Source: Agathobacter ruminis (GTDB lineage Bacteria; Bacillota; Clostridia; Lachnospirales; Lachnospiraceae). Taken from it: a DNA stretch of 64,000 nucleotides. Made by a program: the position numbers and the translations under genes. The notes below the pieces were generated by a model. That model did no database searches. It saw only the letters and a program-made list of their open reading frames with translations, and had not been told where the DNA came from. Position 1 is the stretch's first letter, and each line of letters begins with the position of its first letter. Location: contig NZ_PDYG01000135.1 of the NCBI RefSeq assembly GCF_002735305.1, positions 1 to 64,000 of the forward strand. Reading direction: 5' to 3'. Shown here one piece after another: positions 1-64,000 of the stretch.

Positions 1-660
1 CCAGCCCAGTAAAAGCATACGAAGGAGCCCAAAAACCTAGGGTTCGTATGCATCCCAGCGCGGCAAAAGCATACGAACAAGCCAAAAAACCTAGAGTTCG
101 TATGCATGCCGGCCCAGCAAAAGCATACGAACGAGCCAAAAAACCTAGGGTTCGTATGCACGCCAGCGCGGCAAAAGCATACGAACGAGCCCAAAAACCT
201 GGAGTTCGTATGCATGCCGGCCCAGCAAAGGCATACGAACGAGCCAAAAACCTAGGGTTCGTATGCATGCCAGCGCAGCAAAAGCATACGAAGGAGCCCA
301 AAAACCTATGGTTCGTATGCATGCCAGCCCAGTAAAAGCATACGAACGAGCTCAAAAACCTAGGGTTCGTATGCATCCCAGCGGGCAAAAGCATACGAAG
401 GAGCCAAAAAACCTAGGGTTCGTATGCATGCCAGCGTGGCAAAAGCATACGAAGGAGCCAAAAAATCTAGGGTTCGTATGCATCCCAGCCCAGTAAAAGC
501 ATACGAAGGAGCCCAAAAACCTAGGGTTCGTATGCATCCCAGCGCGGCAGAAGCATACGAACGAGCCCAAAAATCTAGGGTTCGTACGCATTCCAGTGCG
601 GCAAAAGCATACGAACGAGCCAAAAAACCTAGGGTTCGTATGCATCCCAGCCCAGCAACA
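1..660. repeat. 54-bp tandem hairpin array, at least 12 units
   Basis: GCATACGAA recurs at 15, 69, 123, 177, 231, 284, 338, 391, 445, 499, 553 and 607, a period of 54 bp with two 53-bp steps. Each unit also has TTCGTATGC about 18 bases later, so each can fold into a 9-bp-stem hairpin whose loop usually carries CCTAGG. Two sequence types (AGCGCGGC or GCCCAGC) join the hairpins. The array continues past the left edge. It is open in several frames on both strands because 54 is a multiple of three, but there is no ribosome-binding site and the 53-bp units shift frame, so I do not call a gene. Confidence 0.93.
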
Positions 661-730
661 GCATCCCGGCTCATTCAAGTCTCGCTCGCGAGACTTGGCG
701 CGAGATTTGCGTCAGCGCTCGTGGAGCGTT

Positions 731-765
731 TATCTCAGTCGGAGATTGTAATCCCGACTGAGATA
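731..765. repeat. 12-bp inverted repeat (stem-loop)
   Basis: TATCTCAGTCGG at 731-742 is matched by its exact reverse complement at 754-765. It lies between the tandem array and the terminator of the leftward operon. Without a T-run of its own it is better read as a structural or array-boundary element than as a terminator. Confidence 0.6.
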
Positions 766-800
766 AAAAAATCTCCCGCATCGGCCGAGGCCTGATGCGG
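765..800 (-). terminator. Rho-independent terminator of the leftward operon
   Basis: Read on the minus strand, CCGCATC and GATGCGG (776-800, GC-rich middle) form a hairpin followed by GAGA and seven T residues (765-771). It lies 22 bases past the stop of the flavoprotein gene. Confidence 0.85.
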
Positions 801-822
801 AAGACTTTATCATATCAATTAT

Positions 823-2193
823 TTATTCCAGCCCACAAATGCGTCTGGCTACATATACACCGGAAGCTGATGCATGAGACAGGGAGTGGGTGACTCCACT
901 GCCGTCGCCGATGATATATAATCCTTTGTGGCGGGTCTCGAGATGCTCATCGAGTTCCACTTCCATATTATAGAATTTGACTTCGACACCATAGAGAAGG
1001 GTATCATCATTTGCAGTACCCGGAGCGATTTTATCCAACTGATAAATCATTTCGATGATGCCGTCGAGGATACGCTTTGGAAGCACCAGACTCAAATCGC
1101 CCGGTGTTGCTGCAAGCGTAGGGCGAACCATACCTTCTTCGATACGTTTTTCGTTGCTTCGTCTTCCGCGAACCAGGTCGCCGAAACGTTGAACGATGAC
1201 ACCGCCGCCGAGCATATTGGAAAGGCGTGCGATGGATTCGCCATAGCCGTTGGAATCTTTAAATGGTTCAGAGAAATGCTTTGCAACCAAAAGTGCAAAG
1301 TTGGTATTCTCCGTCTTTAATTCATCACCTTCGTAGCTGTGTCCGTTTACGGTTACGATTCCGTTGGTGTTTTCGTTTACGACCATACCGTTCGGGTTCA
1401 TACAGAAGGTGCGGACTGCATCTTCGAACTGCTGGGTACGATATACAATCTTGCTCTCATAGAGTTCATCAGTCAGATGAGAGAAGATGACTGCAGGAAG
1501 TTCCACGCGGACACCGATGTCGACACGGTTGGACTTGGTCGGGATGTCCATTTCCTGGCAGACGGTTTCCATCCATTTGCTTCCGCTGCGTCCTACGGAG
1601 ATGATGCATTCGTCAGATTCAAAAGTATCATCCTTGGTAGAAATGCGATAGCCCGGATTCATTGCCTCAACTTTGACAACCGGTGTGTCAAAATAAAAAT
1701 CTACCTTGTCTTTTAACTCATCATAGATATTTTCCAAAACAACATAGTTGATATCTGTGCCGAGATGGCGAACGGAAGCATCGAGGAGCTTCAGTTTGTT
1801 CTGCATGCAAAGCTTCTTTAAACCGGTTCCTGCAGTGGAGTAGAGCTTGGTGCCCTCGCCACCGTGCTTCATGTTGATTTCATCGACATATTTCATGAGT
1901 TCGGTCGCTTTGTCCATTCCGACATGTTCATAGAGTGTGCCACCGAAGTCGTTGGTGATATTGTATTTTCCATCCGAAAATGCACCGGCACCGCCGAAAC
2001 CACTCATGATAGAGCAGGTAGGGCATTTGATACAACTCTTTACTTTTACCCCGTCGATTGGACATTTACGCTTTGCAAGCGGATGTCCTTCTTCAAATAC
2101 AGCAATCTTTTTGGACGGAGACTGCTTCATTAATTCATATGCGGCGAAAATTCCACCCGGACCTGCGCCGATTATGGTTACATCATATTTCAT
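823..2193 (-). CDS. FAD-dependent dehydrogenase, COG2509-type
   Basis: About 456 residues. The N-terminus has a Rossmann dinucleotide-binding motif (GAGPGGIFAA). A cysteine-rich stretch (CPIDG, then CIKCPTC, residues about 48-65) is followed by SGFGGAGAFSDGK, and the C-terminus has GDGSGVTHSLSHASASG, a second FAD contact. This combination is typical of the uncharacterised COG2509 flavoproteins, some of which are listed as NAD(P)/FAD-dependent oxidoreductases; the substrate is unknown. I chose the ATG at 2193 because the Rossmann fold begins immediately after it and GAAGAGAG precedes it; a longer frame to 2352 would overlap xpt. It is the last gene of the proB-proC-xpt operon, 79 bases after xpt. 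The four-Cys segment could bind a metal (inference). Confidence 0.85.
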   Translation of the reverse strand: MKYDVTIIGAGPGGIFAAYELMKQSPSKKIAVFEEGHPLAKRKCPIDGVKVKSCIKCPTCSIMSGFGGAGAFSDGKYNITNDFGGTLYEHVGMDKATELMKYVDEINMKHGGEGTKLYSTAGTGLKKLCMQNKLKLLDASVRHLGTDINYVVLENIYDELKDKVDFYFDTPVVKVEAMNPGYRISTKDDTFESDECIISVGRSGSKWMETVCQEMDIPTKSNRVDIGVRVELPAVIFSHLTDELYESKIVYRTQQFEDAVRTFCMNPNGMVVNENTNGIVTVNGHSYEGDELKTENTNFALLVAKHFSEPFKDSNGYGESIARLSNMLGGGVIVQRFGDLVRGRRSNEKRIEEGMVRPTLAATPGDLSLVLPKRILDGIIEMIYQLDKIAPGTANDDTLLYGVEVKFYNMEVELDEHLETRHKGLYIIGDGSGVTHSLSHASASGVYVARRICGLE

Positions 2194-2272
2194 AGTTTTT
2201 GTTCTCTCTTCCCTATTTTTTGAAAACGCGGAGTTATAAATATAGCGCGATTCCGCTGAACTGTCAAGTGAT

Positions 2273-2854
2273 TTACTGCTCGCGGAAGGTAATTGCTCCG
2301 GTTTGTGAGTCCATTGCATCCACAATTGCAAGTGATTCAAGATGAATACCACGCTCGCGAATTAAGTCACCGCCTTGCTGGAACCCCTTCTCCACACAGA
2401 TTCCTGCGCCGACAACATGTGCCTTTGCCTCTTCACAAATTTCAAGCAAACCGAGCAGTGCACAGCCGTTTGCAAGAAAATCATCAATCAAAAGAACGCG
2501 ATCGCCCTCGTGAATATACTTTTTGGAAACCATCACATCGTAGATTCTGCCGTGTGTAAAGGATTCCACCTTGGAGCTGTAGACATCGCCGTCGATATTC
2601 TTGGTCTGGCTTTTCTTTGCAAAGACAACCGGCACGCCGAAATACTGTGCTACGATGCAGGCAATTCCGATGCCGGAAGCTTCAACCGTGAGAATGCGGT
2701 CAATCTGCTCATCTGCAAAAAGGCGTTTGAATTCTTTGCCCATTTCATTAATCAATTCAATGTCCATTTGATGGTTCAAAAAGCTATCCACCTTCAGCAC
2801 ATTTCCCGCGCGGACAATTCCGTCTTTGCGGATTCGTTCTTCTAATAATTTCAT
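2273..2854 (-). CDS. xpt: Xanthine phosphoribosyltransferase
   Basis: 193 residues, the normal length for Xpt. It converts xanthine and PRPP to XMP in purine salvage, in the cytosol. The PRPP-binding loop is seen as [11 protein letters not shown] (about 120-130), preceded by the VEASGIG segment that contacts the purine and pyrophosphate. It starts 22 bases after proC and so is probably co-transcribed. In many Firmicutes xpt sits behind a purine riboswitch; none fits in the 22-base gap here, so it appears to be expressed with the proline genes. Function is confident; operon membership is inferred from spacing. Confidence 0.95.
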
Positions 2855-2876
2855 TATTGGTCCCTCATTTCATTAT

Positions 2877-3680
2877 TTACATACCCTTGGATTTGTCTAA
2901 ACAAGCCATCATTGCTTCAAAGACAGCACTGCGAAGTCCTTTGTCTTCGAGCACGCGTACGGCTTCGATTGTGGTTCCGGCAGGTGAGCAGACCATGTCT
3001 TTTAATTCACCCGGGTGTTTGCCGGTCTCCAATACCATTTTAGCACTTCCGAGCACAGATTGCGCGGCAAATTCATAAGCCTGGGAACGCGTCATTCCGC
3101 CTGCAACTGCAGCGTCCGCCATTGCTTCAATAAAAAGAAACACATAGGCAGGAGAACTTCCGCTTACAGCGGTGACCACATCCATCAGATGTTCCCCTAC
3201 GACCTGCGTGCGTGAAAAACTCTTGCAGATATCCTGCAACAAATGCACATCGTCTTCGGTCATCCGTTCATTCGGACAAATGCCCATCATGCCCTCGCCA
3301 ACCATAGCCGGTGTGTTTGGCATGGTGCGCAGAATTTTTTTGTCTGTTCCAAGCAAAGAGGACAGCCATGCAAGCGTTTTGCCCGGTGCAATGCTGACAA
3401 TCAGGCATTCCGGACGGATGTCATCTTTGATTTCACAGATGACCTGTTCATAGAACTGCGGTTTGACAGACAAAAACAAAACATCGGCAAACGCAGCTGC
3501 CTCGCAATTGTCAGTAGTGGTGCGGATGTCACAGGATGCGTGGATGGCTTCCAGCTTTTCCCGGGAACGGTTGCTTGCCATGACATTGTCCGGTGCAACT
3601 TTTCCGGCCTTGATGATTCCATGAATCATGGCAGATGCCATGTTTCCGCAGCCAATGAATGAAATGTGTAAATCCCTCAT
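2877..3680 (-). CDS. proC: Pyrroline-5-carboxylate reductase
   Basis: 267 residues. Catalyses the last step of proline synthesis, NAD(P)H reduction of pyrroline-5-carboxylate. The N-terminal Rossmann motif ISFIGCGNMASAMIHG, the central SVKPQ segment and the C-terminal signature (about 215-245, with LKDMVCSPAGTTIEA) are all present. The ATG at 3680 is used because a perfect AAGGAGGT lies 7 bases upstream at 3688-3695; the upstream ATG at 3701 would incorporate that site into the protein. It follows proB by 13 bases. Confidence 0.96.
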   Translation of the reverse strand: MRDLHISFIGCGNMASAMIHGIIKAGKVAPDNVMASNRSREKLEAIHASCDIRTTTDNCEAAAFADVLFLSVKPQFYEQVICEIKDDIRPECLIVSIAPGKTLAWLSSLLGTDKKILRTMPNTPAMVGEGMMGICPNERMTEDDVHLLQDICKSFSRTQVVGEHLMDVVTAVSGSSPAYVFLFIEAMADAAVAGGMTRSQAYEFAAQSVLGSAKMVLETGKHPGELKDMVCSPAGTTIEAVRVLEDKGLRSAVFEAMMACLDKSKGM

Positions 3681-3693
3681 AATCAATACCTCC

Positions 3694-4467
3694 TTATTCA
3701 TTCACATGAGAAAGGAATCGTGTGCCGACTTCTTTCCCTGCAACAATATCATATAAAACGGAAGGATCGCTCCCGTTTGCAATGACCACATCCATGCCGC
3801 TTCCGGTTGCAATCTGTGCAGCGGACAATTTGGTTGCCATACCGCCGGTACCAAAATGACTTCCGGCGCCACCTGCGAGAGCGGTGATGTCCGGTGTGAT
3901 TTCTGTAACCGTATGCAACAGTTTTGCATCAGGATTTTTGTGTGGATCTGCAGTATAAAGACCGTTGATATCGGAAAGGATGATCAGCAAATCGGATTGT
4001 ACGGCAGTGGCAATATGCGCACCGAGCGTATCATTATCGCCGACTGCAATTTCCGCAGTGCTGATGCTGTCATTTTCGTTGATAATCGGAATCGCATGAT
4101 ATTCGAACAGCTTGAACAGGGTATTCTCGAGATTGCAGCGTCGCTCCGGTTCCTCGAGATCTTCCTTGGTGATCAGAATCTGTCCGACGACATGATTGTA
4201 TTCGCCAAAGAGGCGATCGTATATATACATGAGTTCGCACTGTCCGACAGCAGCGGCTGCCTGTTTCCCGGGAATGTCACTCGGACGACTTGTAATCGGG
4301 AGTTTACCGACCCCCATTGCAATGGCGCCGGAAGAGACCAGCACAATTTCATGCCCTTCATTTTTTAAGTCAGATAATACTTTTACTAATTTTTCCATCC
4401 GGCGGATATTAAGATTGCCGGATTTGTGGGTCAAAGTTGACGACCCTACTTTAATTGTGATCTTCAT
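3694..4467 (-). CDS. proB: Glutamate 5-kinase (short form)
   Basis: 257 residues. Phosphorylates glutamate to gamma-glutamyl phosphate, the first step of proline synthesis. An amino-acid-kinase fold is visible: KVGSSTL at the N-terminus, VSSGAIAMG, NENDSIS and FGTGGMATKLSAA. It ends after the kinase domain and lacks the C-terminal PUA domain of the E. coli enzyme, as in many Firmicutes. The ATG at 4467 is preceded by AAAGGGG. proA, needed between ProB and ProC, is not in this window and must lie elsewhere if the route is complete. Confidence 0.95.
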   Translation of the reverse strand: MKITIKVGSSTLTHKSGNLNIRRMEKLVKVLSDLKNEGHEIVLVSSGAIAMGVGKLPITSRPSDIPGKQAAAAVGQCELMYIYDRLFGEYNHVVGQILITKEDLEEPERRCNLENTLFKLFEYHAIPIINENDSISTAEIAVGDNDTLGAHIATAVQSDLLIILSDINGLYTADPHKNPDAKLLHTVTEITPDITALAGGAGSHFGTGGMATKLSAAQIATGSGMDVVIANGSDPSVLYDIVAGKEVGTRFLSHVNE

Positions 4468-4652
4468 GTTTTTCCCCTTTAAAAATCGAACAATAAAACA
4501 CATTTATTACTTTATCACAGAAAAGGAAAACAGTCACTAATAAAAAAATGACACCTCACTAAAATTTGCACCCTAACATTTTGAAAAACGAGTAAATATA
4601 GTAGGAATTGAGCAACCAATGTGCTTAAAAATATCAGAAAGGGGTTTTTACG

Positions 4653-7600
4653 ATGAAGAAAAAGTTACTTGGACGTCGTGCGTTTGCCGCTGCGCTTGCA
4701 GCAACGGTGATGGCGACGGCAATGCCGTACGGAAGCATTCCTGCGGTAGCGGCAGAGGAAATGTCAAATGAGACGGTAAATCTTTTGTCGATTGGCAACT
4801 GGGATTTCTGGACCGGTGAAGGAGGTGCCGGTTCCATGAGTGAAATCGAGGGCGGCGCAGCCGTGTCTGTGACGGCTGCGGGAGGACAGCTTTATGCAAT
4901 CCAGTACACGCATGCGCTTGAAATGGTAGTCGGGGAAACATACCAGATCAGCATGGATTTCCTTTGTCCGGAAGATGCCATCGTGCATCTGAACCTGCAG
5001 GAGACCGGAAGCTGGAGCTCGATTCTTCCGGAAGACAAGCAGGTGATTCACCTGAAGGCGAATGAGGTATATCACTATACTGCAACAACAGCAGCTGCAA
5101 CTTCCAATTTTGTCTCAAATGGTAAACTGGCCATTATGTTTGGTGCGGAATCACAGAATGTGGGCAAGACCATCTCTGTGACCAATGCGAAGATCATGGG
5201 ACTGACTTCCCATCAGGAGACAGGAACAGAGGAAGGACAGGATGGAAATACCGGAAGCGATGTGGTTGTGGATGCACCTTCCATCAATCTGAAAGCGGCC
5301 GATACGGAATTGTATGTCGGTTCTGACTGGGCAGGTGCAAATGCGGTAGTGACCGAGGACGGCGCTAAAGCTGTCATCAATGCAGGAAATTTCGGCTGGA
5401 ACGGAGAATGGGCAATCCAGTATATGATTCACAGTCTCGGACTGCGAGACCAGACGGAATATACGGTGGCTGCCGATCTGACTTCCACTGTAGACAAAAA
5501 AGTCCTGATTAAGTTGGACGATTCAGGAATGATTGTTGACACCGTATCGCTCAAAGCAGGTCAGACATATCATTATGTAAAGACAATTACATCAGGTACG
5601 TTTGCAAATCAGACATTATATTTTGCATTGGGACAGATGAGCGGCGAAGATGCCAATCGTGCGGGAACCGTCACAATCGAAAATGTCAAAATCGCCGGCG
5701 AAAAGGATGAGCAGGAGAACACCACTCCGGATTCTGACAGCGAATATAATTTTGCAGATACCGAGAACAACCGCATCAATGATTATGCGGATCCGGGAAT
5801 CGAAAAAGAAGGATATGAACTGATCTGGGGCGATGAATTCGATGGCAACTACGGAAATGATACCGTGGACCGTGCGACAGGTCTGAACCTGGATAAGTGG
5901 GCATATCAGCTTGGTGACGGAACCACCGATTGCGGCAATTACGGATGGGGTAACAACGAGCTGCAATGCTATACCAAAGATTCCAAGAATATTGCGGTCA
6001 ATGAGGATCTGACGGGAGACGGACAGGCAGATGGTCTGCTTCGTATCACAGCATCTTATGAAGACAATGGAATTGTTTACGCAGGCGAGAGTGCAAAGAA
6101 GTATTCTTCTGCCCGTATTCGCACCACTTCACCGTCGAAAGAATTGTTCAATACGACTTACGGCTATGTAGAAGCACGCATCTCCCTGCCACAGACCAAG
6201 GGTGCATGGCCTGCATTCTGGATGCTTCCGGAGAGCACTTCGATTTACGGAGGATGGCCGGTATCCGGAGAAATTGATATTCTTGAGACAACCGGAACCC
6301 ATGCGGATGAGGTATGCGGTACCTTGCACTGGGGCACACCGAACCATGTATATAAAGGAAGCGGATATGTCGGACTCGACAGTGATGTGAGATTTTTCCA
6401 TACTTATGCGATTGACTGGAAACCGGGTCAAATCGACTGGATTTATGATGGCAAAGTCATCTATACTTCCACAGAATGGGCAAGCGGCATTTCGGGTGCA
6501 TCGGACAGCTTAAGCTTTGATGCACCATTTGATCAGCCGTTTTATGCAATCTTAAATCTTGCTGTGGATTCAGGCAATTTCGGTGGCGCAGCAAACCGCG
6601 CAGCATTTGGTGGCAATATCAATATGTATGTGGATTATGTGCGCTGCTTCCAAAAGACGGAAGGTTATCCAAAGTCAGCAAAGCAGACCGTGGACAAAAA
6701 TGCAAAGACCGACTGGGAAGCATACAGTGGCCGCAACATGATTGGAGAAATCGCGGAGGATACCCTTGTGGGAACCGGTGGTGGACTCAATGATGCAGCA
6801 ACCGATGCTGATAAATGGTATCTTTCAAACCAGGATGATGCTGCAGGTGCCGGTTTGCAGGCATATACTGATGCAGACGGAAAGACCTGGGCAAAAGTTA
6901 ATATTGCAAAAGCAGGTGGACAGGATTATTCCAACCAGCTGATTGGACATTTCAATGCCATAAAAGGCTATACTTATAAAGTAAGCTTTGATGCATATGC
7001 AGCAGGCGACATGGTCGGCAAGACCGTCAACTGCGATGCAAAGGAATACGCAGGCTGGTCTACCTATGCGGTTTCCAATGTGAAACTGAACAGCACACCG
7101 TCAAGCTATGCATTTGCATGGAACCAGGGCGAGAATTTTGAGAATTGCCGTATTGAATTCAATCTCGGTGCACAGGGAACCGGCGAAGTATACATTTCCA
7201 ACGTGAAAGTAGAAATCATTGACCCTGCAACCATCGAGGATGTCAGCGGCGGACGTCAGGTGCTTGCCGGAGGAGAGCTTTTGTACAACAGCACCTTTGA
7301 TCAGGGCAATGATCATTTTGGATACTGGACTGCTGCAGACGGTACAACCGTAGTGATTCCGCGTTATACGACAGAAGATTTGACCGGAAATGATGTATCC
7401 GTTATTGATGTGGCATCCAAGAGCAACTACGAAGCAATTGCAGACGGCAAAAAATATTATGAGCGCCGTGCACAAATCTCTGCAGATGAAAATACTCCGG
7501 CTCAGATTTATCAGACCGGATTTGCGATGGGCGCAGATGATTATGCTGCCTCCTTCGATCTGTATGCAAAAGAAGATACTGCAGTCAAAGTATCCGTTTT

Positions 7601-8885
7601 TGCGACCAAAGAGACAGAAGACGGATTTGTTTTAGACAGAGAAGTCCTTTCAAAAGTTTATCGCTATCGCGCAGAAGACGGTGTCAAGAATTACAAATTT
7701 GCATTTACCACCGATACAGACCTTGCGAATGCTGCAATCGTATATACTTTTGCAAAGAATGTGGATGTACAGTTTGACAATGCGCATCTCGTAGGCGCAC
7801 ATCAGGGTGTGCAGGTAGATGAAAATCCGTTGAACGAGAATACAACCTGGACCGGTGATGACGGCAATGGCAATACCATTTCTTTAATCACAGACAATGG
7901 TACTGTCACAATGAAAAATATCTTGAGCGGAGCCAACTGGTATGCATGGCAGCTGCCTTCATCCAACTTCACCGTTGGTGCCGGATATACTTATCGCTTT
8001 GCATTTGATTACAAGATGACCGGCAATACCAATCAGACATTCCAGTATATTATTCAGGAAGCAGGCGGCTCATGGGCCGTTGTCAGAGATGTTGAAACCG
8101 TCACCTATGACGCAGACAATGCGGATGCAGCAGGCTTTAACCATTATGAGGTTACTTTTACCAGTGCTGTGACACTTGATAACTGCCATGTGGTATTCGG
8201 ATTCGGAAATTCCGCAGCAGACGGCCGTGATAATGCATTTACTTTCAAAAATGCGGATATCAGACTGGTTAACATGGCTGACGAAACATCCGGAGATGAC
8301 ACGGAAGATGACAGCGCAGAAGTAGATCCTTCTGTTTTCGTACCGGTGCACGCAGAAACACCGGCAGATGAGGACGATCATAACGACGGCCAGAATCAGG
8401 ATAATCAGAATCAGGATGATCAGAATCAGGACGATCAGAATCAGGATGATCAGAATCAGGATGACCAGAATCAGGACGATCAGAATGATGACGGACAGGA
8501 TCATGACAAAAAGGATCATGACAAAAAGGATCATGACAAAAAAGATCATGACAAAAAAAATCATGATAAAAAAGACAAGGACAAAAAGAATCAGGACAAG
8601 AAGGATAAGGACAAAAAGAACAAGCGCGCAGGTGCAGGAGATCCGGAAGCTGTTGTGGCTGAGGATTCTAATTCTGAATCTGAAGCTGTTCAGGGCTCGG
8701 ATGACAAGACTGTGACAACCGAAATTGAAGCAGGGCAGGCTCCTGCTGCAGGTCAGGCTGCAGATCAGGCCGTAGAACAGAACAGTGTAAACCCTGTGAT
8801 GCTTTGGACTTTGCTGGGACTGGCGGTAATTGCATTGATTGCCGGAGCAACCGGAGCGGTATTAAAGTTTAGAAGCAAAAAATAA
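4653..8885 (+). CDS. Secreted multi-domain GH16 beta-glucanase
   Basis: 1410 residues. A signal peptide (about 1-34, MKKKLLGRRAF to VAAEE) leads into two beta-sandwich modules resembling CBM4/9 (about 45-190 and 210-350). The GH16 domain (about 386-667) has the catalytic motif GEIDILE, with E540 as nucleophile and E545 as acid/base, so laminarinase or lichenase-type beta-1,3(4)-glucan hydrolysis is expected. Three further CBM-like modules follow (about 690-890, 895-1060, 1075-1230). The linker at 1240-1326 is built from 5-residue repeats, first DQNQD, then HDKKD. A C-terminal membrane helix (VMLWTLLGLAVIALIAGA) and RSKK tail anchor it; there is no LPXTG. The start has AAAGGGG upstream. Exact substrate is not predictable. 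Confidence 0.9.
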   Translation: MKKKLLGRRAFAAALAATVMATAMPYGSIPAVAAEEMSNETVNLLSIGNWDFWTGEGGAGSMSEIEGGAAVSVTAAGGQLYAIQYTHALEMVVGETYQISMDFLCPEDAIVHLNLQETGSWSSILPEDKQVIHLKANEVYHYTATTAAATSNFVSNGKLAIMFGAESQNVGKTISVTNAKIMGLTSHQETGTEEGQDGNTGSDVVVDAPSINLKAADTELYVGSDWAGANAVVTEDGAKAVINAGNFGWNGEWAIQYMIHSLGLRDQTEYTVAADLTSTVDKKVLIKLDDSGMIVDTVSLKAGQTYHYVKTITSGTFANQTLYFALGQMSGEDANRAGTVTIENVKIAGEKDEQENTTPDSDSEYNFADTENNRINDYADPGIEKEGYELIWGDEFDGNYGNDTVDRATGLNLDKWAYQLGDGTTDCGNYGWGNNELQCYTKDSKNIAVNEDLTGDGQADGLLRITASYEDNGIVYAGESAKKYSSARIRTTSPSKELFNTTYGYVEARISLPQTKGAWPAFWMLPESTSIYGGWPVSGEIDILETTGTHADEVCGTLHWGTPNHVYKGSGYVGLDSDVRFFHTYAIDWKPGQIDWIYDGKVIYTSTEWASGISGASDSLSFDAPFDQPFYAILNLAVDSGNFGGAANRAAFGGNINMYVDYVRCFQKTEGYPKSAKQTVDKNAKTDWEAYSGRNMIGEIAEDTLVGTGGGLNDAATDADKWYLSNQDDAAGAGLQAYTDADGKTWAKVNIAKAGGQDYSNQLIGHFNAIKGYTYKVSFDAYAAGDMVGKTVNCDAKEYAGWSTYAVSNVKLNSTPSSYAFAWNQGENFENCRIEFNLGAQGTGEVYISNVKVEIIDPATIEDVSGGRQVLAGGELLYNSTFDQGNDHFGYWTAADGTTVVIPRYTTEDLTGNDVSVIDVASKSNYEAIADGKKYYERRAQISADENTPAQIYQTGFAMGADDYAASFDLYAKEDTAVKVSVFATKETEDGFVLDREVLSKVYRYRAEDGVKNYKFAFTTDTDLANAAIVYTFAKNVDVQFDNAHLVGAHQGVQVDENPLNENTTWTGDDGNGNTISLITDNGTVTMKNILSGANWYAWQLPSSNFTVGAGYTYRFAFDYKMTGNTNQTFQYIIQEAGGSWAVVRDVETVTYDADNADAAGFNHYEVTFTSAVTLDNCHVVFGFGNSAADGRDNAFTFKNADIRLVNMADETSGDDTEDDSAEVDPSVFVPVHAETPADEDDHNDGQNQDNQNQDDQNQDDQNQDDQNQDDQNQDDQNDDGQDHDKKDHDKKDHDKKDHDKKNHDKKDKDKKNQDKKDKDKKNKRAGAGDPEAVVAEDSNSESEAVQGSDDKTVTTEIEAGQAPAAGQAADQAVEQNSVNPVMLWTLLGLAVIALIAGATGAVLKFRSKK
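8371..8630 (+). repeat. 15-bp coding microrepeats in the GH16 linker
   Basis: About seven 15-base units encoding DQNQD are followed by about eight units encoding HDKKD, KDKKN and similar. Such in-frame repeats tend to vary in copy number between strains (inference). Confidence 0.85.
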
Positions 8886-8906
8886 AAAGCATAACAGCAT
8901 AAAATC

Positions 8907-8945
8907 AAAAGCGGTACATATCTCTGTGATATGTACCGCTTTTTG
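8907..8945. terminator. Bidirectional terminator
   Basis: AAAAGCGGTACATATC (8907-8922) pairs with GATATGTACCGCTTTT (8928-8943) across a short loop; T-runs on both strands suit the convergent GH16 and XRE genes. Confidence 0.88.
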
Positions 8946-8973
8946 TTGGCCAATCTTTGAATACACGACAAAG

Positions 8974-9034
8974 AGGCATACAAGCTGTTCCCTATGATGT
9001 TTGATATCTCATACGGAGCAAATCTTGTATGCCT
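8974..9034. repeat. 11-bp inverted repeat flanking 39 bp
   Basis: AGGCATACAAG at 8974-8984 is repeated in reverse complement at 9024-9034, just past the stop of the minus-strand XRE gene. It may be an mRNA 3-prime structure; purpose unclear. Confidence 0.5.
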
Positions 9035-9052
9035 GAGTTTTCGCTCTGTATT

Positions 9053-9427
9053 TTATTTGTCTTCTTCTGATACCTCGTCTTTTGGCTTTGGGTCCGGCAA
9101 ATCCAAAATCTTACGGATGGTAGACTGGACTTCCGGATGGGCACGGTAGGCTTCGATTAAAGCCTTCTCGGGAGGCGAGATGGTCAAAATCTTTTTTTGC
9201 GATTGTTTCTGAATTGGAACCATGGAACGCAACTCGTAGATTTCACATAGAATTACAAATTTTTGCATGCTGATATTATACTGACCACTTTCCCAATTGT
9301 AGATGGTCTTTTCACTGACCCGGGTGTGATATTTATCAGTAAAAATTTGTTTGACCTCAGGGATGTTCAATCCCTTTTCTAAACGATACTGACGAAGCAG
9401 TGTACCGATGTCATATGCACTTAACAT
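9053..9427 (-). CDS. XRE-family transcriptional regulator
   Basis: 124 residues. A helix-turn-helix of the Cro/CI type occupies about residues 1-70 (IGTLLRQYRLEKG, then VSEKTIYNWESGQYNISMQKF). It is followed by a charged tail of about 50 residues with no recognised domain. The ATG at 9427 is chosen because GGAGG lies about a dozen bases upstream and the fold begins there; the frame is open to 9547, but that extension is arginine- and proline-rich and would run through the intergenic operator-like repeats. Divergent from the NERD-like gene, so it may regulate that operon, itself, or both. No ligand-binding domain is visible. Confidence 0.8.
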   Translation of the reverse strand: MLSAYDIGTLLRQYRLEKGLNIPEVKQIFTDKYHTRVSEKTIYNWESGQYNISMQKFVILCEIYELRSMVPIQKQSQKKILTISPPEKALIEAYRAHPEVQSTIRKILDLPDPKPKDEVSEEDK

Positions 9428-9486
9428 AATTGCTGAAAACCTCCGATTTTGACTGTATCGAAGATATGACATTTCAGCAAATAATA

Positions 9487-9552
9487 CTCGTGACGCGGGA
9501 AAATCAGGGAGCGAAAACGGGCGGGGGAATCGATACTCTCGTGACACGGGAA
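9487..9552. promoter_or_regulatory. Operator-like direct repeats
   Basis: CTCGTGACGCGGGAA (9487-9501) and CTCGTGACACGGGAA (9538-9552) differ at one base and are 51 bp apart, about five helical turns, in the divergent region between the XRE gene and the NERD-like gene. They are plausible regulator sites, but no binding evidence exists. Confidence 0.45.
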
Positions 9553-9571
9553 TTGCGCCGCAAAAAAGATA

Positions 9572-9600
9572 TTGACAAAAGGCTGTGAAAAGTTGATGAT
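9572..9600 (+). promoter_or_regulatory. Sigma-A promoter candidate for the NERD-HAD pair
   Basis: A consensus TTGACA (9572-9577), 17-base spacer and GATGAT (9595-9600, 4 of 6) lie 35 bases before the start of the NERD-like gene. Confidence 0.55.
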
Positions 9601-9634
9601 GAGCATGTGGGAGTTTTAAGGAGTTTGTGTTTTT

Positions 9635-10216
9635 ATGGAGTATTTTTGTATTTTCCTGGCAGTCTGTGTACTGATTGCCTTTTTATTCTATATTCAATGG
9701 ATCTGGAAAGACTATTATGTCTACCGCAAAGAAACGCGCGACCGCAGCATCAGTATGGATGATGAAATGCGTGTAACGCATACGATCGAAAATGCGCTTC
9801 GCTCGGATGATGTGCTGCTGACCAGTCTGTCGCTGACTGTGGACGGAAAAACTGCGGATCTGGACGATTTGATCATTACCAAAAACGGAGTGTTTATCAT
9901 TATTCCTTATGTCGGATCCTATTCCCGTTTTACAAACAAAAAAATGAGACAGGCGCTTCGTCGCGGAAAGCGTCAACTGTATGTCCTTCACAAATATCTT
10001 GGACTGTGCGGTATTTCCATCTGGCTGAAATTTTGCATCTTTGTGCTCGACTGTGATTGCACGAAAAAGAGTCGCAGATATTTATTCCAGCCATCCGATG
10101 TAGATCGGATCATTCATTCAAAAGGCATGCAGACTTTGGATCGTTCCACCATCAATATTATTTACACGCATTTGTTTCAATCAATTCGAATGTCACATGA
10201 GGAGGACCGTGCATGA
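9635..10216 (+). CDS. Membrane-anchored NERD-like protein
   Basis: 193 residues. One membrane helix at about 5-23 (FCIFLAVCVLIAFLFYIQW) precedes a cytosolic domain. Residues about 65-130 resemble the NERD (nuclease-related) fold: LTVDGKTADLDDLIITKNGVFIIIPYVG corresponds to the usual D-x-hh-h-x-x-x-G-h-hhIE-x-K segment, but the E-x-K catalytic positions are replaced (IIIPYV). It may therefore be structural rather than a nuclease (inference). Its stop overlaps the start of the HAD gene by four bases (ATGA), so the two are translationally coupled. Confidence 0.6.
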   Translation: MEYFCIFLAVCVLIAFLFYIQWIWKDYYVYRKETRDRSISMDDEMRVTHTIENALRSDDVLLTSLSLTVDGKTADLDDLIITKNGVFIIIPYVGSYSRFTNKKMRQALRRGKRQLYVLHKYLGLCGISIWLKFCIFVLDCDCTKKSRRYLFQPSDVDRIIHSKGMQTLDRSTINIIYTHLFQSIRMSHEEDRA

Positions 10217-12336
10217 ATTTACCGGAATCTCTTTTGCAGTTTCAGGGACAGCAAATCGTTATTTACGGAATCGGAACGGAGACGGAGCGACTGTTGCCGG
10301 AGTTAAGTGAATATTTTTCCATCATCGGATTTTTGGATGGATATCGTGACAATGGGGCAATCTACGGATACCCCATTCTTTCTGTCCCAGAGATGCTTGA
10401 TGCACAGGTGCCACTTGTACTGGTGGTGGCGCGACCGGGCTCCTGCAAAGCGATTGCAAAACGGATCGGCGTGCTCTGCCGCGAAAATAAAATTGCATTG
10501 CTCTCGATTGATGGATTGGATCTGCTGGCCAAAAGACAGTCCGGATTTTTGCTGAATCCGGTCATTCTGCAGCGCAACCTGCCGGAAAAAGCGGTTTGCT
10601 TTTCCGCGGAAGAACTCACGCAAAAAGCACAGCTGGCGCAGGTAATCAGCATGGATTTGTTTGATACATTATTGTGCAGAATGACACTGGAACAGGATTT
10701 TTATCAGATTCTTGATTGCAGATTGCAGGAGATGGGAATTGTTTTTCCGGATTTTGCAAAGAAACGACTCGCAATCGAAAAAGAATTGTCCCGTCATACG
10801 GCGCCGCGTCTGAAAGAAATATATTATTGCCTGCTGCAGGATGTGCAGGCAGATGAATCGGAAGTGATCGAGCACCTTGCGGATGCGGGAATCGGCAGTA
10901 TTGTGGAGCACACAGATTGTGCGAAAGAACATACCGGAATCGCAACGGCTGCCAATATGCTTGCAGAATTTGAATGGCAGCAGGATCTGCACGTCCTGTG
11001 CGAGCGGACAGAAATGTGTGAATTGTATCGAAACTGGGTGCTGCAGGGTTATACGGTTGTCATCACAACGGATATGTTTTATTCGAAAAAACAAATTGCT
11101 GACCTCCTGGCACAGTTCGACTTAAATGGATATGCGGATATTTTTGTTTCATGCGAATACGGAACCGGTAAGGATGGAAATCTGTTTGATCGCGTCAGGG
11201 AGGCTTATGGGGCCTATGAAATCCTGCACATTGGAGATGATGCACGAAAAGATTATACCTGCGCCACCGAGCATGGACTTTGGGCGGCAAAGATTGCAAG
11301 TGTGTCTGACTGCTGTGAGGCGTCCGGAATGTTTGGCATGGAGGATGCAGTGGAATCCGCAGCACTGTCTGACCGCGTGAAATATGGCATGTTTTTTGCA
11401 AAATTGTTTAACAATCCGTTTTTTGAGCCTGCGATGCCGGTACATATTCGGAATGCAAAGCAGGTGGCCTATCTGTTTTGTGCGCCGATTATTACGGATT
11501 TTATGCTCTGGCTTGCACAAAAAATGGATATGACACAGACGGAGGCGATGTGGTTCGGTGCGCGTGACGGTTATTTGCCACTTCGCCTGATGCACATGCT
11601 TGCACCGGAGAAAAAAGGATACTATGTTCTGACATCGAGAACGGCGGCAATTCGTGCCGGCGTCAGCACTCCGCAGGATCTCGATTATGTCAGTGGCATG
11701 CATTTCTTCGGAACGAAGCAGGAGGAGCTTCGCGTGCGCTTTGGCGTGGATGACGAGTCAAAAATTATGGACGAGGCAAAGAGACTGCGCCGCAATTATC
11801 TGACTTATTTTGAATCGCTCGACTGCAGGGAAACAAAGTGTGGATTTTTTGATTTTGTGGCGAAGGGAACTACGCAATATTATCTGCAAAAAGTGCTGGA
11901 TTGCTCCCTGACCGGATTTTATTTTTTACAGCTTGAACCGGAAGCTATGGCGGATAAACAGCTGTGCATCGAATCCTTTTTTGCATCGGATCCGAAGTCA
12001 TCAATTTATGAGAGCTATTATATTTTGGAAACCATCCTGACCGCTTTGCATCCTCAGGTTCTCGCCTTTGATGAGAGTGGAAAGCCGGTTTATGCCAAGG
12101 AGACGCGCACACAGGAAGACCTCGAATGTGTTGCGCGGATGCAGGATGCCATCGAAGAATATTTTGCACAGTATCTGTCTGTTGTCCCGCCGTCAAAACG
12201 GTCGGATGAGAAGGAGGTATCGGTGCAACTTCTGCATGCCATCCATCATTTTCCGATGACGGCGGAGGATTTTTTGGCATTGACCGTGGAGGACCCTTTT
12301 TTTAACAGGATGACGGATTTGAGGGATGTGCTGTAA
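10213..12336 (+). CDS. Large HAD-superfamily protein (COG5610-like)
   Basis: 707 residues. The first 110 residues have a Rossmann-like segment (QQIVIYGIGTETERLL, then IGFLDGYRDNGAIYGYPILS) as seen in sugar-modifying enzymes. HAD motif I is at about 148-152 (SMDLFDTLL), motif II is ITTDMFYS, and motif IV is HIGDDARKDY. The C-terminal 300 residues (MWFGARDGYLPLRLM onwards) match the extra region of large HAD proteins found in polysaccharide clusters. Such proteins are predicted phosphohydrolases without a firmly known substrate. Linked by overlap to the NERD-like gene and followed by an LCP gene, so a cell-surface glycan role is plausible (inference). Confidence 0.75.
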   Translation: MNLPESLLQFQGQQIVIYGIGTETERLLPELSEYFSIIGFLDGYRDNGAIYGYPILSVPEMLDAQVPLVLVVARPGSCKAIAKRIGVLCRENKIALLSIDGLDLLAKRQSGFLLNPVILQRNLPEKAVCFSAEELTQKAQLAQVISMDLFDTLLCRMTLEQDFYQILDCRLQEMGIVFPDFAKKRLAIEKELSRHTAPRLKEIYYCLLQDVQADESEVIEHLADAGIGSIVEHTDCAKEHTGIATAANMLAEFEWQQDLHVLCERTEMCELYRNWVLQGYTVVITTDMFYSKKQIADLLAQFDLNGYADIFVSCEYGTGKDGNLFDRVREAYGAYEILHIGDDARKDYTCATEHGLWAAKIASVSDCCEASGMFGMEDAVESAALSDRVKYGMFFAKLFNNPFFEPAMPVHIRNAKQVAYLFCAPIITDFMLWLAQKMDMTQTEAMWFGARDGYLPLRLMHMLAPEKKGYYVLTSRTAAIRAGVSTPQDLDYVSGMHFFGTKQEELRVRFGVDDESKIMDEAKRLRRNYLTYFESLDCRETKCGFFDFVAKGTTQYYLQKVLDCSLTGFYFLQLEPEAMADKQLCIESFFASDPKSSIYESYYILETILTALHPQVLAFDESGKPVYAKETRTQEDLECVARMQDAIEEYFAQYLSVVPPSKRSDEKEVSVQLLHAIHHFPMTAEDFLALTVEDPFFNRMTDLRDVL

Positions 12337-12345
12337 GTAGATTTG

Positions 12346-12354
12346 TGATATAAT
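12346..12354 (+). promoter_or_regulatory. Extended -10 promoter of the LCP gene
   Basis: TGA followed by a perfect TATAAT (12349-12354) lies 51 bases before the LCP start, just after the HAD stop. No good -35 is seen, as is usual for extended -10 promoters. Confidence 0.6.
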
Positions 12355-12405
12355 ATTTGCATCATCTTACGAATGAAAATACATAAAATGAATTTGAGGG
12401 AATCT

Positions 12406-13959
12406 ATGAAGAATCATACAGATAATTTTGTCGATATGGACCTGAATCTGGACATCAATACAGATACGGATATCGATCATGACACGGATAACAATAGCGA
12501 CAACAATCATAAAAAAGGGAAAAAGGATAAGAACAGTCTGCCGGCAATTCTTCTCAGAATGGTCGTATGGCTGCTGTTGGCATGTGAGATTGCAATGGCG
12601 ATGATGATAGGCATCAAGGTCATCTCCATGGAGATATTGCCGATGAAATATCTGATTGCCATTTTCATTCTCTTTTTGATTGTCAACGGACTGGTTGTAT
12701 TCTTTAATATTCGAAAGCAGGGGGCAATTCCGCTGATTGTTGTTTTGGTTTTGCTCTGTGCAGTGTTTGCATATGGTGCGACGGCAATCGCAAAAGTGGA
12801 CAATACGCTGAACAAGATGAGCGATACGCATTATGTTACGACAACATATGCCGTTGCGGTGCGAAAGAGTGATCCTGCGCAGACCATGTCCGATATCAAG
12901 GGTTATTCCATTGGTTATTCCAAGGATGACACAAATGCCGCAGAGGCCAAGAACCAGCTTGGCAAGCAGGTTCCTTCTCTGACCTACAAGATTTTTGACA
13001 ACGAATCCATGGCGGCAACTTCGTTGCTTGAGGAACGCACACAGGCGATTCTGATCCGCGAGGCCTCGATTGAAATGTTGTCCGACTCCGAAGATTTGGC
13101 GCATTTTGCTGATTCCATTCGTATAGTTGGAACCATTGAAATAAAGACCGCATCAAAGACAAGGCGTGCGGAGGAACTTGGAGATCGCGATACATTCGTT
13201 GTTTATATCAGCGGAATTGATACCTACGGAGATGTGACTGCACAAAGCCGAAGTGATGTCAACATTATTGCCTTTGTCAATTTAAAGACAGGCAAGATGC
13301 AATTGATCAGCACGCCGCGTGATTATTATGTGCAATGTCCGTTACATGATTATGCATATGATAAGCTGACCAACTGCGGATTGTACGGAATCAAATGTTC
13401 GGAAGATACGCTGGAACATCTTTACGGCGAAACCTTCACGATTGATTATTATGTGCGCCTGAACTTCAGCGGTTTCATGAAGATTATCGATGAGCTGGGC
13501 GGTATTGATGTCTATAATGAGTCATCCTTTACCTCGGTCGACGGTATGTATTTTGAAGCCGGAGATTTGCATCTGAATGGTCAGGCTGCGTTGTACTTTG
13601 CCCGTGAGCGTAAGGCGTTCCGCGCAGGTGATATCATGCGTGCAAAGCATCAGATGGCAGTGATCAAAGCGATGATTTCAAAGATGACCTCCACCGCGAT
13701 GCTCAAAAATTACAGCAAGGTGCTCGATGCCGTGGCTGACAGCTTCCAGACGGATATGCCTTCCGAGACGATTTATTCTCTTGTGAATTATCAGCTGGAC
13801 AAAGGAACCAATTGGCAGGTTGAGTCCTTCACGCTCGAAGGCGAGGGAACACGAAGCACCGATGCATATTCGCAGAAGGGACGCAGCACCTACGTCATGC
13901 TTCAGGACGAAAAAATGATTGCTGAGGCAAAGCGACTGATCGAAGAAAATATGAAATAA
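12406..13959 (+). CDS. LytR-CpsA-Psr (LCP) family glycopolymer transferase
   Basis: 517 residues. An acidic, Asn/Asp-rich cytosolic head (about 1-40) ends in a lysine cluster. Three membrane helices follow (about 48-68, 76-98, 105-125). The extracellular LCP domain is at about 235-400, with DVNIIAFVNLKTGKMQLISTPRDYYV and later YFARERK, the arginines that hold the polyprenyl phosphate. LCP proteins attach teichoic acids or capsule to peptidoglycan from lipid-linked precursors. I used the ATG at 12406 (TGAGGG five bases upstream) over the one at 12373, which has no site. The VanZ-like gene follows after 11 bases. Confidence 0.9.
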   Translation: MKNHTDNFVDMDLNLDINTDTDIDHDTDNNSDNNHKKGKKDKNSLPAILLRMVVWLLLACEIAMAMMIGIKVISMEILPMKYLIAIFILFLIVNGLVVFFNIRKQGAIPLIVVLVLLCAVFAYGATAIAKVDNTLNKMSDTHYVTTTYAVAVRKSDPAQTMSDIKGYSIGYSKDDTNAAEAKNQLGKQVPSLTYKIFDNESMAATSLLEERTQAILIREASIEMLSDSEDLAHFADSIRIVGTIEIKTASKTRRAEELGDRDTFVVYISGIDTYGDVTAQSRSDVNIIAFVNLKTGKMQLISTPRDYYVQCPLHDYAYDKLTNCGLYGIKCSEDTLEHLYGETFTIDYYVRLNFSGFMKIIDELGGIDVYNESSFTSVDGMYFEAGDLHLNGQAALYFARERKAFRAGDIMRAKHQMAVIKAMISKMTSTAMLKNYSKVLDAVADSFQTDMPSETIYSLVNYQLDKGTNWQVESFTLEGEGTRSTDAYSQKGRSTYVMLQDEKMIAEAKRLIEENMK

Positions 13960-13970
13960 AGGGGAACATT

Positions 13971-14423
13971 TTGGAGAATTTTTTGTATGGTCTGGTCGGT
14001 CTGATGGCCAGAGTGCATCAGTTCATTCTGACATGGAATGATGCATATGAATATCATTTTAGCGACAAATATCTGCATTTTCTGGTGATTGGAATTCTGG
14101 GAATGCTGCTTGTGATTGTGATTCATCCGATTTTTCTTTTGCTCGCAAAGCACAAGAAGGTGATGGCAATCACCTTTGTCTATGTATTTACGCTGATTGT
14201 GGTCATTACATTTGCCATCGAAATCGGGCAAAAAGTGACGCACACCGGAGTGATGGAATTCGCAGATATCGAGTTTGGACTGTTCGGCTTCATCCTGATG
14301 TTCGCCATCTTTGATATCGTACGACTGCTGATTCATTTCATTCTCTATGTGGTGCGCGGTCCGGTAGATGACAGAGATGATGATTTGAGCCGTGACTATG
14401 ACGATGATTACGATGATGACTAG
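13971..14423 (+). CDS. VanZ-like small membrane protein
   Basis: 150 residues with four predicted membrane helices. It has a DKYLHF motif near the first core helix, EIGQK after the third, and D-x-x-F-G-x-x-G-F-I in the last, which is the VanZ-family pattern (a family first named from glycopeptide resistance, with unclear biochemical role). The C-terminal tail is almost all Asp, Arg and Tyr (DDRDDDLSRDYDDDYDDD). It starts at TTG 13971 with AAAGGGG 5-10 bases upstream; the next ATG at 14004 would remove part of the first helix. It follows the LCP gene by 11 bases and shares its transcript. Confidence 0.65.
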   Translation: MENFLYGLVGLMARVHQFILTWNDAYEYHFSDKYLHFLVIGILGMLLVIVIHPIFLLLAKHKKVMAITFVYVFTLIVVITFAIEIGQKVTHTGVMEFADIEFGLFGFILMFAIFDIVRLLIHFILYVVRGPVDDRDDDLSRDYDDDYDDD

Positions 14424-14541
14424 ATGTTATGAGGCCGGTTACAGAAATTATCGATTATGATTATAAAGAAATCATTGACGATAGTCAGGTGTTTATGATA
14501 TCTGTTATAAGATTTGAAACATATTATTTTATGCTTCTTGT

Positions 14542-14572
14542 AAAGAGAGCGCGTGATGCGCTTTCTTTTTTT
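14542..14572 (+). terminator. Rho-independent terminator after the LCP/VanZ genes
   Basis: GAGAGCGC and GCGCTTTC pair with one G-T across GTGAT, followed by seven T residues. The rest of 14424-14765 holds only this and the promoter at 14608; I see no gene. Confidence 0.8.
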
Positions 14573-14607
14573 GTGCATCTTTCGTGATGAAATATAGTAC
14601 TTTCGTG

Positions 14608-14616
14608 TGATATAAT
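14608..14616 (+). promoter_or_regulatory. Extended -10 promoter of the beta-helix gene
   Basis: TGA plus perfect TATAAT (14611-14616). The start is 149 bases downstream, so the transcript would have a long AT-rich leader with no recognised riboswitch. Confidence 0.5.
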
Positions 14617-14765
14617 AAACTGTATTTATAACAAAGCGTATATGATTTGCCTAATTTAGAATATGCAATCATGACATATTTTGTCGGTTGTGAATGCGAG
14701 CGAGACTTGAAATTTAATTTGTATATGTTATTAGTTTATTTTAGATGAAAAGAGGAACTTTGATT

Positions 14766-16448
14766 ATGAAAATGAGTTTTTGGAATCGAACAATCGCCAA
14801 AATGACCGTGGTATTTGTCCTCTGTTTTACACTTGCGGGATTTGGAACCGTAATGCACGGAAATGGACAGGGAGACGGCAGCGTTCAGGCTGCGCAAAAA
14901 AGCAAGACGAAATATAAAATCACATACGTTCTTGATCATGGCAAAAATAATGCGAAGAATCCGTCGACCTATACGAGCAGCAATCGCACAATCAAATTGA
15001 AGAATCCGACACGCAAGGGCTATAAGTTCATGGGCTGGTATTCATCATCTTCTTACAAGACCAAAGTGTCCGGAATTCCGGCTCATGCAAAAGGAAACAA
15101 AAAGTTTTATGCGAAATGGGCCCCGACAGGTAGCAATTATCTGTATGTTTCAACCAAAGGCAAAGACACCAACAAGGGCACATTTTCAAAGCCGTTTAAG
15201 ACCATACAACGCGCAATCAGAGCTGCGAAACCCGGGCAGACGATTATTGTGCGAAGCGGAACCTATGTTGGCACAACTACTTTTACGAAATCCGGCAAAA
15301 AGAACGCATATATCACAATCACAACGTTGAAGGGTGAAAAACCGGTGGTCACCGATAAGCAAAATTCAGCGCATGAGGCAATCGGATTTGACATGAATGG
15401 TCAGTCCTACATCAAAATCAACGGGTTGCAAATCAAAGACATCAGGGGACAGGTCGCTTATGGTATTGTTTTCCGTGGCGGGGAACAGAATGTGACCATC
15501 TCCAACAATGATATTTATCATATCAGCACAACGCATCCACAGGATGGAGACGGGGAGGCAAACGGCATTCTCTTATTTGGTGAATCCAAAAAGCCAATCA
15601 AAAATGTGCTGATCAAATCAAATAAAGTACATGACAACAAGAACGGCTGGTCAGAGAATATTTCTGTTTCGGCAAACTGCGAGAATGTCAGGGTTGTCAA
15701 CAATAAGGTGTATAACAATACCAATATTGGAATCGATTTTGCAGGAAATGCCGGCTATTGCAAAGTGAATGCACTTGACCATCCGCGCAATTGCGAAGCA
15801 ACCGGAAATGAGGTATACAACTGCAAGAGCAGCTATGCCAAGAATGCCGGAATCTATGTGGACGGCGCACAAAATATCACTATTTCAAAAAATAAAGTGC
15901 ATCATAATTATTATGGAATTGAGGCCGGCTCAGAAATCTGGAAAGATTCATTCAACAACCGGGACAACCAGGTGAAAAATATCAAAATTACGAGCAACCA
16001 AATCTATTCGAATTCCGATGGCGGCGTGCATGTCGGCGGATATACACCGGTTGGCCAAATGGATGAGGAAACCGGATATTACACCGGTGTGGTTGCAAAG
16101 GTTGTAATCTCCGGAAACACATTGAAAGAGAATGGTTTCAAAAACAATGACGGTGGCTACAATGGCGAGATTTTGTTTGCAAAATGCACCGATATCACCA
16201 TCAAAAATAACCGTTTTTACAAGAACAACACTGAATTCCCAATCTTCCAGTGCGACCGTGCTATTGTTGCTTCCGGTGGCCTTGGCAAACTTACTTTTTC
16301 AGGTAATGTATGCTACTCAAAGCACTTTGATGAAATCTATTCAGAATTGCCGTCGACCTACCATTTTACCCTTGGGGGACGGGGGTCAGCGGTAAGTCGT
16401 GTGTCCCTAAAGGGAAGAAGGGTGTCCCTAAAGGTAAAAAGCCAGTAA
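14766..16448 (+). CDS. Secreted right-handed beta-helix protein with InlB repeat
   Basis: 560 residues. A signal peptide (about 1-40) precedes one InlB B-repeat (about 50-118, NPTRKGYKFMGWY to KKFYAKW). After that comes a pectate-lyase-like parallel beta-helix (about 125-530) starting with YVSTKGKDTNKGTFSKPFKTIQRAI, typical of DUF1565/beta-helix polysaccharide enzymes. No catalytic residues can be assigned with confidence. Start at ATG 14766, with AGAGGA nine bases upstream; an ATG at 14745 lacks a site. The last 25 residues (from about LGGRGSA) are encoded by a copy of the REP-like element, so the natural C-terminus is probably lost. Confidence 0.75.
   Translation: MKMSFWNRTIAKMTVVFVLCFTLAGFGTVMHGNGQGDGSVQAAQKSKTKYKITYVLDHGKNNAKNPSTYTSSNRTIKLKNPTRKGYKFMGWYSSSSYKTKVSGIPAHAKGNKKFYAKWAPTGSNYLYVSTKGKDTNKGTFSKPFKTIQRAIRAAKPGQTIIVRSGTYVGTTTFTKSGKKNAYITITTLKGEKPVVTDKQNSAHEAIGFDMNGQSYIKINGLQIKDIRGQVAYGIVFRGGEQNVTISNNDIYHISTTHPQDGDGEANGILLFGESKKPIKNVLIKSNKVHDNKNGWSENISVSANCENVRVVNNKVYNNTNIGIDFAGNAGYCKVNALDHPRNCEATGNEVYNCKSSYAKNAGIYVDGAQNITISKNKVHHNYYGIEAGSEIWKDSFNNRDNQVKNIKITSNQIYSNSDGGVHVGGYTPVGQMDEETGYYTGVVAKVVISGNTLKENGFKNNDGGYNGEILFAKCTDITIKNNRFYKNNTEFPIFQCDRAIVASGGLGKLTFSGNVCYSKHFDEIYSELPSTYHFTLGGRGSAVSRVSLKGRRVSLKVKSQ
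16366..16436 (+). repeat. REP-like element, copy 1
   Basis: Contains GGGGGACGGGGGTCAGCGG and two GTGTCCCTAAAGG blocks. It is inside the 3-prime end of the beta-helix gene and is inverted relative to copy 2 at 16635. Confidence 0.85.
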
Positions 16449-16570
16449 AATCAAGGCTTTGCGCATGCTTTTTGGATGCGAAAATGTGCAGGTTATGCAT
16501 GATTTACGGCGCGAAAAGGGCATAATTTGCTTATTATTTCTTGAACAAAAAACAAATTGATGGAAACGAA

Positions 16571-16607
16571 AAAAGAGGAACTATGGTTAACATAGTTCCT
16601 CTTTTGG
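16571..16607. terminator. Bidirectional terminator between convergent genes
   Basis: AAAAGAGGAACTATG (16571-16585) and CATAGTTCCTCTTTT (16591-16605) form a 15-bp stem with a five-base loop. It sits between REP-like copies 1 and 2. Nothing else was recognised in 16449-16634. Confidence 0.85.
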
Positions 16608-16634
16608 CTTTTCCTGATACAAAAAACATGTATA

Positions 16635-16703
16635 CCTTTTGGGACACCTTACTGCACTTTAGGGACACCCGACTATCCGCTAACCCCCGTCCCCAAAGGT
16701 AAA
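16635..16703 (-). repeat. REP-like element, copy 2 (inverted)
   Basis: The reverse complement reads CCTTTGGGGACGGGGGT, TAGCGGATAGTCGGGTGTCC, then a second GTGTCC block, matching copy 1 over about 70 bases. It abuts the stop codon of the CHAP gene at 16705. Confidence 0.85.
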
Positions 16704-16704
16704 A

Positions 16705-19197
16705 TTAGTAAAGGGGAGAGGCGAAGCCACGAATGTATCGCCCATTGACAGGAATTTCGCGTTTGCCGACACTGTCAGGATTGCCGCCTTTGTTTCCTTC
16801 GATGACGGTAATGATGCCACCCTGGCAATCTATGACGATGCCTACATGATCCGGCCAGCCGACGCAATCGGTCTTGTAATAGTTATCACTGTCAGCCCAA
16901 TCATAGTAGATGATATCGCCCGGCTTTGGTACATAATCATCTTCCTCAATCCAGATTTTTTTGTTTTGGGTTTTGGACATTTCCTTCCATAATGCAACCT
17001 GTCGTCCGCAGCTACATTCCATCACGGTTTTGGATAGTACTTTTGCTTTTACAAACATGGCGGAGACGAAGGTGGCACACCAGGAATCGGTATATTTGAC
17101 TTTGTAATTGCTGCTTCCGGAATTGTATGTATCCCGGAAATCATCGATTGCATTATTGTAAATATCGATGATTTCATGATGTTTTTCGCTGCCTTCCAAC
17201 ACACCAAGATATTTCAATGCTTCGCCAACAACGGAGAGACCTGTTCCAAATCCTTTGCTTGAGGCTACGACCTTTCCGCTTTTGTTCATTTTGTAAATGA
17301 TCTGGTTATAGAAACGGTAGTAATTGGATGACCTCTTTAAAATTTTACCGGATGAATAATAGTATTTGTTGTATACGCCGGTGAAAATTTTTGCGCGTCC
17401 GGTCTGATAAGCGACCCGCATCAGTTTTCCGTTGAGCTTTACGAAAAATGAACCGGTCTTTTTCGTGTTTTTCACAATGGCAGCCTTGGTGGATTTCTTG
17501 GCAACACGAACATAATAGTATGCGCCATCCGGCTGCATTGCATACGCATAATAGTAGGATTTTTTGCTGGCGTTCTTATAAGTGGACAGCTTGCCGGCCT
17601 TGGTAGCTTTATAGAGCTTTTTGTTGTAATAAACAAAATATTCTTCGCCGGCTGTTTTTACCTTTCCGTTGCGGTAAAAATATTTTTTATAAATACCGGA
17701 GAAAATTGTAGCCAGTCCGTTTTTGTTCACGGTAAACAAGGTTTTATTGTAAAACTGATAGGTGCGTGATTTGGTGAATTTCCGCACTAGACCGTTTGCA
17801 ACGGAATATAATTGCGGACCATTCACAGTATACAGCGGGATGATGCCCGTACTGTTATATGCTGTGGCTGCCCCGGTATCGTCGAGACAATATATTTTGG
17901 CCTTTTGACGTGCGGTGATGCTTGAAGCTGAAATCAGCTGATTGTTGCCCGTCAAAGAACGGTTTAACAGGACATACTGTGAATTCAGAATGTTTCCGTC
18001 ATAGGCATAATATGCTTTGTTATCCAATGCATTTTTGAAATATCCGGAAAAGATGGATGCTTCACCGGTTTTGGTGACCTTATAAGCAGTCTGCCTGTCC
18101 AGACAATACTGCGTCTTTCCGGTCAGAATTTGTCCGTTTGAGAAGAAATATGTTTTGTTTTCATCATAGGTCTGATTTTGATCATGGAAAGACATTACGC
18201 CGGTATAATTTTTGTGACGTGTGCATACCCCTTCGGAATCAAGAATGTAAATGAATGCTTCCGAATAGGTTCCGTTTTTTAATTCATCAATGGAGACAAT
18301 CGTGTAAAATGGATATTTTTTTTCGCCTGTTTTTGGATTATATGTTTTTTCATAATGCGCCAACAATGTTTGGTTTTTTTGCGGAGTACCGTCGATGGCA
18401 AAATAATATTTACTGTCTTTTGGATTCTGATAAAATCCTGTAAATTTATGTTCTGCGTTACCATTCTTTAGCGCACGGTAAACGGTTTTGCCATACACTA
18501 AATAATAAGGGGCACTGCTGGTCTTGATTTTTCCGGATTTGTCGATGAAATAGTAGGCGCTTTTGGTTGTATTGCCTTCTTTCCAGTATATTTTTCGTCT
18601 TCTCGTACCGTCATTTTGATATATTTTTCCGGTGCAGGTGCCATCTGTATTTGGGGCTCCAAAGTAAACAACCACAGCATTCGGATAATCCGCAGCTTTA
18701 CTTGGATCGACTACACTGTAGATGGTGGTTTTTTTTGGAGTGGTTACTGTTTCTTTATTAATGAGCAGATAGCATTTGCTCATATATTTTCCTGCCTTAT
18801 TTAAAACAGAATATGTTTTCCCTTTGTTATTATAAGAAACGGTAAAAAGTGGAGCAGATACGGTAACATTGTTGGAATTGACAGATATTTCCTCTGCCTC
18901 GTTTGTTTTGTTATCTTTGTTGGTCGCTTCAGCATTTTCAATCTGATTGTTCTCAGAAATGCTACCGGTTGCTTCAGAAGATTCGTTCTCAGGGGATTTC
19001 GAATCTGTGGATGCTGCCTCCTCAGCCCCTGATTCCGTAGACCCTGCCTCCGTAGAGTTTGTTTCGCTTTCTTCTGCTATAACTGCTTCTGTAGCAGAAT
19101 CCTGTTCATTTGCATATATGTAGTTGGTCCGGGATGGTACAAGCCCGGCAGATAGCGTAAGAACTAACCCCCACGCGATAATTTTTTTTCTTAACAT
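16705..19197 (-). CDS. Secreted CHAP-domain wall hydrolase with repeat region
   Basis: 830 residues. A signal peptide (about 1-29) precedes an acidic Glu/Ser/Thr-rich region (about 30-110). Residues about 110-650 are tyrosine- and lysine-rich repeats of roughly 20 residues with a Y-Y-x-x-G-K pattern, like cell-wall or choline-binding repeats. The C-terminal 170 residues are a CHAP amidase/endopeptidase: the Cys in DSWCATFVSAM and the His in PDHVGIV form the catalytic pair, with IEGN downstream. Probable peptidoglycan cleavage at the surface. Start ATG 19197 has AGGAAAGGAAG upstream. The gene is bracketed by REP-like copies 2 and 3 in inverted orientation. Confidence 0.85.
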   Translation of the reverse strand: MLRKKIIAWGLVLTLSAGLVPSRTNYIYANEQDSATEAVIAEESETNSTEAGSTESGAEEAASTDSKSPENESSEATGSISENNQIENAEATNKDNKTNEAEEISVNSNNVTVSAPLFTVSYNNKGKTYSVLNKAGKYMSKCYLLINKETVTTPKKTTIYSVVDPSKAADYPNAVVVYFGAPNTDGTCTGKIYQNDGTRRRKIYWKEGNTTKSAYYFIDKSGKIKTSSAPYYLVYGKTVYRALKNGNAEHKFTGFYQNPKDSKYYFAIDGTPQKNQTLLAHYEKTYNPKTGEKKYPFYTIVSIDELKNGTYSEAFIYILDSEGVCTRHKNYTGVMSFHDQNQTYDENKTYFFSNGQILTGKTQYCLDRQTAYKVTKTGEASIFSGYFKNALDNKAYYAYDGNILNSQYVLLNRSLTGNNQLISASSITARQKAKIYCLDDTGAATAYNSTGIIPLYTVNGPQLYSVANGLVRKFTKSRTYQFYNKTLFTVNKNGLATIFSGIYKKYFYRNGKVKTAGEEYFVYYNKKLYKATKAGKLSTYKNASKKSYYYAYAMQPDGAYYYVRVAKKSTKAAIVKNTKKTGSFFVKLNGKLMRVAYQTGRAKIFTGVYNKYYYSSGKILKRSSNYYRFYNQIIYKMNKSGKVVASSKGFGTGLSVVGEALKYLGVLEGSEKHHEIIDIYNNAIDDFRDTYNSGSSNYKVKYTDSWCATFVSAMFVKAKVLSKTVMECSCGRQVALWKEMSKTQNKKIWIEEDDYVPKPGDIIYYDWADSDNYYKTDCVGWPDHVGIVIDCQGGIITVIEGNKGGNPDSVGKREIPVNGRYIRGFASPLY

Positions 19198-19245
19198 AAA
19201 CTTCCTTTCCTGTAAAAACCCTAAATAAAATATTACTTATTTCCT

Positions 19246-19274
19246 ATTTTATCAGATGTTGTGTGTGTTGAAAA
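19246..19274 (-). promoter_or_regulatory. Promoter candidate of the CHAP gene
   Basis: On the minus strand TTTTCA (19269-19274), a 17-base spacer and TAAAAT (19246-19251) sit 49 bases from the start. Confidence 0.45.
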
Positions 19275-19281
19275 CCTTTTT

Positions 19282-19372
19282 TCCTTTGGGGACGGGGGTC
19301 AGCGGATAGTTGGGTGTCCCTAAAGGTGTAGTACCCCGTCCCCAAAGGAAAGAAGGGTGTCCCTAAAGGGAA
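19282..19372 (+). repeat. REP-like element, copy 3
   Basis: Starts CCTTTGGGGACGGGGGTCAG and includes an internal inverted repeat (19283-19297 with 19333-19347, CCCCGTCCCCAAAGG). Its first 41 bases match the inverted copy 4 with one mismatch. Confidence 0.9.
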
Positions 19373-19411
19373 AATGTCTGTTCAACCGTGATGTATTGTA
19401 GTAAGAAAGTC

Positions 19412-19440
19412 TTGACTTAAGGAAAATAATATAGTAAATT
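19412..19440 (+). promoter_or_regulatory. Promoter of the riboswitch leader
   Basis: TTGACT (19412-19417), a 17-base spacer and TAAATT (19435-19440). A start near 19447 would place the aptamer at the very 5-prime end of the transcript. Confidence 0.6.
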
Positions 19441-19454
19441 AGGACTATATAATT

Positions 19455-19540
19455 TGAATAATGTTTTGGGCAAAACATGAGAAATCATGTGACGCAAAGC
19501 TCTAGAGCCTTTTACATGGTAGTCAGTTGCAGAAATTTTG
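19455..19540 (+). promoter_or_regulatory. c-di-GMP-I (GEMM) riboswitch aptamer
   Basis: The conserved GEMM-I blocks appear in order: GGGCAAA, a hairpin ACATGA-GAAA-TCATGT with a GNRA loop, GACGCAAAGC, then GAGCC and ATGGTAGTCAGTTGCAG. The aptamer binds cyclic di-GMP, and the tetraloop docks on its receptor in the second stem. A terminator follows directly and the protease gene is downstream, so it should control that gene by transcription termination. Whether ligand turns it on or off cannot be told from sequence alone. The window also encodes a GGDEF protein. Confidence 0.88.
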
Positions 19541-19544
19541 GTAT

Positions 19545-19582
19545 TAGACATCGCGGGAAATGCCCATGATGTCTATTTTTTT
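19545..19582 (+). terminator. Riboswitch expression-platform terminator
   Basis: AGACATC (19546-19552) pairs with GATGTCT (19568-19574), with an inner GGG/CCC pair, followed by A and seven T residues. Confidence 0.82.
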
Positions 19583-19670
19583 ACCGTTAGGGACACCCTT
19601 GTGCATTTTAGGGACGGGGTACTAGAACGTTAGGGACACCCGACTATCCGCTGACCCCCGTCCCCAAAGG
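19583..19670 (-). repeat. REP-like element, copy 4 (inverted)
   Basis: Reverse complement of copy 3 over about 88 bases. It lies between the riboswitch terminator and the protease gene, and its edge (CCAAAGG) forms part of that gene's ribosome-binding site AAAGGAGAG. Confidence 0.9.
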
Positions 19671-19677
19671 AGAGAAG

Positions 19678-22600
19678 ATGAAGAAAGCATTCAGTGCAAT
19701 CCTGGCAACAGCATTACTGCTGACGATGCCGAGCATGACGACGCTGGCCAGCGAAATTGAATATGTGGATACGACGGAGCTGGAGCGATTGCTGGAGCCG
19801 AGCGGAGCGAGCGGAGATTATGTTGCGGTGGATGATGAGCCACAGGCACTGGCATATGGCGGGGATGCAGAGGAACTGCAACAGGTGGACGAGTTCTTTG
19901 CGCTGACAAAGGCGGAAAGCGTACAGGCGGCTGCATCGGCATATCCATCAGCGGATCCGCTTGATTATTTAAAGCAGACATATCCGGGAACAAGAAGACA
20001 GTTTGAGGGAACCTGCTGGGCACATTCGATTGCGGCAAATGCCGAATTTTACAGTGTGAAGAATGGTGTGCTGCAGACCGGAACCAATACAGACCTGAGC
20101 GAATACCAGATTGCTTACTTTGGATATCATTCGGCAGAAGCGCCGGATGGCGATACGCAGGGAGACAGCTATGCATTTCGCGCAAAAAGCGGAAGCAGAG
20201 AAACCTGGCTGACAAAGGGACATAATCTGACATTTGTGGTTCATACATTGAACCAGTGGGACGCAATTGCGGATGAAGCCATTATTCCGACTCCGAGCCA
20301 GAACCTTGAAGCGGGCCTGACGGAAGACAAGGCGCACGATCGTAATCATGTGGTGATGACGGATGCGCGTGTAATCAAAAAAACAGAGAAGGATGCAATC
20401 AAAAATGCAATCGTGGCAAACGGGATTGTATCGATTTCTTATTATGCGGATGGTGGGTATGCTGCGCTGGATAAGAATCAGCAGGCAAACTGGTATTGCC
20501 CTAATGCAAAGGAATCGAATCATGCAGTTGCGATTGTGGGATGGAATGATCAGTATGCGGCAAGCAATTTTAAGAAACGACCGGCCGGAAACGGTGCGTG
20601 GCTTGTGAGAAACAGCTGGTCGACGAAGACGGAATATTCCATCAACAGCTATTTTTGGCTGTCTTATTATGATAAATCAATCAATGAGAATGTTTACGCA
20701 TTGAATTTTGATCTGCAAAGCAGATATGCACATAATTATCAGTATGATGGCGGTAACTACAGCCAGCCATCCATGAAACTGCAGGCATCTCAGAGTCTTG
20801 GGGCGAGAGCGCCGAAGGCAGCCAATGTGTTTACGGCAAACCAAAGCGCGTCAGATGAAACATTAACCGCAGTCAATCTGACCTATAAGTATTATTCGGA
20901 TTGCAATTATAAGATTGAAGTTTATAAGAATTTAAAAAATGATTCGCCGAACAGTGGAACGCTTGTCGATGCGGCAACCACTTATGGCACGACCACCTAT
21001 CCGGGCATTTATACCGTCAAGCTGGATGCCCCGGTATCCCTGAGCAAGGGCGAAAAATTTGCAGTGGTGGTAACCACCTGGTCGGAGAACAACGGTTCTG
21101 TGACCTATTACCAGCCGGACAGAGAATATGCATATACCGGCTGGGACTGGATGACCTCGACCGTAGCGGCAAAAAGCGGACAGAGCTATACCTACGATTA
21201 CGGCAACCAAAATTGGCAGACTTTTTCGCAAAACGCACAGTCTGGAGTGACGGGCAATTATTGTATCAAGGCATTCACGGTTGAACAGCGCGTAGCTGTT
21301 CCGGCAAAATCTAAAGTCATCTATCATTCCAATGACGGAAAAGATGACACACGCGTGGAATCTTATGCGGCGAATGCAACGGCAAAAGCTGCGGAAAATC
21401 CATTTAAGCGCGACGGATATGAATTTGTTTCATGGAATACAAAGGCTGACGGAACCGGTAAAAATTATGCAGTCAACGCAAATATTACCGGTATCGCGGC
21501 CGGTGAGCAGTTCCATCTGTATGCAAAATGGAAAGCAGAAACAACAGAGGTAAAGTTTGATCCAAACGGCGGAACTCTGCAGGGCAGTGAAACGAAGCTC
21601 GTGACCTATGGCAGCACATTCGGAACACTTCCGCTCGCAATCAAAGATGCATATATCTTCCTGGGATGGTTCACACAGAGAACCGGAGGAACACCGGTAA
21701 CTGCGTCATCCACATGTACTTATCACGGAAAAATCACACTGTATGCGCAGTGGGGCATACCCGGTTATACGCTTTATCTGAATCCAAACGGAGGAAGCAT
21801 CGACAAGAGCAGCCTTGCGGTATATTTCAATAAGAGAATCGGAACCATTCCGACACCAAAGCGGGATGGATATACATTCACGGGCTGGTTTACCAAAACC
21901 AGCGGCGGCACGCAGTATACACCGAATACGCTTTACAAATCGCGCACCGGTATGACCGTTTATGCGCGTTGGAGCGCCAATACCTATGCGGTTACGTATT
22001 CCTATAACGGCGGAAAGCAGGACAAAAACAATCCGAACCCTACAAAGTACAGCGTGGAGACAAGAACGACTCTGATGCCGGCCATTCGGAGCGGATATCG
22101 ATTTACAGGATGGTATCTGGACAAGAACCTGACAAAAAAACTTACCCTGCTCAGCATCGCGGAAATCAAGGCGAAGGGTGGAAAAGTTGGAAAGCTGACC
22201 TTGTATGCAGGATGGGATGCAAACAGCTATCGCATCACATTTGATGCAAACGGTGGCTCCGGAATCTCCGCAAACCAATCGATTACGGTAAAAACAGGAC
22301 AAAAGGTTGGCACACTGCCACAGGTCAGAAGAACCGGATATACGTTTGGCGGCTGGTTCACGAAGCCGACGGCGGGAACTAAAATCACAGCAACCACTGC
22401 ATGGAAAGCAGAAAACGGAACCAGATTGTATGCACATTGGACCAAGAGCCGTTATACCATCAAATATATGCTAAGCGGCGGCAAAAATGCAGGCGGCAGT
22501 GCAAAATATTACTATTATGGAGAAGCAGTCACACTGAAAAAAGCGACCAGAACCGGATATCGATTTGTCGGCTGGTATCGTGATGCACAGCTCAGGCAGG

Positions 22601-22905
22601 CAATCTCCACGACCGCTGGCGCAGCAGAAAATCTTACAGTTTATGCAAAATGGGTACCGATTCGTTACAGCGTCGTGATCTATGGTGCAAACGGAAATGT
22701 CGTACAACAGAAGAGCCTGGAATATACCGAATCCGTCAAAGTGGCAGATCCGGGCGCAGGCAGTTCGAACAAAAAATTCCTCGGGTTTGCGACTTCTGCA
22801 AGTCTTGCACAACGAGGAAAAGTAAAATATCGTGTAGGACAGTCTTATAAGAATCTTGCCAATGTAGAAGGCAGGACGGTAAGTCTGTATGCTGTATATC
22901 GATAA
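19678..22905 (+). CDS. Secreted papain-like (C1) protease with InlB repeats
   Basis: 1075 residues. A signal peptide (about 1-25) and a short propeptide precede a C1A peptidase: Cys113 in FEGTCWAHS, His282 in NHAVAIVGW, and Asn312 in WLVRNSWS. A beta-sandwich of about 200 residues follows (to about 540), typical of lectin-like domains paired with this peptidase. Then come about seven InlB/Listeria-Bacteroides repeats of 60-75 residues, each with a GY-x-F-x-GW core and an LYAKW-type end. No anchor motif is visible at the C-terminus. Start ATG 19678 has AAAGGAGAG upstream. Expression is likely under the c-di-GMP riboswitch. Paralogue of the gene at 32327. Confidence 0.9.
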   Translation: MKKAFSAILATALLLTMPSMTTLASEIEYVDTTELERLLEPSGASGDYVAVDDEPQALAYGGDAEELQQVDEFFALTKAESVQAAASAYPSADPLDYLKQTYPGTRRQFEGTCWAHSIAANAEFYSVKNGVLQTGTNTDLSEYQIAYFGYHSAEAPDGDTQGDSYAFRAKSGSRETWLTKGHNLTFVVHTLNQWDAIADEAIIPTPSQNLEAGLTEDKAHDRNHVVMTDARVIKKTEKDAIKNAIVANGIVSISYYADGGYAALDKNQQANWYCPNAKESNHAVAIVGWNDQYAASNFKKRPAGNGAWLVRNSWSTKTEYSINSYFWLSYYDKSINENVYALNFDLQSRYAHNYQYDGGNYSQPSMKLQASQSLGARAPKAANVFTANQSASDETLTAVNLTYKYYSDCNYKIEVYKNLKNDSPNSGTLVDAATTYGTTTYPGIYTVKLDAPVSLSKGEKFAVVVTTWSENNGSVTYYQPDREYAYTGWDWMTSTVAAKSGQSYTYDYGNQNWQTFSQNAQSGVTGNYCIKAFTVEQRVAVPAKSKVIYHSNDGKDDTRVESYAANATAKAAENPFKRDGYEFVSWNTKADGTGKNYAVNANITGIAAGEQFHLYAKWKAETTEVKFDPNGGTLQGSETKLVTYGSTFGTLPLAIKDAYIFLGWFTQRTGGTPVTASSTCTYHGKITLYAQWGIPGYTLYLNPNGGSIDKSSLAVYFNKRIGTIPTPKRDGYTFTGWFTKTSGGTQYTPNTLYKSRTGMTVYARWSANTYAVTYSYNGGKQDKNNPNPTKYSVETRTTLMPAIRSGYRFTGWYLDKNLTKKLTLLSIAEIKAKGGKVGKLTLYAGWDANSYRITFDANGGSGISANQSITVKTGQKVGTLPQVRRTGYTFGGWFTKPTAGTKITATTAWKAENGTRLYAHWTKSRYTIKYMLSGGKNAGGSAKYYYYGEAVTLKKATRTGYRFVGWYRDAQLRQAISTTAGAAENLTVYAKWVPIRYSVVIYGANGNVVQQKSLEYTESVKVADPGAGSSNKKFLGFATSASLAQRGKVKYRVGQSYKNLANVEGRTVSLYAVYR

Positions 22906-22925
22906 TCAAAAGTGAAACAGGCATG

Positions 22926-22957
22926 AAAAAACGCGAGTCATTACGACTCGCGTTTTT
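22926..22957. terminator. Bidirectional terminator
   Basis: AAAAACGCGAGTC and GACTCGCGTTTTT form a 13-bp stem between the convergent protease and DHHW genes. Confidence 0.9.
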
Positions 22958-22967
22958 GACGCCCGAC

Positions 22968-24044
22968 TTATTTGCGTGATAACTTAAACAGATTGGCATC
23001 GTCGGCAAAATTGCTCATTTCATACAAAACCATCACGCGGTCAAAATGACCTTCATTCATCAGCTGAGCGATATTTTCATTGAAGTATCGCAAATCAAGG
23101 ATGGTGATATGTTTGTATTTCTGAGCCAGATACGGAACCATACAATTGGCAAATGAGTCTTTGACTAGGAGGAGGTTGCCGTCGCCTGTTCCGTCAATGT
23201 CCAGCCGGCCAATGTTACCGCCGAGAAAGTAAGCATATTTGTCCTTGGTGTCGAGCTTGGCATTGTCATATAAAATATCGGAATCACTCTGTCCGGATGA
23301 AACGACAGGCGCTTCAATTGCATCATAGATTCCGTTGCGGAGCAACACGCGTGAATAAAGAGTGCCATGGAACCGGTCCGTCACGGTTGTCATATCGGCG
23401 TTGATGGCATCTTCAACTGCTTTTGCATCAGAGCGACCGTCGATGATCTTTCGGAAAGCCGCATAGGCGGCACGCGTGGTCCAATGGTGGTCCGTCCTGT
23501 AATACACCTGTGTCGAATTGGTAAGGAGTTGGAACGTACTGCGCAAATCCTGAAGGACTACAGAATCGTTCAGGGTTTGCTGAGCAAGCTGATATTTGGC
23601 ATCTGCATCATATACAGGAGCATTGCCAGGAAGATAATCCGACAAAATCGTGTATGGAGACGGAACCAGAACCACATCAAAATCGTTTACGGAGTAAGCA
23701 TCCGCAAACTTATTGATAAAAGCAAGGTTGTTTTTATATTGGCGAAGGTTAAAATCACCCTCGCTGCATTTGTCAAACAGATATCCGTCCGTGCCGATAT
23801 AGGTGTCGTTGATTTCGCGTGAAAGGCATGCGTATCGCATGGATGATGCGAGAGAAAGCCACTGATCGCGAAGCGGAAATTGATCCGCGAGCACACTCTC
23901 CACATCCGAAGTGGATGAAATGGAGGAGACGGTTTTTAAATATCTGTTTTCATTTTCAGAAAAGGTCTTTTGACCCGTGGCAAAGATGCTAATGCCACCA
24001 AGCACCATCAGGCCGAGAAAAAGACCGAAATATAATTTTTTCAT
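22968..24044 (-). CDS. DHHW-family (AlgJ/AlgX-like) acetylation protein
   Basis: 358 residues. An N-terminal membrane anchor (about 1-22, KKLYFGLFLGLMVLGGISIF) precedes an extracellular SGNH-like domain. The signature YRTDHHWTTRAAY (about 175-187) is the DHHW motif, and VKDSFANC near 290 supplies the usual serine block. Proteins of this kind work with an MBOAT acyltransferase to O-acetylate a surface polysaccharide. The MBOAT gene is 17 bases upstream. Start ATG 24044 follows AAGGAGT. The polymer acetylated is unknown. Confidence 0.88.
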   Translation of the reverse strand: MKKLYFGLFLGLMVLGGISIFATGQKTFSENENRYLKTVSSISSTSDVESVLADQFPLRDQWLSLASSMRYACLSREINDTYIGTDGYLFDKCSEGDFNLRQYKNNLAFINKFADAYSVNDFDVVLVPSPYTILSDYLPGNAPVYDADAKYQLAQQTLNDSVVLQDLRSTFQLLTNSTQVYYRTDHHWTTRAAYAAFRKIIDGRSDAKAVEDAINADMTTVTDRFHGTLYSRVLLRNGIYDAIEAPVVSSGQSDSDILYDNAKLDTKDKYAYFLGGNIGRLDIDGTGDGNLLLVKDSFANCMVPYLAQKYKHITILDLRYFNENIAQLMNEGHFDRVMVLYEMSNFADDANLFKLSRK

Positions 24045-24061
24045 AAAGACTCCTTAGAACC

Positions 24062-25453
24062 TTAAAATCTGAAATAAAGGAAAGGATTGTAGCTGCCGTT
24101 GATTAACAATGCGACGGATAATCCGAATCCAAGCAGTCCCAAAAACAGACGGATTGGAGATGGCAGTTTCTGATACCATTTCTTTGGATAGGAGGTCGCA
24201 AAAAATGCAAACACCACCAGCAACAACGCATATTCCATTCCGTAAAAGGCGCTCGCACCGTTAAACAACGAAGCACCGATGCCGAACATGGCTGAAAGCT
24301 GTGCCACCAGACCGTCCCATGTGGTATTTGAAAAGAGCACCCAGCCAATCAATACGACAAAAAGTGTGTAGAGATGCTTGAGGATGCGAGGCCAGTTGGC
24401 ACAAAACCGTTTGAGCACAAACTTTTCCAATACGAGGAAAATAAAATAATAGATTCCCCATGCAATAAAATTCGCACCGGCGCCATGCCACAGACCGGTC
24501 AGAACCCATACGATAAACAGATTGAAAACCTGTCTTGCAACGCCTTTGCGATTGCCGCCGAGCGGAATATATACATATTCCTTAAAAAATGAACTCAATG
24601 TCACATGCCAACGGTTCCAGAATTCCGTAATACTTGTTGCCTCATATGGATGGAGGAAGTTCTCCGGGAAATGAAATCCCATCATCAGACCGATTCCGAT
24701 GGCCATATCCGAATAACCGGAAAAATCAAAATAGATTTGCAACATATAAGCAATTGCGGAAAGCCATGCCAGGCAAACGGTGCTGCTGTTTGCCTGGATG
24801 GAGGCAACCATTTCTCCGCAAATGTTTGCAATCAAAATCTTTTTGCACAGACCGAGAATGAAACGCTCCATGCCATCGCCAAGCATATCTGCCGTGATGG
24901 TACGGTGGTTGATCTCAGTTTCCACATCGCTGTAACGCACGATTGGTCCCGCAATCAGCTGTGGGAACAGCGCGATATACATTCCAAAATAAAGTGGATT
25001 TCTCTGTACACCGACCTTGCCCCGATAAACATCAATCACATAGGACAATCCCTGGAAGGTGAAAAAAGAAATACCAATCGGAAGTGCCAGTCCCACTGCC
25101 ATGAAGCCGGTTTGCCCGAACAGCTGCGCAATCGAGGAGGCAAGCGCGATGCCAAGATCCAGATATTTGAACACGGCCAGTGCGCCGAGATTTAGAATCA
25201 GGCTGATAATCAGGACCAGTTTCATCCCGGCAGCAGATGATTTTTGCCGCATGTGTTCAATCAGGACTCCACTTGCATAATTGATGCAAATGGAGCCGAG
25301 CAAAAGCAGGATATACAATGGCTCTCCGAAGGCATAAAAGACAAGGCTGGCCAGAAGAAGCCAGATGTTTTTTAACGCTCCGGGGCAAATATAATAGACA
25401 ATCAGGGTCAGTGGTAAAAAGAAAAATAAAAAAGTAATACTACTGAATACCAT
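24062..25453 (-). CDS. MBOAT O-acyltransferase (AlgI-like)
   Basis: 463 residues, polytopic with about 10-12 membrane helices. The MBOAT core is seen as EFWNRWHVTLSSFFKEYVYIPLGG (about 270-293), and the catalytic histidine lies in GLWHGAGANFIAWG (about 320). It would move acetyl groups across the membrane onto the sugar chain through the DHHW partner. The first 14 bases overlap the end of the DUF4358 gene; GGAG precedes the ATG at 25453. Confidence 0.93.
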   Translation of the reverse strand: MVFSSITFLFFFLPLTLIVYYICPGALKNIWLLLASLVFYAFGEPLYILLLLGSICINYASGVLIEHMRQKSSAAGMKLVLIISLILNLGALAVFKYLDLGIALASSIAQLFGQTGFMAVGLALPIGISFFTFQGLSYVIDVYRGKVGVQRNPLYFGMYIALFPQLIAGPIVRYSDVETEINHRTITADMLGDGMERFILGLCKKILIANICGEMVASIQANSSTVCLAWLSAIAYMLQIYFDFSGYSDMAIGIGLMMGFHFPENFLHPYEATSITEFWNRWHVTLSSFFKEYVYIPLGGNRKGVARQVFNLFIVWVLTGLWHGAGANFIAWGIYYFIFLVLEKFVLKRFCANWPRILKHLYTLFVVLIGWVLFSNTTWDGLVAQLSAMFGIGASLFNGASAFYGMEYALLLVVFAFFATSYPKKWYQKLPSPIRLFLGLLGFGLSVALLINGSYNPFLYFRF

Positions 25454-25967
25454 GATTCTTCAACTCCGCATTAAAATTGGATTTGTCCGAGCTGCTGTTG
25501 GTACTGATAAACAGCCCGATATAGCAGCCATTGTGGGTCAATAATGCACGGTCTACAATTTCGACCTGTTCCGGAGTATAATTCTCCATCGTTCCGCGGC
25601 GCGAATCGATATGATCCTTTAATGCATTCATAATCGCGGTTACATCATCATTGCTTTTGGCGCAGATAATGGTCACCTCGCCCGCAGTACCGTCATTGGC
25701 ATATGCGTGATAATAGCCGTCGACACGATCGTAATCAACAGAGCAGACTGCAGTGAAATTCAATTCAGCATCGTCGCTATCGGAAGTGTCTACTGTCATA
25801 TCAGACAGAGAGGAATCTTTTTCGACCACTGCTGTTCCGATTTCATTCAAAATTTTATTGAGCTCTGCGCCGGTCGCATGGTCTGCGTTTTTTGCACCGC
25901 AACCGGTCAAAAGAGAAAAGGAAAGTGCAGCAGTTACTGCGATTTTTTTTAAATTTATTTTACTCAT
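25440..25967 (-). CDS. DUF4358 lipoprotein
   Basis: 175 residues. A lipobox (SLLTGCGAK, Cys23) predicts a membrane lipoprotein. The rest matches the DUF4358 pattern of Firmicutes: a conserved start (LNKILNEIG), a central acidic strand, and a C-terminal helix pair with AIMNALKDHIDSRRG and a GCYIGLFIS strand. Function is unknown. It repeatedly occurs beside MBOAT/DHHW genes (family knowledge), and here it overlaps the MBOAT gene, supporting a role as an accessory to polysaccharide acetylation. Confidence 0.83.
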   Translation of the reverse strand: MSKINLKKIAVTAALSFSLLTGCGAKNADHATGAELNKILNEIGTAVVEKDSSLSDMTVDTSDSDDAELNFTAVCSVDYDRVDGYYHAYANDGTAGEVTIICAKSNDDVTAIMNALKDHIDSRRGTMENYTPEQVEIVDRALLTHNGCYIGLFISTNSSSDKSNFNAELKNHGIQ

Positions 25968-25986
25968 AATTCACTCTTTCCGGACA

Positions 25987-27156
25987 TTAGCCTGAGTATC
26001 CGCCGGCAAAATCAATCTTAAAGGTCTTATTGATCAATTCAAGCATTTCCTGATAAATTTCATCGTAGCTCATTTCACCTTCTCCACCTTCACCGGCGCG
26101 GGAATCGGTCAGGGAGTAGCATACAATTGTTGTATTCTCATCCACATTGATCAATGAACAGTCGATATATTTGCCGGACAGATTGTCATCCATTCCGGAT
26201 TCAAATACCTGATTCATAATCTCTGCCATAATCGATACACGCTGTGACTTTGTTGCATCGAAAGCACCGATGTTGAAATAGAATGCTGCATTCTCGCGAA
26301 CACCGTAGGTGGCACTGTAAACAGTCTGAGGAATCGTGCTGATATCTTTTGTCTCGACAGCATTCTGATATGCATAGCAGTATTCATAAGAATCTGCAAC
26401 AGGAAGTGCACCCTTATCATTCCACTCGTGTCCGTTGCGGGCCATAGAATCAGACATGTTAAAGTTTGCGTAATTTCCGGTGCTTGAATCAGAATAGATA
26501 TCTACATGATACCAATGCTCGCCGATCTGTACGAGATCCCAGCTGTGATAATCATTATGTACAATGTGGCAATCAATTCCAAGCATGTTCATGAGCAAAC
26601 GGAATGTGGTTGCATAACCAACACAAACTGCCTGCTTTCCGGTCAAAACACCATATGGGGTTGAAACCGCTTCTGTGGTGTTGACACCCGGAACACTGAT
26701 GGAACCACCTTCGGAAGTGCTGATGTTTTTGCACATCCAGTCATAGACAGCAACTTCTTTTTCGTAATCGCTCATGTTGTCTTTGACCGCTTCCTTGATT
26801 ACATCTGAAGCAAGCTTGAGGGTCTCCACTTCCTGCTCATTTAACTGTGAGTCGTCATTGGATTTGTATGCATCGGAAATTGCGGTTGTACTCTTTATCT
26901 CATACTGTCCGCCAACCGAAAATCCATCTTCCTGGTAAGCTTCGCCTTCAAGCTCTTTGGCCTGACGCTCACGCTCATCATCGATGAACTGGCTGACTTT
27001 CTTGTCAGCTTTCTGAGCAGCAGTTGCGGTAATTACCTGAAAAACGACAAGGCCGATATTTACGACCAGCAGGCATGCTACGCAAATTGCAAGTACCACA
27101 ACAGATTTGCTTTTTTTACCCCCTGTTTTTTCAAATTCTCTTTCATTTGTTTCCAT
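25987..27156 (-). CDS. Membrane-anchored transglutaminase-like protein
   Basis: 389 residues. One N-terminal membrane helix (about 20-45) is followed by a coiled segment rich in Lys and Glu. A transglutaminase-like core spans about 135-225 with the Cys in GKQAVCVGYA, His in YHSWDLV and Asp in HVDIYSD, all in the expected order. A second domain of about 120 residues at the C-terminus has no recognised family. It is likely outside the cell and may act as a protease or crosslinker. First gene of the acetylation operon, 19 bases before the DUF4358 gene. Confidence 0.85.
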   Translation of the reverse strand: METNEREFEKTGGKKSKSVVVLAICVACLLVVNIGLVVFQVITATAAQKADKKVSQFIDDERERQAKELEGEAYQEDGFSVGGQYEIKSTTAISDAYKSNDDSQLNEQEVETLKLASDVIKEAVKDNMSDYEKEVAVYDWMCKNISTSEGGSISVPGVNTTEAVSTPYGVLTGKQAVCVGYATTFRLLMNMLGIDCHIVHNDYHSWDLVQIGEHWYHVDIYSDSSTGNYANFNMSDSMARNGHEWNDKGALPVADSYEYCYAYQNAVETKDISTIPQTVYSATYGVRENAAFYFNIGAFDATKSQRVSIMAEIMNQVFESGMDDNLSGKYIDCSLINVDENTTIVCYSLTDSRAGEGGEGEMSYDEIYQEMLELINKTFKIDFAGGYSG

Positions 27157-27269
27157 AATTGTTCTCCTTCTTGGTTGACTTGTTTTGATAACTTAACTAT
27201 ATCATTTTCCATTCCAAAATACTTTAAGACTTTCTTAAGATTCCTTAAGTCTCTTTAAAGAGTCATTTC

Positions 27270-28058
27270 TGCCCCCTATTTTGTGGGGGTCCCCCATTTG
27301 CCTTGGCACCACCCGCCGCCTACCGGACCGCACACACGGCATCCAACGGCAAGATTCTCTTCAAAGCCGTATGCCGCTTCTTTGATTGAGGCTGTTCTTT
27401 CAACTATTTGCACTTCTCCTGCACAGTCTTTTCCACGCAAACACCCGATATTCCTGATCACTTTCCTGGGCCATATAGACCGGTAGAGGAACATCATTGG
27501 GAACGCGCTTAGTAAAACAGAAGCCGCTTTACCGGCCTCTACCTACCGGTCAGCACACACGGCATTCGAAAGCAAGATTCTCTGCAAAGGCGCGCCCGCT
27601 TCTTTGATTGAGGTTGTTCTTTCAACTATTTGCACTTCTCCTGCACAGTCTTTTCCACGCAAACACCCAATATTCCTGATCACTTTCCTGGGCCATATAG
27701 ACCGGTAGAGGAACATCATTGGTAATGCGCTTAGTAAAACAGAAGCCGCTTTTGCGAAGCGCTCGATACGAGCCGCCACGGACGGCGGCGAGAGTCGATG
27801 GCGTCCCGGATGGACGCTCTGAGACGGTGTCGAGCGCTCAAAAGCGGCTTCGTTGTTTTACTTAGCAAATGGACAGTGTTCCGTACCGGTCTATATTGCG
27901 GCTTCGTGGTTTTACTTAGCAAATGGACAGTGTTCCGTACCGGTCTATATAGGACAGGAAAGCGATTTAGAGAATCTAAGCCTTGGTGCTTATCGTGTGT
28001 GGTCCGGTAGGTGGTGGGCGGTGCCAGGGCAGATGGGAAACACTCGAAAATAAAGGAC
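27270..28058. repeat. Composite repeat cluster with inverted ends
   Basis: The ends (about 27270-27340 and 27985-28055) are inverted copies of about 60 bases, sharing a CCTACCGGACC core and a GCCTTGGCACC / GCCCTGGCACC block. Inside, two direct copies of 157 bp (27374-27530 and 27596-27752, three or so mismatches) sit in a 222-bp tandem unit. Two direct copies of 52 bp (27845-27896 and 27899-27950) are related to them in inverted form. There is no transposase. Short frames over the repeats have no ribosome sites, so I call no gene in 27157-28175. Confidence 0.85.
27729..27866. other. Long cruciform with two inner hairpins
   Basis: An imperfect stem of about 40 bp joins 27729-27769 with 27827-27866 (shared core AAGCCGCTTTTG and AGCGCTCGA). 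Within it are two perfect hairpins, GCCGCC/GGCGGC (27772-27789) and GCGTCC/GGACGC (27801-27817). The layout resembles a structured RNA or a transposition end. Strand and activity are unknown. Confidence 0.75.
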
Positions 28059-28071
28059 TTGCAGAAAGGAC

Positions 28072-28101
28072 TTGTGAAAAAAGTACTAGAAATGTTATAA
28101 T
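28072..28101 (+). promoter_or_regulatory. Promoter of the GH25 gene cluster
   Basis: TTGTGA (28072-28077), an 18-base spacer and perfect TATAAT (28096-28101), right after the repeat cluster and 74 bases before the GH25 start. Confidence 0.6.
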
Positions 28102-28175
28102 ATATTTGGAACTATGCGCAACTTGCAGTTGTGTATGGCGAGTAATATTTGTATTGAAAGAAATTGGTTTTAGAA

Positions 28176-31043
28176 ATGAAAAAGAAATTAGTCAGCATGA
28201 TGATGGTATGTGGCTTGGCGCTTGCAATATTTGCGAAGGTGCGTACCGAGGATCCACAGATGTCGGAGGTGACAGCAGAGGAAGAGATTCGTGAACCGGA
28301 AGAAGTGATTCGAAAGGAAGCGGATTTACAGACAATTATCAATGATGAGAAGACCATCTCGATAGATGTGAAGCGGTATGATGTGGAAGAGAATGAAGCA
28401 TCCTATGATGAAGAAACGCTTGCAATTATCGAGGACTTGAAGAATGCGGTGGAAACTCCGGAAGAAATTGAAAAAGCGATGCAGGAAAGCGACGAAGTGG
28501 AGCAAACCTTGCGCGCACAGAGGGAATCGGAGGCACAGATGTCAGAGGCAGGCGGCGTTCGCCTGATTCAGGCTGAAGTGCCGGAAGAAATGATGCGTCC
28601 ACTGAGAACCGAATATACGACCATTGCAAATAAGAATCTGATTCATGAGAGTCAGACACAAAAATGTAAAAGAGTATATGGTGTGGATGTGTCGCACTGG
28701 CAGGACCGCATCAATTGGACAAAAGCAAAGGCTGCGGGCGTACAGTTTGCAATTATTAAGGTTGGCGGCAGAAGTGTTTATGATGGCAGTCTTTATTATG
28801 ACAGTGAGTATTATCATAACATTGAAGGTGCGCATGAAGCCGGTGTAAAAATAGGTATTTATTTCTTTTCACAGGATATGAATACAACGGAGGCAAAGGC
28901 ATCTGCCAATTATGTAATCAACAAAATCGAACCGTATCGTTCGTTTATCACCTATCCTGTTTTTTATGATATGGAAGGAGAGGCAAACAGCGACTATCGT
29001 ATTTCAAAGGCGAATTTTACGAAGGCAGAACGCACGAAAGTATGGTGCACTTTCTGCGACACGATTAAGGCGGCCGGATATACGCCGGGCACATATTCGT
29101 CTTATTCGAGCTATTACGATTACAGCGCAAAAGACAAAAACGGACCATTCCCGATTGATTCAAAGGATGGCACGAGAGTCGATACGACATTATTTGAGCA
29201 AAAAGGATATTATATCTGGCTGGCGCGTTATTTTGACCGCACAGGTACCTCGAGAAAATATAATATGTGGCAATATTCGGAGAGCGGAACAGTCTCCGGA
29301 ATTGCGGGACATTTGACAGATCTGGATGTAGCATATATTCCGGTCAAACCGGGACAGGTGACCGGACTAAAACAGACCGCGAGCACGGAGGACAGCATCA
29401 CCTTTGAATGGAAGAGAGTGGATCTGGCCGACGGTTATTACTATCGCGTGACGGACAAAGCGGGAACCGTACTTTCTGCCGGAAAGACAGCAGATACTTC
29501 ATTGACGCTTACGAAATTAAACAAATCGGGCAATGCTCTGTTGCAGGCCGGAAGCACCTATCAGATTGCGGTGCGCGCATATTATGATGCCGCATATACA
29601 CTTGACGGCACGAATCTGTATGGCAAATATTCCGAGGTGCTGACAGCGACCACAAGACCTGCACAGGTGCAGAATCTTTCGAGTGCTTTGGAAAATATCA
29701 AATCGGACCGACTGACGCTTTCGTGGTCGAAGGTGACCGGTGCGAAGGGATATCAGATACGCCTTTGGGATGCGTCGAAGAGCGCATATGTGACATTGCA
29801 GGAGACCACTGCGACAACTGTTACACTGACAGGCTTAAAACCGCAGACGCGTTATGTTTATCGCGTGCGTGCCTATAATTATATCAATGGCAAGACCAAG
29901 ACCGTCGGATTATCATCCGAAAAATGTACTACATTTACCAAACCGGACACAATCAAACAGTTCCGGGTATTATCGAATTCGGCAACCGCAGTCAAACTTT
30001 CATGGTCTGCGCAGTCTGTAGATGCATATCAGTTGCTGGTTTATCGCGGTTCCACTTTGGAGCAGAAAATAATCATTGACAAGACGCAGACACAGGCGGT
30101 GGTCAGGGGACTTAAAAGCGGAACAGAATATACCTTTAAGATTCGCGGATACTTTGTGCCGGCAGGAGAGAGTGCGCGATGGTATGCAGTCTGTGTCGCA
30201 GCAAAGATGACGACCAAGCCGGCCCAGCCTGTTAAATTGACGGAAACCTCAGCGACGACGGGCAAGATTACGCTGGGATGGGAAAAAATAACAGGCGCGA
30301 CCCAATATCAGATCGCAGTCTATGATACCAAGACAGCGAAATATAAGACACTTGCATATACAACCAAGACTGCTTATACTGTCACCGGATTAAAATCCAA
30401 CAAGCGTTATCGCTATAAAGTGCGTGCTTATAAGACATATAATGGCACTCGCTATTATGGCGCATATTCGGCGGAATATGTGGCAGCAACAAAAGCTGCA
30501 AAATTGCAGAACCTGCGGGTGACGGACAGAACCGATCATTCTTTGACACTTACATGGTCAAAGGTGTCCGGCGCACAGGGCTACCAGGTGCTCGTATATG
30601 ATAAGAAGGATGTGCTGGTATTTAAAACCTTTGTCAAAACGACCGGATATACGGTGGAAAATCTGAATCCGGCATATGAATATCATTTCAAGGTGCGTGC
30701 CTACAAAAATGCAACCGATAAGAAAGTATACGGAGCATGCGGTGATTTGTTGAAATCCATTACAAAGCCGACGAAGGTGACGGGACTCGAGGCGACCGTA
30801 GAAGGTCAGCAACTGACACTCACATGGACAAAGACTGCGCGCACAAGCGGATATCGGATTTATCAATATGACCCGAACGCAAAAAAATCCACATTGATTG
30901 CCACAACTGCAGATCTGACATTTACCATCGACCGCCTGCAATCCGGCAAGGAATATCACTATCGCGTGGCGGCATATCGTACATTTGCAAAAAAGAATTA
31001 TATCGGCTCAGCGAGCAGCATTGTTTCTGTTACAGTTGAATAA
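28176..31043 (+). CDS. Secreted GH25 muramidase with fibronectin III repeats
   Basis: 955 residues. A signal-like N-terminus (1-22) precedes a very acidic region (about 25-150). The GH25 lysozyme domain (about 165-390) starts GVDVSHWQ with Asp171 and has the catalytic pair D265/E267 in FYDMEGE. It cleaves beta-1,4 bonds between MurNAc and GlcNAc. Six fibronectin type III modules follow (about 395-955), each starting with a K-P/R-P-x-V-type linker and a LSWSKV-like strand. Start at ATG 28176; the ribosome site is weak. No anchor is visible, so it may bind via the FN3 modules. Upstream of an L,D-transpeptidase gene by 37 bases, probably the same operon. Confidence 0.9.
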   Translation: MKKKLVSMMMVCGLALAIFAKVRTEDPQMSEVTAEEEIREPEEVIRKEADLQTIINDEKTISIDVKRYDVEENEASYDEETLAIIEDLKNAVETPEEIEKAMQESDEVEQTLRAQRESEAQMSEAGGVRLIQAEVPEEMMRPLRTEYTTIANKNLIHESQTQKCKRVYGVDVSHWQDRINWTKAKAAGVQFAIIKVGGRSVYDGSLYYDSEYYHNIEGAHEAGVKIGIYFFSQDMNTTEAKASANYVINKIEPYRSFITYPVFYDMEGEANSDYRISKANFTKAERTKVWCTFCDTIKAAGYTPGTYSSYSSYYDYSAKDKNGPFPIDSKDGTRVDTTLFEQKGYYIWLARYFDRTGTSRKYNMWQYSESGTVSGIAGHLTDLDVAYIPVKPGQVTGLKQTASTEDSITFEWKRVDLADGYYYRVTDKAGTVLSAGKTADTSLTLTKLNKSGNALLQAGSTYQIAVRAYYDAAYTLDGTNLYGKYSEVLTATTRPAQVQNLSSALENIKSDRLTLSWSKVTGAKGYQIRLWDASKSAYVTLQETTATTVTLTGLKPQTRYVYRVRAYNYINGKTKTVGLSSEKCTTFTKPDTIKQFRVLSNSATAVKLSWSAQSVDAYQLLVYRGSTLEQKIIIDKTQTQAVVRGLKSGTEYTFKIRGYFVPAGESARWYAVCVAAKMTTKPAQPVKLTETSATTGKITLGWEKITGATQYQIAVYDTKTAKYKTLAYTTKTAYTVTGLKSNKRYRYKVRAYKTYNGTRYYGAYSAEYVAATKAAKLQNLRVTDRTDHSLTLTWSKVSGAQGYQVLVYDKKDVLVFKTFVKTTGYTVENLNPAYEYHFKVRAYKNATDKKVYGACGDLLKSITKPTKVTGLEATVEGQQLTLTWTKTARTSGYRIYQYDPNAKKSTLIATTADLTFTIDRLQSGKEYHYRVAAYRTFAKKNYIGSASSIVSVTVE

Positions 31044-31080
31044 CCATATTCATATTCATTTCCGATAGGAGGCGATTATC

Positions 31081-32337
31081 ATGAAAGTGCATTTGAAACA
31101 AATCCTCTGGTCCGTATTATGCATGGGCTGCATATGCGCAGGGCTGCTTTTGAATGCGCCGGAGACTGTCAGAGCGGAGGATAACGGAGAACCGACCACA
31201 CAGACGGATCCGACAGACCCGACCGATCCGACCGATCCGACAGATCCAACTGATCCGGATGTGGAAGAGTTGCCGAGCGGACTGGTTCGCAAGGACAATC
31301 AACAGATTATGTATTACGATCCGCAGACACATCAGCCGGTGAAGAGCCGTCTGATGAAAATCACGGAAAATGGCACAGCGTATTATTTTTATTTTGACCG
31401 GAATGGGTATGCTTACCGAAACGGACTGCATCGTCTGACGGTCAGTGGCGTGGCTCGCTATTACTATTTTCTGCCAAACGGACATGCGTTTACCGGAGGA
31501 TTGCGCAGGATTCAGGCATCGGACGGAAACAAATATTATTATTGTTTTGATTCCAAAGGCCGGGCATATACCAGCCGTCTGCGCAAGCTCGTAATCAAAG
31601 GCAAAGCCTACTATTATTATTTCAAAGCAAACGGACGCGCGGTTACGAATCGGATTTATCCGGTCGTGCGAAGCGGCAAGAAATATTATCATTATTTCAA
31701 TCAATATGGCCGTGCCCTGACTTCTAAATGGAAGACCGTCGGCAAGAAACGCTATTATTTTGACAAATACGGCCGGGCGCTTGTCGGCCGCAAAAAAATC
31801 AACAAGAATTATTATTTCTTTAATTCAAAAGGCGTTTGTCAGACCGGATGGCACAAGACCGGCAAGAAATGGTATTATTATGACACAAAGAAATATAAGC
31901 AGAAATTTGCAAATAATGATCTGCATACCGCTGCAAAACGCATAGCCAAAAAGGAAAGCGAGACCGATTATTATATTGTAATCGATACCGATCATTGCTG
32001 GCTCTTTGTATTTAAAGGAAAAGCCGGCGACTGGAAGCCAATCCGATGTTGGCGATGCAGTCCGGGCAAACCGTCGACACCGACCGTGCTCGGGTATTAT
32101 AAAGTCGGAATCAAGGGATATTCCTTTGGACGCGGCTTCAGCTGTTATTATTACACGCAGATACTTGGTAATTATCTGATTCATTCCGGAACCTATCGTC
32201 AGGGCACGAGAACCTTGCTGGACGGACGAATCGGAGTCAAGATTTCGCACGGTTGCGTGCGTCTGGATATCGATCATGCAAAATGGATTTATGATACGAT
32301 TCCGACCCGCACACAGATTTATATTTATGATGAGTAA
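31081..32337 (+). CDS. L,D-transpeptidase (YkuD) with wall-binding repeats
   Basis: 418 residues. A signal peptide (1-30) is followed by a DPT tripeptide repeat (about 40-55). About nine aromatic repeats of 20 residues then follow (YYYF-x-x-NGRA type, about 75-275), as in choline- or glucan-binding wall proteins. The C-terminal YkuD domain (about 295-418) has the catalytic HGCVRL and the upstream IHSGTY histidine. It makes 3-3 peptide cross-links or attaches proteins to peptidoglycan. Start ATG 31081 has AGGAGGCG nine bases upstream. Overlaps the next gene by a few bases. Confidence 0.93.
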   Translation: MKVHLKQILWSVLCMGCICAGLLLNAPETVRAEDNGEPTTQTDPTDPTDPTDPTDPTDPDVEELPSGLVRKDNQQIMYYDPQTHQPVKSRLMKITENGTAYYFYFDRNGYAYRNGLHRLTVSGVARYYYFLPNGHAFTGGLRRIQASDGNKYYYCFDSKGRAYTSRLRKLVIKGKAYYYYFKANGRAVTNRIYPVVRSGKKYYHYFNQYGRALTSKWKTVGKKRYYFDKYGRALVGRKKINKNYYFFNSKGVCQTGWHKTGKKWYYYDTKKYKQKFANNDLHTAAKRIAKKESETDYYIVIDTDHCWLFVFKGKAGDWKPIRCWRCSPGKPSTPTVLGYYKVGIKGYSFGRGFSCYYYTQILGNYLIHSGTYRQGTRTLLDGRIGVKISHGCVRLDIDHAKWIYDTIPTRTQIYIYDE

Positions 32338-35041
32338 TTCAAAAAGAATCGCAATTTTATTAATGGCGGCAGTGTCGCTCTCTGATCTGCCTGTTTCGAC
32401 CGAATGTTATGCATTTGAAACGGAGCAGACGGATCAGGGGGATACTGCGGCCATTTTTGATTATGTACCGATCGATGTGGACCCGGAAGGTGCGGAATAT
32501 GAGGGCTCTCTTTCGGATGCAGTGGAGTCTGATTCGTTTTTCGAATTGTCCTCCACACAATTCAATGCGGCTTATGCGGCAACCTATCCGTCGGGCGATG
32601 CACTTGCGTATCTGACCGGCAAATATCCGTCCACGCGATTGCAGTTTTCCGGAAGCTGCTGGGCATTTGCGGCAGTGGCAAATATCGAATTTTCCGGTAT
32701 CACAAACGGCGTGATTAAGACAGGAAAGTCAACCGATCTCAGCGAATATGCCTTTGGATATTATGCAACACATTTTGTGGAAGACCCGCTCGGCGGCACA
32801 AAGGGAGACAATTATCGCTTTACGAATTCATCCTGGTATGCTGCCGGCCACAATTCCAATTTTACGATGCATACCATGAATCAGTGGCTTGCTGCGACAA
32901 CCGCTCAGAAGGTGCCGACGCCGGATGATCTGAATGCGGGCGTGGATAAAAGCAAGGCGTACGACAATGATTATCTGGTCACAGATGTACGCATCTTAAA
33001 TATCCTCGATGACCCAAAGGCGGTCAAAGCCGCCATTCTTTCCAACGGCAGCGTATCGGTCAGCTATCACCAGGGGGCGGACGCGAATGCCTACAACAGC
33101 AAATATAACAGTTATTATTGTTCACAGAATCTGGGAATCGACCATGAAGCTGTAATCGTAGGCTGGGATGACAATTTTTCTACCGGCAAATTCAACAAGA
33201 AGCCGGCAAAGAAAGGTGCATGGCTGGTGCGAAACAGCTGGTCAAACAAATCGGTTTATTCGAACCAGAGTTATTTCTGGATGTCCTACTGTGACAAATC
33301 GCTTCACTGGCAGGCATTTTCCTACTCGGTTGCGCCGGCCACGGATTATGATCACAATTATCAATATGATGGGACCAATTGTGCGACTGCCGGCCACTTT
33401 GGCTCAAGAGCAGCAGAGCCGGTCTCAGTCAATGCGCCAAAATCTGCCAATGTATTCAAGGCGAAGGGACGGACGGAAGCGGAGATGCTCTCGGCAGTGA
33501 ATTTGACCTTTACCGATGTGACGGATTTGAATTACAGGATTGAAATTTATGTGAATCCGACCGACTCGTCCAATCCGACCGGCGGCAGGCTGGTGTCCTC
33601 AGCCACGACGACCGGTAAGACCAGCTATGCAGGCATTTATACGATTCCTCTAAAGAATCCTGTAATTCTCAATCACGGGGATTCCTTTGCCGTTGTTGTA
33701 ACCGCATGGAAAAAAGATGGAACGAGATATTATTATTATCAGCCGGATCGTGAGAGCCTCTATACCGGATGGGCCGGAATGACAGGTTCGGTTGCCGTTC
33801 CGAATGACAGCAGCTATCTGTATGACGGAACAGACTGGAATGAACTTACCGTAGAAGAGCTGCCGGATACCAAATATGGCAATTTGCGCATCAAGGCATT
33901 TACAAGTGATTACAGCTTAAATGGTGCGCCGGCAGCCGTTCGACTTTCGCAGACTTCGTTAAATCTGAACAAAGGTGCAAAGGCAACACTCTCTGCGGTG
34001 GTAACGCCAAAGAATGCGATCAATTTCAGCAAAATCAAATGGACCAGTTCCAATAATAGCATCGCTACCGTTTCGAACGGAACCATCACCGGAAAGGTGG
34101 CCGGGACCGCAAAAATTACAGCGCAGGCGCTCGACAAAAACGGTCAGGCGATTCCGGGTGTGAAGGCAGTTTGCAATGTGCGCGTCTGCATTCCGGTATC
34201 CAAAATTACACTTTCGGAAGATGTGATGACATTCCGTGTCAATGAGACACGCAGTTTGAAAGCAATCATTGCACCGACCAATGCGACCTTAAAGACTGTG
34301 ACATGGACGACTTCGGATAACTATGTTGCCAAGGTCGATGCAAAGGGAAGAGTGACCGGTGTCGGTCAGGGAACTGCGGTCATCACTGCAAAATGCGGAG
34401 GCAAGACGGTCAAATGCAAAGTCCAGATCCGAAGTCTTTACGATCCGATTGTGGTACAGGCATCGGCAACGACAAACCGGATCAACCTCAAATGGAATCC
34501 GGTCAATCTGAATTTCATCGATGGATATGAAATCTGTTATGCGCCTTCTGCCAACGGCGATTATGTCTGCCAGAAGTATGTGGCAGGTGTCCGTAGCCGT
34601 TCGTACAGCATCACGGAAGTGGTGCGTGCCGATGGTGTGCGCGAAAAAATCAAGCCGGGCAAAACCTATTATTTTGCGGTATGTTCCGCATTTTGGCAAG
34701 GAAGTACACTGCTGTTTTATCCGACACTTGCGAGCAAAACAAAAGCGGTGACAAAACCGGCGAAAGTCACAGGACTTCAAAAAGTCAAAACGACACGCAC
34801 TTCAATCAAACTAAAATGGAAAAAATCTTCCGGTGCAACCGGATATTATGTATATGTCGCGACATCCAAGAATGGAAAATACAAAAAGGTGGCGACACTC
34901 AAAGGCTGTTCGAAGACAGCATATACCTATAAAAAACTCAAATCGCGCAAGAAATACTATTTCAAGATTGTGGCCTACAAGACAGGGAATCAGACCTATC
35001 GAGCGGCCGCAAGCAAGGCAATTGCAATTCGCACAAAATGA
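32327..35041 (+). CDS. Secreted papain-like (C1) protease with Ig-like and FN3 domains
   Basis: 904 residues from ATG 32327 (32330 is equally possible). The start lies inside the end of the transpeptidase gene, pointing to translational coupling. Signal peptide about 1-29. The C1A domain has Cys111 in FSGSCWAF, a later His in HEAVIVGW, and Asn in WLVRNSWS, followed by the same beta-sandwich seen in its paralogue at 19678. Two BIG2 Ig-like domains (about 540-705) and about two FN3 modules (about 710-904) replace the InlB repeats. Extracellular proteolysis or processing of surface proteins is expected. No membrane anchor is seen. Confidence 0.88.
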   Translation: MMSNSKRIAILLMAAVSLSDLPVSTECYAFETEQTDQGDTAAIFDYVPIDVDPEGAEYEGSLSDAVESDSFFELSSTQFNAAYAATYPSGDALAYLTGKYPSTRLQFSGSCWAFAAVANIEFSGITNGVIKTGKSTDLSEYAFGYYATHFVEDPLGGTKGDNYRFTNSSWYAAGHNSNFTMHTMNQWLAATTAQKVPTPDDLNAGVDKSKAYDNDYLVTDVRILNILDDPKAVKAAILSNGSVSVSYHQGADANAYNSKYNSYYCSQNLGIDHEAVIVGWDDNFSTGKFNKKPAKKGAWLVRNSWSNKSVYSNQSYFWMSYCDKSLHWQAFSYSVAPATDYDHNYQYDGTNCATAGHFGSRAAEPVSVNAPKSANVFKAKGRTEAEMLSAVNLTFTDVTDLNYRIEIYVNPTDSSNPTGGRLVSSATTTGKTSYAGIYTIPLKNPVILNHGDSFAVVVTAWKKDGTRYYYYQPDRESLYTGWAGMTGSVAVPNDSSYLYDGTDWNELTVEELPDTKYGNLRIKAFTSDYSLNGAPAAVRLSQTSLNLNKGAKATLSAVVTPKNAINFSKIKWTSSNNSIATVSNGTITGKVAGTAKITAQALDKNGQAIPGVKAVCNVRVCIPVSKITLSEDVMTFRVNETRSLKAIIAPTNATLKTVTWTTSDNYVAKVDAKGRVTGVGQGTAVITAKCGGKTVKCKVQIRSLYDPIVVQASATTNRINLKWNPVNLNFIDGYEICYAPSANGDYVCQKYVAGVRSRSYSITEVVRADGVREKIKPGKTYYFAVCSAFWQGSTLLFYPTLASKTKAVTKPAKVTGLQKVKTTRTSIKLKWKKSSGATGYYVYVATSKNGKYKKVATLKGCSKTAYTYKKLKSRKKYYFKIVAYKTGNQTYRAAASKAIAIRTK

Positions 35042-35045
35042 CGAC

Positions 35046-35074
35046 TTGCACCAAAAAGTGCAATTCGCTATACT
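35046..35074 (+). promoter_or_regulatory. Promoter giving a leaderless ABC transcript
   Basis: TTGCAC (35046-35051), 17-base spacer and TATACT (35069-35074). Only six bases separate the -10 from the ATG at 35081, so transcription should start at or next to the start codon, and no ribosome site is present. Confidence 0.55.
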
Positions 35075-35080
35075 TATTTT

Positions 35081-35707
35081 ATGATTCAGATTAGTGAAAT
35101 AAAAAAGAGCTATGGAAAACAGTTGATTTTGGATGGCATTTCATTCGAGGCACAGCCGGGCGAATGTGTTGCCGTCATTGGCCGCAATGGTTGCGGAAAA
35201 TCAACACTGATGCAGATCCTGGCGGGAATAGAGCCGCCGGACAGTGGCGAATTGAATTATTATCATCGCAATCCGCGCAAAGATCCGAAAGTATTTCGGG
35301 AATTGTGCGGATATGTTCCGCAATCGAATCCTTTGATGGAAGAGTTGAGCGTGCGGGACAATCTCAAATTGTTCGGAGCAAATCCGGCAATTGTGGAAGA
35401 TGAATTGCTTCGTCCGTTTGAACTTGCACCGATTTTGAACAAGCCGGTCGGCAAACTGTCGGGTGGCATGAAACGTCGTGTGGCAATTGCATGCGCGGTA
35501 CATCATATCCCTTCTATTTTATTTATGGATGAGCCGACGACCGCGCTGGATATTTATTTCAAACAATCCATCCACGAATGGATGCGTCAGTATCAAAAGA
35601 TGGGGGGCATTTTGATTATGTCCACGCATGAAGATGCGGAAATCAGCCTTTGCGGAACACATGTGTTCATTGAAAATGGGAAGGCGACTACAAATCATAT
35701 TCATTAA
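35081..35707 (+). CDS. ABC transporter ATP-binding protein
   Basis: 208 residues, a single nucleotide-binding domain. Walker A is GRNGCGKST (about 34-42), Q-loop VPQSNPL, signature LSGGMKRRVA (about 127-136), Walker B ILFMDEPTTALD, and the switch His in STHEDAE. Short ATPases of this type usually serve small exporters or resistance pumps, but no permease gene is adjacent, so the partner must be elsewhere or the protein acts alone. The start is the ATG at 35081, at or near the predicted transcript 5-prime end. Confidence 0.9.
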   Translation: MIQISEIKKSYGKQLILDGISFEAQPGECVAVIGRNGCGKSTLMQILAGIEPPDSGELNYYHRNPRKDPKVFRELCGYVPQSNPLMEELSVRDNLKLFGANPAIVEDELLRPFELAPILNKPVGKLSGGMKRRVAIACAVHHIPSILFMDEPTTALDIYFKQSIHEWMRQYQKMGGILIMSTHEDAEISLCGTHVFIENGKATTNHIH

Positions 35708-35722
35708 GGAGACAGAAAGAAA

Positions 35723-35851
35723 ATGGAAAGAAAATTTGATCCTATGACAGGGGAACCGATTACACAGCCGAAGCGTCTGGTTTGTCTGTTTGGATGCGGT
35801 GGCAACCGTTCCCGCAGCCGCCGTTGGCGCGTACGGCTTTGGAGAATCTAA
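35723..35851 (+). pseudogene. Small 42-residue gene, probably truncated by a repeat
   Basis: Starts MERKFDPMTGEPITQPKRL with GGAGACAGAAAG upstream, then becomes arginine-rich where it enters the repeat copy at 35825 and stops at TAA 35849. A Gly/Arg-rich tail (GGGGGRGQGGRRGMQGGG) is readable in another frame downstream to about 35990. I infer an original small protein split by the repeat; it is equally possible that only the short frame is real. Function not recognised. The rest of 35852-36063 holds the repeat and the pyrC promoter. Confidence 0.4.
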
Positions 35852-35945
35852 GCTTCCGCGCCTATTGTGTCCTGACCGACTGGCAGGCGGCGTCAGGGCC
35901 GAAGACCCGGTCGACACCAGTGGCGGGGGCGGGGGAAGAGGACAG
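35825..35945 (+). repeat. Isolated copy of the 27-kb repeat module
   Basis: GAGAATCTAAGC at 35842-35853, followed by a TGTGTCCTGACCG / GGCAGGCGGCG series, matches the right arm of the 27.3-28.1 kb cluster (27966-28040) at about 65-70 percent by eye. Confidence 0.55.
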
Positions 35946-36024
35946 GGAGGCCGAAGGGGAATGCAGGGCGGAGGGAAAATGTATGAAATGAAGCCCTTGT
36001 ATTTATTTTGTGGTCGAAAAGCAG

Positions 36025-36030
36025 TATAAT
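36025..36030 (+). promoter_or_regulatory. -10 element of the pyrC promoter
   Basis: A perfect TATAAT, 33 bases before the pyrC start; the -35 is poor (TTATTT with a 16-base spacer). No pyrimidine-type attenuator was seen. Confidence 0.45.
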
Positions 36031-36063
36031 GGGCAGTGATGTTGAACAAAACGGAGGAAGCCT

Positions 36064-37353
36064 ATGTTAGTGATTAGAAGCGCAAGAGTCATGGATCCGG
36101 AAACGAATCTGGATGAAGTCATGGATGTGATGATTGCAGAGGATGGAACCATTGCGGAGATGGGAAAGGGATTGGCGGAATCCGTGGATCCGGAGCAGGT
36201 GCAAATGATTGAGGGTGCGGGAAAGATTCTTGCACCGGGATTTGTCGATGTGCATGTGCACTTTCGTGATCCGGGACTGACATATAAAGAGGATATTGTG
36301 ACGGGTGCTGCGGCAGCGGCAGCCGGTGGATATACAACTGTGGTATGCATGGCAAATACAAAGCCGACAATCGATTGCGTGGAAGTATTTGAGGAAGTAG
36401 CAATGCGTGAGCAAAAGCTTCCGATTCATGTATTGCAGGCAGCCAATGTTACCATGGGAATGCAGGGAAAAACACTGACCGACATGAAGGCACTGCATCG
36501 GGCAGGAGCAGTCGGTTTTACGGATGATGGTGTTCCGGTGATGGATGAGAAACTCTTTACAGAGGCACTGCGTGTGTGTAAAGAACTCGATGTTCCGATA
36601 TCGGTGCACGAGGAAGATCCCAAATATATCTGCAGCGCCGGCGTGAATCAGGGCACTGTGTCTGAACAGCTGGGGCTCGGCGGAGCATCCGCTGAGGCCG
36701 AAACAGCAATGGTAAAGCGCGATATTGCGCTGAATGAAACAATCGGTGCGAAACTGGATATTCAGCACATTTCGAGTGCCGAAACAGTGAAGCTTTTGCG
36801 GGATGCAAAGGCGAGAGGCATTCGCGTATACGGCGAGGTGACTCCGCAGCATCTGGCTGCGACAGAGGAACTGGTGCTCGAACGCGGCGCATTGGCCCGT
36901 GTGAACCCGCCTCTGCGTACAGAAGCAGATCGCAAGGCGTTACTTCGTGGACTGGCGGATGGCACGATTGATATGATTGCAACTGATCATGCGCCACACA
37001 GTGCAGAAGAAAAAGCCAGACCGATTGCAGAGGCTCCGAGTGGTATGATCGGACTCGAAACAGCATTGGGACTGGTGATGACTTATGCCGTGCGCAGCAA
37101 GGAAGCAGAGCTGATGCAGGTTCTGCGTGCATTGACCTGCAATCCGGCAAAGCTGTACGGCCTGGAGGCCGGTCGCATCCAAAAAGGCAAGTCTGCAGAC
37201 CTCGTATTGTTTGATCCGGAGTGCAAGTGGACCGTGCCGCAGACCTTTGCTTCCAAAGCGACCAATTCTCCGTTTATCGGAATGGAGCTATACGGAAAAG
37301 TATGTATGACAATCTGCAATGGACAGATTGTATATCAGGAAGGCGAGAAATAA
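36064..37353 (+). CDS. pyrC: Dihydroorotase
   Basis: 429 residues, class I length. Closes carbamoyl aspartate to dihydroorotate in pyrimidine synthesis. Metal ligands are in VDVHVHFRDPG (about 57-67), the ISVHEEDP and QHISSAE histidines, and the Asp of IATDHAPH (about 307). The late motif PAKLYGLEAGRIQKGKSADLVLFDP fits the amidohydrolase C-terminal sandwich. Start ATG 36064 follows GGAGGAAGCCT. No other pyr genes are nearby; a zinc-ribbon protein follows after two bases. Confidence 0.95.
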   Translation: MLVIRSARVMDPETNLDEVMDVMIAEDGTIAEMGKGLAESVDPEQVQMIEGAGKILAPGFVDVHVHFRDPGLTYKEDIVTGAAAAAAGGYTTVVCMANTKPTIDCVEVFEEVAMREQKLPIHVLQAANVTMGMQGKTLTDMKALHRAGAVGFTDDGVPVMDEKLFTEALRVCKELDVPISVHEEDPKYICSAGVNQGTVSEQLGLGGASAEAETAMVKRDIALNETIGAKLDIQHISSAETVKLLRDAKARGIRVYGEVTPQHLAATEELVLERGALARVNPPLRTEADRKALLRGLADGTIDMIATDHAPHSAEEKARPIAEAPSGMIGLETALGLVMTYAVRSKEAELMQVLRALTCNPAKLYGLEAGRIQKGKSADLVLFDPECKWTVPQTFASKATNSPFIGMELYGKVCMTICNGQIVYQEGEK

Positions 37354-37355
37354 TC

Positions 37356-37583
37356 ATGGAATCAATGGAAGAATTATTTGATATTCAGGATTGCCCGCTC
37401 TGTGACGGCGGTGCATTGCTGGAGGAAGAGTGCAATTGCGGATATTATGTGATGTGTCTGGATTGCGGATGCCATACTGTCACAATCGATTTTAAAAATG
37501 AAGAGCAGCGCAGAGATGCTGCCGGACGCGCAATTGATTTGTGGAATGCCGGAAAAGTAATTTCTAGCAGTCCGGGGGAATAA
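37356..37583 (+). CDS. Lar-like zinc-ribbon protein
   Basis: 75 residues. Two CxxC-type pairs (CPLCDG, then CLDCGC with an intervening CNC) form a zinc ribbon, followed by AAGRAIDLWNAG, the hallmark A-I-x-x-W-N end of the restriction-alleviation (Lar) family. Many chromosomal members have unknown roles, so this does not prove anti-restriction activity. It starts two bases after pyrC and is probably co-transcribed. Confidence 0.72.
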   Translation: MESMEELFDIQDCPLCDGGALLEEECNCGYYVMCLDCGCHTVTIDFKNEEQRRDAAGRAIDLWNAGKVISSSPGE

Positions 37584-37720
37584 CTATTTCATTTATGGTA
37601 TAGTAATTATAGAAAGTGTGTGTTATAGTATCTAGTGCTCTAAAATTTTAACAAAAGGGAAGCTGATGGATACAAAATAGATAAATCAAGTGATATAAGA
37701 TAAGGAAAAAGGACGATATC

Positions 37721-38107
37721 GTGGACTCACGCCAACCATTATCGAAGGGTGAAATGCTTGATCTGATTGATCGAAGCTCTGTGGTACATACACAGGAACA
37801 CACCGAGACATATACGATACCAGAATTTCAAAAACTTGTATTAGACGGTAAAATCACTGACAGAACAGCGACAGCAAAGCTGGTGATCGGAGGTTTTGTC
37901 AATGACAGTTACCATATATACATTGATCGCATGCTTGTTACGCGCAGTACAGGGGTGATCACTTATCGTGGGATTTTAAGACTTTACCGTATGGAAGACC
38001 TGCAGATTCAGGTGACCTATAAAGCACAGCGATTCTTTACGAGAGAAGAATACAAACGAAACAGCAAAGATAAGAAAGATAAAAGAAAACGGGGCAAACG
38101 CAGCTAA
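37721..38107 (+). CDS. Small basic protein of unknown function
   Basis: 128 residues. No family recognised. The N-terminal third is acidic-neutral and mentions no motif; the middle (about 40-95, ITDRTATAKLVIGGFVNDSYHIYIDRMLVTRS) looks like a small beta-barrel; the end is a lysine/arginine tail (KRNSKDKKDKRKRGKRS) suggesting nucleic-acid or membrane-surface contact. Start at GTG 37721 with AAAAAGGA nine bases upstream. It does not show the PilZ R-x-x-x-R motif. Confidence 0.6.
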   Translation: MDSRQPLSKGEMLDLIDRSSVVHTQEHTETYTIPEFQKLVLDGKITDRTATAKLVIGGFVNDSYHIYIDRMLVTRSTGVITYRGILRLYRMEDLQIQVTYKAQRFFTREEYKRNSKDKKDKRKRGKRS

Positions 38108-38127
38108 AGGCGTCAGCCCCTTTTTGT
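38091..38127 (+). terminator. Terminator overlapping the end of the basic-protein gene
   Basis: GGGGC (38091-38095) with GCCCC (38116-38120), and inner ACGC/GCGT, followed by five T residues. Confidence 0.75.
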
Positions 38128-38128
38128 T

Positions 38129-38866
38129 TTATAATTCATGTTCACCTTTTTTCTTTGTGATTTCACGCATATATGCAGCAGTGATAATGCCGGACGGGAG
38201 TGCAATGACAGCAATGCCGACCAACGAAGAAAGCATGGTAATCAATCGCCCGACACCGGTTACAGGCGAGATGTCTCCGTATCCAATCGTGGTAATGGAA
38301 ATGGTGGCCCAGTAGATTGCATCAAAAAAGGTATCAAACATATCCGGTTCAACCTGAAAGATGATCATTGCAGAGGAGACAATATATATGATGGTCAGAA
38401 TCAGGACTGCAACCAGCTGATGGCGTACGCGTCGTATGACATTTTCGATGATGCGCATGGTCTTGGAATATCGCGCAAGCTTGAGCATGCGAAATACGCG
38501 AAAAATTCGGAAAAGACCAAAGAAAGTCATAGTCGGAAACAGGAAATACAAAATTGGAATGACGGAAAGCAGATCCACAATTGCCATTGGAGAAAATGCA
38601 TATGCCACATAGGCCTTGTAGATTTTGACTCCCATTTTGTAATCTGCGGTAAAGACACGCAGAATATAATCAATCAGAAATAAGATGACGGTCGACAGGT
38701 CAATCATGCGGGTATAAAAGTTGTCGGTTTTGATGGTCAGGGGAATCATGCCGACAATGACCGCTGTCAGAATCATGATGTCATAAGCTTTGCTGGCATA
38801 ATCACCCTTTTGGGAGGCTTCTACAATCTCGTAGATGCGTTTTTTTACCTTATCTAATCGGTTCAT
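38129..38866 (-). CDS. Voltage-gated-like potassium channel
   Basis: 245 residues, six membrane helices. An S4-like helix has arginines at three-residue spacing (FRIFRVFRMLKLARYS, about 113-128). The pore has the selectivity filter TTIGYGD (about 202-208). Short cytosolic ends and no RCK domain. It would pass K+ in or out depending on potential. ATG 38866 follows GGAGGTATACT. The stop codon of the 50-residue gene upstream lies just before this site, so the two are one transcript. Confidence 0.92.
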   Translation of the reverse strand: MNRLDKVKKRIYEIVEASQKGDYASKAYDIMILTAVIVGMIPLTIKTDNFYTRMIDLSTVILFLIDYILRVFTADYKMGVKIYKAYVAYAFSPMAIVDLLSVIPILYFLFPTMTFFGLFRIFRVFRMLKLARYSKTMRIIENVIRRVRHQLVAVLILTIIYIVSSAMIIFQVEPDMFDTFFDAIYWATISITTIGYGDISPVTGVGRLITMLSSLVGIAVIALPSGIITAAYMREITKKKGEHEL

Positions 38867-38879
38867 AGTATACCTCCGT

Positions 38880-39032
38880 CTAAACGATGTGAATGATTGC
38901 CATGACACCGAGAAAAACAAGAAAGGCAATTACCAGCAGGCAAACCAGCACGACAATTTGTCCTGCGATATCCATTTTTTCACGAATGCCGGTATCCGTA
39001 ATAACCTGCGTACTTTTTTGAAATCGACTCAT
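38880..39032 (-). CDS. 50-residue single-helix membrane protein
   Basis: Starts MSRFQKSTQVITDTG, then one strongly hydrophobic helix (about residues 22-48, IAGQIVVLVCLLVIAFLVFL) and ends IIHIV. ATG 39032 is preceded by GGAAAGGA, and the TAG at 38880 is 13 bases before the channel start, within its ribosome region. No family recognised. The tight spacing suggests an accessory peptide of the K+ channel, though it may act on its own. Confidence 0.65.
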   Translation of the reverse strand: MSRFQKSTQVITDTGIREKMDIAGQIVVLVCLLVIAFLVFLGVMAIIHIV

Positions 39033-39217
39033 AGGCAAATCCTTTCCGAACAGTATGTATGTGTTAAATAAATTATAATCAAAAATGAATATTCGCAGAA
39101 GTAAGTTTATTGCACAAAAATTGTCTGCATTTTTAGTTCAAAATAACTAATTGATTGACAAATTAATAATTGAGTAGCTTGAACTCAAAACTGTCGTAAT
39201 AGCAAGAAAAATATCGT

Positions 39218-39245
39218 TTGAAATATAGGAAGAAAGTGCTATAAT
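39218..39245 (+). promoter_or_regulatory. Sigma-A promoter of the chemoreceptor gene
   Basis: TTGAAA (39218-39223), 16-base spacer and TATAAT (39240-39245), 43 bases before the ATG. It does not resemble the flagellar sigma-D motif. Confidence 0.7.
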
Positions 39246-39288
39246 GAAATAGGCATTAAGCTAGTAATTTTAATAAGGGGGCTATAAA

Positions 39289-41013
39289 ATGGCTACAGAA
39301 AACAAAGGTAACAAAGTATCATTTGGCAAAAGTGTACTGATGAAAATCACTTCGTTTACAGTGGTTGGTATGCTGATCTTAGGTATCGTTCTTGTGACGG
39401 TTGCAAGCATTTCTTTTGACAAAGAAATGAGCAAAATCACAAAGAACTATCTGTTGAGCGAAGTAGACATTCTCGGGGTTGAATTTGAGAATAACTTTGC
39501 ACATGGTCTGACTCCGGATGCAACGGAAGAGATGACCGGTTTACTCTCAAATGTGCATGTGAACGAAGCAGCGAGCAGTTATGCTTATCTTGTAGATGAG
39601 AACAAAACCATGCTGTGGCATCCGACAGCTGACAAAATCGGCAATCCGGTTGAAAACTCTGTCGTACTTGGCATTTGTGAGAAACTTGAAAACGGCTCTT
39701 TTGACATGAGCAAAAAGTCAGAAGTTGTGGAATATGTTTTTAAGGGCACGACCAAATATGCATCATATTATGTGGGAAATATTAATGACACTGAAAAATT
39801 TATCCTGCTTGTTACTGTCGACAAAAAGGAAATTTTCTCGCCGGTTACATATACCATTTTATTCATGATCGGCTTCATGATTGGTATGATCATTCTTGTG
39901 AGCGTATGCTTCTTCTTCTTCCTGAAGCGTGCAATCACCGCACCATTGAATCAGATTTCTGATCAGATTGATCAGGTTGCAGGATTGGATCTGCGTATCG
40001 AGATCAACGGCAAGATGGCAAAGAGAAAAGATGAAATCGGTGTGATGGCAAGAGCATTGAGAAAGCTTGTCAGCGAGCTGAAGATGACTCTGGCAACCAT
40101 GCGTGAGCAGTCAATTGCACTTTCACGAAGCAATCAGGAATTTACTGACAACTTCAGTGCAATGGTAAATACCATCAATGATGTAAATAATGCAGTAGAA
40201 GAAATCGCAGAAGGCAGTACTTCACAGGCTCAGGAAACCGCAAGCGCAGGCGATCAGGTTTCGCAGATGGGCGGCGTAATCGAGAAGAACTCCATGAACG
40301 CACAGCAGATGGATACCGCAGTCAATACAATGACATCCATCTCAAGAGAATTGAACAATACACTTCAGGAACTGTCAGATATCACAGAGCGTACCGCTTC
40401 AAGCATTCGTGAAGTGGCAGATCAGACCAATATGACCAATGCTTCCGCAAACAAGATTCGTGAAGCAACCGCTGCAATTACCAATATTGCAAGTCAGACC
40501 AACCTTCTTTCACTGAATGCTTCTATCGAGGCTGCACGTGCAGGTGAGGCAGGTAAGGGATTTGCGGTTGTAGCGGATGAAATCCGTAAGCTCGCAGAAT
40601 CTTCTGCAGAATCAGCAAGCATGATTGAAGAAATTGTAAGCGAATTGATTGAGAACTCACAGACATCTGTAGAGAAGATGCAGAGCGTAAGCGATGACAT
40701 CATCGAGCAGAGCGAGAAGCTCGAGAATACATTCGAAGGATTCCGCAAGCTTGACAGCGAGGTTGGATCTGTTGCAGGTGCTTCCGGAAGCGTTTCAGAG
40801 CAGACCGTCAATCTGGATGATCAGAAGAATGTCCTCACCTCTGTTATTGAGCAGTTGGCAGCTATTTCAGAAGAAAATGCAGCCAGCACACAGGAGACTT
40901 CTTCAAGCATGCAGATGCTTGCAGAGACAATCACCAATCTTCAGAATGAGGTTGATGCACTTGCCGGTCTTTCTAACGGACTCGACGGAGAAATCGGAAA
41001 ATTCCAGGTATAA
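39289..41013 (+). CDS. Methyl-accepting chemotaxis protein
   Basis: 574 residues. A first membrane helix (about 20-42) and an extracellular Cache-like sensor (about 45-180) lead to a second helix (about 185-210). A HAMP domain (about 212-265) then joins a long four-helix signalling region. The highly conserved hairpin tip is [39 protein letters not shown], cut here by the rule of motif length only in my description. No CheR-docking pentapeptide ends the protein. Ligand unknown; a Cache sensor usually binds small organic acids or amino acids. Confidence 0.92.
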
Positions 41014-41041
41014 AATATACGCTGATATAATTTGAAATAAT

Positions 41042-41087
41042 GACCCGCGATATCTTAGGATTATACAAGGATTCGCGGGTCTTTTTT
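41042..41087 (+). terminator. Terminator of the chemoreceptor gene
   Basis: GACCCGCGA (41042-41050) pairs with TCGCGGGTC (41073-41081), followed by T residues. Confidence 0.87.
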
Positions 41088-41113
41088 CGTGCTCGAACGG
41101 TGGAATTCGGGAC

Positions 41114-41119
41114 TATAAT
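41114..41119 (+). promoter_or_regulatory. -10 element of the methionine operon
   Basis: TATAAT 35 bases before the phosphatase start; -35 not clear. Confidence 0.45.
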
Positions 41120-41153
41120 GTGATAAGATAGCGAAGAAGAAAAGGAACAAACT

Positions 41154-41732
41154 ATGAAGATATGGATTACCAGACATGGTCAGACCGATTTGAATCGACA
41201 AAAACTGATGCAGGGCCTGACCGACGCAAAATTAAATGAAACAGGAATCGCTCAGGCGCGGGAGGCGCGTGCACAGATTGGCGAGATCAAATTTGATGCC
41301 GTATTTGCAAGTCCGCTGGATCGTGCGATCGAGACTGCTTCCATCATCGGCGGAGTCGATCGCGACGAAGTGCATGTGGATGCGCGCATTATCGAGACCG
41401 ATTTTGGACGCTATGAGCAGTGCAAATATACGAAAATGGGACCGGCGATGACATTGTACTGGGCCTGCCCGGAGCTGTTTCCGGCACCGAAGACCGTGGA
41501 GACCATTGAATCCATGGTAGCACGCAGCCGGTCTTTTTTACAGGAGATTGAAGCTTGTGATTATGAAAATGTTCTGATTGTCTGCCATGGCGGAATCATT
41601 CGTGCGCTGTGCGGATATCTTGAGGACCGCAAAAATCATATCAAATGGCGCCCGAAGGCACACAACTGCGAAATCCGCGTTTACGAAAGTGTGAATGGAA
41701 CACATCGGTTTATCGAGAAATATCGGAGATAA
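41154..41732 (+). CDS. Histidine phosphatase family protein
   Basis: 192 residues. The RHG motif (TRHGQTDLN, about 6-14) supplies the phospho-histidine, and a second His is in IVCHGGIIRAL (about 143). Family members include phosphoglycerate mutases, alpha-ribazole phosphatases (CobC) and nucleotide phosphatases. Next to cobalamin-dependent MetH genes, a CobC-like role is worth testing, but the sequence alone does not decide it. The next start follows after four bases. Confidence 0.85.
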   Translation: MKIWITRHGQTDLNRQKLMQGLTDAKLNETGIAQAREARAQIGEIKFDAVFASPLDRAIETASIIGGVDRDEVHVDARIIETDFGRYEQCKYTKMGPAMTLYWACPELFPAPKTVETIESMVARSRSFLQEIEACDYENVLIVCHGGIIRALCGYLEDRKNHIKWRPKAHNCEIRVYESVNGTHRFIEKYRR

Positions 41733-41736
41733 TAGG

Positions 41737-42498
41737 ATGAACAATTATCATCAAAATGAAGATGCGGGTAAATTCTCATGGGAAGAAAAAGAGATTGACT
41801 CGATTCGACTGACCATGGATGACCGGAGCGAAATACTGCGTTATGTCGGATACAGTGGACAGCCGTTGACGGATGAATTTGAGAGCCAACTGCAAATTTG
41901 CATGGAAAAGGTAAATGCCGTGGCGCAGCCGCGTTTGATTGCAACGCTGTTTCAATGTGAGCCGGTTGTGGTCGGAGATGTGATCGTGGAATATAAATGG
42001 CCGGAGAGTCTGAATTTTTTGACCGGAGAGGATATTCATACCCATTTAAAAGAATGCAGGGAAGTCCTGCTGTTTGGTGCGACAATCGGCGCTTCGATTG
42101 ACCGTGCAATTAGGGTGGAGGAGATGCGTGAACCGGTGCATGCACTTTTGATGGATGCCTGTGGCAGCACATTGATTGAGTCGGTTTGCGATCATTTTGA
42201 AGCCATTTTGCGTCGCAGATATCGGGACGGGGAAGAGCATTGGCATTTGACAACGCGCTTTTCACCGGGATACGGAGATCTGCCGCTGGAAATACAAAAC
42301 CATTATGCAGATGTAATCGAAGCGCGCCGCATCGGTTTGACGGTGACGCCGGAACATATTATGATTCCCCGTAAATCGGTGACCGCGATTATCGGGATAG
42401 CGGATCATGAGATTGGAGAAAAACATCGGTCATGCGACAGCTGCAATATGAATGCACATTGTCGCTTCCGCAAGCATGGCGTGCTTTGCGGAGAATAG
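41737..42498 (+). CDS. Stand-alone MetH reactivation-domain protein
   Basis: 253 residues. The segment RFSPGYGDLPLEIQ (about 184-197) and KSVTAIIGI (about 220) match the C-terminal activation domain of cobalamin-dependent methionine synthase, where S-adenosylmethionine re-methylates oxidised cob(II)alamin. Here it is a separate gene before a metH that lacks the domain, as in Thermotoga. A Cys-rich end (CDSCNMNAHCRF) is an addition. Starts at ATG 41737 after TAGGA, four bases past the phosphatase stop; 36 bases separate it from metH. Confidence 0.9.
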   Translation: MNNYHQNEDAGKFSWEEKEIDSIRLTMDDRSEILRYVGYSGQPLTDEFESQLQICMEKVNAVAQPRLIATLFQCEPVVVGDVIVEYKWPESLNFLTGEDIHTHLKECREVLLFGATIGASIDRAIRVEEMREPVHALLMDACGSTLIESVCDHFEAILRRRYRDGEEHWHLTTRFSPGYGDLPLEIQNHYADVIEARRIGLTVTPEHIMIPRKSVTAIIGIADHEIGEKHRSCDSCNMNAHCRFRKHGVLCGE

Positions 42499-42534
42499 CA
42501 TGTTGCGAAGATTAGAAACGGATAGGAGCAAAAC

Positions 42535-44991
42535 ATGAGCAACCAGAAATTTACAATTCTTGACGGCGGAATGGGAACGATGCTGCAGGCAGCAGGCCTA
42601 GCGCCGGGCGAACATCCGGAAGTCTTTGGATATGAGCATCCGGATGTGGTGCGAGATGTTCATAAGAAATATATTGATGCGGGCAGCCGTGTGATTTACG
42701 CAAACACATTTGGCGGCAACCCGCGCAAGCTCGAAGGGTGTCCGATAGACACCGAAATCGCAGTATCGACAGCTGTGAGCACAGCGCGTGAAGCTGCCAA
42801 ACAGGGTGAAGAAATGTATCATGAGCCGGTTGCGGTCGCACTGGATGTGGGCCCAATCGGCGAATTGCTTGAACCGCTCGGAACGGTCAGTTTTGAAGAT
42901 GCATATGAATCCTATAAAGAGACAATGATTGCAGGTGCCGGGGCCGGTGCGGATCTGGTGGTAATAGAGACGTTCACCGATTTGCTCGACGCAAAAGCGG
43001 CAGCACTTGCCGCATTGGAAAATACAGATCTTCCGGTCTGGGTGACCATGACATTCGAGCAAAACGGACGTACCTTTACAGGTACCAGCATCGCTGCATT
43101 TGCATTGACCATGGAGGCGCTCGGCGTGAAAGCGGTCGGAATCAACTGCTCTCTCGGCCCGAATGAAATCCTGCCTTTGGCAAGGGAACTGAGCGAATGG
43201 ACCAATCTGCCAATCGTCATCAAGCCAAATGCGGGACTGCCTGATCCGGAAACAGGGGAGTATCGCCTTGGAGCCGAAGATTTTGCAGAGCAAATGATGC
43301 AATACAAAGGACTTCCGCTGATTGCAATGGGTGGCTGTTGCGGCACGAATCCGGATTACATTCGTGCGCTTTATGCACAGATGCAGCAAAACGATATCGC
43401 AAGAATCCCGCTTACGGGAAGTGGCGCATATCAATTTGACGGAACCGGACTGTTTACGGAGCCGCGCACCGGTGCAAGGCGAGGAATCTGCTCTTCCACC
43501 AATGTGGCAGAGTATGGTGGTGTGCGCGTCATCGGGGAGCGATTGAATCCGACCGGAAAGAAAAAGTTCCAGCAGGCTTTGCTCGACCATGATATGGATT
43601 ATATTTGTAAAATTGCACTTGAAGAAGAGGAGGCCGGTGCGGATATCCTCGATGTGAATGTCGGTGTGCCGGGGGCGGATGAGAAAACACTGATGGTAGA
43701 AGTGGTGAAAGCACTTCAGGGCGTGATTTCCGTGCCGCTCCAGATTGATTCCGCAGAGGCGGATGTGGTGGAGGCAGCTTTGCGCGTATATGCGGGGCGT
43801 GCCATTGTCAACTCGGTCAATGCCGATGACGAACGCCTGGATGCATTTCTGCCGGTATTGAAAAAATACGGAGCCGCAACGGTCGGTTTGTGTCTCGATG
43901 AGGATGGCATTCCGGAGACCGCAGAGGGACGCATTGAGAAAGCAAAATATATCACAAAAAGGGTGACAGAATACGGCATTCCGAAATCCGATATTCTGAT
44001 TGACTGTCTGACTTTGACTGTATCGGCACAGCAGAATCAGGCGATTGAGACCTTAAAGGCCCTGAGGGCGGTACATGAGATGGGATTACATGCCTGCCTT
44101 GGTGTCAGCAATATTTCATTTGGTCTGCCGGCGCGCAGCCATATTACGGAGAATTTCCTGATTCAGGCGATGCAATGCGGACTGGATTTTCCGATTATCA
44201 ATCCGAATGTGCTTGCACTGATGGATGCGGTTGCTTCTTTTAAGGTATTGTCGATGGAAGATGTCAATTGTGAATCTTATATTGCGCGCTTTGCCAATCG
44301 CAATGAAAAGACCATCGTACAGCAGGGAACCGGAACTGCAGAGTCGCAGGCCTCGAATGCGGAGATGAATATCGAGGAAGCGGTGCTCAAAGGATTAAAA
44401 AATGAAACGCGAGCATTGGCGGAAAAACTGCTTGAGACGCATACGGAAGAGGAAGTCATCAACAAAGAATTGATTCCGGCATTGGATCATGTCGGGGAAT
44501 TATATGAAAAGCAGGTAATCTTTTTGCCACAGCTGATCAGTTCCGCGAATGCTGCAACCGCGGCTTTTGATATGATTAAAGAACGCATACATGCAAAGGA
44601 TGACGGAGAAAACGTTTCGAGCGGAACCATTGTTATTTGTACTGTAAAGGGCGATATCCATGATATCGGCAAGAATATTGTCAAAGTCATTCTCGAAAAT
44701 TACGGATATCGCATGATTGATCTCGGACGTGATGTTCCGCCGGAAAAGGTGGTGGAAGCAGCCGTGACACACAAAGCCGGGCTGGTTGGATTGTCTGCAC
44801 TTATGACAACCACACTGCCTGCAATGGAAGAAACCATTGAGGCGCTTCATCGTGAAGTGCCGGAGGTCAAAATTATGGTAGGCGGTGCGGTTCTGACTCC
44901 GGAATTCGCACAAAAAATGGGCGCAGATTATTATTGTGTCGATGCAAGAGCATCGGTGGCTGTCGCAAAAGAAGTATTTGGAGGAGCATAA
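42535..44991 (+). CDS. metH: Cobalamin-dependent methionine synthase, short form
   Basis: 818 residues against about 1200 for the E. coli enzyme. Homocysteine-binding barrel (about 1-295) with Zn ligands in GINCSLGP and MGGCCGTNP. The pterin-binding barrel (about 325-590) starts VIGERLNPTGKKK. The cobalamin cap and Rossmann domain (about 600-818) carry DIHDIGKNI, the base-off histidine motif D-x-H-x-x-G. The reactivation domain is absent and encoded by the preceding gene. Transfers methyl from methyl-tetrahydrofolate to homocysteine. ATG 42535 follows TAGGAGC. Confidence 0.95.
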   Translation: MSNQKFTILDGGMGTMLQAAGLAPGEHPEVFGYEHPDVVRDVHKKYIDAGSRVIYANTFGGNPRKLEGCPIDTEIAVSTAVSTAREAAKQGEEMYHEPVAVALDVGPIGELLEPLGTVSFEDAYESYKETMIAGAGAGADLVVIETFTDLLDAKAAALAALENTDLPVWVTMTFEQNGRTFTGTSIAAFALTMEALGVKAVGINCSLGPNEILPLARELSEWTNLPIVIKPNAGLPDPETGEYRLGAEDFAEQMMQYKGLPLIAMGGCCGTNPDYIRALYAQMQQNDIARIPLTGSGAYQFDGTGLFTEPRTGARRGICSSTNVAEYGGVRVIGERLNPTGKKKFQQALLDHDMDYICKIALEEEEAGADILDVNVGVPGADEKTLMVEVVKALQGVISVPLQIDSAEADVVEAALRVYAGRAIVNSVNADDERLDAFLPVLKKYGAATVGLCLDEDGIPETAEGRIEKAKYITKRVTEYGIPKSDILIDCLTLTVSAQQNQAIETLKALRAVHEMGLHACLGVSNISFGLPARSHITENFLIQAMQCGLDFPIINPNVLALMDAVASFKVLSMEDVNCESYIARFANRNEKTIVQQGTGTAESQASNAEMNIEEAVLKGLKNETRALAEKLLETHTEEEVINKELIPALDHVGELYEKQVIFLPQLISSANAATAAFDMIKERIHAKDDGENVSSGTIVICTVKGDIHDIGKNIVKVILENYGYRMIDLGRDVPPEKVVEAAVTHKAGLVGLSALMTTTLPAMEETIEALHREVPEVKIMVGGAVLTPEFAQKMGADYYCVDARASVAVAKEVFGGA

Positions 44992-44992
44992 A

Positions 44993-46789
44993 TTGCAGGA
45001 AATTCGAGAATATATAAAAGAACATAATCTGTTGTTTGACGGGGGCTTCGGAACTTATTATACACAACGCTTTCAGACAGATATTCAAAATTGCGAGAAA
45101 GAAAATCTGATTCACCCACAGCAGGTGAAAAGTGTACACAGTGCTTATATAGAAGCCGGCGCAAGGGCAATTAAGACCAATACATTTCATTGCTTCGATC
45201 AGGACAGACAGATGCAGGAACAGGTGATTCGGCGCGCGTATGCAATTGCGAAAGAAGCAGTTGAGGAATCCGGTGAAGATGTATATATCTTCGCAGACTT
45301 CGGACCTGCACAGGGTGAGACCAATGAGCAGTGTGAGGCATACTTTACCTCTGCAATCGATGTTTTTCTCGAAGAGGGTGCAACCAATTTTTTATTTGAG
45401 ACACAATCTGCAAACAATGGATTGCTCCCGGCAATCGCTTATTTGAAAGAGCGGCAGCCAAACGCTTTTGTGCTCGTATCGTTTGGTGTCATGCCGGATG
45501 GATATTCGGCGGAGGGTTGTTATTATCAGAGCCTGATGCGCGAATTCCTTGAATCCGGTCTGGTGGACTATATCGGATTGAACTGTGTGTCGAGTCCAAA
45601 ACATCTGGGAATGCTGGTGGAACGTTTGTCTGTGGAAGAGCGCAGACGGATGTCGCTGATGCCGAATGCCGGTTATCCGGTGGTGCGCGGGTTCCGCACA
45701 TTCTTTGACGGCAGTGTCGATTATTATGCAAAACAGATGCGAATCCTTGCGGAAAAAGGGATTCCGATTCTCGGAGGATGCTGTGGTACGACCCCGAAAC
45801 ATATCGCGGGAGTTGCACGCGAATTGGCGCAAATGGAACAATATACCATAGCTGACGAGTTGGAAGCAAACCAAAAGCAGCAAGTGAGAACACGTGTGGA
45901 AGTTGCGCCTGACAACAGACTGCTGGCTAAACTCAAAAGTGGGAAAAAAGTGATTGCTGTTGAATTTGATTCTCCGAAGAATGCGGATGTCAGCAAATTT
46001 ATGGAAGCGGCAGCGCAGCTGCAGCAAAGCGGAATTGACGCAATGACAATCGCAGACTGCCCGATTGCGGTTGCACGCATGGATTCCACACTGCTTGCGT
46101 GCAAAGTGAAAAGGGAGTTGGATTTGGATATTATTCCGCATATGACTTGCAGAGACCGCAATACCAATGCCACAAAGGCCCTGCTCCTTGGGGCACATGC
46201 GGAGGGGGTTCGCAATGTTTTGTTTATCACAGGAGATCCGATTCCGACCGCGCAGCGCGATGAAGTCAAGCAGGTATATCAGTTCAATTCGCGCAAAATG
46301 ATGGGATATGTCAATTCGTTAAATGATGAATTGTTCGCGGAAGCACCGATGGCAATGTTTGGCGCTTTGAATGTGAATGCGGTGAATTTTGATGTGGAAT
46401 TAAAGCGTGCGCAGCAGAAAATGCAGGAGGGTTGCATCGGATTTTTGACACAGCCTGTGATGACGGAGGAGTCGATGGAAAATATCCGCCTGGCGCGCAA
46501 AACACTCGAAGGCGCATATATCCTTGGAGGCATTATTCCGGTTGTCAGTGAGCGCAATGCACGCTTTATGAACGAAGAAATCAATGGCATCACGATTCCA
46601 CAGGAAATGATCGATGCATATGTCGGCGCCGACAGGAAAGAAGGCGAACGGCTTGGAATCACATTTTCCTGCCGGATTGCAGAAAAAATTGCACCTTTTG
46701 TAGACGGTTTTTATTTCATGACACCGTTTGGAAGAGTCTCTTTGATCTCACAAATAATTCAGACCATTTTGTTGAAAAACTGTGACTAA
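44993..46789 (+). CDS. Homocysteine S-methyltransferase / methylene-THF reductase
   Basis: 598 residues, like YitJ of Bacillus. The N-terminal barrel (about 1-285) has Zn Cys in GLNCVSSP and GGCCGTTP. The C-terminal barrel (about 305-598) is a methylenetetrahydrofolate reductase with EFDSPKNAD, MTCRDRN and ITGDPIPT. It supplies the methyl-THF used by MetH. I start it at TTG 44993, because GGAGGAG is six bases upstream and metH stops two bases before; an ATG at 44936 would overlap metH with no site. Ends just inside a strong promoter. Confidence 0.9.
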   Translation: MQEIREYIKEHNLLFDGGFGTYYTQRFQTDIQNCEKENLIHPQQVKSVHSAYIEAGARAIKTNTFHCFDQDRQMQEQVIRRAYAIAKEAVEESGEDVYIFADFGPAQGETNEQCEAYFTSAIDVFLEEGATNFLFETQSANNGLLPAIAYLKERQPNAFVLVSFGVMPDGYSAEGCYYQSLMREFLESGLVDYIGLNCVSSPKHLGMLVERLSVEERRRMSLMPNAGYPVVRGFRTFFDGSVDYYAKQMRILAEKGIPILGGCCGTTPKHIAGVARELAQMEQYTIADELEANQKQQVRTRVEVAPDNRLLAKLKSGKKVIAVEFDSPKNADVSKFMEAAAQLQQSGIDAMTIADCPIAVARMDSTLLACKVKRELDLDIIPHMTCRDRNTNATKALLLGAHAEGVRNVLFITGDPIPTAQRDEVKQVYQFNSRKMMGYVNSLNDELFAEAPMAMFGALNVNAVNFDVELKRAQQKMQEGCIGFLTQPVMTEESMENIRLARKTLEGAYILGGIIPVVSERNARFMNEEINGITIPQEMIDAYVGADRKEGERLGITFSCRIAEKIAPFVDGFYFMTPFGRVSLISQIIQTILLKNCD

Positions 46790-46800
46790 AGTTCTATAAT
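46772..46800 (+). promoter_or_regulatory. Promoter of the signalling operon
   Basis: TTGAAA (46772-46777), 17-base spacer and TATAAT (46795-46800), overlapping the end of the reductase gene, 52 bases before the GGDEF start. Confidence 0.75.
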
Positions 46801-46851
46801 TGGAATGAGGGATTTTTACTTTTTTAGTTTTGGATTCAACAATGGGGCAAA

Positions 46852-49050
46852 ATGGACAAGAGGGCAAAACAAATTTACAAGGGGTTAATCCGGCAAAAGG
46901 ATATGTTGTCGGAGCGAAGCATGCTCGATGCGATTACCTCTATTTACAACAGCATACATTTATTGGATTTTGAAAAAGACGTTTACAATGAAATTCAGGC
47001 AACACCGGAAATACATGACTATGTCGGCTCGACAGGCAAGATTTCCGAGTGTTTTCCTGCAGTCATGAAAGAGATGACCACACCGGAATCCCGTGAGTCA
47101 ATGGTTTCATTCGTGGAATTTGAGACGATTACGGAAAAGCTGCGCGAATGCGACAATCTGGAGGTGGATTTTCGAGGTGTCATTCATGGCTGGATTCGTG
47201 CGTCTTTTTTTGTTATCAGCAGAACCCTTACCGGCAAATTGCGCAAAGTATTATTTACGACGCGTGTTGTTGATGTGGGGATGAGTTCACAGATGGATTT
47301 TGAAAAAGATATGCCGGTGGCATATGTGGTCCTGCGTGCAATTTATGATGAGTCACACACGCAGGTCCGGGATATGGAATTTGTCTTCGTGAATCAAAAA
47401 TATTGCGAATGGACGGGGAAAGCACCGGAAGAACTGATTGGGCAGACAATCTATGGAACGTTTGAACGTACGAATGATGATTGGCTGAAAAACTGTCAGG
47501 AAGTGATGATAGAGGGAAAAAGCAGTTACGGTCGTGTTTTTGCTCCGGAGATGGGCGCATGGGTTTCGTTTAATTGTGCACCTGTTTCCAAGAAGGACTG
47601 TTGCGCATTTGCTTTTATCAATTCGGATGAGGAGCAAAAACAGTTTGAGACCAATGAAGCGGTCATTTACTGCACCACGGTCCTGAATTCGGAGCGCGAT
47701 TACAAGACCGCGATGAACAAGATGTTTCATACACTTGGATATACACTTCATGCAGATCGTATTTTTTTGATGGAAGTCAACAACAATATGGTGGAGACCA
47801 CCTTCAAATGGACTTGCCGCTCCGGAGAGGATCTGGAATGTCCGCCTAAGTATCCGATGCATGTCCTGTTGCGTATGCGCGAATTTATGAATACGCATCG
47901 CAGCGTCTCGCTGTATGAGGTGGACGATTTTAAGCAATTTGATAATTCTGTTTATGAGAATATGAAGGCACGCGGAGTGAAAAATCTGGCGATTAAGATT
48001 CTTTACAGCAATCGACGACCGATTGGAATCATCTGTGTCGAAAATTATGAAGACGATCATGTGCTTGATATTCAGCAGGTGTTGAACAAGATTTCGTATT
48101 ATGTGTCATTCCGCATTACCAATCACGATCTGGTGGATGAACTCGACACGGTCGGCAACAGGGATGCGCTGACGGGACTGTTGAACCGTCATGGAATCGA
48201 TCGCTATACGGATCAATATATTTATGCGCATGAGATGATGCCATGTACGCTGATTATGCTGGATATCGACAATTTCAAATATGTCAATGACATGTTTGGC
48301 CATCTGGCAGGCGATGAAGTGCTTTGCACGCTGGCAAATAATTTGAAAAAGATTTTTCCGGAAGAGGCATTGATCGCGCGAAACGGCGGCGATGAATTTC
48401 TGGTTTTTATGAAAAATGTAACTGCGCAGCAGGCCGAACCGTATATTGACAGACTGGTCCATATGGATATGGAATTTCAGTTTGAAGAAGGCCACTGTAT
48501 GGTGACGGTGTCTGCCGGATATGTGGAATATCCAAAACAGGCAAACGGACTTCAGGACTTGTTTAAAAAAGCGGATATTGCATTATATGCTGTTAAATTG
48601 AATGGCAAGAACGGTGCACATATCTATGAAGAAGGCATGGAAAAAGAGGACCGGAAACAGCTTGGATTCAACATGAATGATATCGTGGAGAATATTCCGT
48701 GTGCATTGATTGTGCATGAGGCAAAGGCGGAGGGACACATCCTATTTGCAAACAATCAGGCTGTGGACATGTTTGACTGTACGGATTTGAATGATTTCCT
48801 GCAGTATGCGGGATTAAATTGTCGCGGGTTTATTCATGAGGAGGATTATGATTGGCTGATGGAGGACCTGTCGCTTCAGAATGCTGCGGGACTTCCGATT
48901 CTGCGCAGCAAAAGGGATTATCGTGTTGTCACGCGAAAGGGGACGGTAAAAAGGGTTTTTGACATGCAGCGTCTTGTCGAAAGCAAGTATCATGGAAGCA
49001 TTGTTTATGTGCTTTTATTTATGAAAGAGTCGTGTGAGGAACTGTCATGA
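46852..49050 (+). CDS. Diguanylate cyclase with PAS and GAF-like sensors
   Basis: 732 residues, no membrane helix. A PAS-like domain (about 155-260, VFVNQKYCEWTGKAPEELIGQTIYG) follows an N-terminal region. A GAF-like stretch (about 270-410) precedes the GGDEF domain (about 435-590). The active site is intact (ARNGGDEFLVF). The RxxD inhibitory site normally five residues upstream is not seen, so the enzyme may not be feedback-inhibited. A second PAS lies at about 605-700. It should make cyclic di-GMP, possibly for the riboswitch at 19455. Start ATG 46852; overlaps the next gene by four bases (ATGA). Confidence 0.92.
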   Translation: MDKRAKQIYKGLIRQKDMLSERSMLDAITSIYNSIHLLDFEKDVYNEIQATPEIHDYVGSTGKISECFPAVMKEMTTPESRESMVSFVEFETITEKLRECDNLEVDFRGVIHGWIRASFFVISRTLTGKLRKVLFTTRVVDVGMSSQMDFEKDMPVAYVVLRAIYDESHTQVRDMEFVFVNQKYCEWTGKAPEELIGQTIYGTFERTNDDWLKNCQEVMIEGKSSYGRVFAPEMGAWVSFNCAPVSKKDCCAFAFINSDEEQKQFETNEAVIYCTTVLNSERDYKTAMNKMFHTLGYTLHADRIFLMEVNNNMVETTFKWTCRSGEDLECPPKYPMHVLLRMREFMNTHRSVSLYEVDDFKQFDNSVYENMKARGVKNLAIKILYSNRRPIGIICVENYEDDHVLDIQQVLNKISYYVSFRITNHDLVDELDTVGNRDALTGLLNRHGIDRYTDQYIYAHEMMPCTLIMLDIDNFKYVNDMFGHLAGDEVLCTLANNLKKIFPEEALIARNGGDEFLVFMKNVTAQQAEPYIDRLVHMDMEFQFEEGHCMVTVSAGYVEYPKQANGLQDLFKKADIALYAVKLNGKNGAHIYEEGMEKEDRKQLGFNMNDIVENIPCALIVHEAKAEGHILFANNQAVDMFDCTDLNDFLQYAGLNCRGFIHEEDYDWLMEDLSLQNAAGLPILRSKRDYRVVTRKGTVKRVFDMQRLVESKYHGSIVYVLLFMKESCEELS

Positions 49051-50750
49051 CAACAATTCAACTGATTCAAATTTATATTGAGCTGTGGTCGGCCGTACTA
49101 TGTGCGGTCTTTGCCGTCAGCCTTTTTATCATCCGCAAGGAAGAACCGAAAAGTACGCGGACTTTGAGGCATATGTTTTTTCTGATGATGATTCTGCTAA
49201 TTGCGGATGTATTCGCAATCTATTATCGCGGCAATACGACAACCATTGGATGGTGGGCAACGCGTATTTCCAATTATCTGGTGTTTGCATTGTTCATTGT
49301 GATATCCATGTTTTCGGTTGCCTTTTTGCTCGAAACCATCGGAGACCACGGACGCAAAATTCCGCGCAGATGGGCATTTGTAATGGGACTTATCGGCCTC
49401 GTTTCTTTGATCCTTCTGACAATTTCACAATTTACAGATTGGTATTATTATTTTGATGAGACAAATCATTATACGCGTGGTTCGTGGTATCTGCTGTCCA
49501 ATGTGGGACCGGTTGTCATTATCTCGCTGTATTTGGCATGCATGATTTATTATCACAAAATGCTTGGAACATTTGAGACACTGGCACTGGCTTCGTATGT
49601 GGTTTTTCCGGCAATTGCGACGGTGATACAGACTTTGAATTACGGAATCGGATTTGTCAATATTGCACTGGTTCTGTCGGCACTGATGCTGTTCGGGCAG
49701 CGGATGAGTTCGCGGTCACAGGCTGTCCGCGAGGCGCGACTGCGCATTGCGCTTGAACGCGCCAAAAGAGGTCATGCCGACGATGAAATGTTGGATGAGA
49801 GAATGCGCCGCGCTTCTTTGGGAAAAGGCAATATCAAACATATTTTTATCGTGAATCCGTTTGCCGGAGTTGCAACAAAAGTGGAAGAACTGCGTGAAAT
49901 CATTGCAAAGCTGCCGGAAGATGATTATTTTGTCTTCACGACGCGCGGACCAAAATCCGAAACACAACTGATTCGCAGAGTCATGCATTATTTTGAAGGA
50001 TACAAATTGCGCATTTATTGTTGCGGTGGATCCGGAACTTTGCGCAATGTTATCGAAGGAATCGATGATCTCTCGAAAGTGGAGATTGGATTCTATCCAT
50101 GTGGCCTGTCCAACGATTTTCTGAAAGTGTTTGGAGAGGACGAAGAAAAATTTCATCATATCGAAAATCTGATTGACGGGGAAGCAATTCCGATTGACTA
50201 TATTCGCACGAATCACGGGATTGCACTGAATGCACTGTCGATTGGAAAGGACCAGCGCCTGATGGACGCATTTGAACGATATCGCGCGCTCAGCCGCATG
50301 GGAAATCGAATGCCTTATTTTATGGCGGTGGTACAGAGTATGTTCCATACCGGAATGAAGGAATACGAAATCGAAGTGGACGGCAAGACCTATACCGGAA
50401 AGCATCCGGAGGTGATATTCGGAAACGGCTGTGTAATTGCAGGTCTGTTTCATTTTGCCCCAAAAGGCAGATATCGTGATGGATATGCCTCTGTATTCAT
50501 GGCGGACAAATCCCGTTACATTGGCACCTGGCGCACAGCGCTTGCTCTGATGAGTTCGGACATGGATCGTGTATCGGAACGGGGATTTATGGGCAATGCC
50601 GAGACCTTTAAGATTCGACACAAAGATGGCAGCCCGATTGCAATTAATCTGGATGGCGAAATTGAATATGGCTATACAGAGTGCGAAGCCTCTGTTGTCC
50701 ATCAAGGATTGAATTTTATTATCCCAAAGGAGGTGGAATCTCATGGTTGA
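49047..50750 (+). CDS. 7TM receptor-like and lipid-kinase fusion
   Basis: 567 residues. Seven membrane helices fill about 1-230. A short basic link joins a diacylglycerol-kinase-like domain (about 265-560) that begins IKHIFIVNPFAG. The nucleotide loop reads CCGGSGTLRNVI where GGDGT is usual, and PCGLSNDF replaces the PxGTxNDF motif. The Asp-to-Ser change may reduce or alter kinase activity (inference). Lipid kinases of this family phosphorylate diacylglycerol or sphingoid bases. Overlaps both neighbours, so the three proteins are made together. Confidence 0.83.
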   Translation: MTTIQLIQIYIELWSAVLCAVFAVSLFIIRKEEPKSTRTLRHMFFLMMILLIADVFAIYYRGNTTTIGWWATRISNYLVFALFIVISMFSVAFLLETIGDHGRKIPRRWAFVMGLIGLVSLILLTISQFTDWYYYFDETNHYTRGSWYLLSNVGPVVIISLYLACMIYYHKMLGTFETLALASYVVFPAIATVIQTLNYGIGFVNIALVLSALMLFGQRMSSRSQAVREARLRIALERAKRGHADDEMLDERMRRASLGKGNIKHIFIVNPFAGVATKVEELREIIAKLPEDDYFVFTTRGPKSETQLIRRVMHYFEGYKLRIYCCGGSGTLRNVIEGIDDLSKVEIGFYPCGLSNDFLKVFGEDEEKFHHIENLIDGEAIPIDYIRTNHGIALNALSIGKDQRLMDAFERYRALSRMGNRMPYFMAVVQSMFHTGMKEYEIEVDGKTYTGKHPEVIFGNGCVIAGLFHFAPKGRYRDGYASVFMADKSRYIGTWRTALALMSSDMDRVSERGFMGNAETFKIRHKDGSPIAINLDGEIEYGYTECEASVVHQGLNFIIPKEVESHG

Positions 50751-52500
50751 TCAGAACTATCATGCAGGGCGCCTCATCGCAATTTTCCTTTATGTCGTGC
50801 AGGGAATATTTGTAACAGTGGCTTTGACTGTGGATCCAAAAGTGAATAACTGGATACCGGTATGCCTGCTGGTGGCGTGGTGCATCACCTTTTGGGAAAT
50901 CACGCGCATGACAAATGAAAGAGGTGTTACCTCATTTGCATTTTGTATTTTTACCTGTCTGTCATCTCTGGTGAATGCGGTGGTGCTGACATATATTTAC
51001 AAGACATTCGCCATGATCGTTGTGGTATATATGGTGCAATGCATCGTGGTCATCTGTTTTCGATTGAAACGAAGCGCGGTTGTAATCGGTCTGGCGATGA
51101 TTTTTACGCTGATGCAATTTGCTGTGGCAGAATTGCTTGGAATCATCCATTTCATTAAATGGATGGAATTTGCTGTACTGATCATCGGAATCCTGATCAG
51201 CATGTGGGCAGTCTGCGAGGTTGTTGATTTGATTCAGACGCAGGAAAAGCGTTTTGCGGAGCAGGAGCGAAGCCTCGACGATATGCTACATATTGTGGAA
51301 GTGATGTGTGACGAGGCGCGTGCGGGAACCAAGAGCAAATCGGCGTTTTTGTCAAATATGTCACATGAAATCCGCACACCGATCAATTCGATGCTCGGCA
51401 TGAACGAGATGATTATGCGCGAATGCAAGGATGAGAACATCCGCAGATATGCACAGAATATCGAAACAAGCGGTAATATGCTGTTGTCGCTCGTCAATGA
51501 TATCCTCGATTTTTCCAAAGTGGAATCGGGCAAAATGGAGCTGGTTTATGTCGAATATCATTTGAGTGCAGTCTTAAATGATCTGATTAATATGATATCG
51601 AACCGGTTACAGGAGAAGCATTTGGATTTTATCGTAGATGTCGATCCGACGACACCGGAATGCCTGATGGGCGATGAGATGCGCATCAAGCAGATCCTGA
51701 CCAATTTGCTGACAAATGCCGCCAAATATACGGATGAGGGTAGTGTGACTTTGAAGGTCTACCCGGAGATGCGTGGCAAGAGTGGAAATGTGCGTATCTG
51801 CTTTGAAGTGATTGATACAGGACGGGGAATCCGTCTGCAGGATCAGGAACATCTCTTTGATGCATTTCGTCGTGTTGATGAAAAGAAAAATCGCAATATC
51901 GAAGGAACAGGACTGGGACTGGCGATTGCGAGTGATTTTACCGCATTGATGAACGGTGTAATCGGAGTCGAGAGTGAGTACGGTCGTGGTTCTGTCTTCT
52001 ATGTGAGAATTCCGCAAGTGGTGACGGAAAAGCAGACCATTGGCAATTATTCTGAGCGAATCAAGCTCAAGAAGAATAAGAGCAAAGAATATGATGCAAT
52101 GTTTGTGGCGCCGGATGCAAAAATCCTCGTCGTGGACGATAACGAGATGAATCTGACTGTGGTTGCCTATCTGCTCAAGCATAATAAAGTGCAGATTACA
52201 AAAGCAACAGGCGGCTGGCAGGCGGTTGAACTGCTCAGACAGCAGCAGTTTGATCTGGTATTGCTCGATCATATGATGCCGGAACTGGATGGTGTGGATG
52301 CGCTCAAGATTATGAAAGCGGAGAATCTGGTGGAGCAGACTCCGGTGATTGCACTTACCGCAAATGCAATCGCAGGCTCACGGGAAAAATATCTCTCACT
52401 GGGATTTTCGGATTATCTGAGCAAACCGATTTCGGGTGCAGATTTGGAAAAGTGCTTCATGAAATGGCTGCCGCAGGACAAAATTATTCTTTCAGAATAA
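50743..52500 (+). CDS. Hybrid sensor histidine kinase
   Basis: 585 residues. Six membrane helices (about 1-165) resemble a 6TM or MASE-type sensor. A HisKA domain has the phospho-His in SNMSHEIRTPINSM (about 205), and the ATPase has NAAKYT, DTGRGI and GTGLGLAI. A C-terminal receiver carries VVDDNEMN and phospho-Asp in LLDHMMPELDG (about 512). The output domain is missing, so a partner regulator or a phosphotransfer protein is needed. ATG 50743 follows AAAGGAGG and overlaps the kinase gene by eight bases. Confidence 0.93.
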   Translation: MVDQNYHAGRLIAIFLYVVQGIFVTVALTVDPKVNNWIPVCLLVAWCITFWEITRMTNERGVTSFAFCIFTCLSSLVNAVVLTYIYKTFAMIVVVYMVQCIVVICFRLKRSAVVIGLAMIFTLMQFAVAELLGIIHFIKWMEFAVLIIGILISMWAVCEVVDLIQTQEKRFAEQERSLDDMLHIVEVMCDEARAGTKSKSAFLSNMSHEIRTPINSMLGMNEMIMRECKDENIRRYAQNIETSGNMLLSLVNDILDFSKVESGKMELVYVEYHLSAVLNDLINMISNRLQEKHLDFIVDVDPTTPECLMGDEMRIKQILTNLLTNAAKYTDEGSVTLKVYPEMRGKSGNVRICFEVIDTGRGIRLQDQEHLFDAFRRVDEKKNRNIEGTGLGLAIASDFTALMNGVIGVESEYGRGSVFYVRIPQVVTEKQTIGNYSERIKLKKNKSKEYDAMFVAPDAKILVVDDNEMNLTVVAYLLKHNKVQITKATGGWQAVELLRQQQFDLVLLDHMMPELDGVDALKIMKAENLVEQTPVIALTANAIAGSREKYLSLGFSDYLSKPISGADLEKCFMKWLPQDKIILSE

Positions 52501-52600
52501 TTATGGATAAAAAAATACGCAAAATATAACAAAAATCGAAAAGTTATTCATGTATAAAATCGGTATACTGATTACAAAGAGTAACAAAGGAGGATGTATT

Positions 52601-53668
52601 ATGAGTATCAGATTCGGCATAATCGGTTTCGGATTTATGGGACATGAACATTTGTCTATGCTTCAGGAATTCGACGGAATTGATGTAGTTGCCATTTGCG
52701 ATAATGCGCCGGGCCTTTTGGATGATGTACCGGACGGAATAAAGAAATATGTGGATGCAAATGATTTGGTGAAAGATCCGGATGTGGATGTGGTCTTGAT
52801 TGTTGCAAACAATAACCAGCACTTGAAGCTGGTAAAGGCAGCAGCCGAGGCAAAGAAAGATATCATTTGCGAAAAGCCGCTTGCACTTTCTGCGGCTGAA
52901 CTGGAAGAAATGGAAAAGGTGGTAAAGGAAAACGGTGTGAAATTTACCGTGCATCAGCAACGAAGATTTGATCCGGATTTCCGCACCATCAAGCAGGTGT
53001 TTGATGACGGATCATTGGGAGATATCTACACCGTTCAGACCAAGCTATACGGCTTCAACGGAAATATGCATGACTGGCATGTTTATCCGGAACAGGGCGG
53101 TGGAATGCTTTACGACTGGGGTGTTCATTTGATCGATCAGATGCTTTGGATGATTCCGGGCAAAATAACATCCGTATTTGCGGACGTGCGCAATGTCATC
53201 AACGAAAAGGTAGATGACTATTTTAAGATTCTGCTTCGCTTTGAGAGCGGAATTACAGCAGAGATAGAGCTGGGAACTTATTTCTTAAAAGATCCAAACA
53301 GCGAGAACAAATGGTTTGAGCGCCATTGGTTCATGGGTGGAAACAAGGGAACTGCATATGTGGATGGCTTTGATCCAATCGGAAAGAAGTGCACCACCAG
53401 CCAGTTGCTTACAAATGTAGGCGGACAGCGTACTATGACCGCTGCAGGCCCGACCAGATCCTTTGGACCGCCACCGGAAGGAAGAATTGTGGTAGAGCCA
53501 ATCGAGGCTGCAAAGACAAATCACAGAATGTATTTCGAAAATTATGTGAAAGCATATCGCGGCGAAGAGGAATTCCTGGTTCAGATTCCTCAGGTAAAGC
53601 GTGTGCTCGCAGTGATGGATGCGGCAAGAGAATCTGCTCGCACAATGAAATCCGTAGATTTTGAATAA
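52601..53668 (+). CDS. Gfo/Idh/MocA oxidoreductase (possible sugar 3-dehydrogenase)
   Basis: 355 residues. An NAD-binding Rossmann fold (FGIIGFGFMGHEH) and the EKPLALS motif (about 92-98) lead to an alpha/beta domain with YDWGVHLIDQM, the catalytic D/H helix. Family members oxidise sugars at C3. In gut C-glycoside deglycosylation operons, one such enzyme makes the 3-oxo-glycoside before carbon-carbon cleavage. Here the cleaving-enzyme homologues follow, one gene away. ATG 52601 follows AAAGGAGG. It has its own terminator and may be transcribed alone. Substrate is an inference. Confidence 0.9.
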   Translation: MSIRFGIIGFGFMGHEHLSMLQEFDGIDVVAICDNAPGLLDDVPDGIKKYVDANDLVKDPDVDVVLIVANNNQHLKLVKAAAEAKKDIICEKPLALSAAELEEMEKVVKENGVKFTVHQQRRFDPDFRTIKQVFDDGSLGDIYTVQTKLYGFNGNMHDWHVYPEQGGGMLYDWGVHLIDQMLWMIPGKITSVFADVRNVINEKVDDYFKILLRFESGITAEIELGTYFLKDPNSENKWFERHWFMGGNKGTAYVDGFDPIGKKCTTSQLLTNVGGQRTMTAAGPTRSFGPPPEGRIVVEPIEAAKTNHRMYFENYVKAYRGEEEFLVQIPQVKRVLAVMDAARESARTMKSVDFE

Positions 53669-53700
53669 CATAGAAATCATAGCTGAATATGAATTGACTG

Positions 53701-53739
53701 AAAGCTCAGACTCCTGCCTGCAGGAATCTGAGCTTTTTA
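53701..53739 (+). terminator. Terminator after the oxidoreductase gene
   Basis: AAAGCTCAGA and TCTGAGCTTTTT enclose an inner TCCTG/CAGGA stem. Confidence 0.9.
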
Positions 53740-53856
53740 TGATGAACAAGAATATTTTTTGATTGTAAAAAAGTCAAAAAAGGATAACTGTGGAATATTT
53801 TTCGTGAATGAATTTTAATAAAATGGAATAGTAGAGAAGATGACGGGGGCATTTTT

Positions 53857-55200
53857 ATGGTAAACGATATGACGAAAGGGAGCCCGGTTAAGGCGATGAC
53901 ATTATTTGCAATACCGCTCTTTATCGGAACCTTGTTTCAACAAGTCTATAATATGGTCGATACGCTGGTGGTGGGAAATTTTGTCGGTTCGGTAGAACTG
54001 GGAGCAGTCGGCTCCTGCGCGCCTACGTTTAATCTCATTATTGCGCTTTTGACCGGTCTGACGGGCGGAACATCTGTGATTATGGCGCAGGCATTCGGGG
54101 CAAAAGAAGAGGGAATGGTCCGCAAAATTTTTATCTCGTCGACGATTGTCAATCTATTGGTGGGCCTGTTTTTGACGGCTGTTGGAATCTGGATTTCACA
54201 CCCACTGTTAAAATTGTTGCATACGCCTGACAAACAGCTTGGGTTTGCGACCACTTATCTGACTGTGATGTGCGCAGGGATTCTGGCAAACTGCATGTAC
54301 AATGGCATGTCGGCGGTGCTGCGGGCACTGGGAGATTCCATCACACCGCTGGTGGTACTGATTGCGGCGAGTCTTTTGAATGTGGTGCTGGATTTGATGT
54401 TTGTGATTGTTTTCGGCTGGGGTGTCGCAGGTGTGGCTTTGGCGACGGTTCTGGCACAGCTGATTTCGGCAGTCGCATGCATCGTCTATGTTTTGATCCG
54501 ACTTCCGGAACTTCGTTTTGGCATCCGGGACTGTCGTCTTGATGCACAGGTTGTAAGCGAGATTATCCGAATCGGTGTCCCGTCGGCACTTTCTTCCTGT
54601 GGCGTTTCACTCTCTGCCATGTTTATGCAACGGGCCATCAATGGTTTTGGCGATGTGGCAGTTACCGGATATACGGTCGGCAACAAAGCAGAACAGATCG
54701 GGATGTGTCTGTCCTATGCCATTGGAATGGCAACGGGAACATTCTGTGGGCAGAATATTGGCGCGAGAAAATACGACCGGGTCAAAAAGGGATTGCATAT
54801 TGGATGCTTGATCGGATTCTGCTATGCAGCAGTCGTCTCGGTGCTGGTGATTGTCTTTGCGCGTCCGTTTGTGGGAACTTTTACACAGAGTGCGGCAGTG
54901 GCGTCAGTGGCGGAGGAAGTCATCTATGTAACGATGTCGTTTGGCCCGGTATTGGGGCTGGTTTTTATTTTCCAGAATTTCCTGAAGAGTGCAGGGGATG
55001 TGGCACCGACGGTTTGGATGAGTCTGATGGAAATTATTTCCCGTGCAGTGCTTGCAGTACTTTTTGCAGCGCTTTGGGGACGATTCGGTGTCTGGTGGGC
55101 GACACCTGTGGGATGGAGCGCATCCCTGTTGCTGGGGTTCATTCGATATCGTTCAGGGACATGGAAAGACAAGGCAATCCTAAAGTCAGAATATGAATAA
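53857..55200 (+). CDS. MATE-family transporter
   Basis: 447 residues, twelve membrane helices. The N-terminus (GSPVKAMTLFAIPLFIGTLFQQVYNMVDTLVVG) is the classic MATE start. The two halves are related. MATE proteins usually export cations and aromatic compounds by Na+ or H+ antiport, so here it may remove an aglycone or bring in a glycoside (inference). ATG 53857 after GGGGGC. It is 35 bases before the DUF6379 gene and likely in its operon. Confidence 0.92.
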   Translation: MVNDMTKGSPVKAMTLFAIPLFIGTLFQQVYNMVDTLVVGNFVGSVELGAVGSCAPTFNLIIALLTGLTGGTSVIMAQAFGAKEEGMVRKIFISSTIVNLLVGLFLTAVGIWISHPLLKLLHTPDKQLGFATTYLTVMCAGILANCMYNGMSAVLRALGDSITPLVVLIAASLLNVVLDLMFVIVFGWGVAGVALATVLAQLISAVACIVYVLIRLPELRFGIRDCRLDAQVVSEIIRIGVPSALSSCGVSLSAMFMQRAINGFGDVAVTGYTVGNKAEQIGMCLSYAIGMATGTFCGQNIGARKYDRVKKGLHIGCLIGFCYAAVVSVLVIVFARPFVGTFTQSAAVASVAEEVIYVTMSFGPVLGLVFIFQNFLKSAGDVAPTVWMSLMEIISRAVLAVLFAALWGRFGVWWATPVGWSASLLLGFIRYRSGTWKDKAILKSEYE

Positions 55201-55235
55201 TAAAAATTAAATGATAAAACAAGGGAGGTATTTTT

Positions 55236-55694
55236 ATGTTTGACCAGTATTTGATTCGAAAAGACAGTTTACAAAATGTGACAGAAGATGGAAAAGTCAC
55301 CGGCTTTAAGTTTGCGGTTCGCATCGCAGATTACAGAGGATGTTTTCTCTCTCTGCACAATGGTTACTACATCAATGTGGATGGCACGGAATATCCGCGC
55401 AATTTGCAGCGATTCGAAATCAACGGCAAGGCGCCGCGTAGTTTCGAGGAAATCAAGACCGCCTGTTGGGAGCATTGGAATTATGATGATGAAGGTTGGG
55501 TTTACGTGACAAAGGAAGGCGGATTGTCGAAAGGCATGCATAAAATTGGTTTGCAGCAGTCGATTTTGGCCCAGTATGGATACATGCCTTGGGATGAGGA
55601 ATGGGTGAAGAATCCACCGGTTCCGGGCTCCGGTGCAGGCGCCGGAAAGACAGAAACCATTTGTCAATTTGATTTAGAATTACAGGAATGCTAG
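55236..55694 (+). CDS. C-glycoside deglycosidase beta-subunit-like (DUF6379)
   Basis: 152 residues, a small beta-sandwich. The pattern YLIRKDSLQNV, GFKFAVRIADYRGCFLSL and VDGTEYPRN is that of DUF6379 proteins, which pair with the TIM-barrel protein in C-glycoside deglycosidases (DgpB-type). In those enzymes the beta subunit shapes the active site but has no known catalytic metal. GGGAGGT lies upstream of ATG 55236. The alpha-subunit-like gene starts 12 bases after the stop. Family from pattern recognition; no alignment was run. Confidence 0.78.
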   Translation: MFDQYLIRKDSLQNVTEDGKVTGFKFAVRIADYRGCFLSLHNGYYINVDGTEYPRNLQRFEINGKAPRSFEEIKTACWEHWNYDDEGWVYVTKEGGLSKGMHKIGLQQSILAQYGYMPWDEEWVKNPPVPGSGAGAGKTETICQFDLELQEC

Positions 55695-55706
55695 GAGGTG
55701 GGAACT

Positions 55707-56756
55707 ATGGCAATCAAAAGAGGTGTATCACTATACAGTTATCAGCAGGAGCAGTTCTTCGGACAGATGAGCTGGAAGGATCAGATTCGGGAAGTGCGTG
55801 AGAATCTGCATACAGATGGAATCGAAATCATCGACGAGGCGGTCATCAGAGATTATCCGTTCCCAAGTGAGGAATTCTGCTTTGATTTTCGCAATACAAT
55901 GGCGCGCTATAATATGAATGCAGTGACCATGGATGTCTATCTGGATGTGCATCAATTCCGTGATCATGTGATGACCCATGCAGAGGCGGCTGAACGATTA
56001 AAGAATGATATTCGCCTTGCCGCAAAGCTTGGCTTTAAGAATGTCAGACCGCTTTGTCTGGTCCCGATTGATGTCATCGAGGCTGCACTGCCTGTTGCGG
56101 AAGAGTGCAATGTCCGTATGGGAAAAGAGATTCATGCACCGCTTCCGATTTTTAAAGGCGATAAGCCGCAGCCGACAACGGGAATGGCGGCAGCATTGGA
56201 TTTTAGAATGACAGAACAGATTTTAGAACTGGCAGATCGCACAGGCTCTAAACATGTTGGCATCGTACCGGATTTTGGTATCTTCCAATACAAGCCGTCT
56301 TCTGTGGCGATTGCATATACCAAGCGCCACACCAATACGCCGGAGGCAGTAGATTTTATTTTGAAAAATTCAGCAAATTACGGACCGGATGAAATCCATC
56401 AGATTGTCAGAGAAAAATATCCGAATCATGACCTGCCGCTCAATGCGGTTGACAGAATGGCTTTGCATGAGATGTCTGCGAATCCGGAAGATTTGAGAAA
56501 GATTATTCCTTATATTGTAAGCATGCATGGCAAATTCTATGAGATGACGGAAATCGCGGGCAAGCCTGGGCAGTATGAAGATGCCTGCATTGATTATGAA
56601 ACGCCGATGAGAATTTTGAAAGAAGAAGGATTTGACGGCTATATCAATTCCGAATATGAAGGTCAAAGAGACCAGCAGGACATGGGCTACGAAAATCTGC
56701 CGGATAGCCGGGAGCAGGTTCGCAGACACCATGAGATGCTGGCCAGATTAAGTTAA
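55707..56756 (+). CDS. C-glycoside deglycosidase alpha-subunit-like TIM barrel
   Basis: 349 residues, xylose-isomerase-like fold. Starts KRGVSLYSYQQEQ, as in DgpC-type enzymes. Likely metal ligands: E141 (GKEIHAP), D189 (VPDFGIF), H274 (SMHGKFY) and E316 or E318 (NSEYEG). H143 could act as base. The enzyme would split the sugar-aglycone bond of a 3-oxo-glycoside by elimination. ATG 55707 is used for AGGAGGT seven bases away; a GTG at 55698 lies inside that site. Its stop overlaps that of the convergent regulator (TTAA), and no terminator separates them. Confidence 0.82.
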   Translation: MAIKRGVSLYSYQQEQFFGQMSWKDQIREVRENLHTDGIEIIDEAVIRDYPFPSEEFCFDFRNTMARYNMNAVTMDVYLDVHQFRDHVMTHAEAAERLKNDIRLAAKLGFKNVRPLCLVPIDVIEAALPVAEECNVRMGKEIHAPLPIFKGDKPQPTTGMAAALDFRMTEQILELADRTGSKHVGIVPDFGIFQYKPSSVAIAYTKRHTNTPEAVDFILKNSANYGPDEIHQIVREKYPNHDLPLNAVDRMALHEMSANPEDLRKIIPYIVSMHGKFYEMTEIAGKPGQYEDACIDYETPMRILKEEGFDGYINSEYEGQRDQQDMGYENLPDSREQVRRHHEMLARLS

Positions 56757-59122
56757 TATTCTTTTGCGATGTCGAAAAAGCATACGTTGTGTGCATTGAG
56801 TGTGATGGAAAGCGTCAGCTCTGATTCGACATTCAGGAAAATAACACGTTCCTCGGGCACGCAGGTTTTGCGGAGATAATCCACATCTGCGCGCGCCGGG
56901 GTTTGTATTTTGTACATATATTCCGTTTCGTCAATGATACTTGCACGGAATCCGCCCAAATGCACATCGAGCAGGCTGCCGTGCGCCCTGTCGAGCAGAT
57001 GCCGATGTACGCGGTATTTGCCCGGAGTCAGACCGCTGAGTGTGAATTTCATCGTAATCGGCGGGACGGATTCGAAATAATGATAGACATCCAAAATCGA
57101 ATGTTTCACATTCTTTACCAGTGATTCTACATTTGCAAAATGCGCATAGTTGTAGGTGAGCACCTGATAATTCCCGTCTTTGCTCTGCGTGATGCAATAA
57201 TTTTCTCCCTGTTCAATCAAAAATTCACCCATACGATTCAAAAATGAATATGCATGATAGGCCGGTGTCGGAATCTGGTTCTTGTTGATCAGACTGATGC
57301 CATTGACCAGATAGATGCTCAGATCCTTGGATTTAAAAGAACTGTCATCGAGCATCCAGTAACCGATCATATCGGAATCGGTATGCATTTCAAGCAGGTT
57401 TTTGGTGATGAAAGTTGCCTGAAAACATGATTCGTTGATATAGGTCTGTGGAATCAGCGAGGAATTAAATTCCGTGATATACAATGGAATCTCATGTCCC
57501 ATAATGCTTTTGATACGGTCGAGAATCCACAACTGTTGTGTTCGCAATCCGCGCGCAACGGCGGACAAATCGATGTTGCCAACTTCGTCAAGCGTATATT
57601 GCAAGGTAAAGAAGTGCACGGAAATGAAGTCGGGATGGAGATCACGGTTGCGGAATTCTTCTAACTGATGGATGAGACTGTCTGAATTCATCGAGGTGAT
57701 ATGTCCCGGCCCGCCAAACTTCGAATTTGGTAGATATTTTTTGATCAGGCGATTGATTTTGTTAAAACCCTCGAAATAGTCATCGTCCGATTCGCGTGGG
57801 ATTTTCCACAATTCAAAATGCCATCGGTCCAACCATTCAGCGTCATAATGGTCGGTGACAAAAGCAAGGAATGCCTCAAACATGTTCAGAAAACGTTCTT
57901 TGTTGCTGTAGATGCGCATTGGGACATTGGCCATTGAATAATTCAGATAGTCAAAGGAATTTTTGCCCAATTCGATGAACGGCGTCAGCCCGTTTTCATA
58001 TAACAGATTGAGCACAGTTTGCACATTTGCAAAATAGTAATCATTGCGACCGGCAAGACGTGGGATCATGGTATTGCTGATCATGCCTTCGATGCGCAAA
58101 TAATCGAGATTCAGGTCCTGATTGGCTTTGAGGAGACGCTGCACGAATCCCTGAGAAAGCAGATTGTGTGCGTAACCGACATTGATCAGTTTTGTGAAAT
58201 TATGCGGCATCTGCGTCTTAAGCCCGACAAATGCGGAAATCTCTCTGGTATTAATATTCTCAACTGCCAGTGGCGTTTCGAATTCACGATTTTCGCTGAG
58301 CCATTCAGCGGTGACCGGCGGGGCAGAAGTCGCTTTTTTGCGGTATTCGCGCGGCGAGATCTGGTAGATTTCCTTGAAACGACGGTTGAAAGTCGAAATG
58401 TTCGGGAATCCGTGCTGCACGGCAATGTCAGTGATGCTTTTGCTGGTATACATGATGTCGCGCAGGGTATGCTCGATGCGAAGCTGGTTCAAATATTGAT
58501 TGAAATTCGCATGAAAATGCCGTTTGAAAAATTTGGACAGATATTGTGGTGTCAAAAACATCGAGTCGGCCAGGCTACTTAACGTGATCTGCTGACGATA
58601 GTTTTCGAGCAGGTAAGTGCGAATCTGCGAGATGCGTTCCTGGTATTTGCCACCGTCGTTTGTCGCATCGCTGACGGTGATGGAATAATCTGTCTGCAGC
58701 AGTGCGAGCAACTGATAAATCTGACCCAGCAAAGAAAGCTCATGCAAATCGGAATTGTCCAGATATTGCGATGAAATATTCATAATCAGGTTTTTGATCT
58801 GGATATAATTGCGGTTTGGCTCGAGGATGGAATCACAGAGAATCTGCGCATCAATACAATTGTTTTGCACCATAAAACCGGAATTGATTCCGAAATGAAT
58901 CATGATATTGTCGTTGCTCGGTTCAAACCGATAGGCATGGTTGCTGTGCAAAACCGTCACATTGTTTTGCGGATATTCAATGCTGTCACCGTTCTCGGAG
59001 GTGATGGTAAGCGTGCCGGATATGATATAAATCATGTCAAAAGTGTCGCTCTGGTACGGGATACTCTTTGACAGATGGTATTGTTTTAAGAATGAAATCG
59101 GGAAATCAGAATTATAATTCAT
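56753..59122 (-). CDS. AraC regulator fused to a GH39-like domain (I)
   Basis: 789 residues. A cupin-like sensor (about 1-110) and AraC double HTH (about 165-262, with LADSMFLTPQYLSKFFKRHF and AVQHGFPNISTFNRRFK) are followed by a GH39-like barrel (about 285-789). The GH39 nucleophile glutamate is kept (E551 in LYITEF), but the acid/base motif W-N-E-P reads W-K-I-P at 439-442, so hydrolysis is unlikely. I infer the domain senses a glycoside. ATG 59122 is preceded by GTGGAGAAAG and lies within the end of the next regulator. Confidence 0.9.
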   Translation of the reverse strand: MNYNSDFPISFLKQYHLSKSIPYQSDTFDMIYIISGTLTITSENGDSIEYPQNNVTVLHSNHAYRFEPSNDNIMIHFGINSGFMVQNNCIDAQILCDSILEPNRNYIQIKNLIMNISSQYLDNSDLHELSLLGQIYQLLALLQTDYSITVSDATNDGGKYQERISQIRTYLLENYRQQITLSSLADSMFLTPQYLSKFFKRHFHANFNQYLNQLRIEHTLRDIMYTSKSITDIAVQHGFPNISTFNRRFKEIYQISPREYRKKATSAPPVTAEWLSENREFETPLAVENINTREISAFVGLKTQMPHNFTKLINVGYAHNLLSQGFVQRLLKANQDLNLDYLRIEGMISNTMIPRLAGRNDYYFANVQTVLNLLYENGLTPFIELGKNSFDYLNYSMANVPMRIYSNKERFLNMFEAFLAFVTDHYDAEWLDRWHFELWKIPRESDDDYFEGFNKINRLIKKYLPNSKFGGPGHITSMNSDSLIHQLEEFRNRDLHPDFISVHFFTLQYTLDEVGNIDLSAVARGLRTQQLWILDRIKSIMGHEIPLYITEFNSSLIPQTYINESCFQATFITKNLLEMHTDSDMIGYWMLDDSSFKSKDLSIYLVNGISLINKNQIPTPAYHAYSFLNRMGEFLIEQGENYCITQSKDGNYQVLTYNYAHFANVESLVKNVKHSILDVYHYFESVPPITMKFTLSGLTPGKYRVHRHLLDRAHGSLLDVHLGGFRASIIDETEYMYKIQTPARADVDYLRKTCVPEERVIFLNVESELTLSITLNAHNVCFFDIAKEY

Positions 59123-61496
59123 AAGCTTTCTCCACTTTATAATTGTAATCAATTTGGATAAAAATCACTTCCAGCGACTGTATGGTCGGGGAAAGTGACA
59201 AAATGCCGTCTTCTTTCACCTGCAACGCCTCCAGCTCTGCATGCGGAATCGACAGCGCCTGAAGACAGTCGATATCGGTTTGCGCAAGGTCGGTCACATC
59301 GCGGATCTTGCTGAATTCATGCAGCAGATTACCGGAATGCTGATTCAGCCGGTAAGATTTGACGAGATAACGGCCCGGCACCATCTGTGTCAGGGAAATG
59401 TTGAGCTGTTTTGGTGCGAGCGGCTCAAAGACGAACTCGTCGGACTCGAACAATTCTTTACAGTGTCGGCTTGCAGTTGCTTCCAATGTCAGACCGGGGC
59501 AATGATAAAGCAACAGCTGATAAGAGAATTTGCTGCTTGAAGTCATGATCAGACCCGGATGTGTGCTGACCATTTGCGTACCCAGCTGATTGAGAAAATG
59601 AAATACATAATAGCTTGGCTTGCGGATACCCAGGTAAGTAAAAATACCGGAACCTCCAAACAACAATCCGCGTGAATCGGCATATTCGGTACTGATATCG
59701 GAAAACAGACAATATCCCAACGCATCGACTGACTCGAGGTGTGTTGTCATAAACCATGACAGGGTACATGCGAGAAAGACGGAGTCGTTTAAGAAATTGC
59801 GTTTGTTGTAAAACGGTCCGAATTCTGTCATATAGAGCGGTATGTCGCGGAAATATTTGCGCACCAGAAGCGTGCTTTCACGCGCACGGTCAACCAGGAT
59901 AGAACCGGTCGGCATGATGCCGGAATCCGGGGACAGATCCTTGTTGCCGTAGACAAAAAAGCTGATAAAGTCAAAACGGATTTGCTCTTTTTGGATATTT
60001 TTCAGGATGCCTTCAAACTCCGACAAAGGAAGGATAGACTGATATCCGGGACCACCGACTTTGCAGTCTGGGACATATTCGTGAATGATGCCTTCTATTT
60101 TTTGGTAGGTGGTCAGAAACTGCCACGGTGTCTGGCGCGAGCTGCTGCGATTGGCAAAATCATAGCAGACTTCAAAATGCCAGCGTGACACTTCGCGCAA
60201 TCCGTACCGGTTGTGACAGGTACGGATGAAAACCGGGAGCACACGCTGCAGCTTCTTATAATAACTCTGATAGTTCTCAGAGGAATTAATCAGATAATTG
60301 TCGCCCGTTCCGTGCCCGATATGACGGTAATGATTACCCAAAACAATCATGGGAATCAGATTGAGACTCAAAAACAGATCGAGCACCTGGAATATTTCTT
60401 CGAATACATAAAAGATTTGTCCGTTGATTTCATGGATGGTCATCTCATCAAACAAATCAATGATACGCGCGTACCTGAAATTGATTTCGTGTTGCAAAGA
60501 GATGAGTTGATTGCGGAACTGCGGATTTTCCATATTGGCGCAACGACCGATATTGAGAATTTGACGCCAGGAATTCGGCATCTGTCCGAAGTCGGTGCTG
60601 TAGGAAGTGGAATACTCCTGAATATTGGCAATTTGATTGGATTCGGTTTTTTGCGCCTGATGCACGGCATTGGACAAATACCGGTCAAAGTTGCTCAGTC
60701 GATTCTCTTCCGGGAAAGGCAGTATTTCGCAAGGAAGCAAACTCTCATTTCGAATCTGCTTTGCATTTTTGCCGTAAGATTTCTGCAATGCCTTGTTCAT
60801 GGACAGCGCGGAGTGAAAACCGAGCAATCCTGCGAGTGCCTCCTCCGAAAAAGAGGTATATTGCAGCAAAGGCAGGCAGAGTGTCGCTTTTTGCGCATTG
60901 ACATAATCCTTGAAGGTGCAACCGTATTTCTTTTGAAAAAAGGAAGCCAGATATTGCGGAGTCAGATGCACGGATGCCGCAGCATGATTCAGGCTGATGT
61001 TTTGCAAAAGATTTTCATGGATATATTGCAAAATCTGCTCGTTTGTCGAATTGGTCAGCTCCTGGTCCGGCATATGATCCTCGGCCGGGAAAATGCGCAT
61101 CAGATCATCGATGAACTGAAAATAGTAATGTGAGACCAGACCGGTGCGATAGCTGCGAATCAGATTCTCAAGCGAACCGATGCATTCTTTTAAACGTACA
61201 TTGGTGGGACTGTCATGAATGGATGAAAAAACAGTAAAGTGATCCAAAGATGACAGGAGCAGATAGTTGTTGAGACGGATGACCGCCAAAACGACCTGAC
61301 TGATCGGCTGTATGCTGATTTCCACACCCGGTGGCAGAAGCAGCAGATCTTCCGGCAGGAAATAGGTATTGCGGATCAGCGCTTGTCCGTCGAGCAGCAA
61401 CAGGATGGTAAAATCCTGATGGCGATAGGAGAGCGGCTTGTCTAATTTGTAGATTTCGATTTCCTGAACCGGTTTTTCCAGAGAAATAAATGACAT
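59112..61496 (-). CDS. AraC regulator fused to a GH39-like domain (II)
   Basis: 794 residues, paralogue of the downstream regulator. N-terminal sensor (about 1-145), AraC HTH (about 155-250, HLTPQYLASFFQKKYG), then the GH39-like barrel (about 290-794). The nucleophile E558 is present (LYMTEFG), while the acid/base site reads C-Y-D-F at 444-447 in place of W-N-E-P, leaving an Asp. A distinct ligand from its paralogue is possible. ATG 61496 is preceded by AAGGAG and divergent from the flavodoxin gene; the two regulators form one operon. Confidence 0.9.
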   Translation of the reverse strand: MSFISLEKPVQEIEIYKLDKPLSYRHQDFTILLLLDGQALIRNTYFLPEDLLLLPPGVEISIQPISQVVLAVIRLNNYLLLSSLDHFTVFSSIHDSPTNVRLKECIGSLENLIRSYRTGLVSHYYFQFIDDLMRIFPAEDHMPDQELTNSTNEQILQYIHENLLQNISLNHAAASVHLTPQYLASFFQKKYGCTFKDYVNAQKATLCLPLLQYTSFSEEALAGLLGFHSALSMNKALQKSYGKNAKQIRNESLLPCEILPFPEENRLSNFDRYLSNAVHQAQKTESNQIANIQEYSTSYSTDFGQMPNSWRQILNIGRCANMENPQFRNQLISLQHEINFRYARIIDLFDEMTIHEINGQIFYVFEEIFQVLDLFLSLNLIPMIVLGNHYRHIGHGTGDNYLINSSENYQSYYKKLQRVLPVFIRTCHNRYGLREVSRWHFEVCYDFANRSSSRQTPWQFLTTYQKIEGIIHEYVPDCKVGGPGYQSILPLSEFEGILKNIQKEQIRFDFISFFVYGNKDLSPDSGIMPTGSILVDRARESTLLVRKYFRDIPLYMTEFGPFYNKRNFLNDSVFLACTLSWFMTTHLESVDALGYCLFSDISTEYADSRGLLFGGSGIFTYLGIRKPSYYVFHFLNQLGTQMVSTHPGLIMTSSSKFSYQLLLYHCPGLTLEATASRHCKELFESDEFVFEPLAPKQLNISLTQMVPGRYLVKSYRLNQHSGNLLHEFSKIRDVTDLAQTDIDCLQALSIPHAELEALQVKEDGILSLSPTIQSLEVIFIQIDYNYKVEKAYEL

Positions 61497-61529
61497 GAAT
61501 AACTCCTTTCCCATTACAAGTATAGTTTG

Positions 61530-61535
61530 ATTATA
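61530..61535 (-). promoter_or_regulatory. -10 element of the regulator operon
   Basis: TATAAT on the minus strand, 33 bases before the ATG at 61496; weak -35. The rest of 61536-61710 is AT-rich with no clear operator I can name. Confidence 0.45.
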
Positions 61536-61710
61536 ACGCGTCATGTTAAAAAAATATATACAAAATTAAGATAAAGATGCAAAAATGGGAAAATAGTCTG
61601 CGTAAATAATTAAATCAAATAGAAAATGGAGCAAAACATGAAAAGTAAAAGAGATATAAATTCAGTATGATGATATTGCTAGGAAGGTTAATGGTAAGGA
61701 GGTCATATTC

Positions 61711-62673
61711 GTGAAAGTTTTAGGAATTTCATTTGGTAGATTAAATCAACGTTCCGACGTAATGGTAAAAGAAGCTTTAATTGCAGCAAAGAAGGCAGGG
61801 GCTGATGTGGAATTCATCAATACCGTCCGTTTGAATATCGGACATTGTCGCGCCTGCGACTATTGCAGCAGATGCAAAGATAACGGTGACACGGAAATTC
61901 ACTGCTGTTTCAAAGATGATTATCATATTTTGGAAGAAGCAGTTCTGGATGCAGACGGCATCATCATTGGTGCTCCGGTATATGCAGTTGGTATTGTAGG
62001 ACAGTTTAAGAATTTCGTCGATCGCTTCGGACCGTCACATGATCGTGCGGCTTTGATCGAAGAAAACAAGAAGCGCGAAAAAGAAGGCAAGCCGCTTTTG
62101 GATGAGAGATATTTCAAGGATCGCTACACCGGATATATTTCAGTCGGCGGAGCCGGCACACACAATTGGGTGGCCCTTGGATTGCCGATGCTTCATTTGA
62201 ACGATTTCTCACAGTGCATGAAGTGTGTGGGACATATCGATGCTTATGACCAGGGTCGTACAGGCCATCCGGTATTGAACCGTGAATTGATGGAAACCTG
62301 TGCACAGCTTGGTAGCGCAGTTGCGGAAGCAATCGGAAAGCCATACGAAGAAGTGGATACATGGGTAGGTGCAGACGGCGTTTGCCCTGTTTGTCATAAT
62401 CCGCTTCTGTCAATCAACGGAACAACAGATGTGGAGTGTCCGATTTGCGGAATCTGGGGCAAGCTTTCCGTAGAAGGAGACAAGGTTAAGGTAACCTTCT
62501 CCGAAGAGGAAAAGGCGCGTGCGCGCAATACCAAGATTGGTATTTACGAGCATTATCACGAGATCCAGAATATGATTCCGGTCTGCGTGCCGAAGCTTCA
62601 GGATAATAAAGACTTTATCGACGCGGAGATGGAGAAATACAAAAACTTCGATGAGTATATCAAAACGGTATAA
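61711..62673 (+). CDS. Flavodoxin-like protein with Cys motifs
   Basis: 320 residues. An NADPH-FMN reductase or flavodoxin-like fold (about 1-210) has the early motif GISFGRLNQRSD and a cysteine block CRACDYCSRC (about 46-55) where many iron-sulfur flavoproteins place their cluster. A zinc-ribbon-like pair follows (C225, C228, C243, C246: CPVC, CPIC), then a charged tail of 70 residues. The protein could carry electrons to the flavoprotein next door. GTG 61711 follows AAGGAGG; the next gene begins 25 bases after the stop. Confidence 0.82.
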   Translation: MKVLGISFGRLNQRSDVMVKEALIAAKKAGADVEFINTVRLNIGHCRACDYCSRCKDNGDTEIHCCFKDDYHILEEAVLDADGIIIGAPVYAVGIVGQFKNFVDRFGPSHDRAALIEENKKREKEGKPLLDERYFKDRYTGYISVGGAGTHNWVALGLPMLHLNDFSQCMKCVGHIDAYDQGRTGHPVLNRELMETCAQLGSAVAEAIGKPYEEVDTWVGADGVCPVCHNPLLSINGTTDVECPICGIWGKLSVEGDKVKVTFSEEEKARARNTKIGIYEHYHEIQNMIPVCVPKLQDNKDFIDAEMEKYKNFDEYIKTV

Positions 62674-62698
62674 TTCGGAGCTCGAAGGAGGATACAGT

Positions 62699-64000
62699 AT
62701 GGAAAACTTAAAGACACAGATTGTGGTCATCGCCGGAGGACCATCAGGTTTGTCTGCCGCATGTCAGGCTGCTGAGGACGGCGCAGATGTCATTGTAATC
62801 GAAAAGGCAAATGTGGCAGGAGGCGCAGCCAATATGGGAATGGGACCGCTTGGAATCGGTACCCGCTACCAGCAGCAGCAGATGATTGATGTGACCGTTG
62901 AGAAGGCATTCAATATGTTTATGGATTACACCCACTATAATGTGGATGCCAGACTGGTAAAAAGATATTTCGAACAGTCGGCAGAGACCATTGAATGGCT
63001 CGAGGAAAAAGGTGTGGAATTCGAAGGCGCATTCCGCTATTTCCCACAGTCCGAGGCAACATGGCATATCGTCAAGACCGGTAACAAAATCGGCCCTCGC
63101 GCAGCCGGTCATATGAATAAAGCGCTTTTGAAAGATGCGCAGGATAGAGGCGTCAATGTTCTTTTGGAGACAAAGGGACTTGAGATTATCAAGGATGACG
63201 AAGGCAAGGTTTGCGGCGTACGCGCACAGAACGCACAGGGTGAAGAATTTGTCATCGAATGTAAAGCTGCAATTATCTGTACCGGAGGAGCCGGCGCAAA
63301 TAAGCAGTTTATCCAGGATGAGATTGGATTGGAACAGGGACGTGAAATTTACAATTTCGCAATTCCGGGAATCATGGGTGACGGATTAAAGATGGCATGG
63401 GCTGCAGGCGCAGATCATCTGCCGGTACGCATCGAGCAGGCGGCTGACCTCGGTGGAGGTGAGGAAGCTTCCGGAAATGTCATCAATGTGATGAAACAGC
63501 CGAATCTGATTGTCAACAAATTCGGAAAGCGTATCATGAACGAGGAATTTTCACAGAATACCACCTACCTCGGCAATGTGGCAAATCATCAAAAAGACAA
63601 GACAATTTATGCTATTTGTGATACTGCAACCGCAAAGGGTTATGTAAAGAATGGTGTAGATGTTACCTCACTTGTTACACCTGATCCGGATGTTTCGGGA
63701 TTCTTTGATGATTTTGATGAGTTGGTTGCAAACGGATCAAAGAATTTCTTCAAGGCCGACACCATCGAAGAACTTGCGGGAATGCTTGGCATCGATGCGG
63801 AGACCCTTGAGGAGACCGTTGATGAATACAATGATTTCTGCGATGGCAGAGATGAAGAATTCTTCAAGAATTATCGCTATTTGAAGAAGCTGCGCAAGGG
63901 ACCGTTCTATGCGGCAGCAATTCATCCGGGCGGATACGGCACGGTTGGAGGCATTCGAATCAACGAAAACTGCGAATGCTGCGACAAGGACTTCATGCCG
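62699..64000 (+). CDS. FAD-dependent fumarate-reductase-type flavoprotein (partial)
   Basis: At least 434 residues; it runs off the right edge. The N-terminus has a Rossmann motif (VIAGGPSGLSAACQAA) with an Ala in the first usual Gly position. The flavin contacts are EKANVAGGAANMG, IICTGGAGANKQF and AIHPGGYGTVGGIRIN. This is the fumarate reductase/urocanate reductase flavoprotein type, which reduces activated carbon-carbon double bonds. The domain that binds FMN or heme is not seen at the N-terminus. ATG 62699 follows GAAGGAGG. Likely the partner of the flavodoxin; role in aglycone reduction is inferred. Confidence 0.85.
   Translation, partial: MENLKTQIVVIAGGPSGLSAACQAAEDGADVIVIEKANVAGGAANMGMGPLGIGTRYQQQQMIDVTVEKAFNMFMDYTHYNVDARLVKRYFEQSAETIEWLEEKGVEFEGAFRYFPQSEATWHIVKTGNKIGPRAAGHMNKALLKDAQDRGVNVLLETKGLEIIKDDEGKVCGVRAQNAQGEEFVIECKAAIICTGGAGANKQFIQDEIGLEQGREIYNFAIPGIMGDGLKMAWAAGADHLPVRIEQAADLGGGEEASGNVINVMKQPNLIVNKFGKRIMNEEFSQNTTYLGNVANHQKDKTIYAICDTATAKGYVKNGVDVTSLVTPDPDVSGFFDDFDELVANGSKNFFKADTIEELAGMLGIDAETLEETVDEYNDFCDGRDEEFFKNYRYLKKLRKGPFYAAAIHPGGYGTVGGIRINENCECCDKDFMP

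Follow-up and report, generated by a model that had tools for sequence, protein, structure and literature searches.

A putative glycoside catabolism locus of Agathobacter ruminis encoding a C-glycoside deglycosidase-like enzyme pair

The window (the whole stretch of A. ruminis DNA analysed, 64,000 nucleotides) carries in its last part two plus-strand gene runs, between which a minus-strand pair of regulator genes stands. The features are listed below, with the support for each in brackets.

52601..53668, plus strand: GFO1, Gfo/Idh/MocA dehydrogenase, predicted glycoside 3-oxidase, DgpA2-like (Pfam; PDB 9m37 match)
53857..55200, plus strand: MATE family transporter (Pfam MatE, 196.5 bits; TIGR00797 above cut-off)
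55236..55694, plus strand: CGDB, C-glycoside deglycosidase beta subunit, PF19906, formerly DUF6379 (Pfam; AlphaFold model)
55566..55661, plus strand: clade-specific beta loop, residues 111-142, containing YGYMPWDEEWVKNPPVPGSGAGAGKT (motif counts; model)
55707..56756, plus strand: CGDA, C-glycoside deglycosidase alpha subunit, a xylose-isomerase-like TIM barrel with N-terminus MAIKRGVSLYSYQ (PDB 8qvc; model)
56127..56660, plus strand: span of the predicted active-site residues E141, H143, D189, H274, K276, E316 and E318 (invariance; AgCGD2 motif and spacing)
56553..56570, plus strand: clade-specific alpha insertion IAGKPG, residues 283-288 (pattern counts; PDB alignments)
56753..59122, minus strand: REG1, AraC-type regulator with a GH39-like domain (Pfam HTH_18, Glyco_hydro_39)
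59112..61544, minus strand: REG2, second AraC and GH39-like regulator, overlapping REG1 (Pfam; REG1 paralogue)
61711..62673, plus strand: FLAV, flavoprotein of FMN_red/flavodoxin fold (PF03358, 52.1 bits)
62699..64000, plus strand, gene end at contig position 64147: FRD, fumarate-reductase-like FAD protein (FAD_binding_2)

All genes named in an earlier note on this DNA lie where it had placed them, from 52601 to the window end. Its end of the locus at 64000 was too early: linked genes on the same strand continue to about C134:75750 (~75.7 kb) and encode a second dehydrogenase, an ABC importer, an esterase, a thiolase pair and a GH3 protein. The GFO1 start ATG at 52601 is preceded by AAAGGAGG. 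Consensus scans returned 27 promoters (20.7 expected) and 13 terminators (10.0 expected), numbers that carry no information; a hairpin followed by a T run, seen by eye at ~53701-53738, is absent from the terminator scan output. Operator-like repeats across three intergenic stretches amounted to a single 12/14 match. No tRNA was found in the window, and no Rfam match in the region of the finding.

CGDB matched the Pfam family of C-glycoside deglycosidase (CGD) beta subunits, PF19906, with 130.1 bits for a cut-off of 27.6, and none of 14 control genomes gave a match, which rules out a chance or artefactual hit. A search of an open-access library under the name DUF6379 gave no paper. The AlphaFold model of CGDB (pLDDT 89.2) retrieved 12 CGD entries in a fold search, at Z 14.3-17.7, the top one being DfgB (17.7) and the next best fold reaching 6.0. 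When a beta profile was run against the PDB at E<=0.01, 8 of the 8 matched sequences were, per their entry titles, subunits of CGD complexes.

The adjacent gene, placed as in CGD complexes, encodes CGDA, for which Pfam gives the name AP_endonuc_2 only. Its best PDB match was 8qvc (4e-43, 151 bits), and all 8 matches of a single-sequence search (E<=0.001) were again CGD complex subunits by entry title. The CGDA model (pLDDT 94.4) superposed on the Deinococcus aerius CGD with Z 38.9 and an rmsd of 2.3 over 320 residues; 13 CGD entries scored Z 31.3-38.9, and the best non-CGD fold 25.6. A broader alpha profile also drew in three non-CGD chains of sugar isomerase type, at <=47.8 bits versus >=182.7 for CGDs. 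That the TIM barrel is an ordinary sugar isomerase or epimerase, or a single-chain 3-keto-glycoside lyase beside which the beta protein is incidental, would agree with its Pfam name and with a fold common to epimerases and the Alistipes 3-keto-glucoside 1,2-lyase, but is hardly credible in view of the single-sequence search, these Z scores and the adjacency of CGDB in the loci gathered by the alpha search as well as by the beta search; a generic isomerase identity was rejected on the fold searches with both models.

E141, D189, H274, E316 and E318, which the earlier note had listed as conserved metal ligands, are invariant in alignments of 31 rows (window included) and 11 rows, and so are H143 and K276, missing from that list. 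By motif and spacing the seven residues fit those that bind the metal or act in catalysis in AgCGD2 (E147, H149, D179, H269, K271, E305, E307), where the residue corresponding to E316 binds the metal and the one corresponding to E318 belongs to the second shell (PMC8563793). The CGD metal site (E, D, H, K, E), the base H and the second-shell E are all present in CGDA. The proposal of a deglycosidase-like pair was borne out by the Pfam, PDB and fold matches of CGDB, the active site, the gene adjacency and the DgpA-type dehydrogenase described below.

In the alpha tree, the window sequence falls into a supported clade of 41 rows, itself included (SH-aLRT 99), which holds 0 of the 6 PDB CGD alpha subunits placed in the tree; AgCGD2, MiCGD and others are absent from this tree. 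No experimentally tested member was found in the clade, the tree containing six solved enzymes. The earlier note would have abandoned its reading had the two proteins fallen outside the deglycosidase clades: they fall within the family, but not within a clade with a solved alpha subunit. At family level the assignment holds, and from sequences and models the window pair would be the CGD alpha and beta subunits of a separate, well conserved branch.

This branch has loops of its own. The IAGKPG insertion, which begins seven residues past the predicted metal ligand K276, occurred in all 27 clade rows and in none of 4 paralogues, and is a gap in all five PDB alignments listed. In the model, the beta loop joins strands E100-110 and E143-149, the last two beta strands, and has a helix at 120-125. 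Its motif was found in the same proportions (27/27 clade rows, 0/4 paralogues), and, among CGDB ORFs, in 41 of the 42 with >=50% identity versus 0 of 33 below 50%, the sole exception, L061, standing at 50%. Within the clade the beta subunit is more conserved than the catalytic alpha, which hints at one fixed ligand. The loci had been gathered by beta search, a possible bias in this comparison; as a check, an alpha-based search recovered these loci again and one tandem alpha in addition.

The clade was present in 7 of 397 sampled genomes of the same family (own genome included), the same seven with separate alpha and beta searches, and in 1 of 398 genomes of a phylum sample, the own one. Under the thresholds applied, the sole other sampled genome of the genus, G292, yielded no match to CGDB, GFO1 or FRD. 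Gut Lachnospiraceae have members of the clade, Catenibacillus scindens (L004) among them, and so do Clostridium, Bacillus, Neobacillus, and MAGs named as spirochaetes and one actinobacterium; Mediterraneibacter glycyrrhizinilyticus (L028) carries one too.

Comparison with solved enzymes places the pair further. The best alpha match, the D. aerius C-glucosyl deglycosidase (PDB 8qvc, 8qvd, 8umc), has the two-subunit make-up and active site in common with the window, but its alpha subunit shares 35% identity in the structural alignment, lacks IAGKPG and lies outside the window clade, and its beta subunit, of 125 residues (27.8 bits), aligns only up to residue ~118-120 of the window beta. PuCGD, the DgpB-DgpC complex of strain PUE (PDB 7bvr), which goes with DgpA, shares the alpha/beta complex type, the Gfo/Idh partner and the active-site residues; its alpha subunit belongs to a separate clade (34% identity over 303 positions). 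In the window alpha model, four helices (199-251) occupy the position of the PuCGD lid domain (PMC8563793). EuCGD, the DfgA-DfgB complex of Eubacterium cellulosolvens (PDB 7bvs), which goes with DfgE, provides the closest fold to the window beta (TM 0.80, Z 17.7). According to that source, its beta subunit, like that of the window, has an insertion between beta7 and beta8 which PuCGD lacks, and its alpha subunit, of another clade than the window's, has no lid domain. P581a DgpB1/C1 (9m3b) and W974-1 DgpB2/C2 (9m3a) also belong to other clades; no paper on these two strains was found in the open-access literature.

GFO1 has the Gfo/Idh/MocA fold by Pfam and a close DgpA relative, both of which mark the DgpA type: its match to PDB 9m37, entitled 'P581a DgpA2 and isoorientin complex', reached 441 bits (2.4e-131), and the next PDB relative 189 bits, so that P581a DgpA2 (9m37, 9m39) is by far its nearest solved relative. 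Of 12 non-self places with a GFO1 relative, 9 lie <=20 kb from a CGDB, for 0.55 expected. From its sequence, GFO1 is predicted to be a glycoside 3-oxidase. Dehydrogenase, MATE transporter and the two subunits had been taken together as a known set; this stands for the dehydrogenase and the pair, while MATE is unnamed in the dgpABC and dfgABCDE sets as far as their descriptions were covered. MATE genes directly adjoin the CGD pair in four other loci (L003, L042, L113, L106), and an aglycone or glycoside exporter is possible. ABC permeases were counted in 18-20 of 41 loci, plus the window's own contig. No description of this gene set was found in the open-access library searched.

REG1 and REG2 are paralogues (25% identity). 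REG1 scored 185 bits with an AryK-like model, below the cut-off of 850. In an alignment of REG1 with the GH39 structure 1px8, the NEP motif, whose Glu we take to be the catalytic acid/base, faced KIP, and the nucleophile-side ITE was retained. The acid/base position is missing from REG1, whose domain probably serves binding rather than hydrolysis.

FLAV carries Cys clusters at its N-terminal and C-terminal ends and has relatives in CGD loci L003, L017, L024 and L025. Full-length FRD matched FAD_binding_2 with 162.8 bits; its best NCBIfam model was vinylphenol reductase VprA (NF053717), with 248.5 bits for the window-truncated protein, cut-off 600 unmet, and 281 bits for the full-length relative in locus L102. 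Past the window, a thiolase-fold gene is followed by that of a small zf-ChsH2 protein, an arrangement shared with the two-component thiolases PhlC/PhlB, BbsB/BbsA and Ltp2/ChsH2; a third, PhlA-like gene was not noticed next to the two. Similarity of the thiolase to PDB sequences is distant only (25 at E<=0.001, best 110 bits), and phosphotransacetylase-like genes adjoin close relatives of it in two other genomes (L101, L105). The anaerobic phloroglucinol pathway of C. scatologenes was dropped as a home for the thiolase; there, a BKACE-type lyase goes with a thiolase for acetoacetyl-CoA (PMC10470551). A search for phloretin/DAPG hydrolase (PF18089) gave no match in the own genome or in control genomes, so that its absence does not follow. 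The run past the window also contains the GH3 beta-glucosidase-like gene, which would fit O-glucosides or glucosylated C-glycosides.

These flavoprotein, thiolase and esterase genes could be unrelated neighbours of a unit made of the dehydrogenase and the alpha/beta pair, perhaps with the transporter. Only 5 of the 12 non-self places of FRD are <=20 kb from a CGDB, FLAV and FRD occur in 5 and 4 of 41 loci (window included), and the regulator pair splits the two gene runs. The FRD count nevertheless exceeds the 0.63 expected (P 1.6e-4). Moreover, in L102, from another genus, GFO5, the CGD pair, GFO1, FRD, the thiolase and the zf-ChsH2 gene stand on one strand within <=15 kb, and L003 preserves the gene order from GFO1 through FRD and GFO5. 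In genera other than that of the window, proximity to such pairs exceeds chance for both the dehydrogenase and FRD. Physical linkage of the fumarate-reductase-like protein to CGD pairs is supported. That of the thiolase is weak: of its 19 non-self places, 3 are <=20 kb from a CGDB (expected 0.99, P 0.07), and it occurs in 1 of 40 CGD loci. An earlier count of 3/12 (P 0.024) had left out some of the genomes whose CGDB places were known, and the 2/3 obtained at >=80% identity (P 0.008) belongs to a subset picked post hoc. Unrelated neighbours are an explanation that we take seriously, while holding it somewhat less probable than its opposite.

We consider it likely that the locus serves the catabolism of a phenolic glycoside from plants, probably a C-glycoside, via C3 oxidation and beta-elimination; we infer the substrate, its C- or O-linkage and the accessory roles. 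Uptake of the glycoside would be by the DUF3502-type ABC importer, whose genes lie immediately beyond the window, and GFO1, by its kinship with DgpA, would use a bound nicotinamide to oxidise the sugar at C3. The 3-keto-glycoside would then bind at the CGDA-CGDB interface, where a divalent metal held by E141, D189, H274, K276 and E316 would polarise the keto-sugar, and H143 with E318 would act as the base at C2. The aglycone would depart by beta-elimination, with release of 2-hydroxy-3-keto-glucal, a mechanism carried over from PuCGD and AgCGD2, whose residues those of the window match. The second Gfo/Idh protein would hand the hydride back to a 3-keto sugar. A derivative of the aglycone may be reduced by FRD and FLAV and may be cleaved by the thiolase/zf-ChsH2 pair; MATE may carry a phenolic product out of the cell, and the two AraC-GH39 proteins would sense the sugar or the glycoside.

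Alternatively, the pair may be a 3-keto-glycoside beta-eliminase acting mainly on O-glycosides, or on both kinds, C-glycosides not being its natural substrate. According to PMC10628242, PuCGE acts on 3-keto glucosides of either linkage, C- or O-, and plant glycosides are mostly O-linked; family membership therefore does not fix C- over O-linkage. The loops of the clade, which set it apart from the solved CGDs aligned, and the GH3 and esterase genes next in the same run would also suit O-glycosides. However, simple hydrolases suffice for O-glycosides, for which a conserved C3-oxidation route would be less needed; the crystals of the closest solved dehydrogenase contain the C-glycoside isoorientin; and the CGD base H143 and E318 are retained. 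A mainly O-glycosidic role appears doubtful, if far from negligible.

The preferred reading, C3 oxidation and beta-elimination of a C-glycoside, can be extended to one regulated island of a gut anaerobe that dismantles a C-glycosylated phenolic fully, from import, C3 oxidation and beta-elimination to aglycone reduction and thiolysis. The highly conserved CGD clade would be dedicated to one aglycone type, reduction of the aglycone would be flavin-driven, thiolase and zf-ChsH2 would use CoA to cleave a C-C bond of the aglycone, or of its ring product, thiolytically, and the acetyl-CoA formed would feed energy conservation. The phosphotransacetylase-like neighbours in L101 and L105 fit this extension. 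We hold it to be unlikely, its chances being lowered by the fall of the thiolase linkage to 3/19 (P 0.07) once all places were counted. If true, both the sugar and the aglycone would sustain the bacterium.

C-glycosides from foods and herbal remedies withstand ordinary glycosidases, and it is an open question in the field which gut bacteria liberate which aglycone. The window pair belongs to a separate conserved branch of the CGD family, with unmistakable deglycosidase features and, as read from the alignments, loops of its own. What becomes of the aglycone can be approached experimentally through the linked flavoprotein gene and, with less certainty, the thiolase. Since the clade spans many genera, one substrate assignment would explain many genomes.

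The C-glycoside deglycosidase (CGD) locus that the earlier note had recognised is real and had been read correctly; the analysis establishes its gene order, family, fold, active-site residues and clade, and the linkage of GFO1 and FRD. The region comprises eight genes, and its run of + strand genes extends beyond the window end on contig C134 (99,048 b), which contains the window in a 2.86 Mb genome of 134 contigs.

Genes of the locus, inside the window and past its end (C134: ORFs in contig coordinates)
52601-53668, + strand: GFO1, Gfo/Idh/MocA dehydrogenase
53857-55200, + strand: MATE transporter
55236-55694, + strand: CGDB, beta subunit (PF19906)
55707-56756, + strand: CGDA, alpha subunit (TIM barrel)
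56753-59122, minus strand: REG1, AraC+GH39 regulator
59112-61544, minus strand: REG2, AraC+GH39 regulator
61711-62673, + strand: FLAV, FMN_red flavoprotein
62699 onward, ending at contig position 64147, + strand: FRD, fumarate-reductase-like protein (FAD_binding_2)
C134:64148-65296, same strand as FRD: GFO5, second Gfo/Idh protein
C134:65488-66870 and 66882-67781, same strand: two ABC permeases
C134:67786-68412, same strand: 208-aa protein, 31-41% identical to a group with one DUF624 member
C134:68469-70037, same strand: solute-binding protein with DUF3502
C134:70105-71433, same strand: carboxylesterase
C134:71700-72989, same strand: thiolase
C134:73000-73440, same strand: zf-ChsH2 protein
C134:73528-75750, same strand: GH3-type protein (BglX model 666.9 bits, cut-off 666)

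Ribosome sites with GGAGG lie upstream of GFO1, CGDB, CGDA, FLAV and FRD. Directly upstream of the locus, at 46852-52500, ORF reading gave GGDEF-type, lipid-kinase-like and hybrid histidine-kinase genes, which as far as seen are outside it; elsewhere in the window are a c-di-GMP-I riboswitch and a TwoAYGGAY RNA, at 19459-19534 and 27719-27876.

CGDB belongs to PF19906 (Pfam; 130.1 bits, cut-off 27.6). Searched as a single sequence, CGDA matched 8 distinct PDB sequences at E≤0.001, all 8 from CGD complexes; an 11-row profile recovered these 8 again and, with weak scores, three further chains of sugar isomerase type. The AlphaFold model of CGDA (pLDDT 94.4) aligned with the D. aerius CGD at Z 38.9 (rmsd 2.3, 320 residues), with Z 31.3-38.9 for 13 CGD entries against 25.6 for the top non-CGD entry. 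For CGDB (pLDDT 89.2) the values were Z 17.7 with DfgB (rmsd 2.5, 142 residues), and 14.3-17.7 for 12 CGD entries against 6.0. CGDA residues E141, H143, D189, H274, K276, E316 and E318 are invariant in the 11-row and 31-row alignments and match, by motif and spacing, those of the characterised AgCGD2, whose metal ligands are described as E147, D179, H269, K271 and E305, with H149 as base, and also Glu307 (PMC8563793). Alanine in place of the equivalent residues is reported to lower activity in PuCGD (DgpB-DgpC, strain PUE) and MiCGD (PMC8563793).

In an alpha-subunit tree of 87 rows, 6 from PDB ('quick' method, no bootstrap), the window protein falls in a 41-row branch with SH-aLRT 99 that holds 0 of the 6 solved enzymes, in a sample without AgCGD2 and other soil enzymes, with two PDB rows incomplete and a long-branch warning for 8qrz and 8qvc. 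This clade has two marks, each present in 27/27 clade rows and 0/4 paralogues. Alpha carries an IxGxPG insertion following H274-x-K276, where the five printed PDB alignments all show a gap; beta carries a long DEEWxxxPPxP loop ahead of its last strand. The latter motif occurs in 41 of 42 ORFs at least 50% identical to the window CGDB (exception L061, 50%) and in 0 of 33 below 50%. In the CGDA model four helices (199-251) occupy the position of the lid domain of PuCGD and AgCGD2, which is described as absent from EuCGD (DfgA-DfgB, Eubacterium cellulosolvens), whereas the CGDB loop sits at a site that has an insertion in EuCGD and none in PuCGD or AgCGD2 (PMC8563793). Because of these helices and this loop, the clade seems, from single-chain models, to combine both modes of pocket closing.

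The clade is rare: counting the own genome, it was found in 7 of 397 from the same family, and among 398 from the phylum in the own one only; PF19906 in general was present in 25/299, and none was found in G292, the only congener sampled. Where both subunits reached ≥95% coverage, beta was closer than alpha to the window protein in every one of the 37 clade loci (medians 79% versus 69%; three of the 40 fetched were below coverage and excluded). As these 40 loci had been found with the beta query, the family search was repeated with alpha; it returned the same 7/397 genomes, and beta identity was again higher in all 7 non-self pairs, one with a partial alpha match. The own genome carries a second CGD pair of a different clade (L072, G000:C2:9500-29400, pair at 9905-11363; beta 35% and alpha 31% identical to the window pair), adjoined by an XI-like TIM barrel and an FMN_red protein. 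In that clade alpha identity exceeded beta in 3/3 pairs (L102, L108, L110); in the more distant L106 and L109 (<40% identity) beta exceeded alpha. Since the beta subunit is reported to form part of the aglycone side of the pocket (PMC8563793), its stronger conservation hints at one fixed aglycone type for the window clade.

Other arrangements were also seen. On the Catenibacillus scindens contig a single beta gene of the clade precedes a tandem pair of its alpha genes (L004:9854-12733). CGDB domains lie in 472-539 aa frames at G110:C69:15983, G110:C69:34467, G067:C6:25471 and G067:C6:30721, possibly fused beta-alpha proteins comparable to the 435-aa Microbacterium testaceum CGD. At L041:8118-12712, from a MAG of the actinobacterium Subtercola, a GMC oxidoreductase directly precedes the clade pair and a Gfo/Idh gene directly follows it.

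Among the 40 loci fetched with beta plus the window, many on short contigs and with some genes lost to overlapping frames by the gene caller, FLAV occurred in 5/41, FRD in 4/41, GFO1 in 8/41 and MATE in 8/41, window included; excluding the window's own copies, two permease groups akin to those past its end occurred in 20 and 18 loci and solute-binding protein relatives in 15. The gene order GFO1-MATE-CGDB-CGDA-REG1-REG2-FLAV-FRD-GFO5 recurs in L003, from a close relative (beta 99% identical). Linkage within 20 kb of a CGDB was counted over non-self places. In 11 genomes, ten with CGDB and G292 without, it held for 9/12 places of GFO1 relatives, against 0.55 expected (P 6e-11), and for 5/12 places of FRD relatives, against 0.63 expected (P 1.6e-4). 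For the thiolase, in genomes whose CGDB places are known, it held for 3/19, against 0.99 expected (P 0.07), and at ≥80% identity, a subset picked post hoc, for 2/3 (P 0.008). None of these P values takes account of kinship or contig breaks.

The single locus that shows linkage most clearly is L102, from another genus, where all genes are on one strand: XI-like, GFO5 (88%), a CGD pair of the L072 clade, GFO1 (55%) and FRD (68%), then a nitroreductase, a 134-aa ORF, an MFS transporter and two NADH/ferredoxin-type electron-transfer proteins, and finally the thiolase (86%) and zf-ChsH2 protein (79%). In L008 about 3 kb separates the latter two (85% and 80%) from a CGD pair of the window clade, which has the ABC genes with it. 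At L101:10158-12996 and L105:10119-12985 (thiolase 83-86%, zf-ChsH2 75-81% identical to the window cluster's) a phosphotransacetylase-like gene, its best models under their cut-offs, adjoins the pair, and no CGD was found in the stretch read around it. In two further CGD loci, at L025:3743-8273 and at L017:13162-17721, the genes directly ahead of FLAV encode a Nuo/GltD-like electron-transfer flavoprotein and one more protein, in L025 a NuoF-like iron-sulphur protein.

REG1 and REG2 both combine an AraC regulator with a GH39-like domain and are AryK relatives that score far under its cut-off. REG1, the one aligned to the GH39 enzyme 1px8, has KIP in place of the NEP motif with its catalytic acid/base Glu and retains the nucleophile-side ITE. 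Because NEP is replaced, this domain probably binds sugar rather than hydrolysing it.

DgpA is reported to oxidise the glycoside at C3, and CGD homologues to release the aglycone and 2-hydroxy-3-keto-glucal by metal-dependent beta-elimination (PMC8563793, PMC10628242, PMC12101588). In the pathway that we infer, a glycoside, probably a C-glycoside, would be taken up, its sugar would pass via GFO5, FRD, FLAV and the thiolase with its zf-ChsH2 partner may process the aglycone, MATE would serve export, and REG1 and REG2 sensing. The closest solved relative of GFO1 was crystallised with isoorientin, and C. scindens, which holds a clade member (L004), is described as deglycosylating vitexin, isovitexin, orientin, homoorientin, mangiferin and also puerarin (PMC11170127); because it has several other CGD pairs, this range is only a hint. 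For these two reasons 6- or 8-C-glucosyl flavones or xanthones may be the first candidate substrates. Compared with known CGD systems, what is new in the locus is a clade in which no characterised member was found, its distinct loops, and a larger linked gene set.
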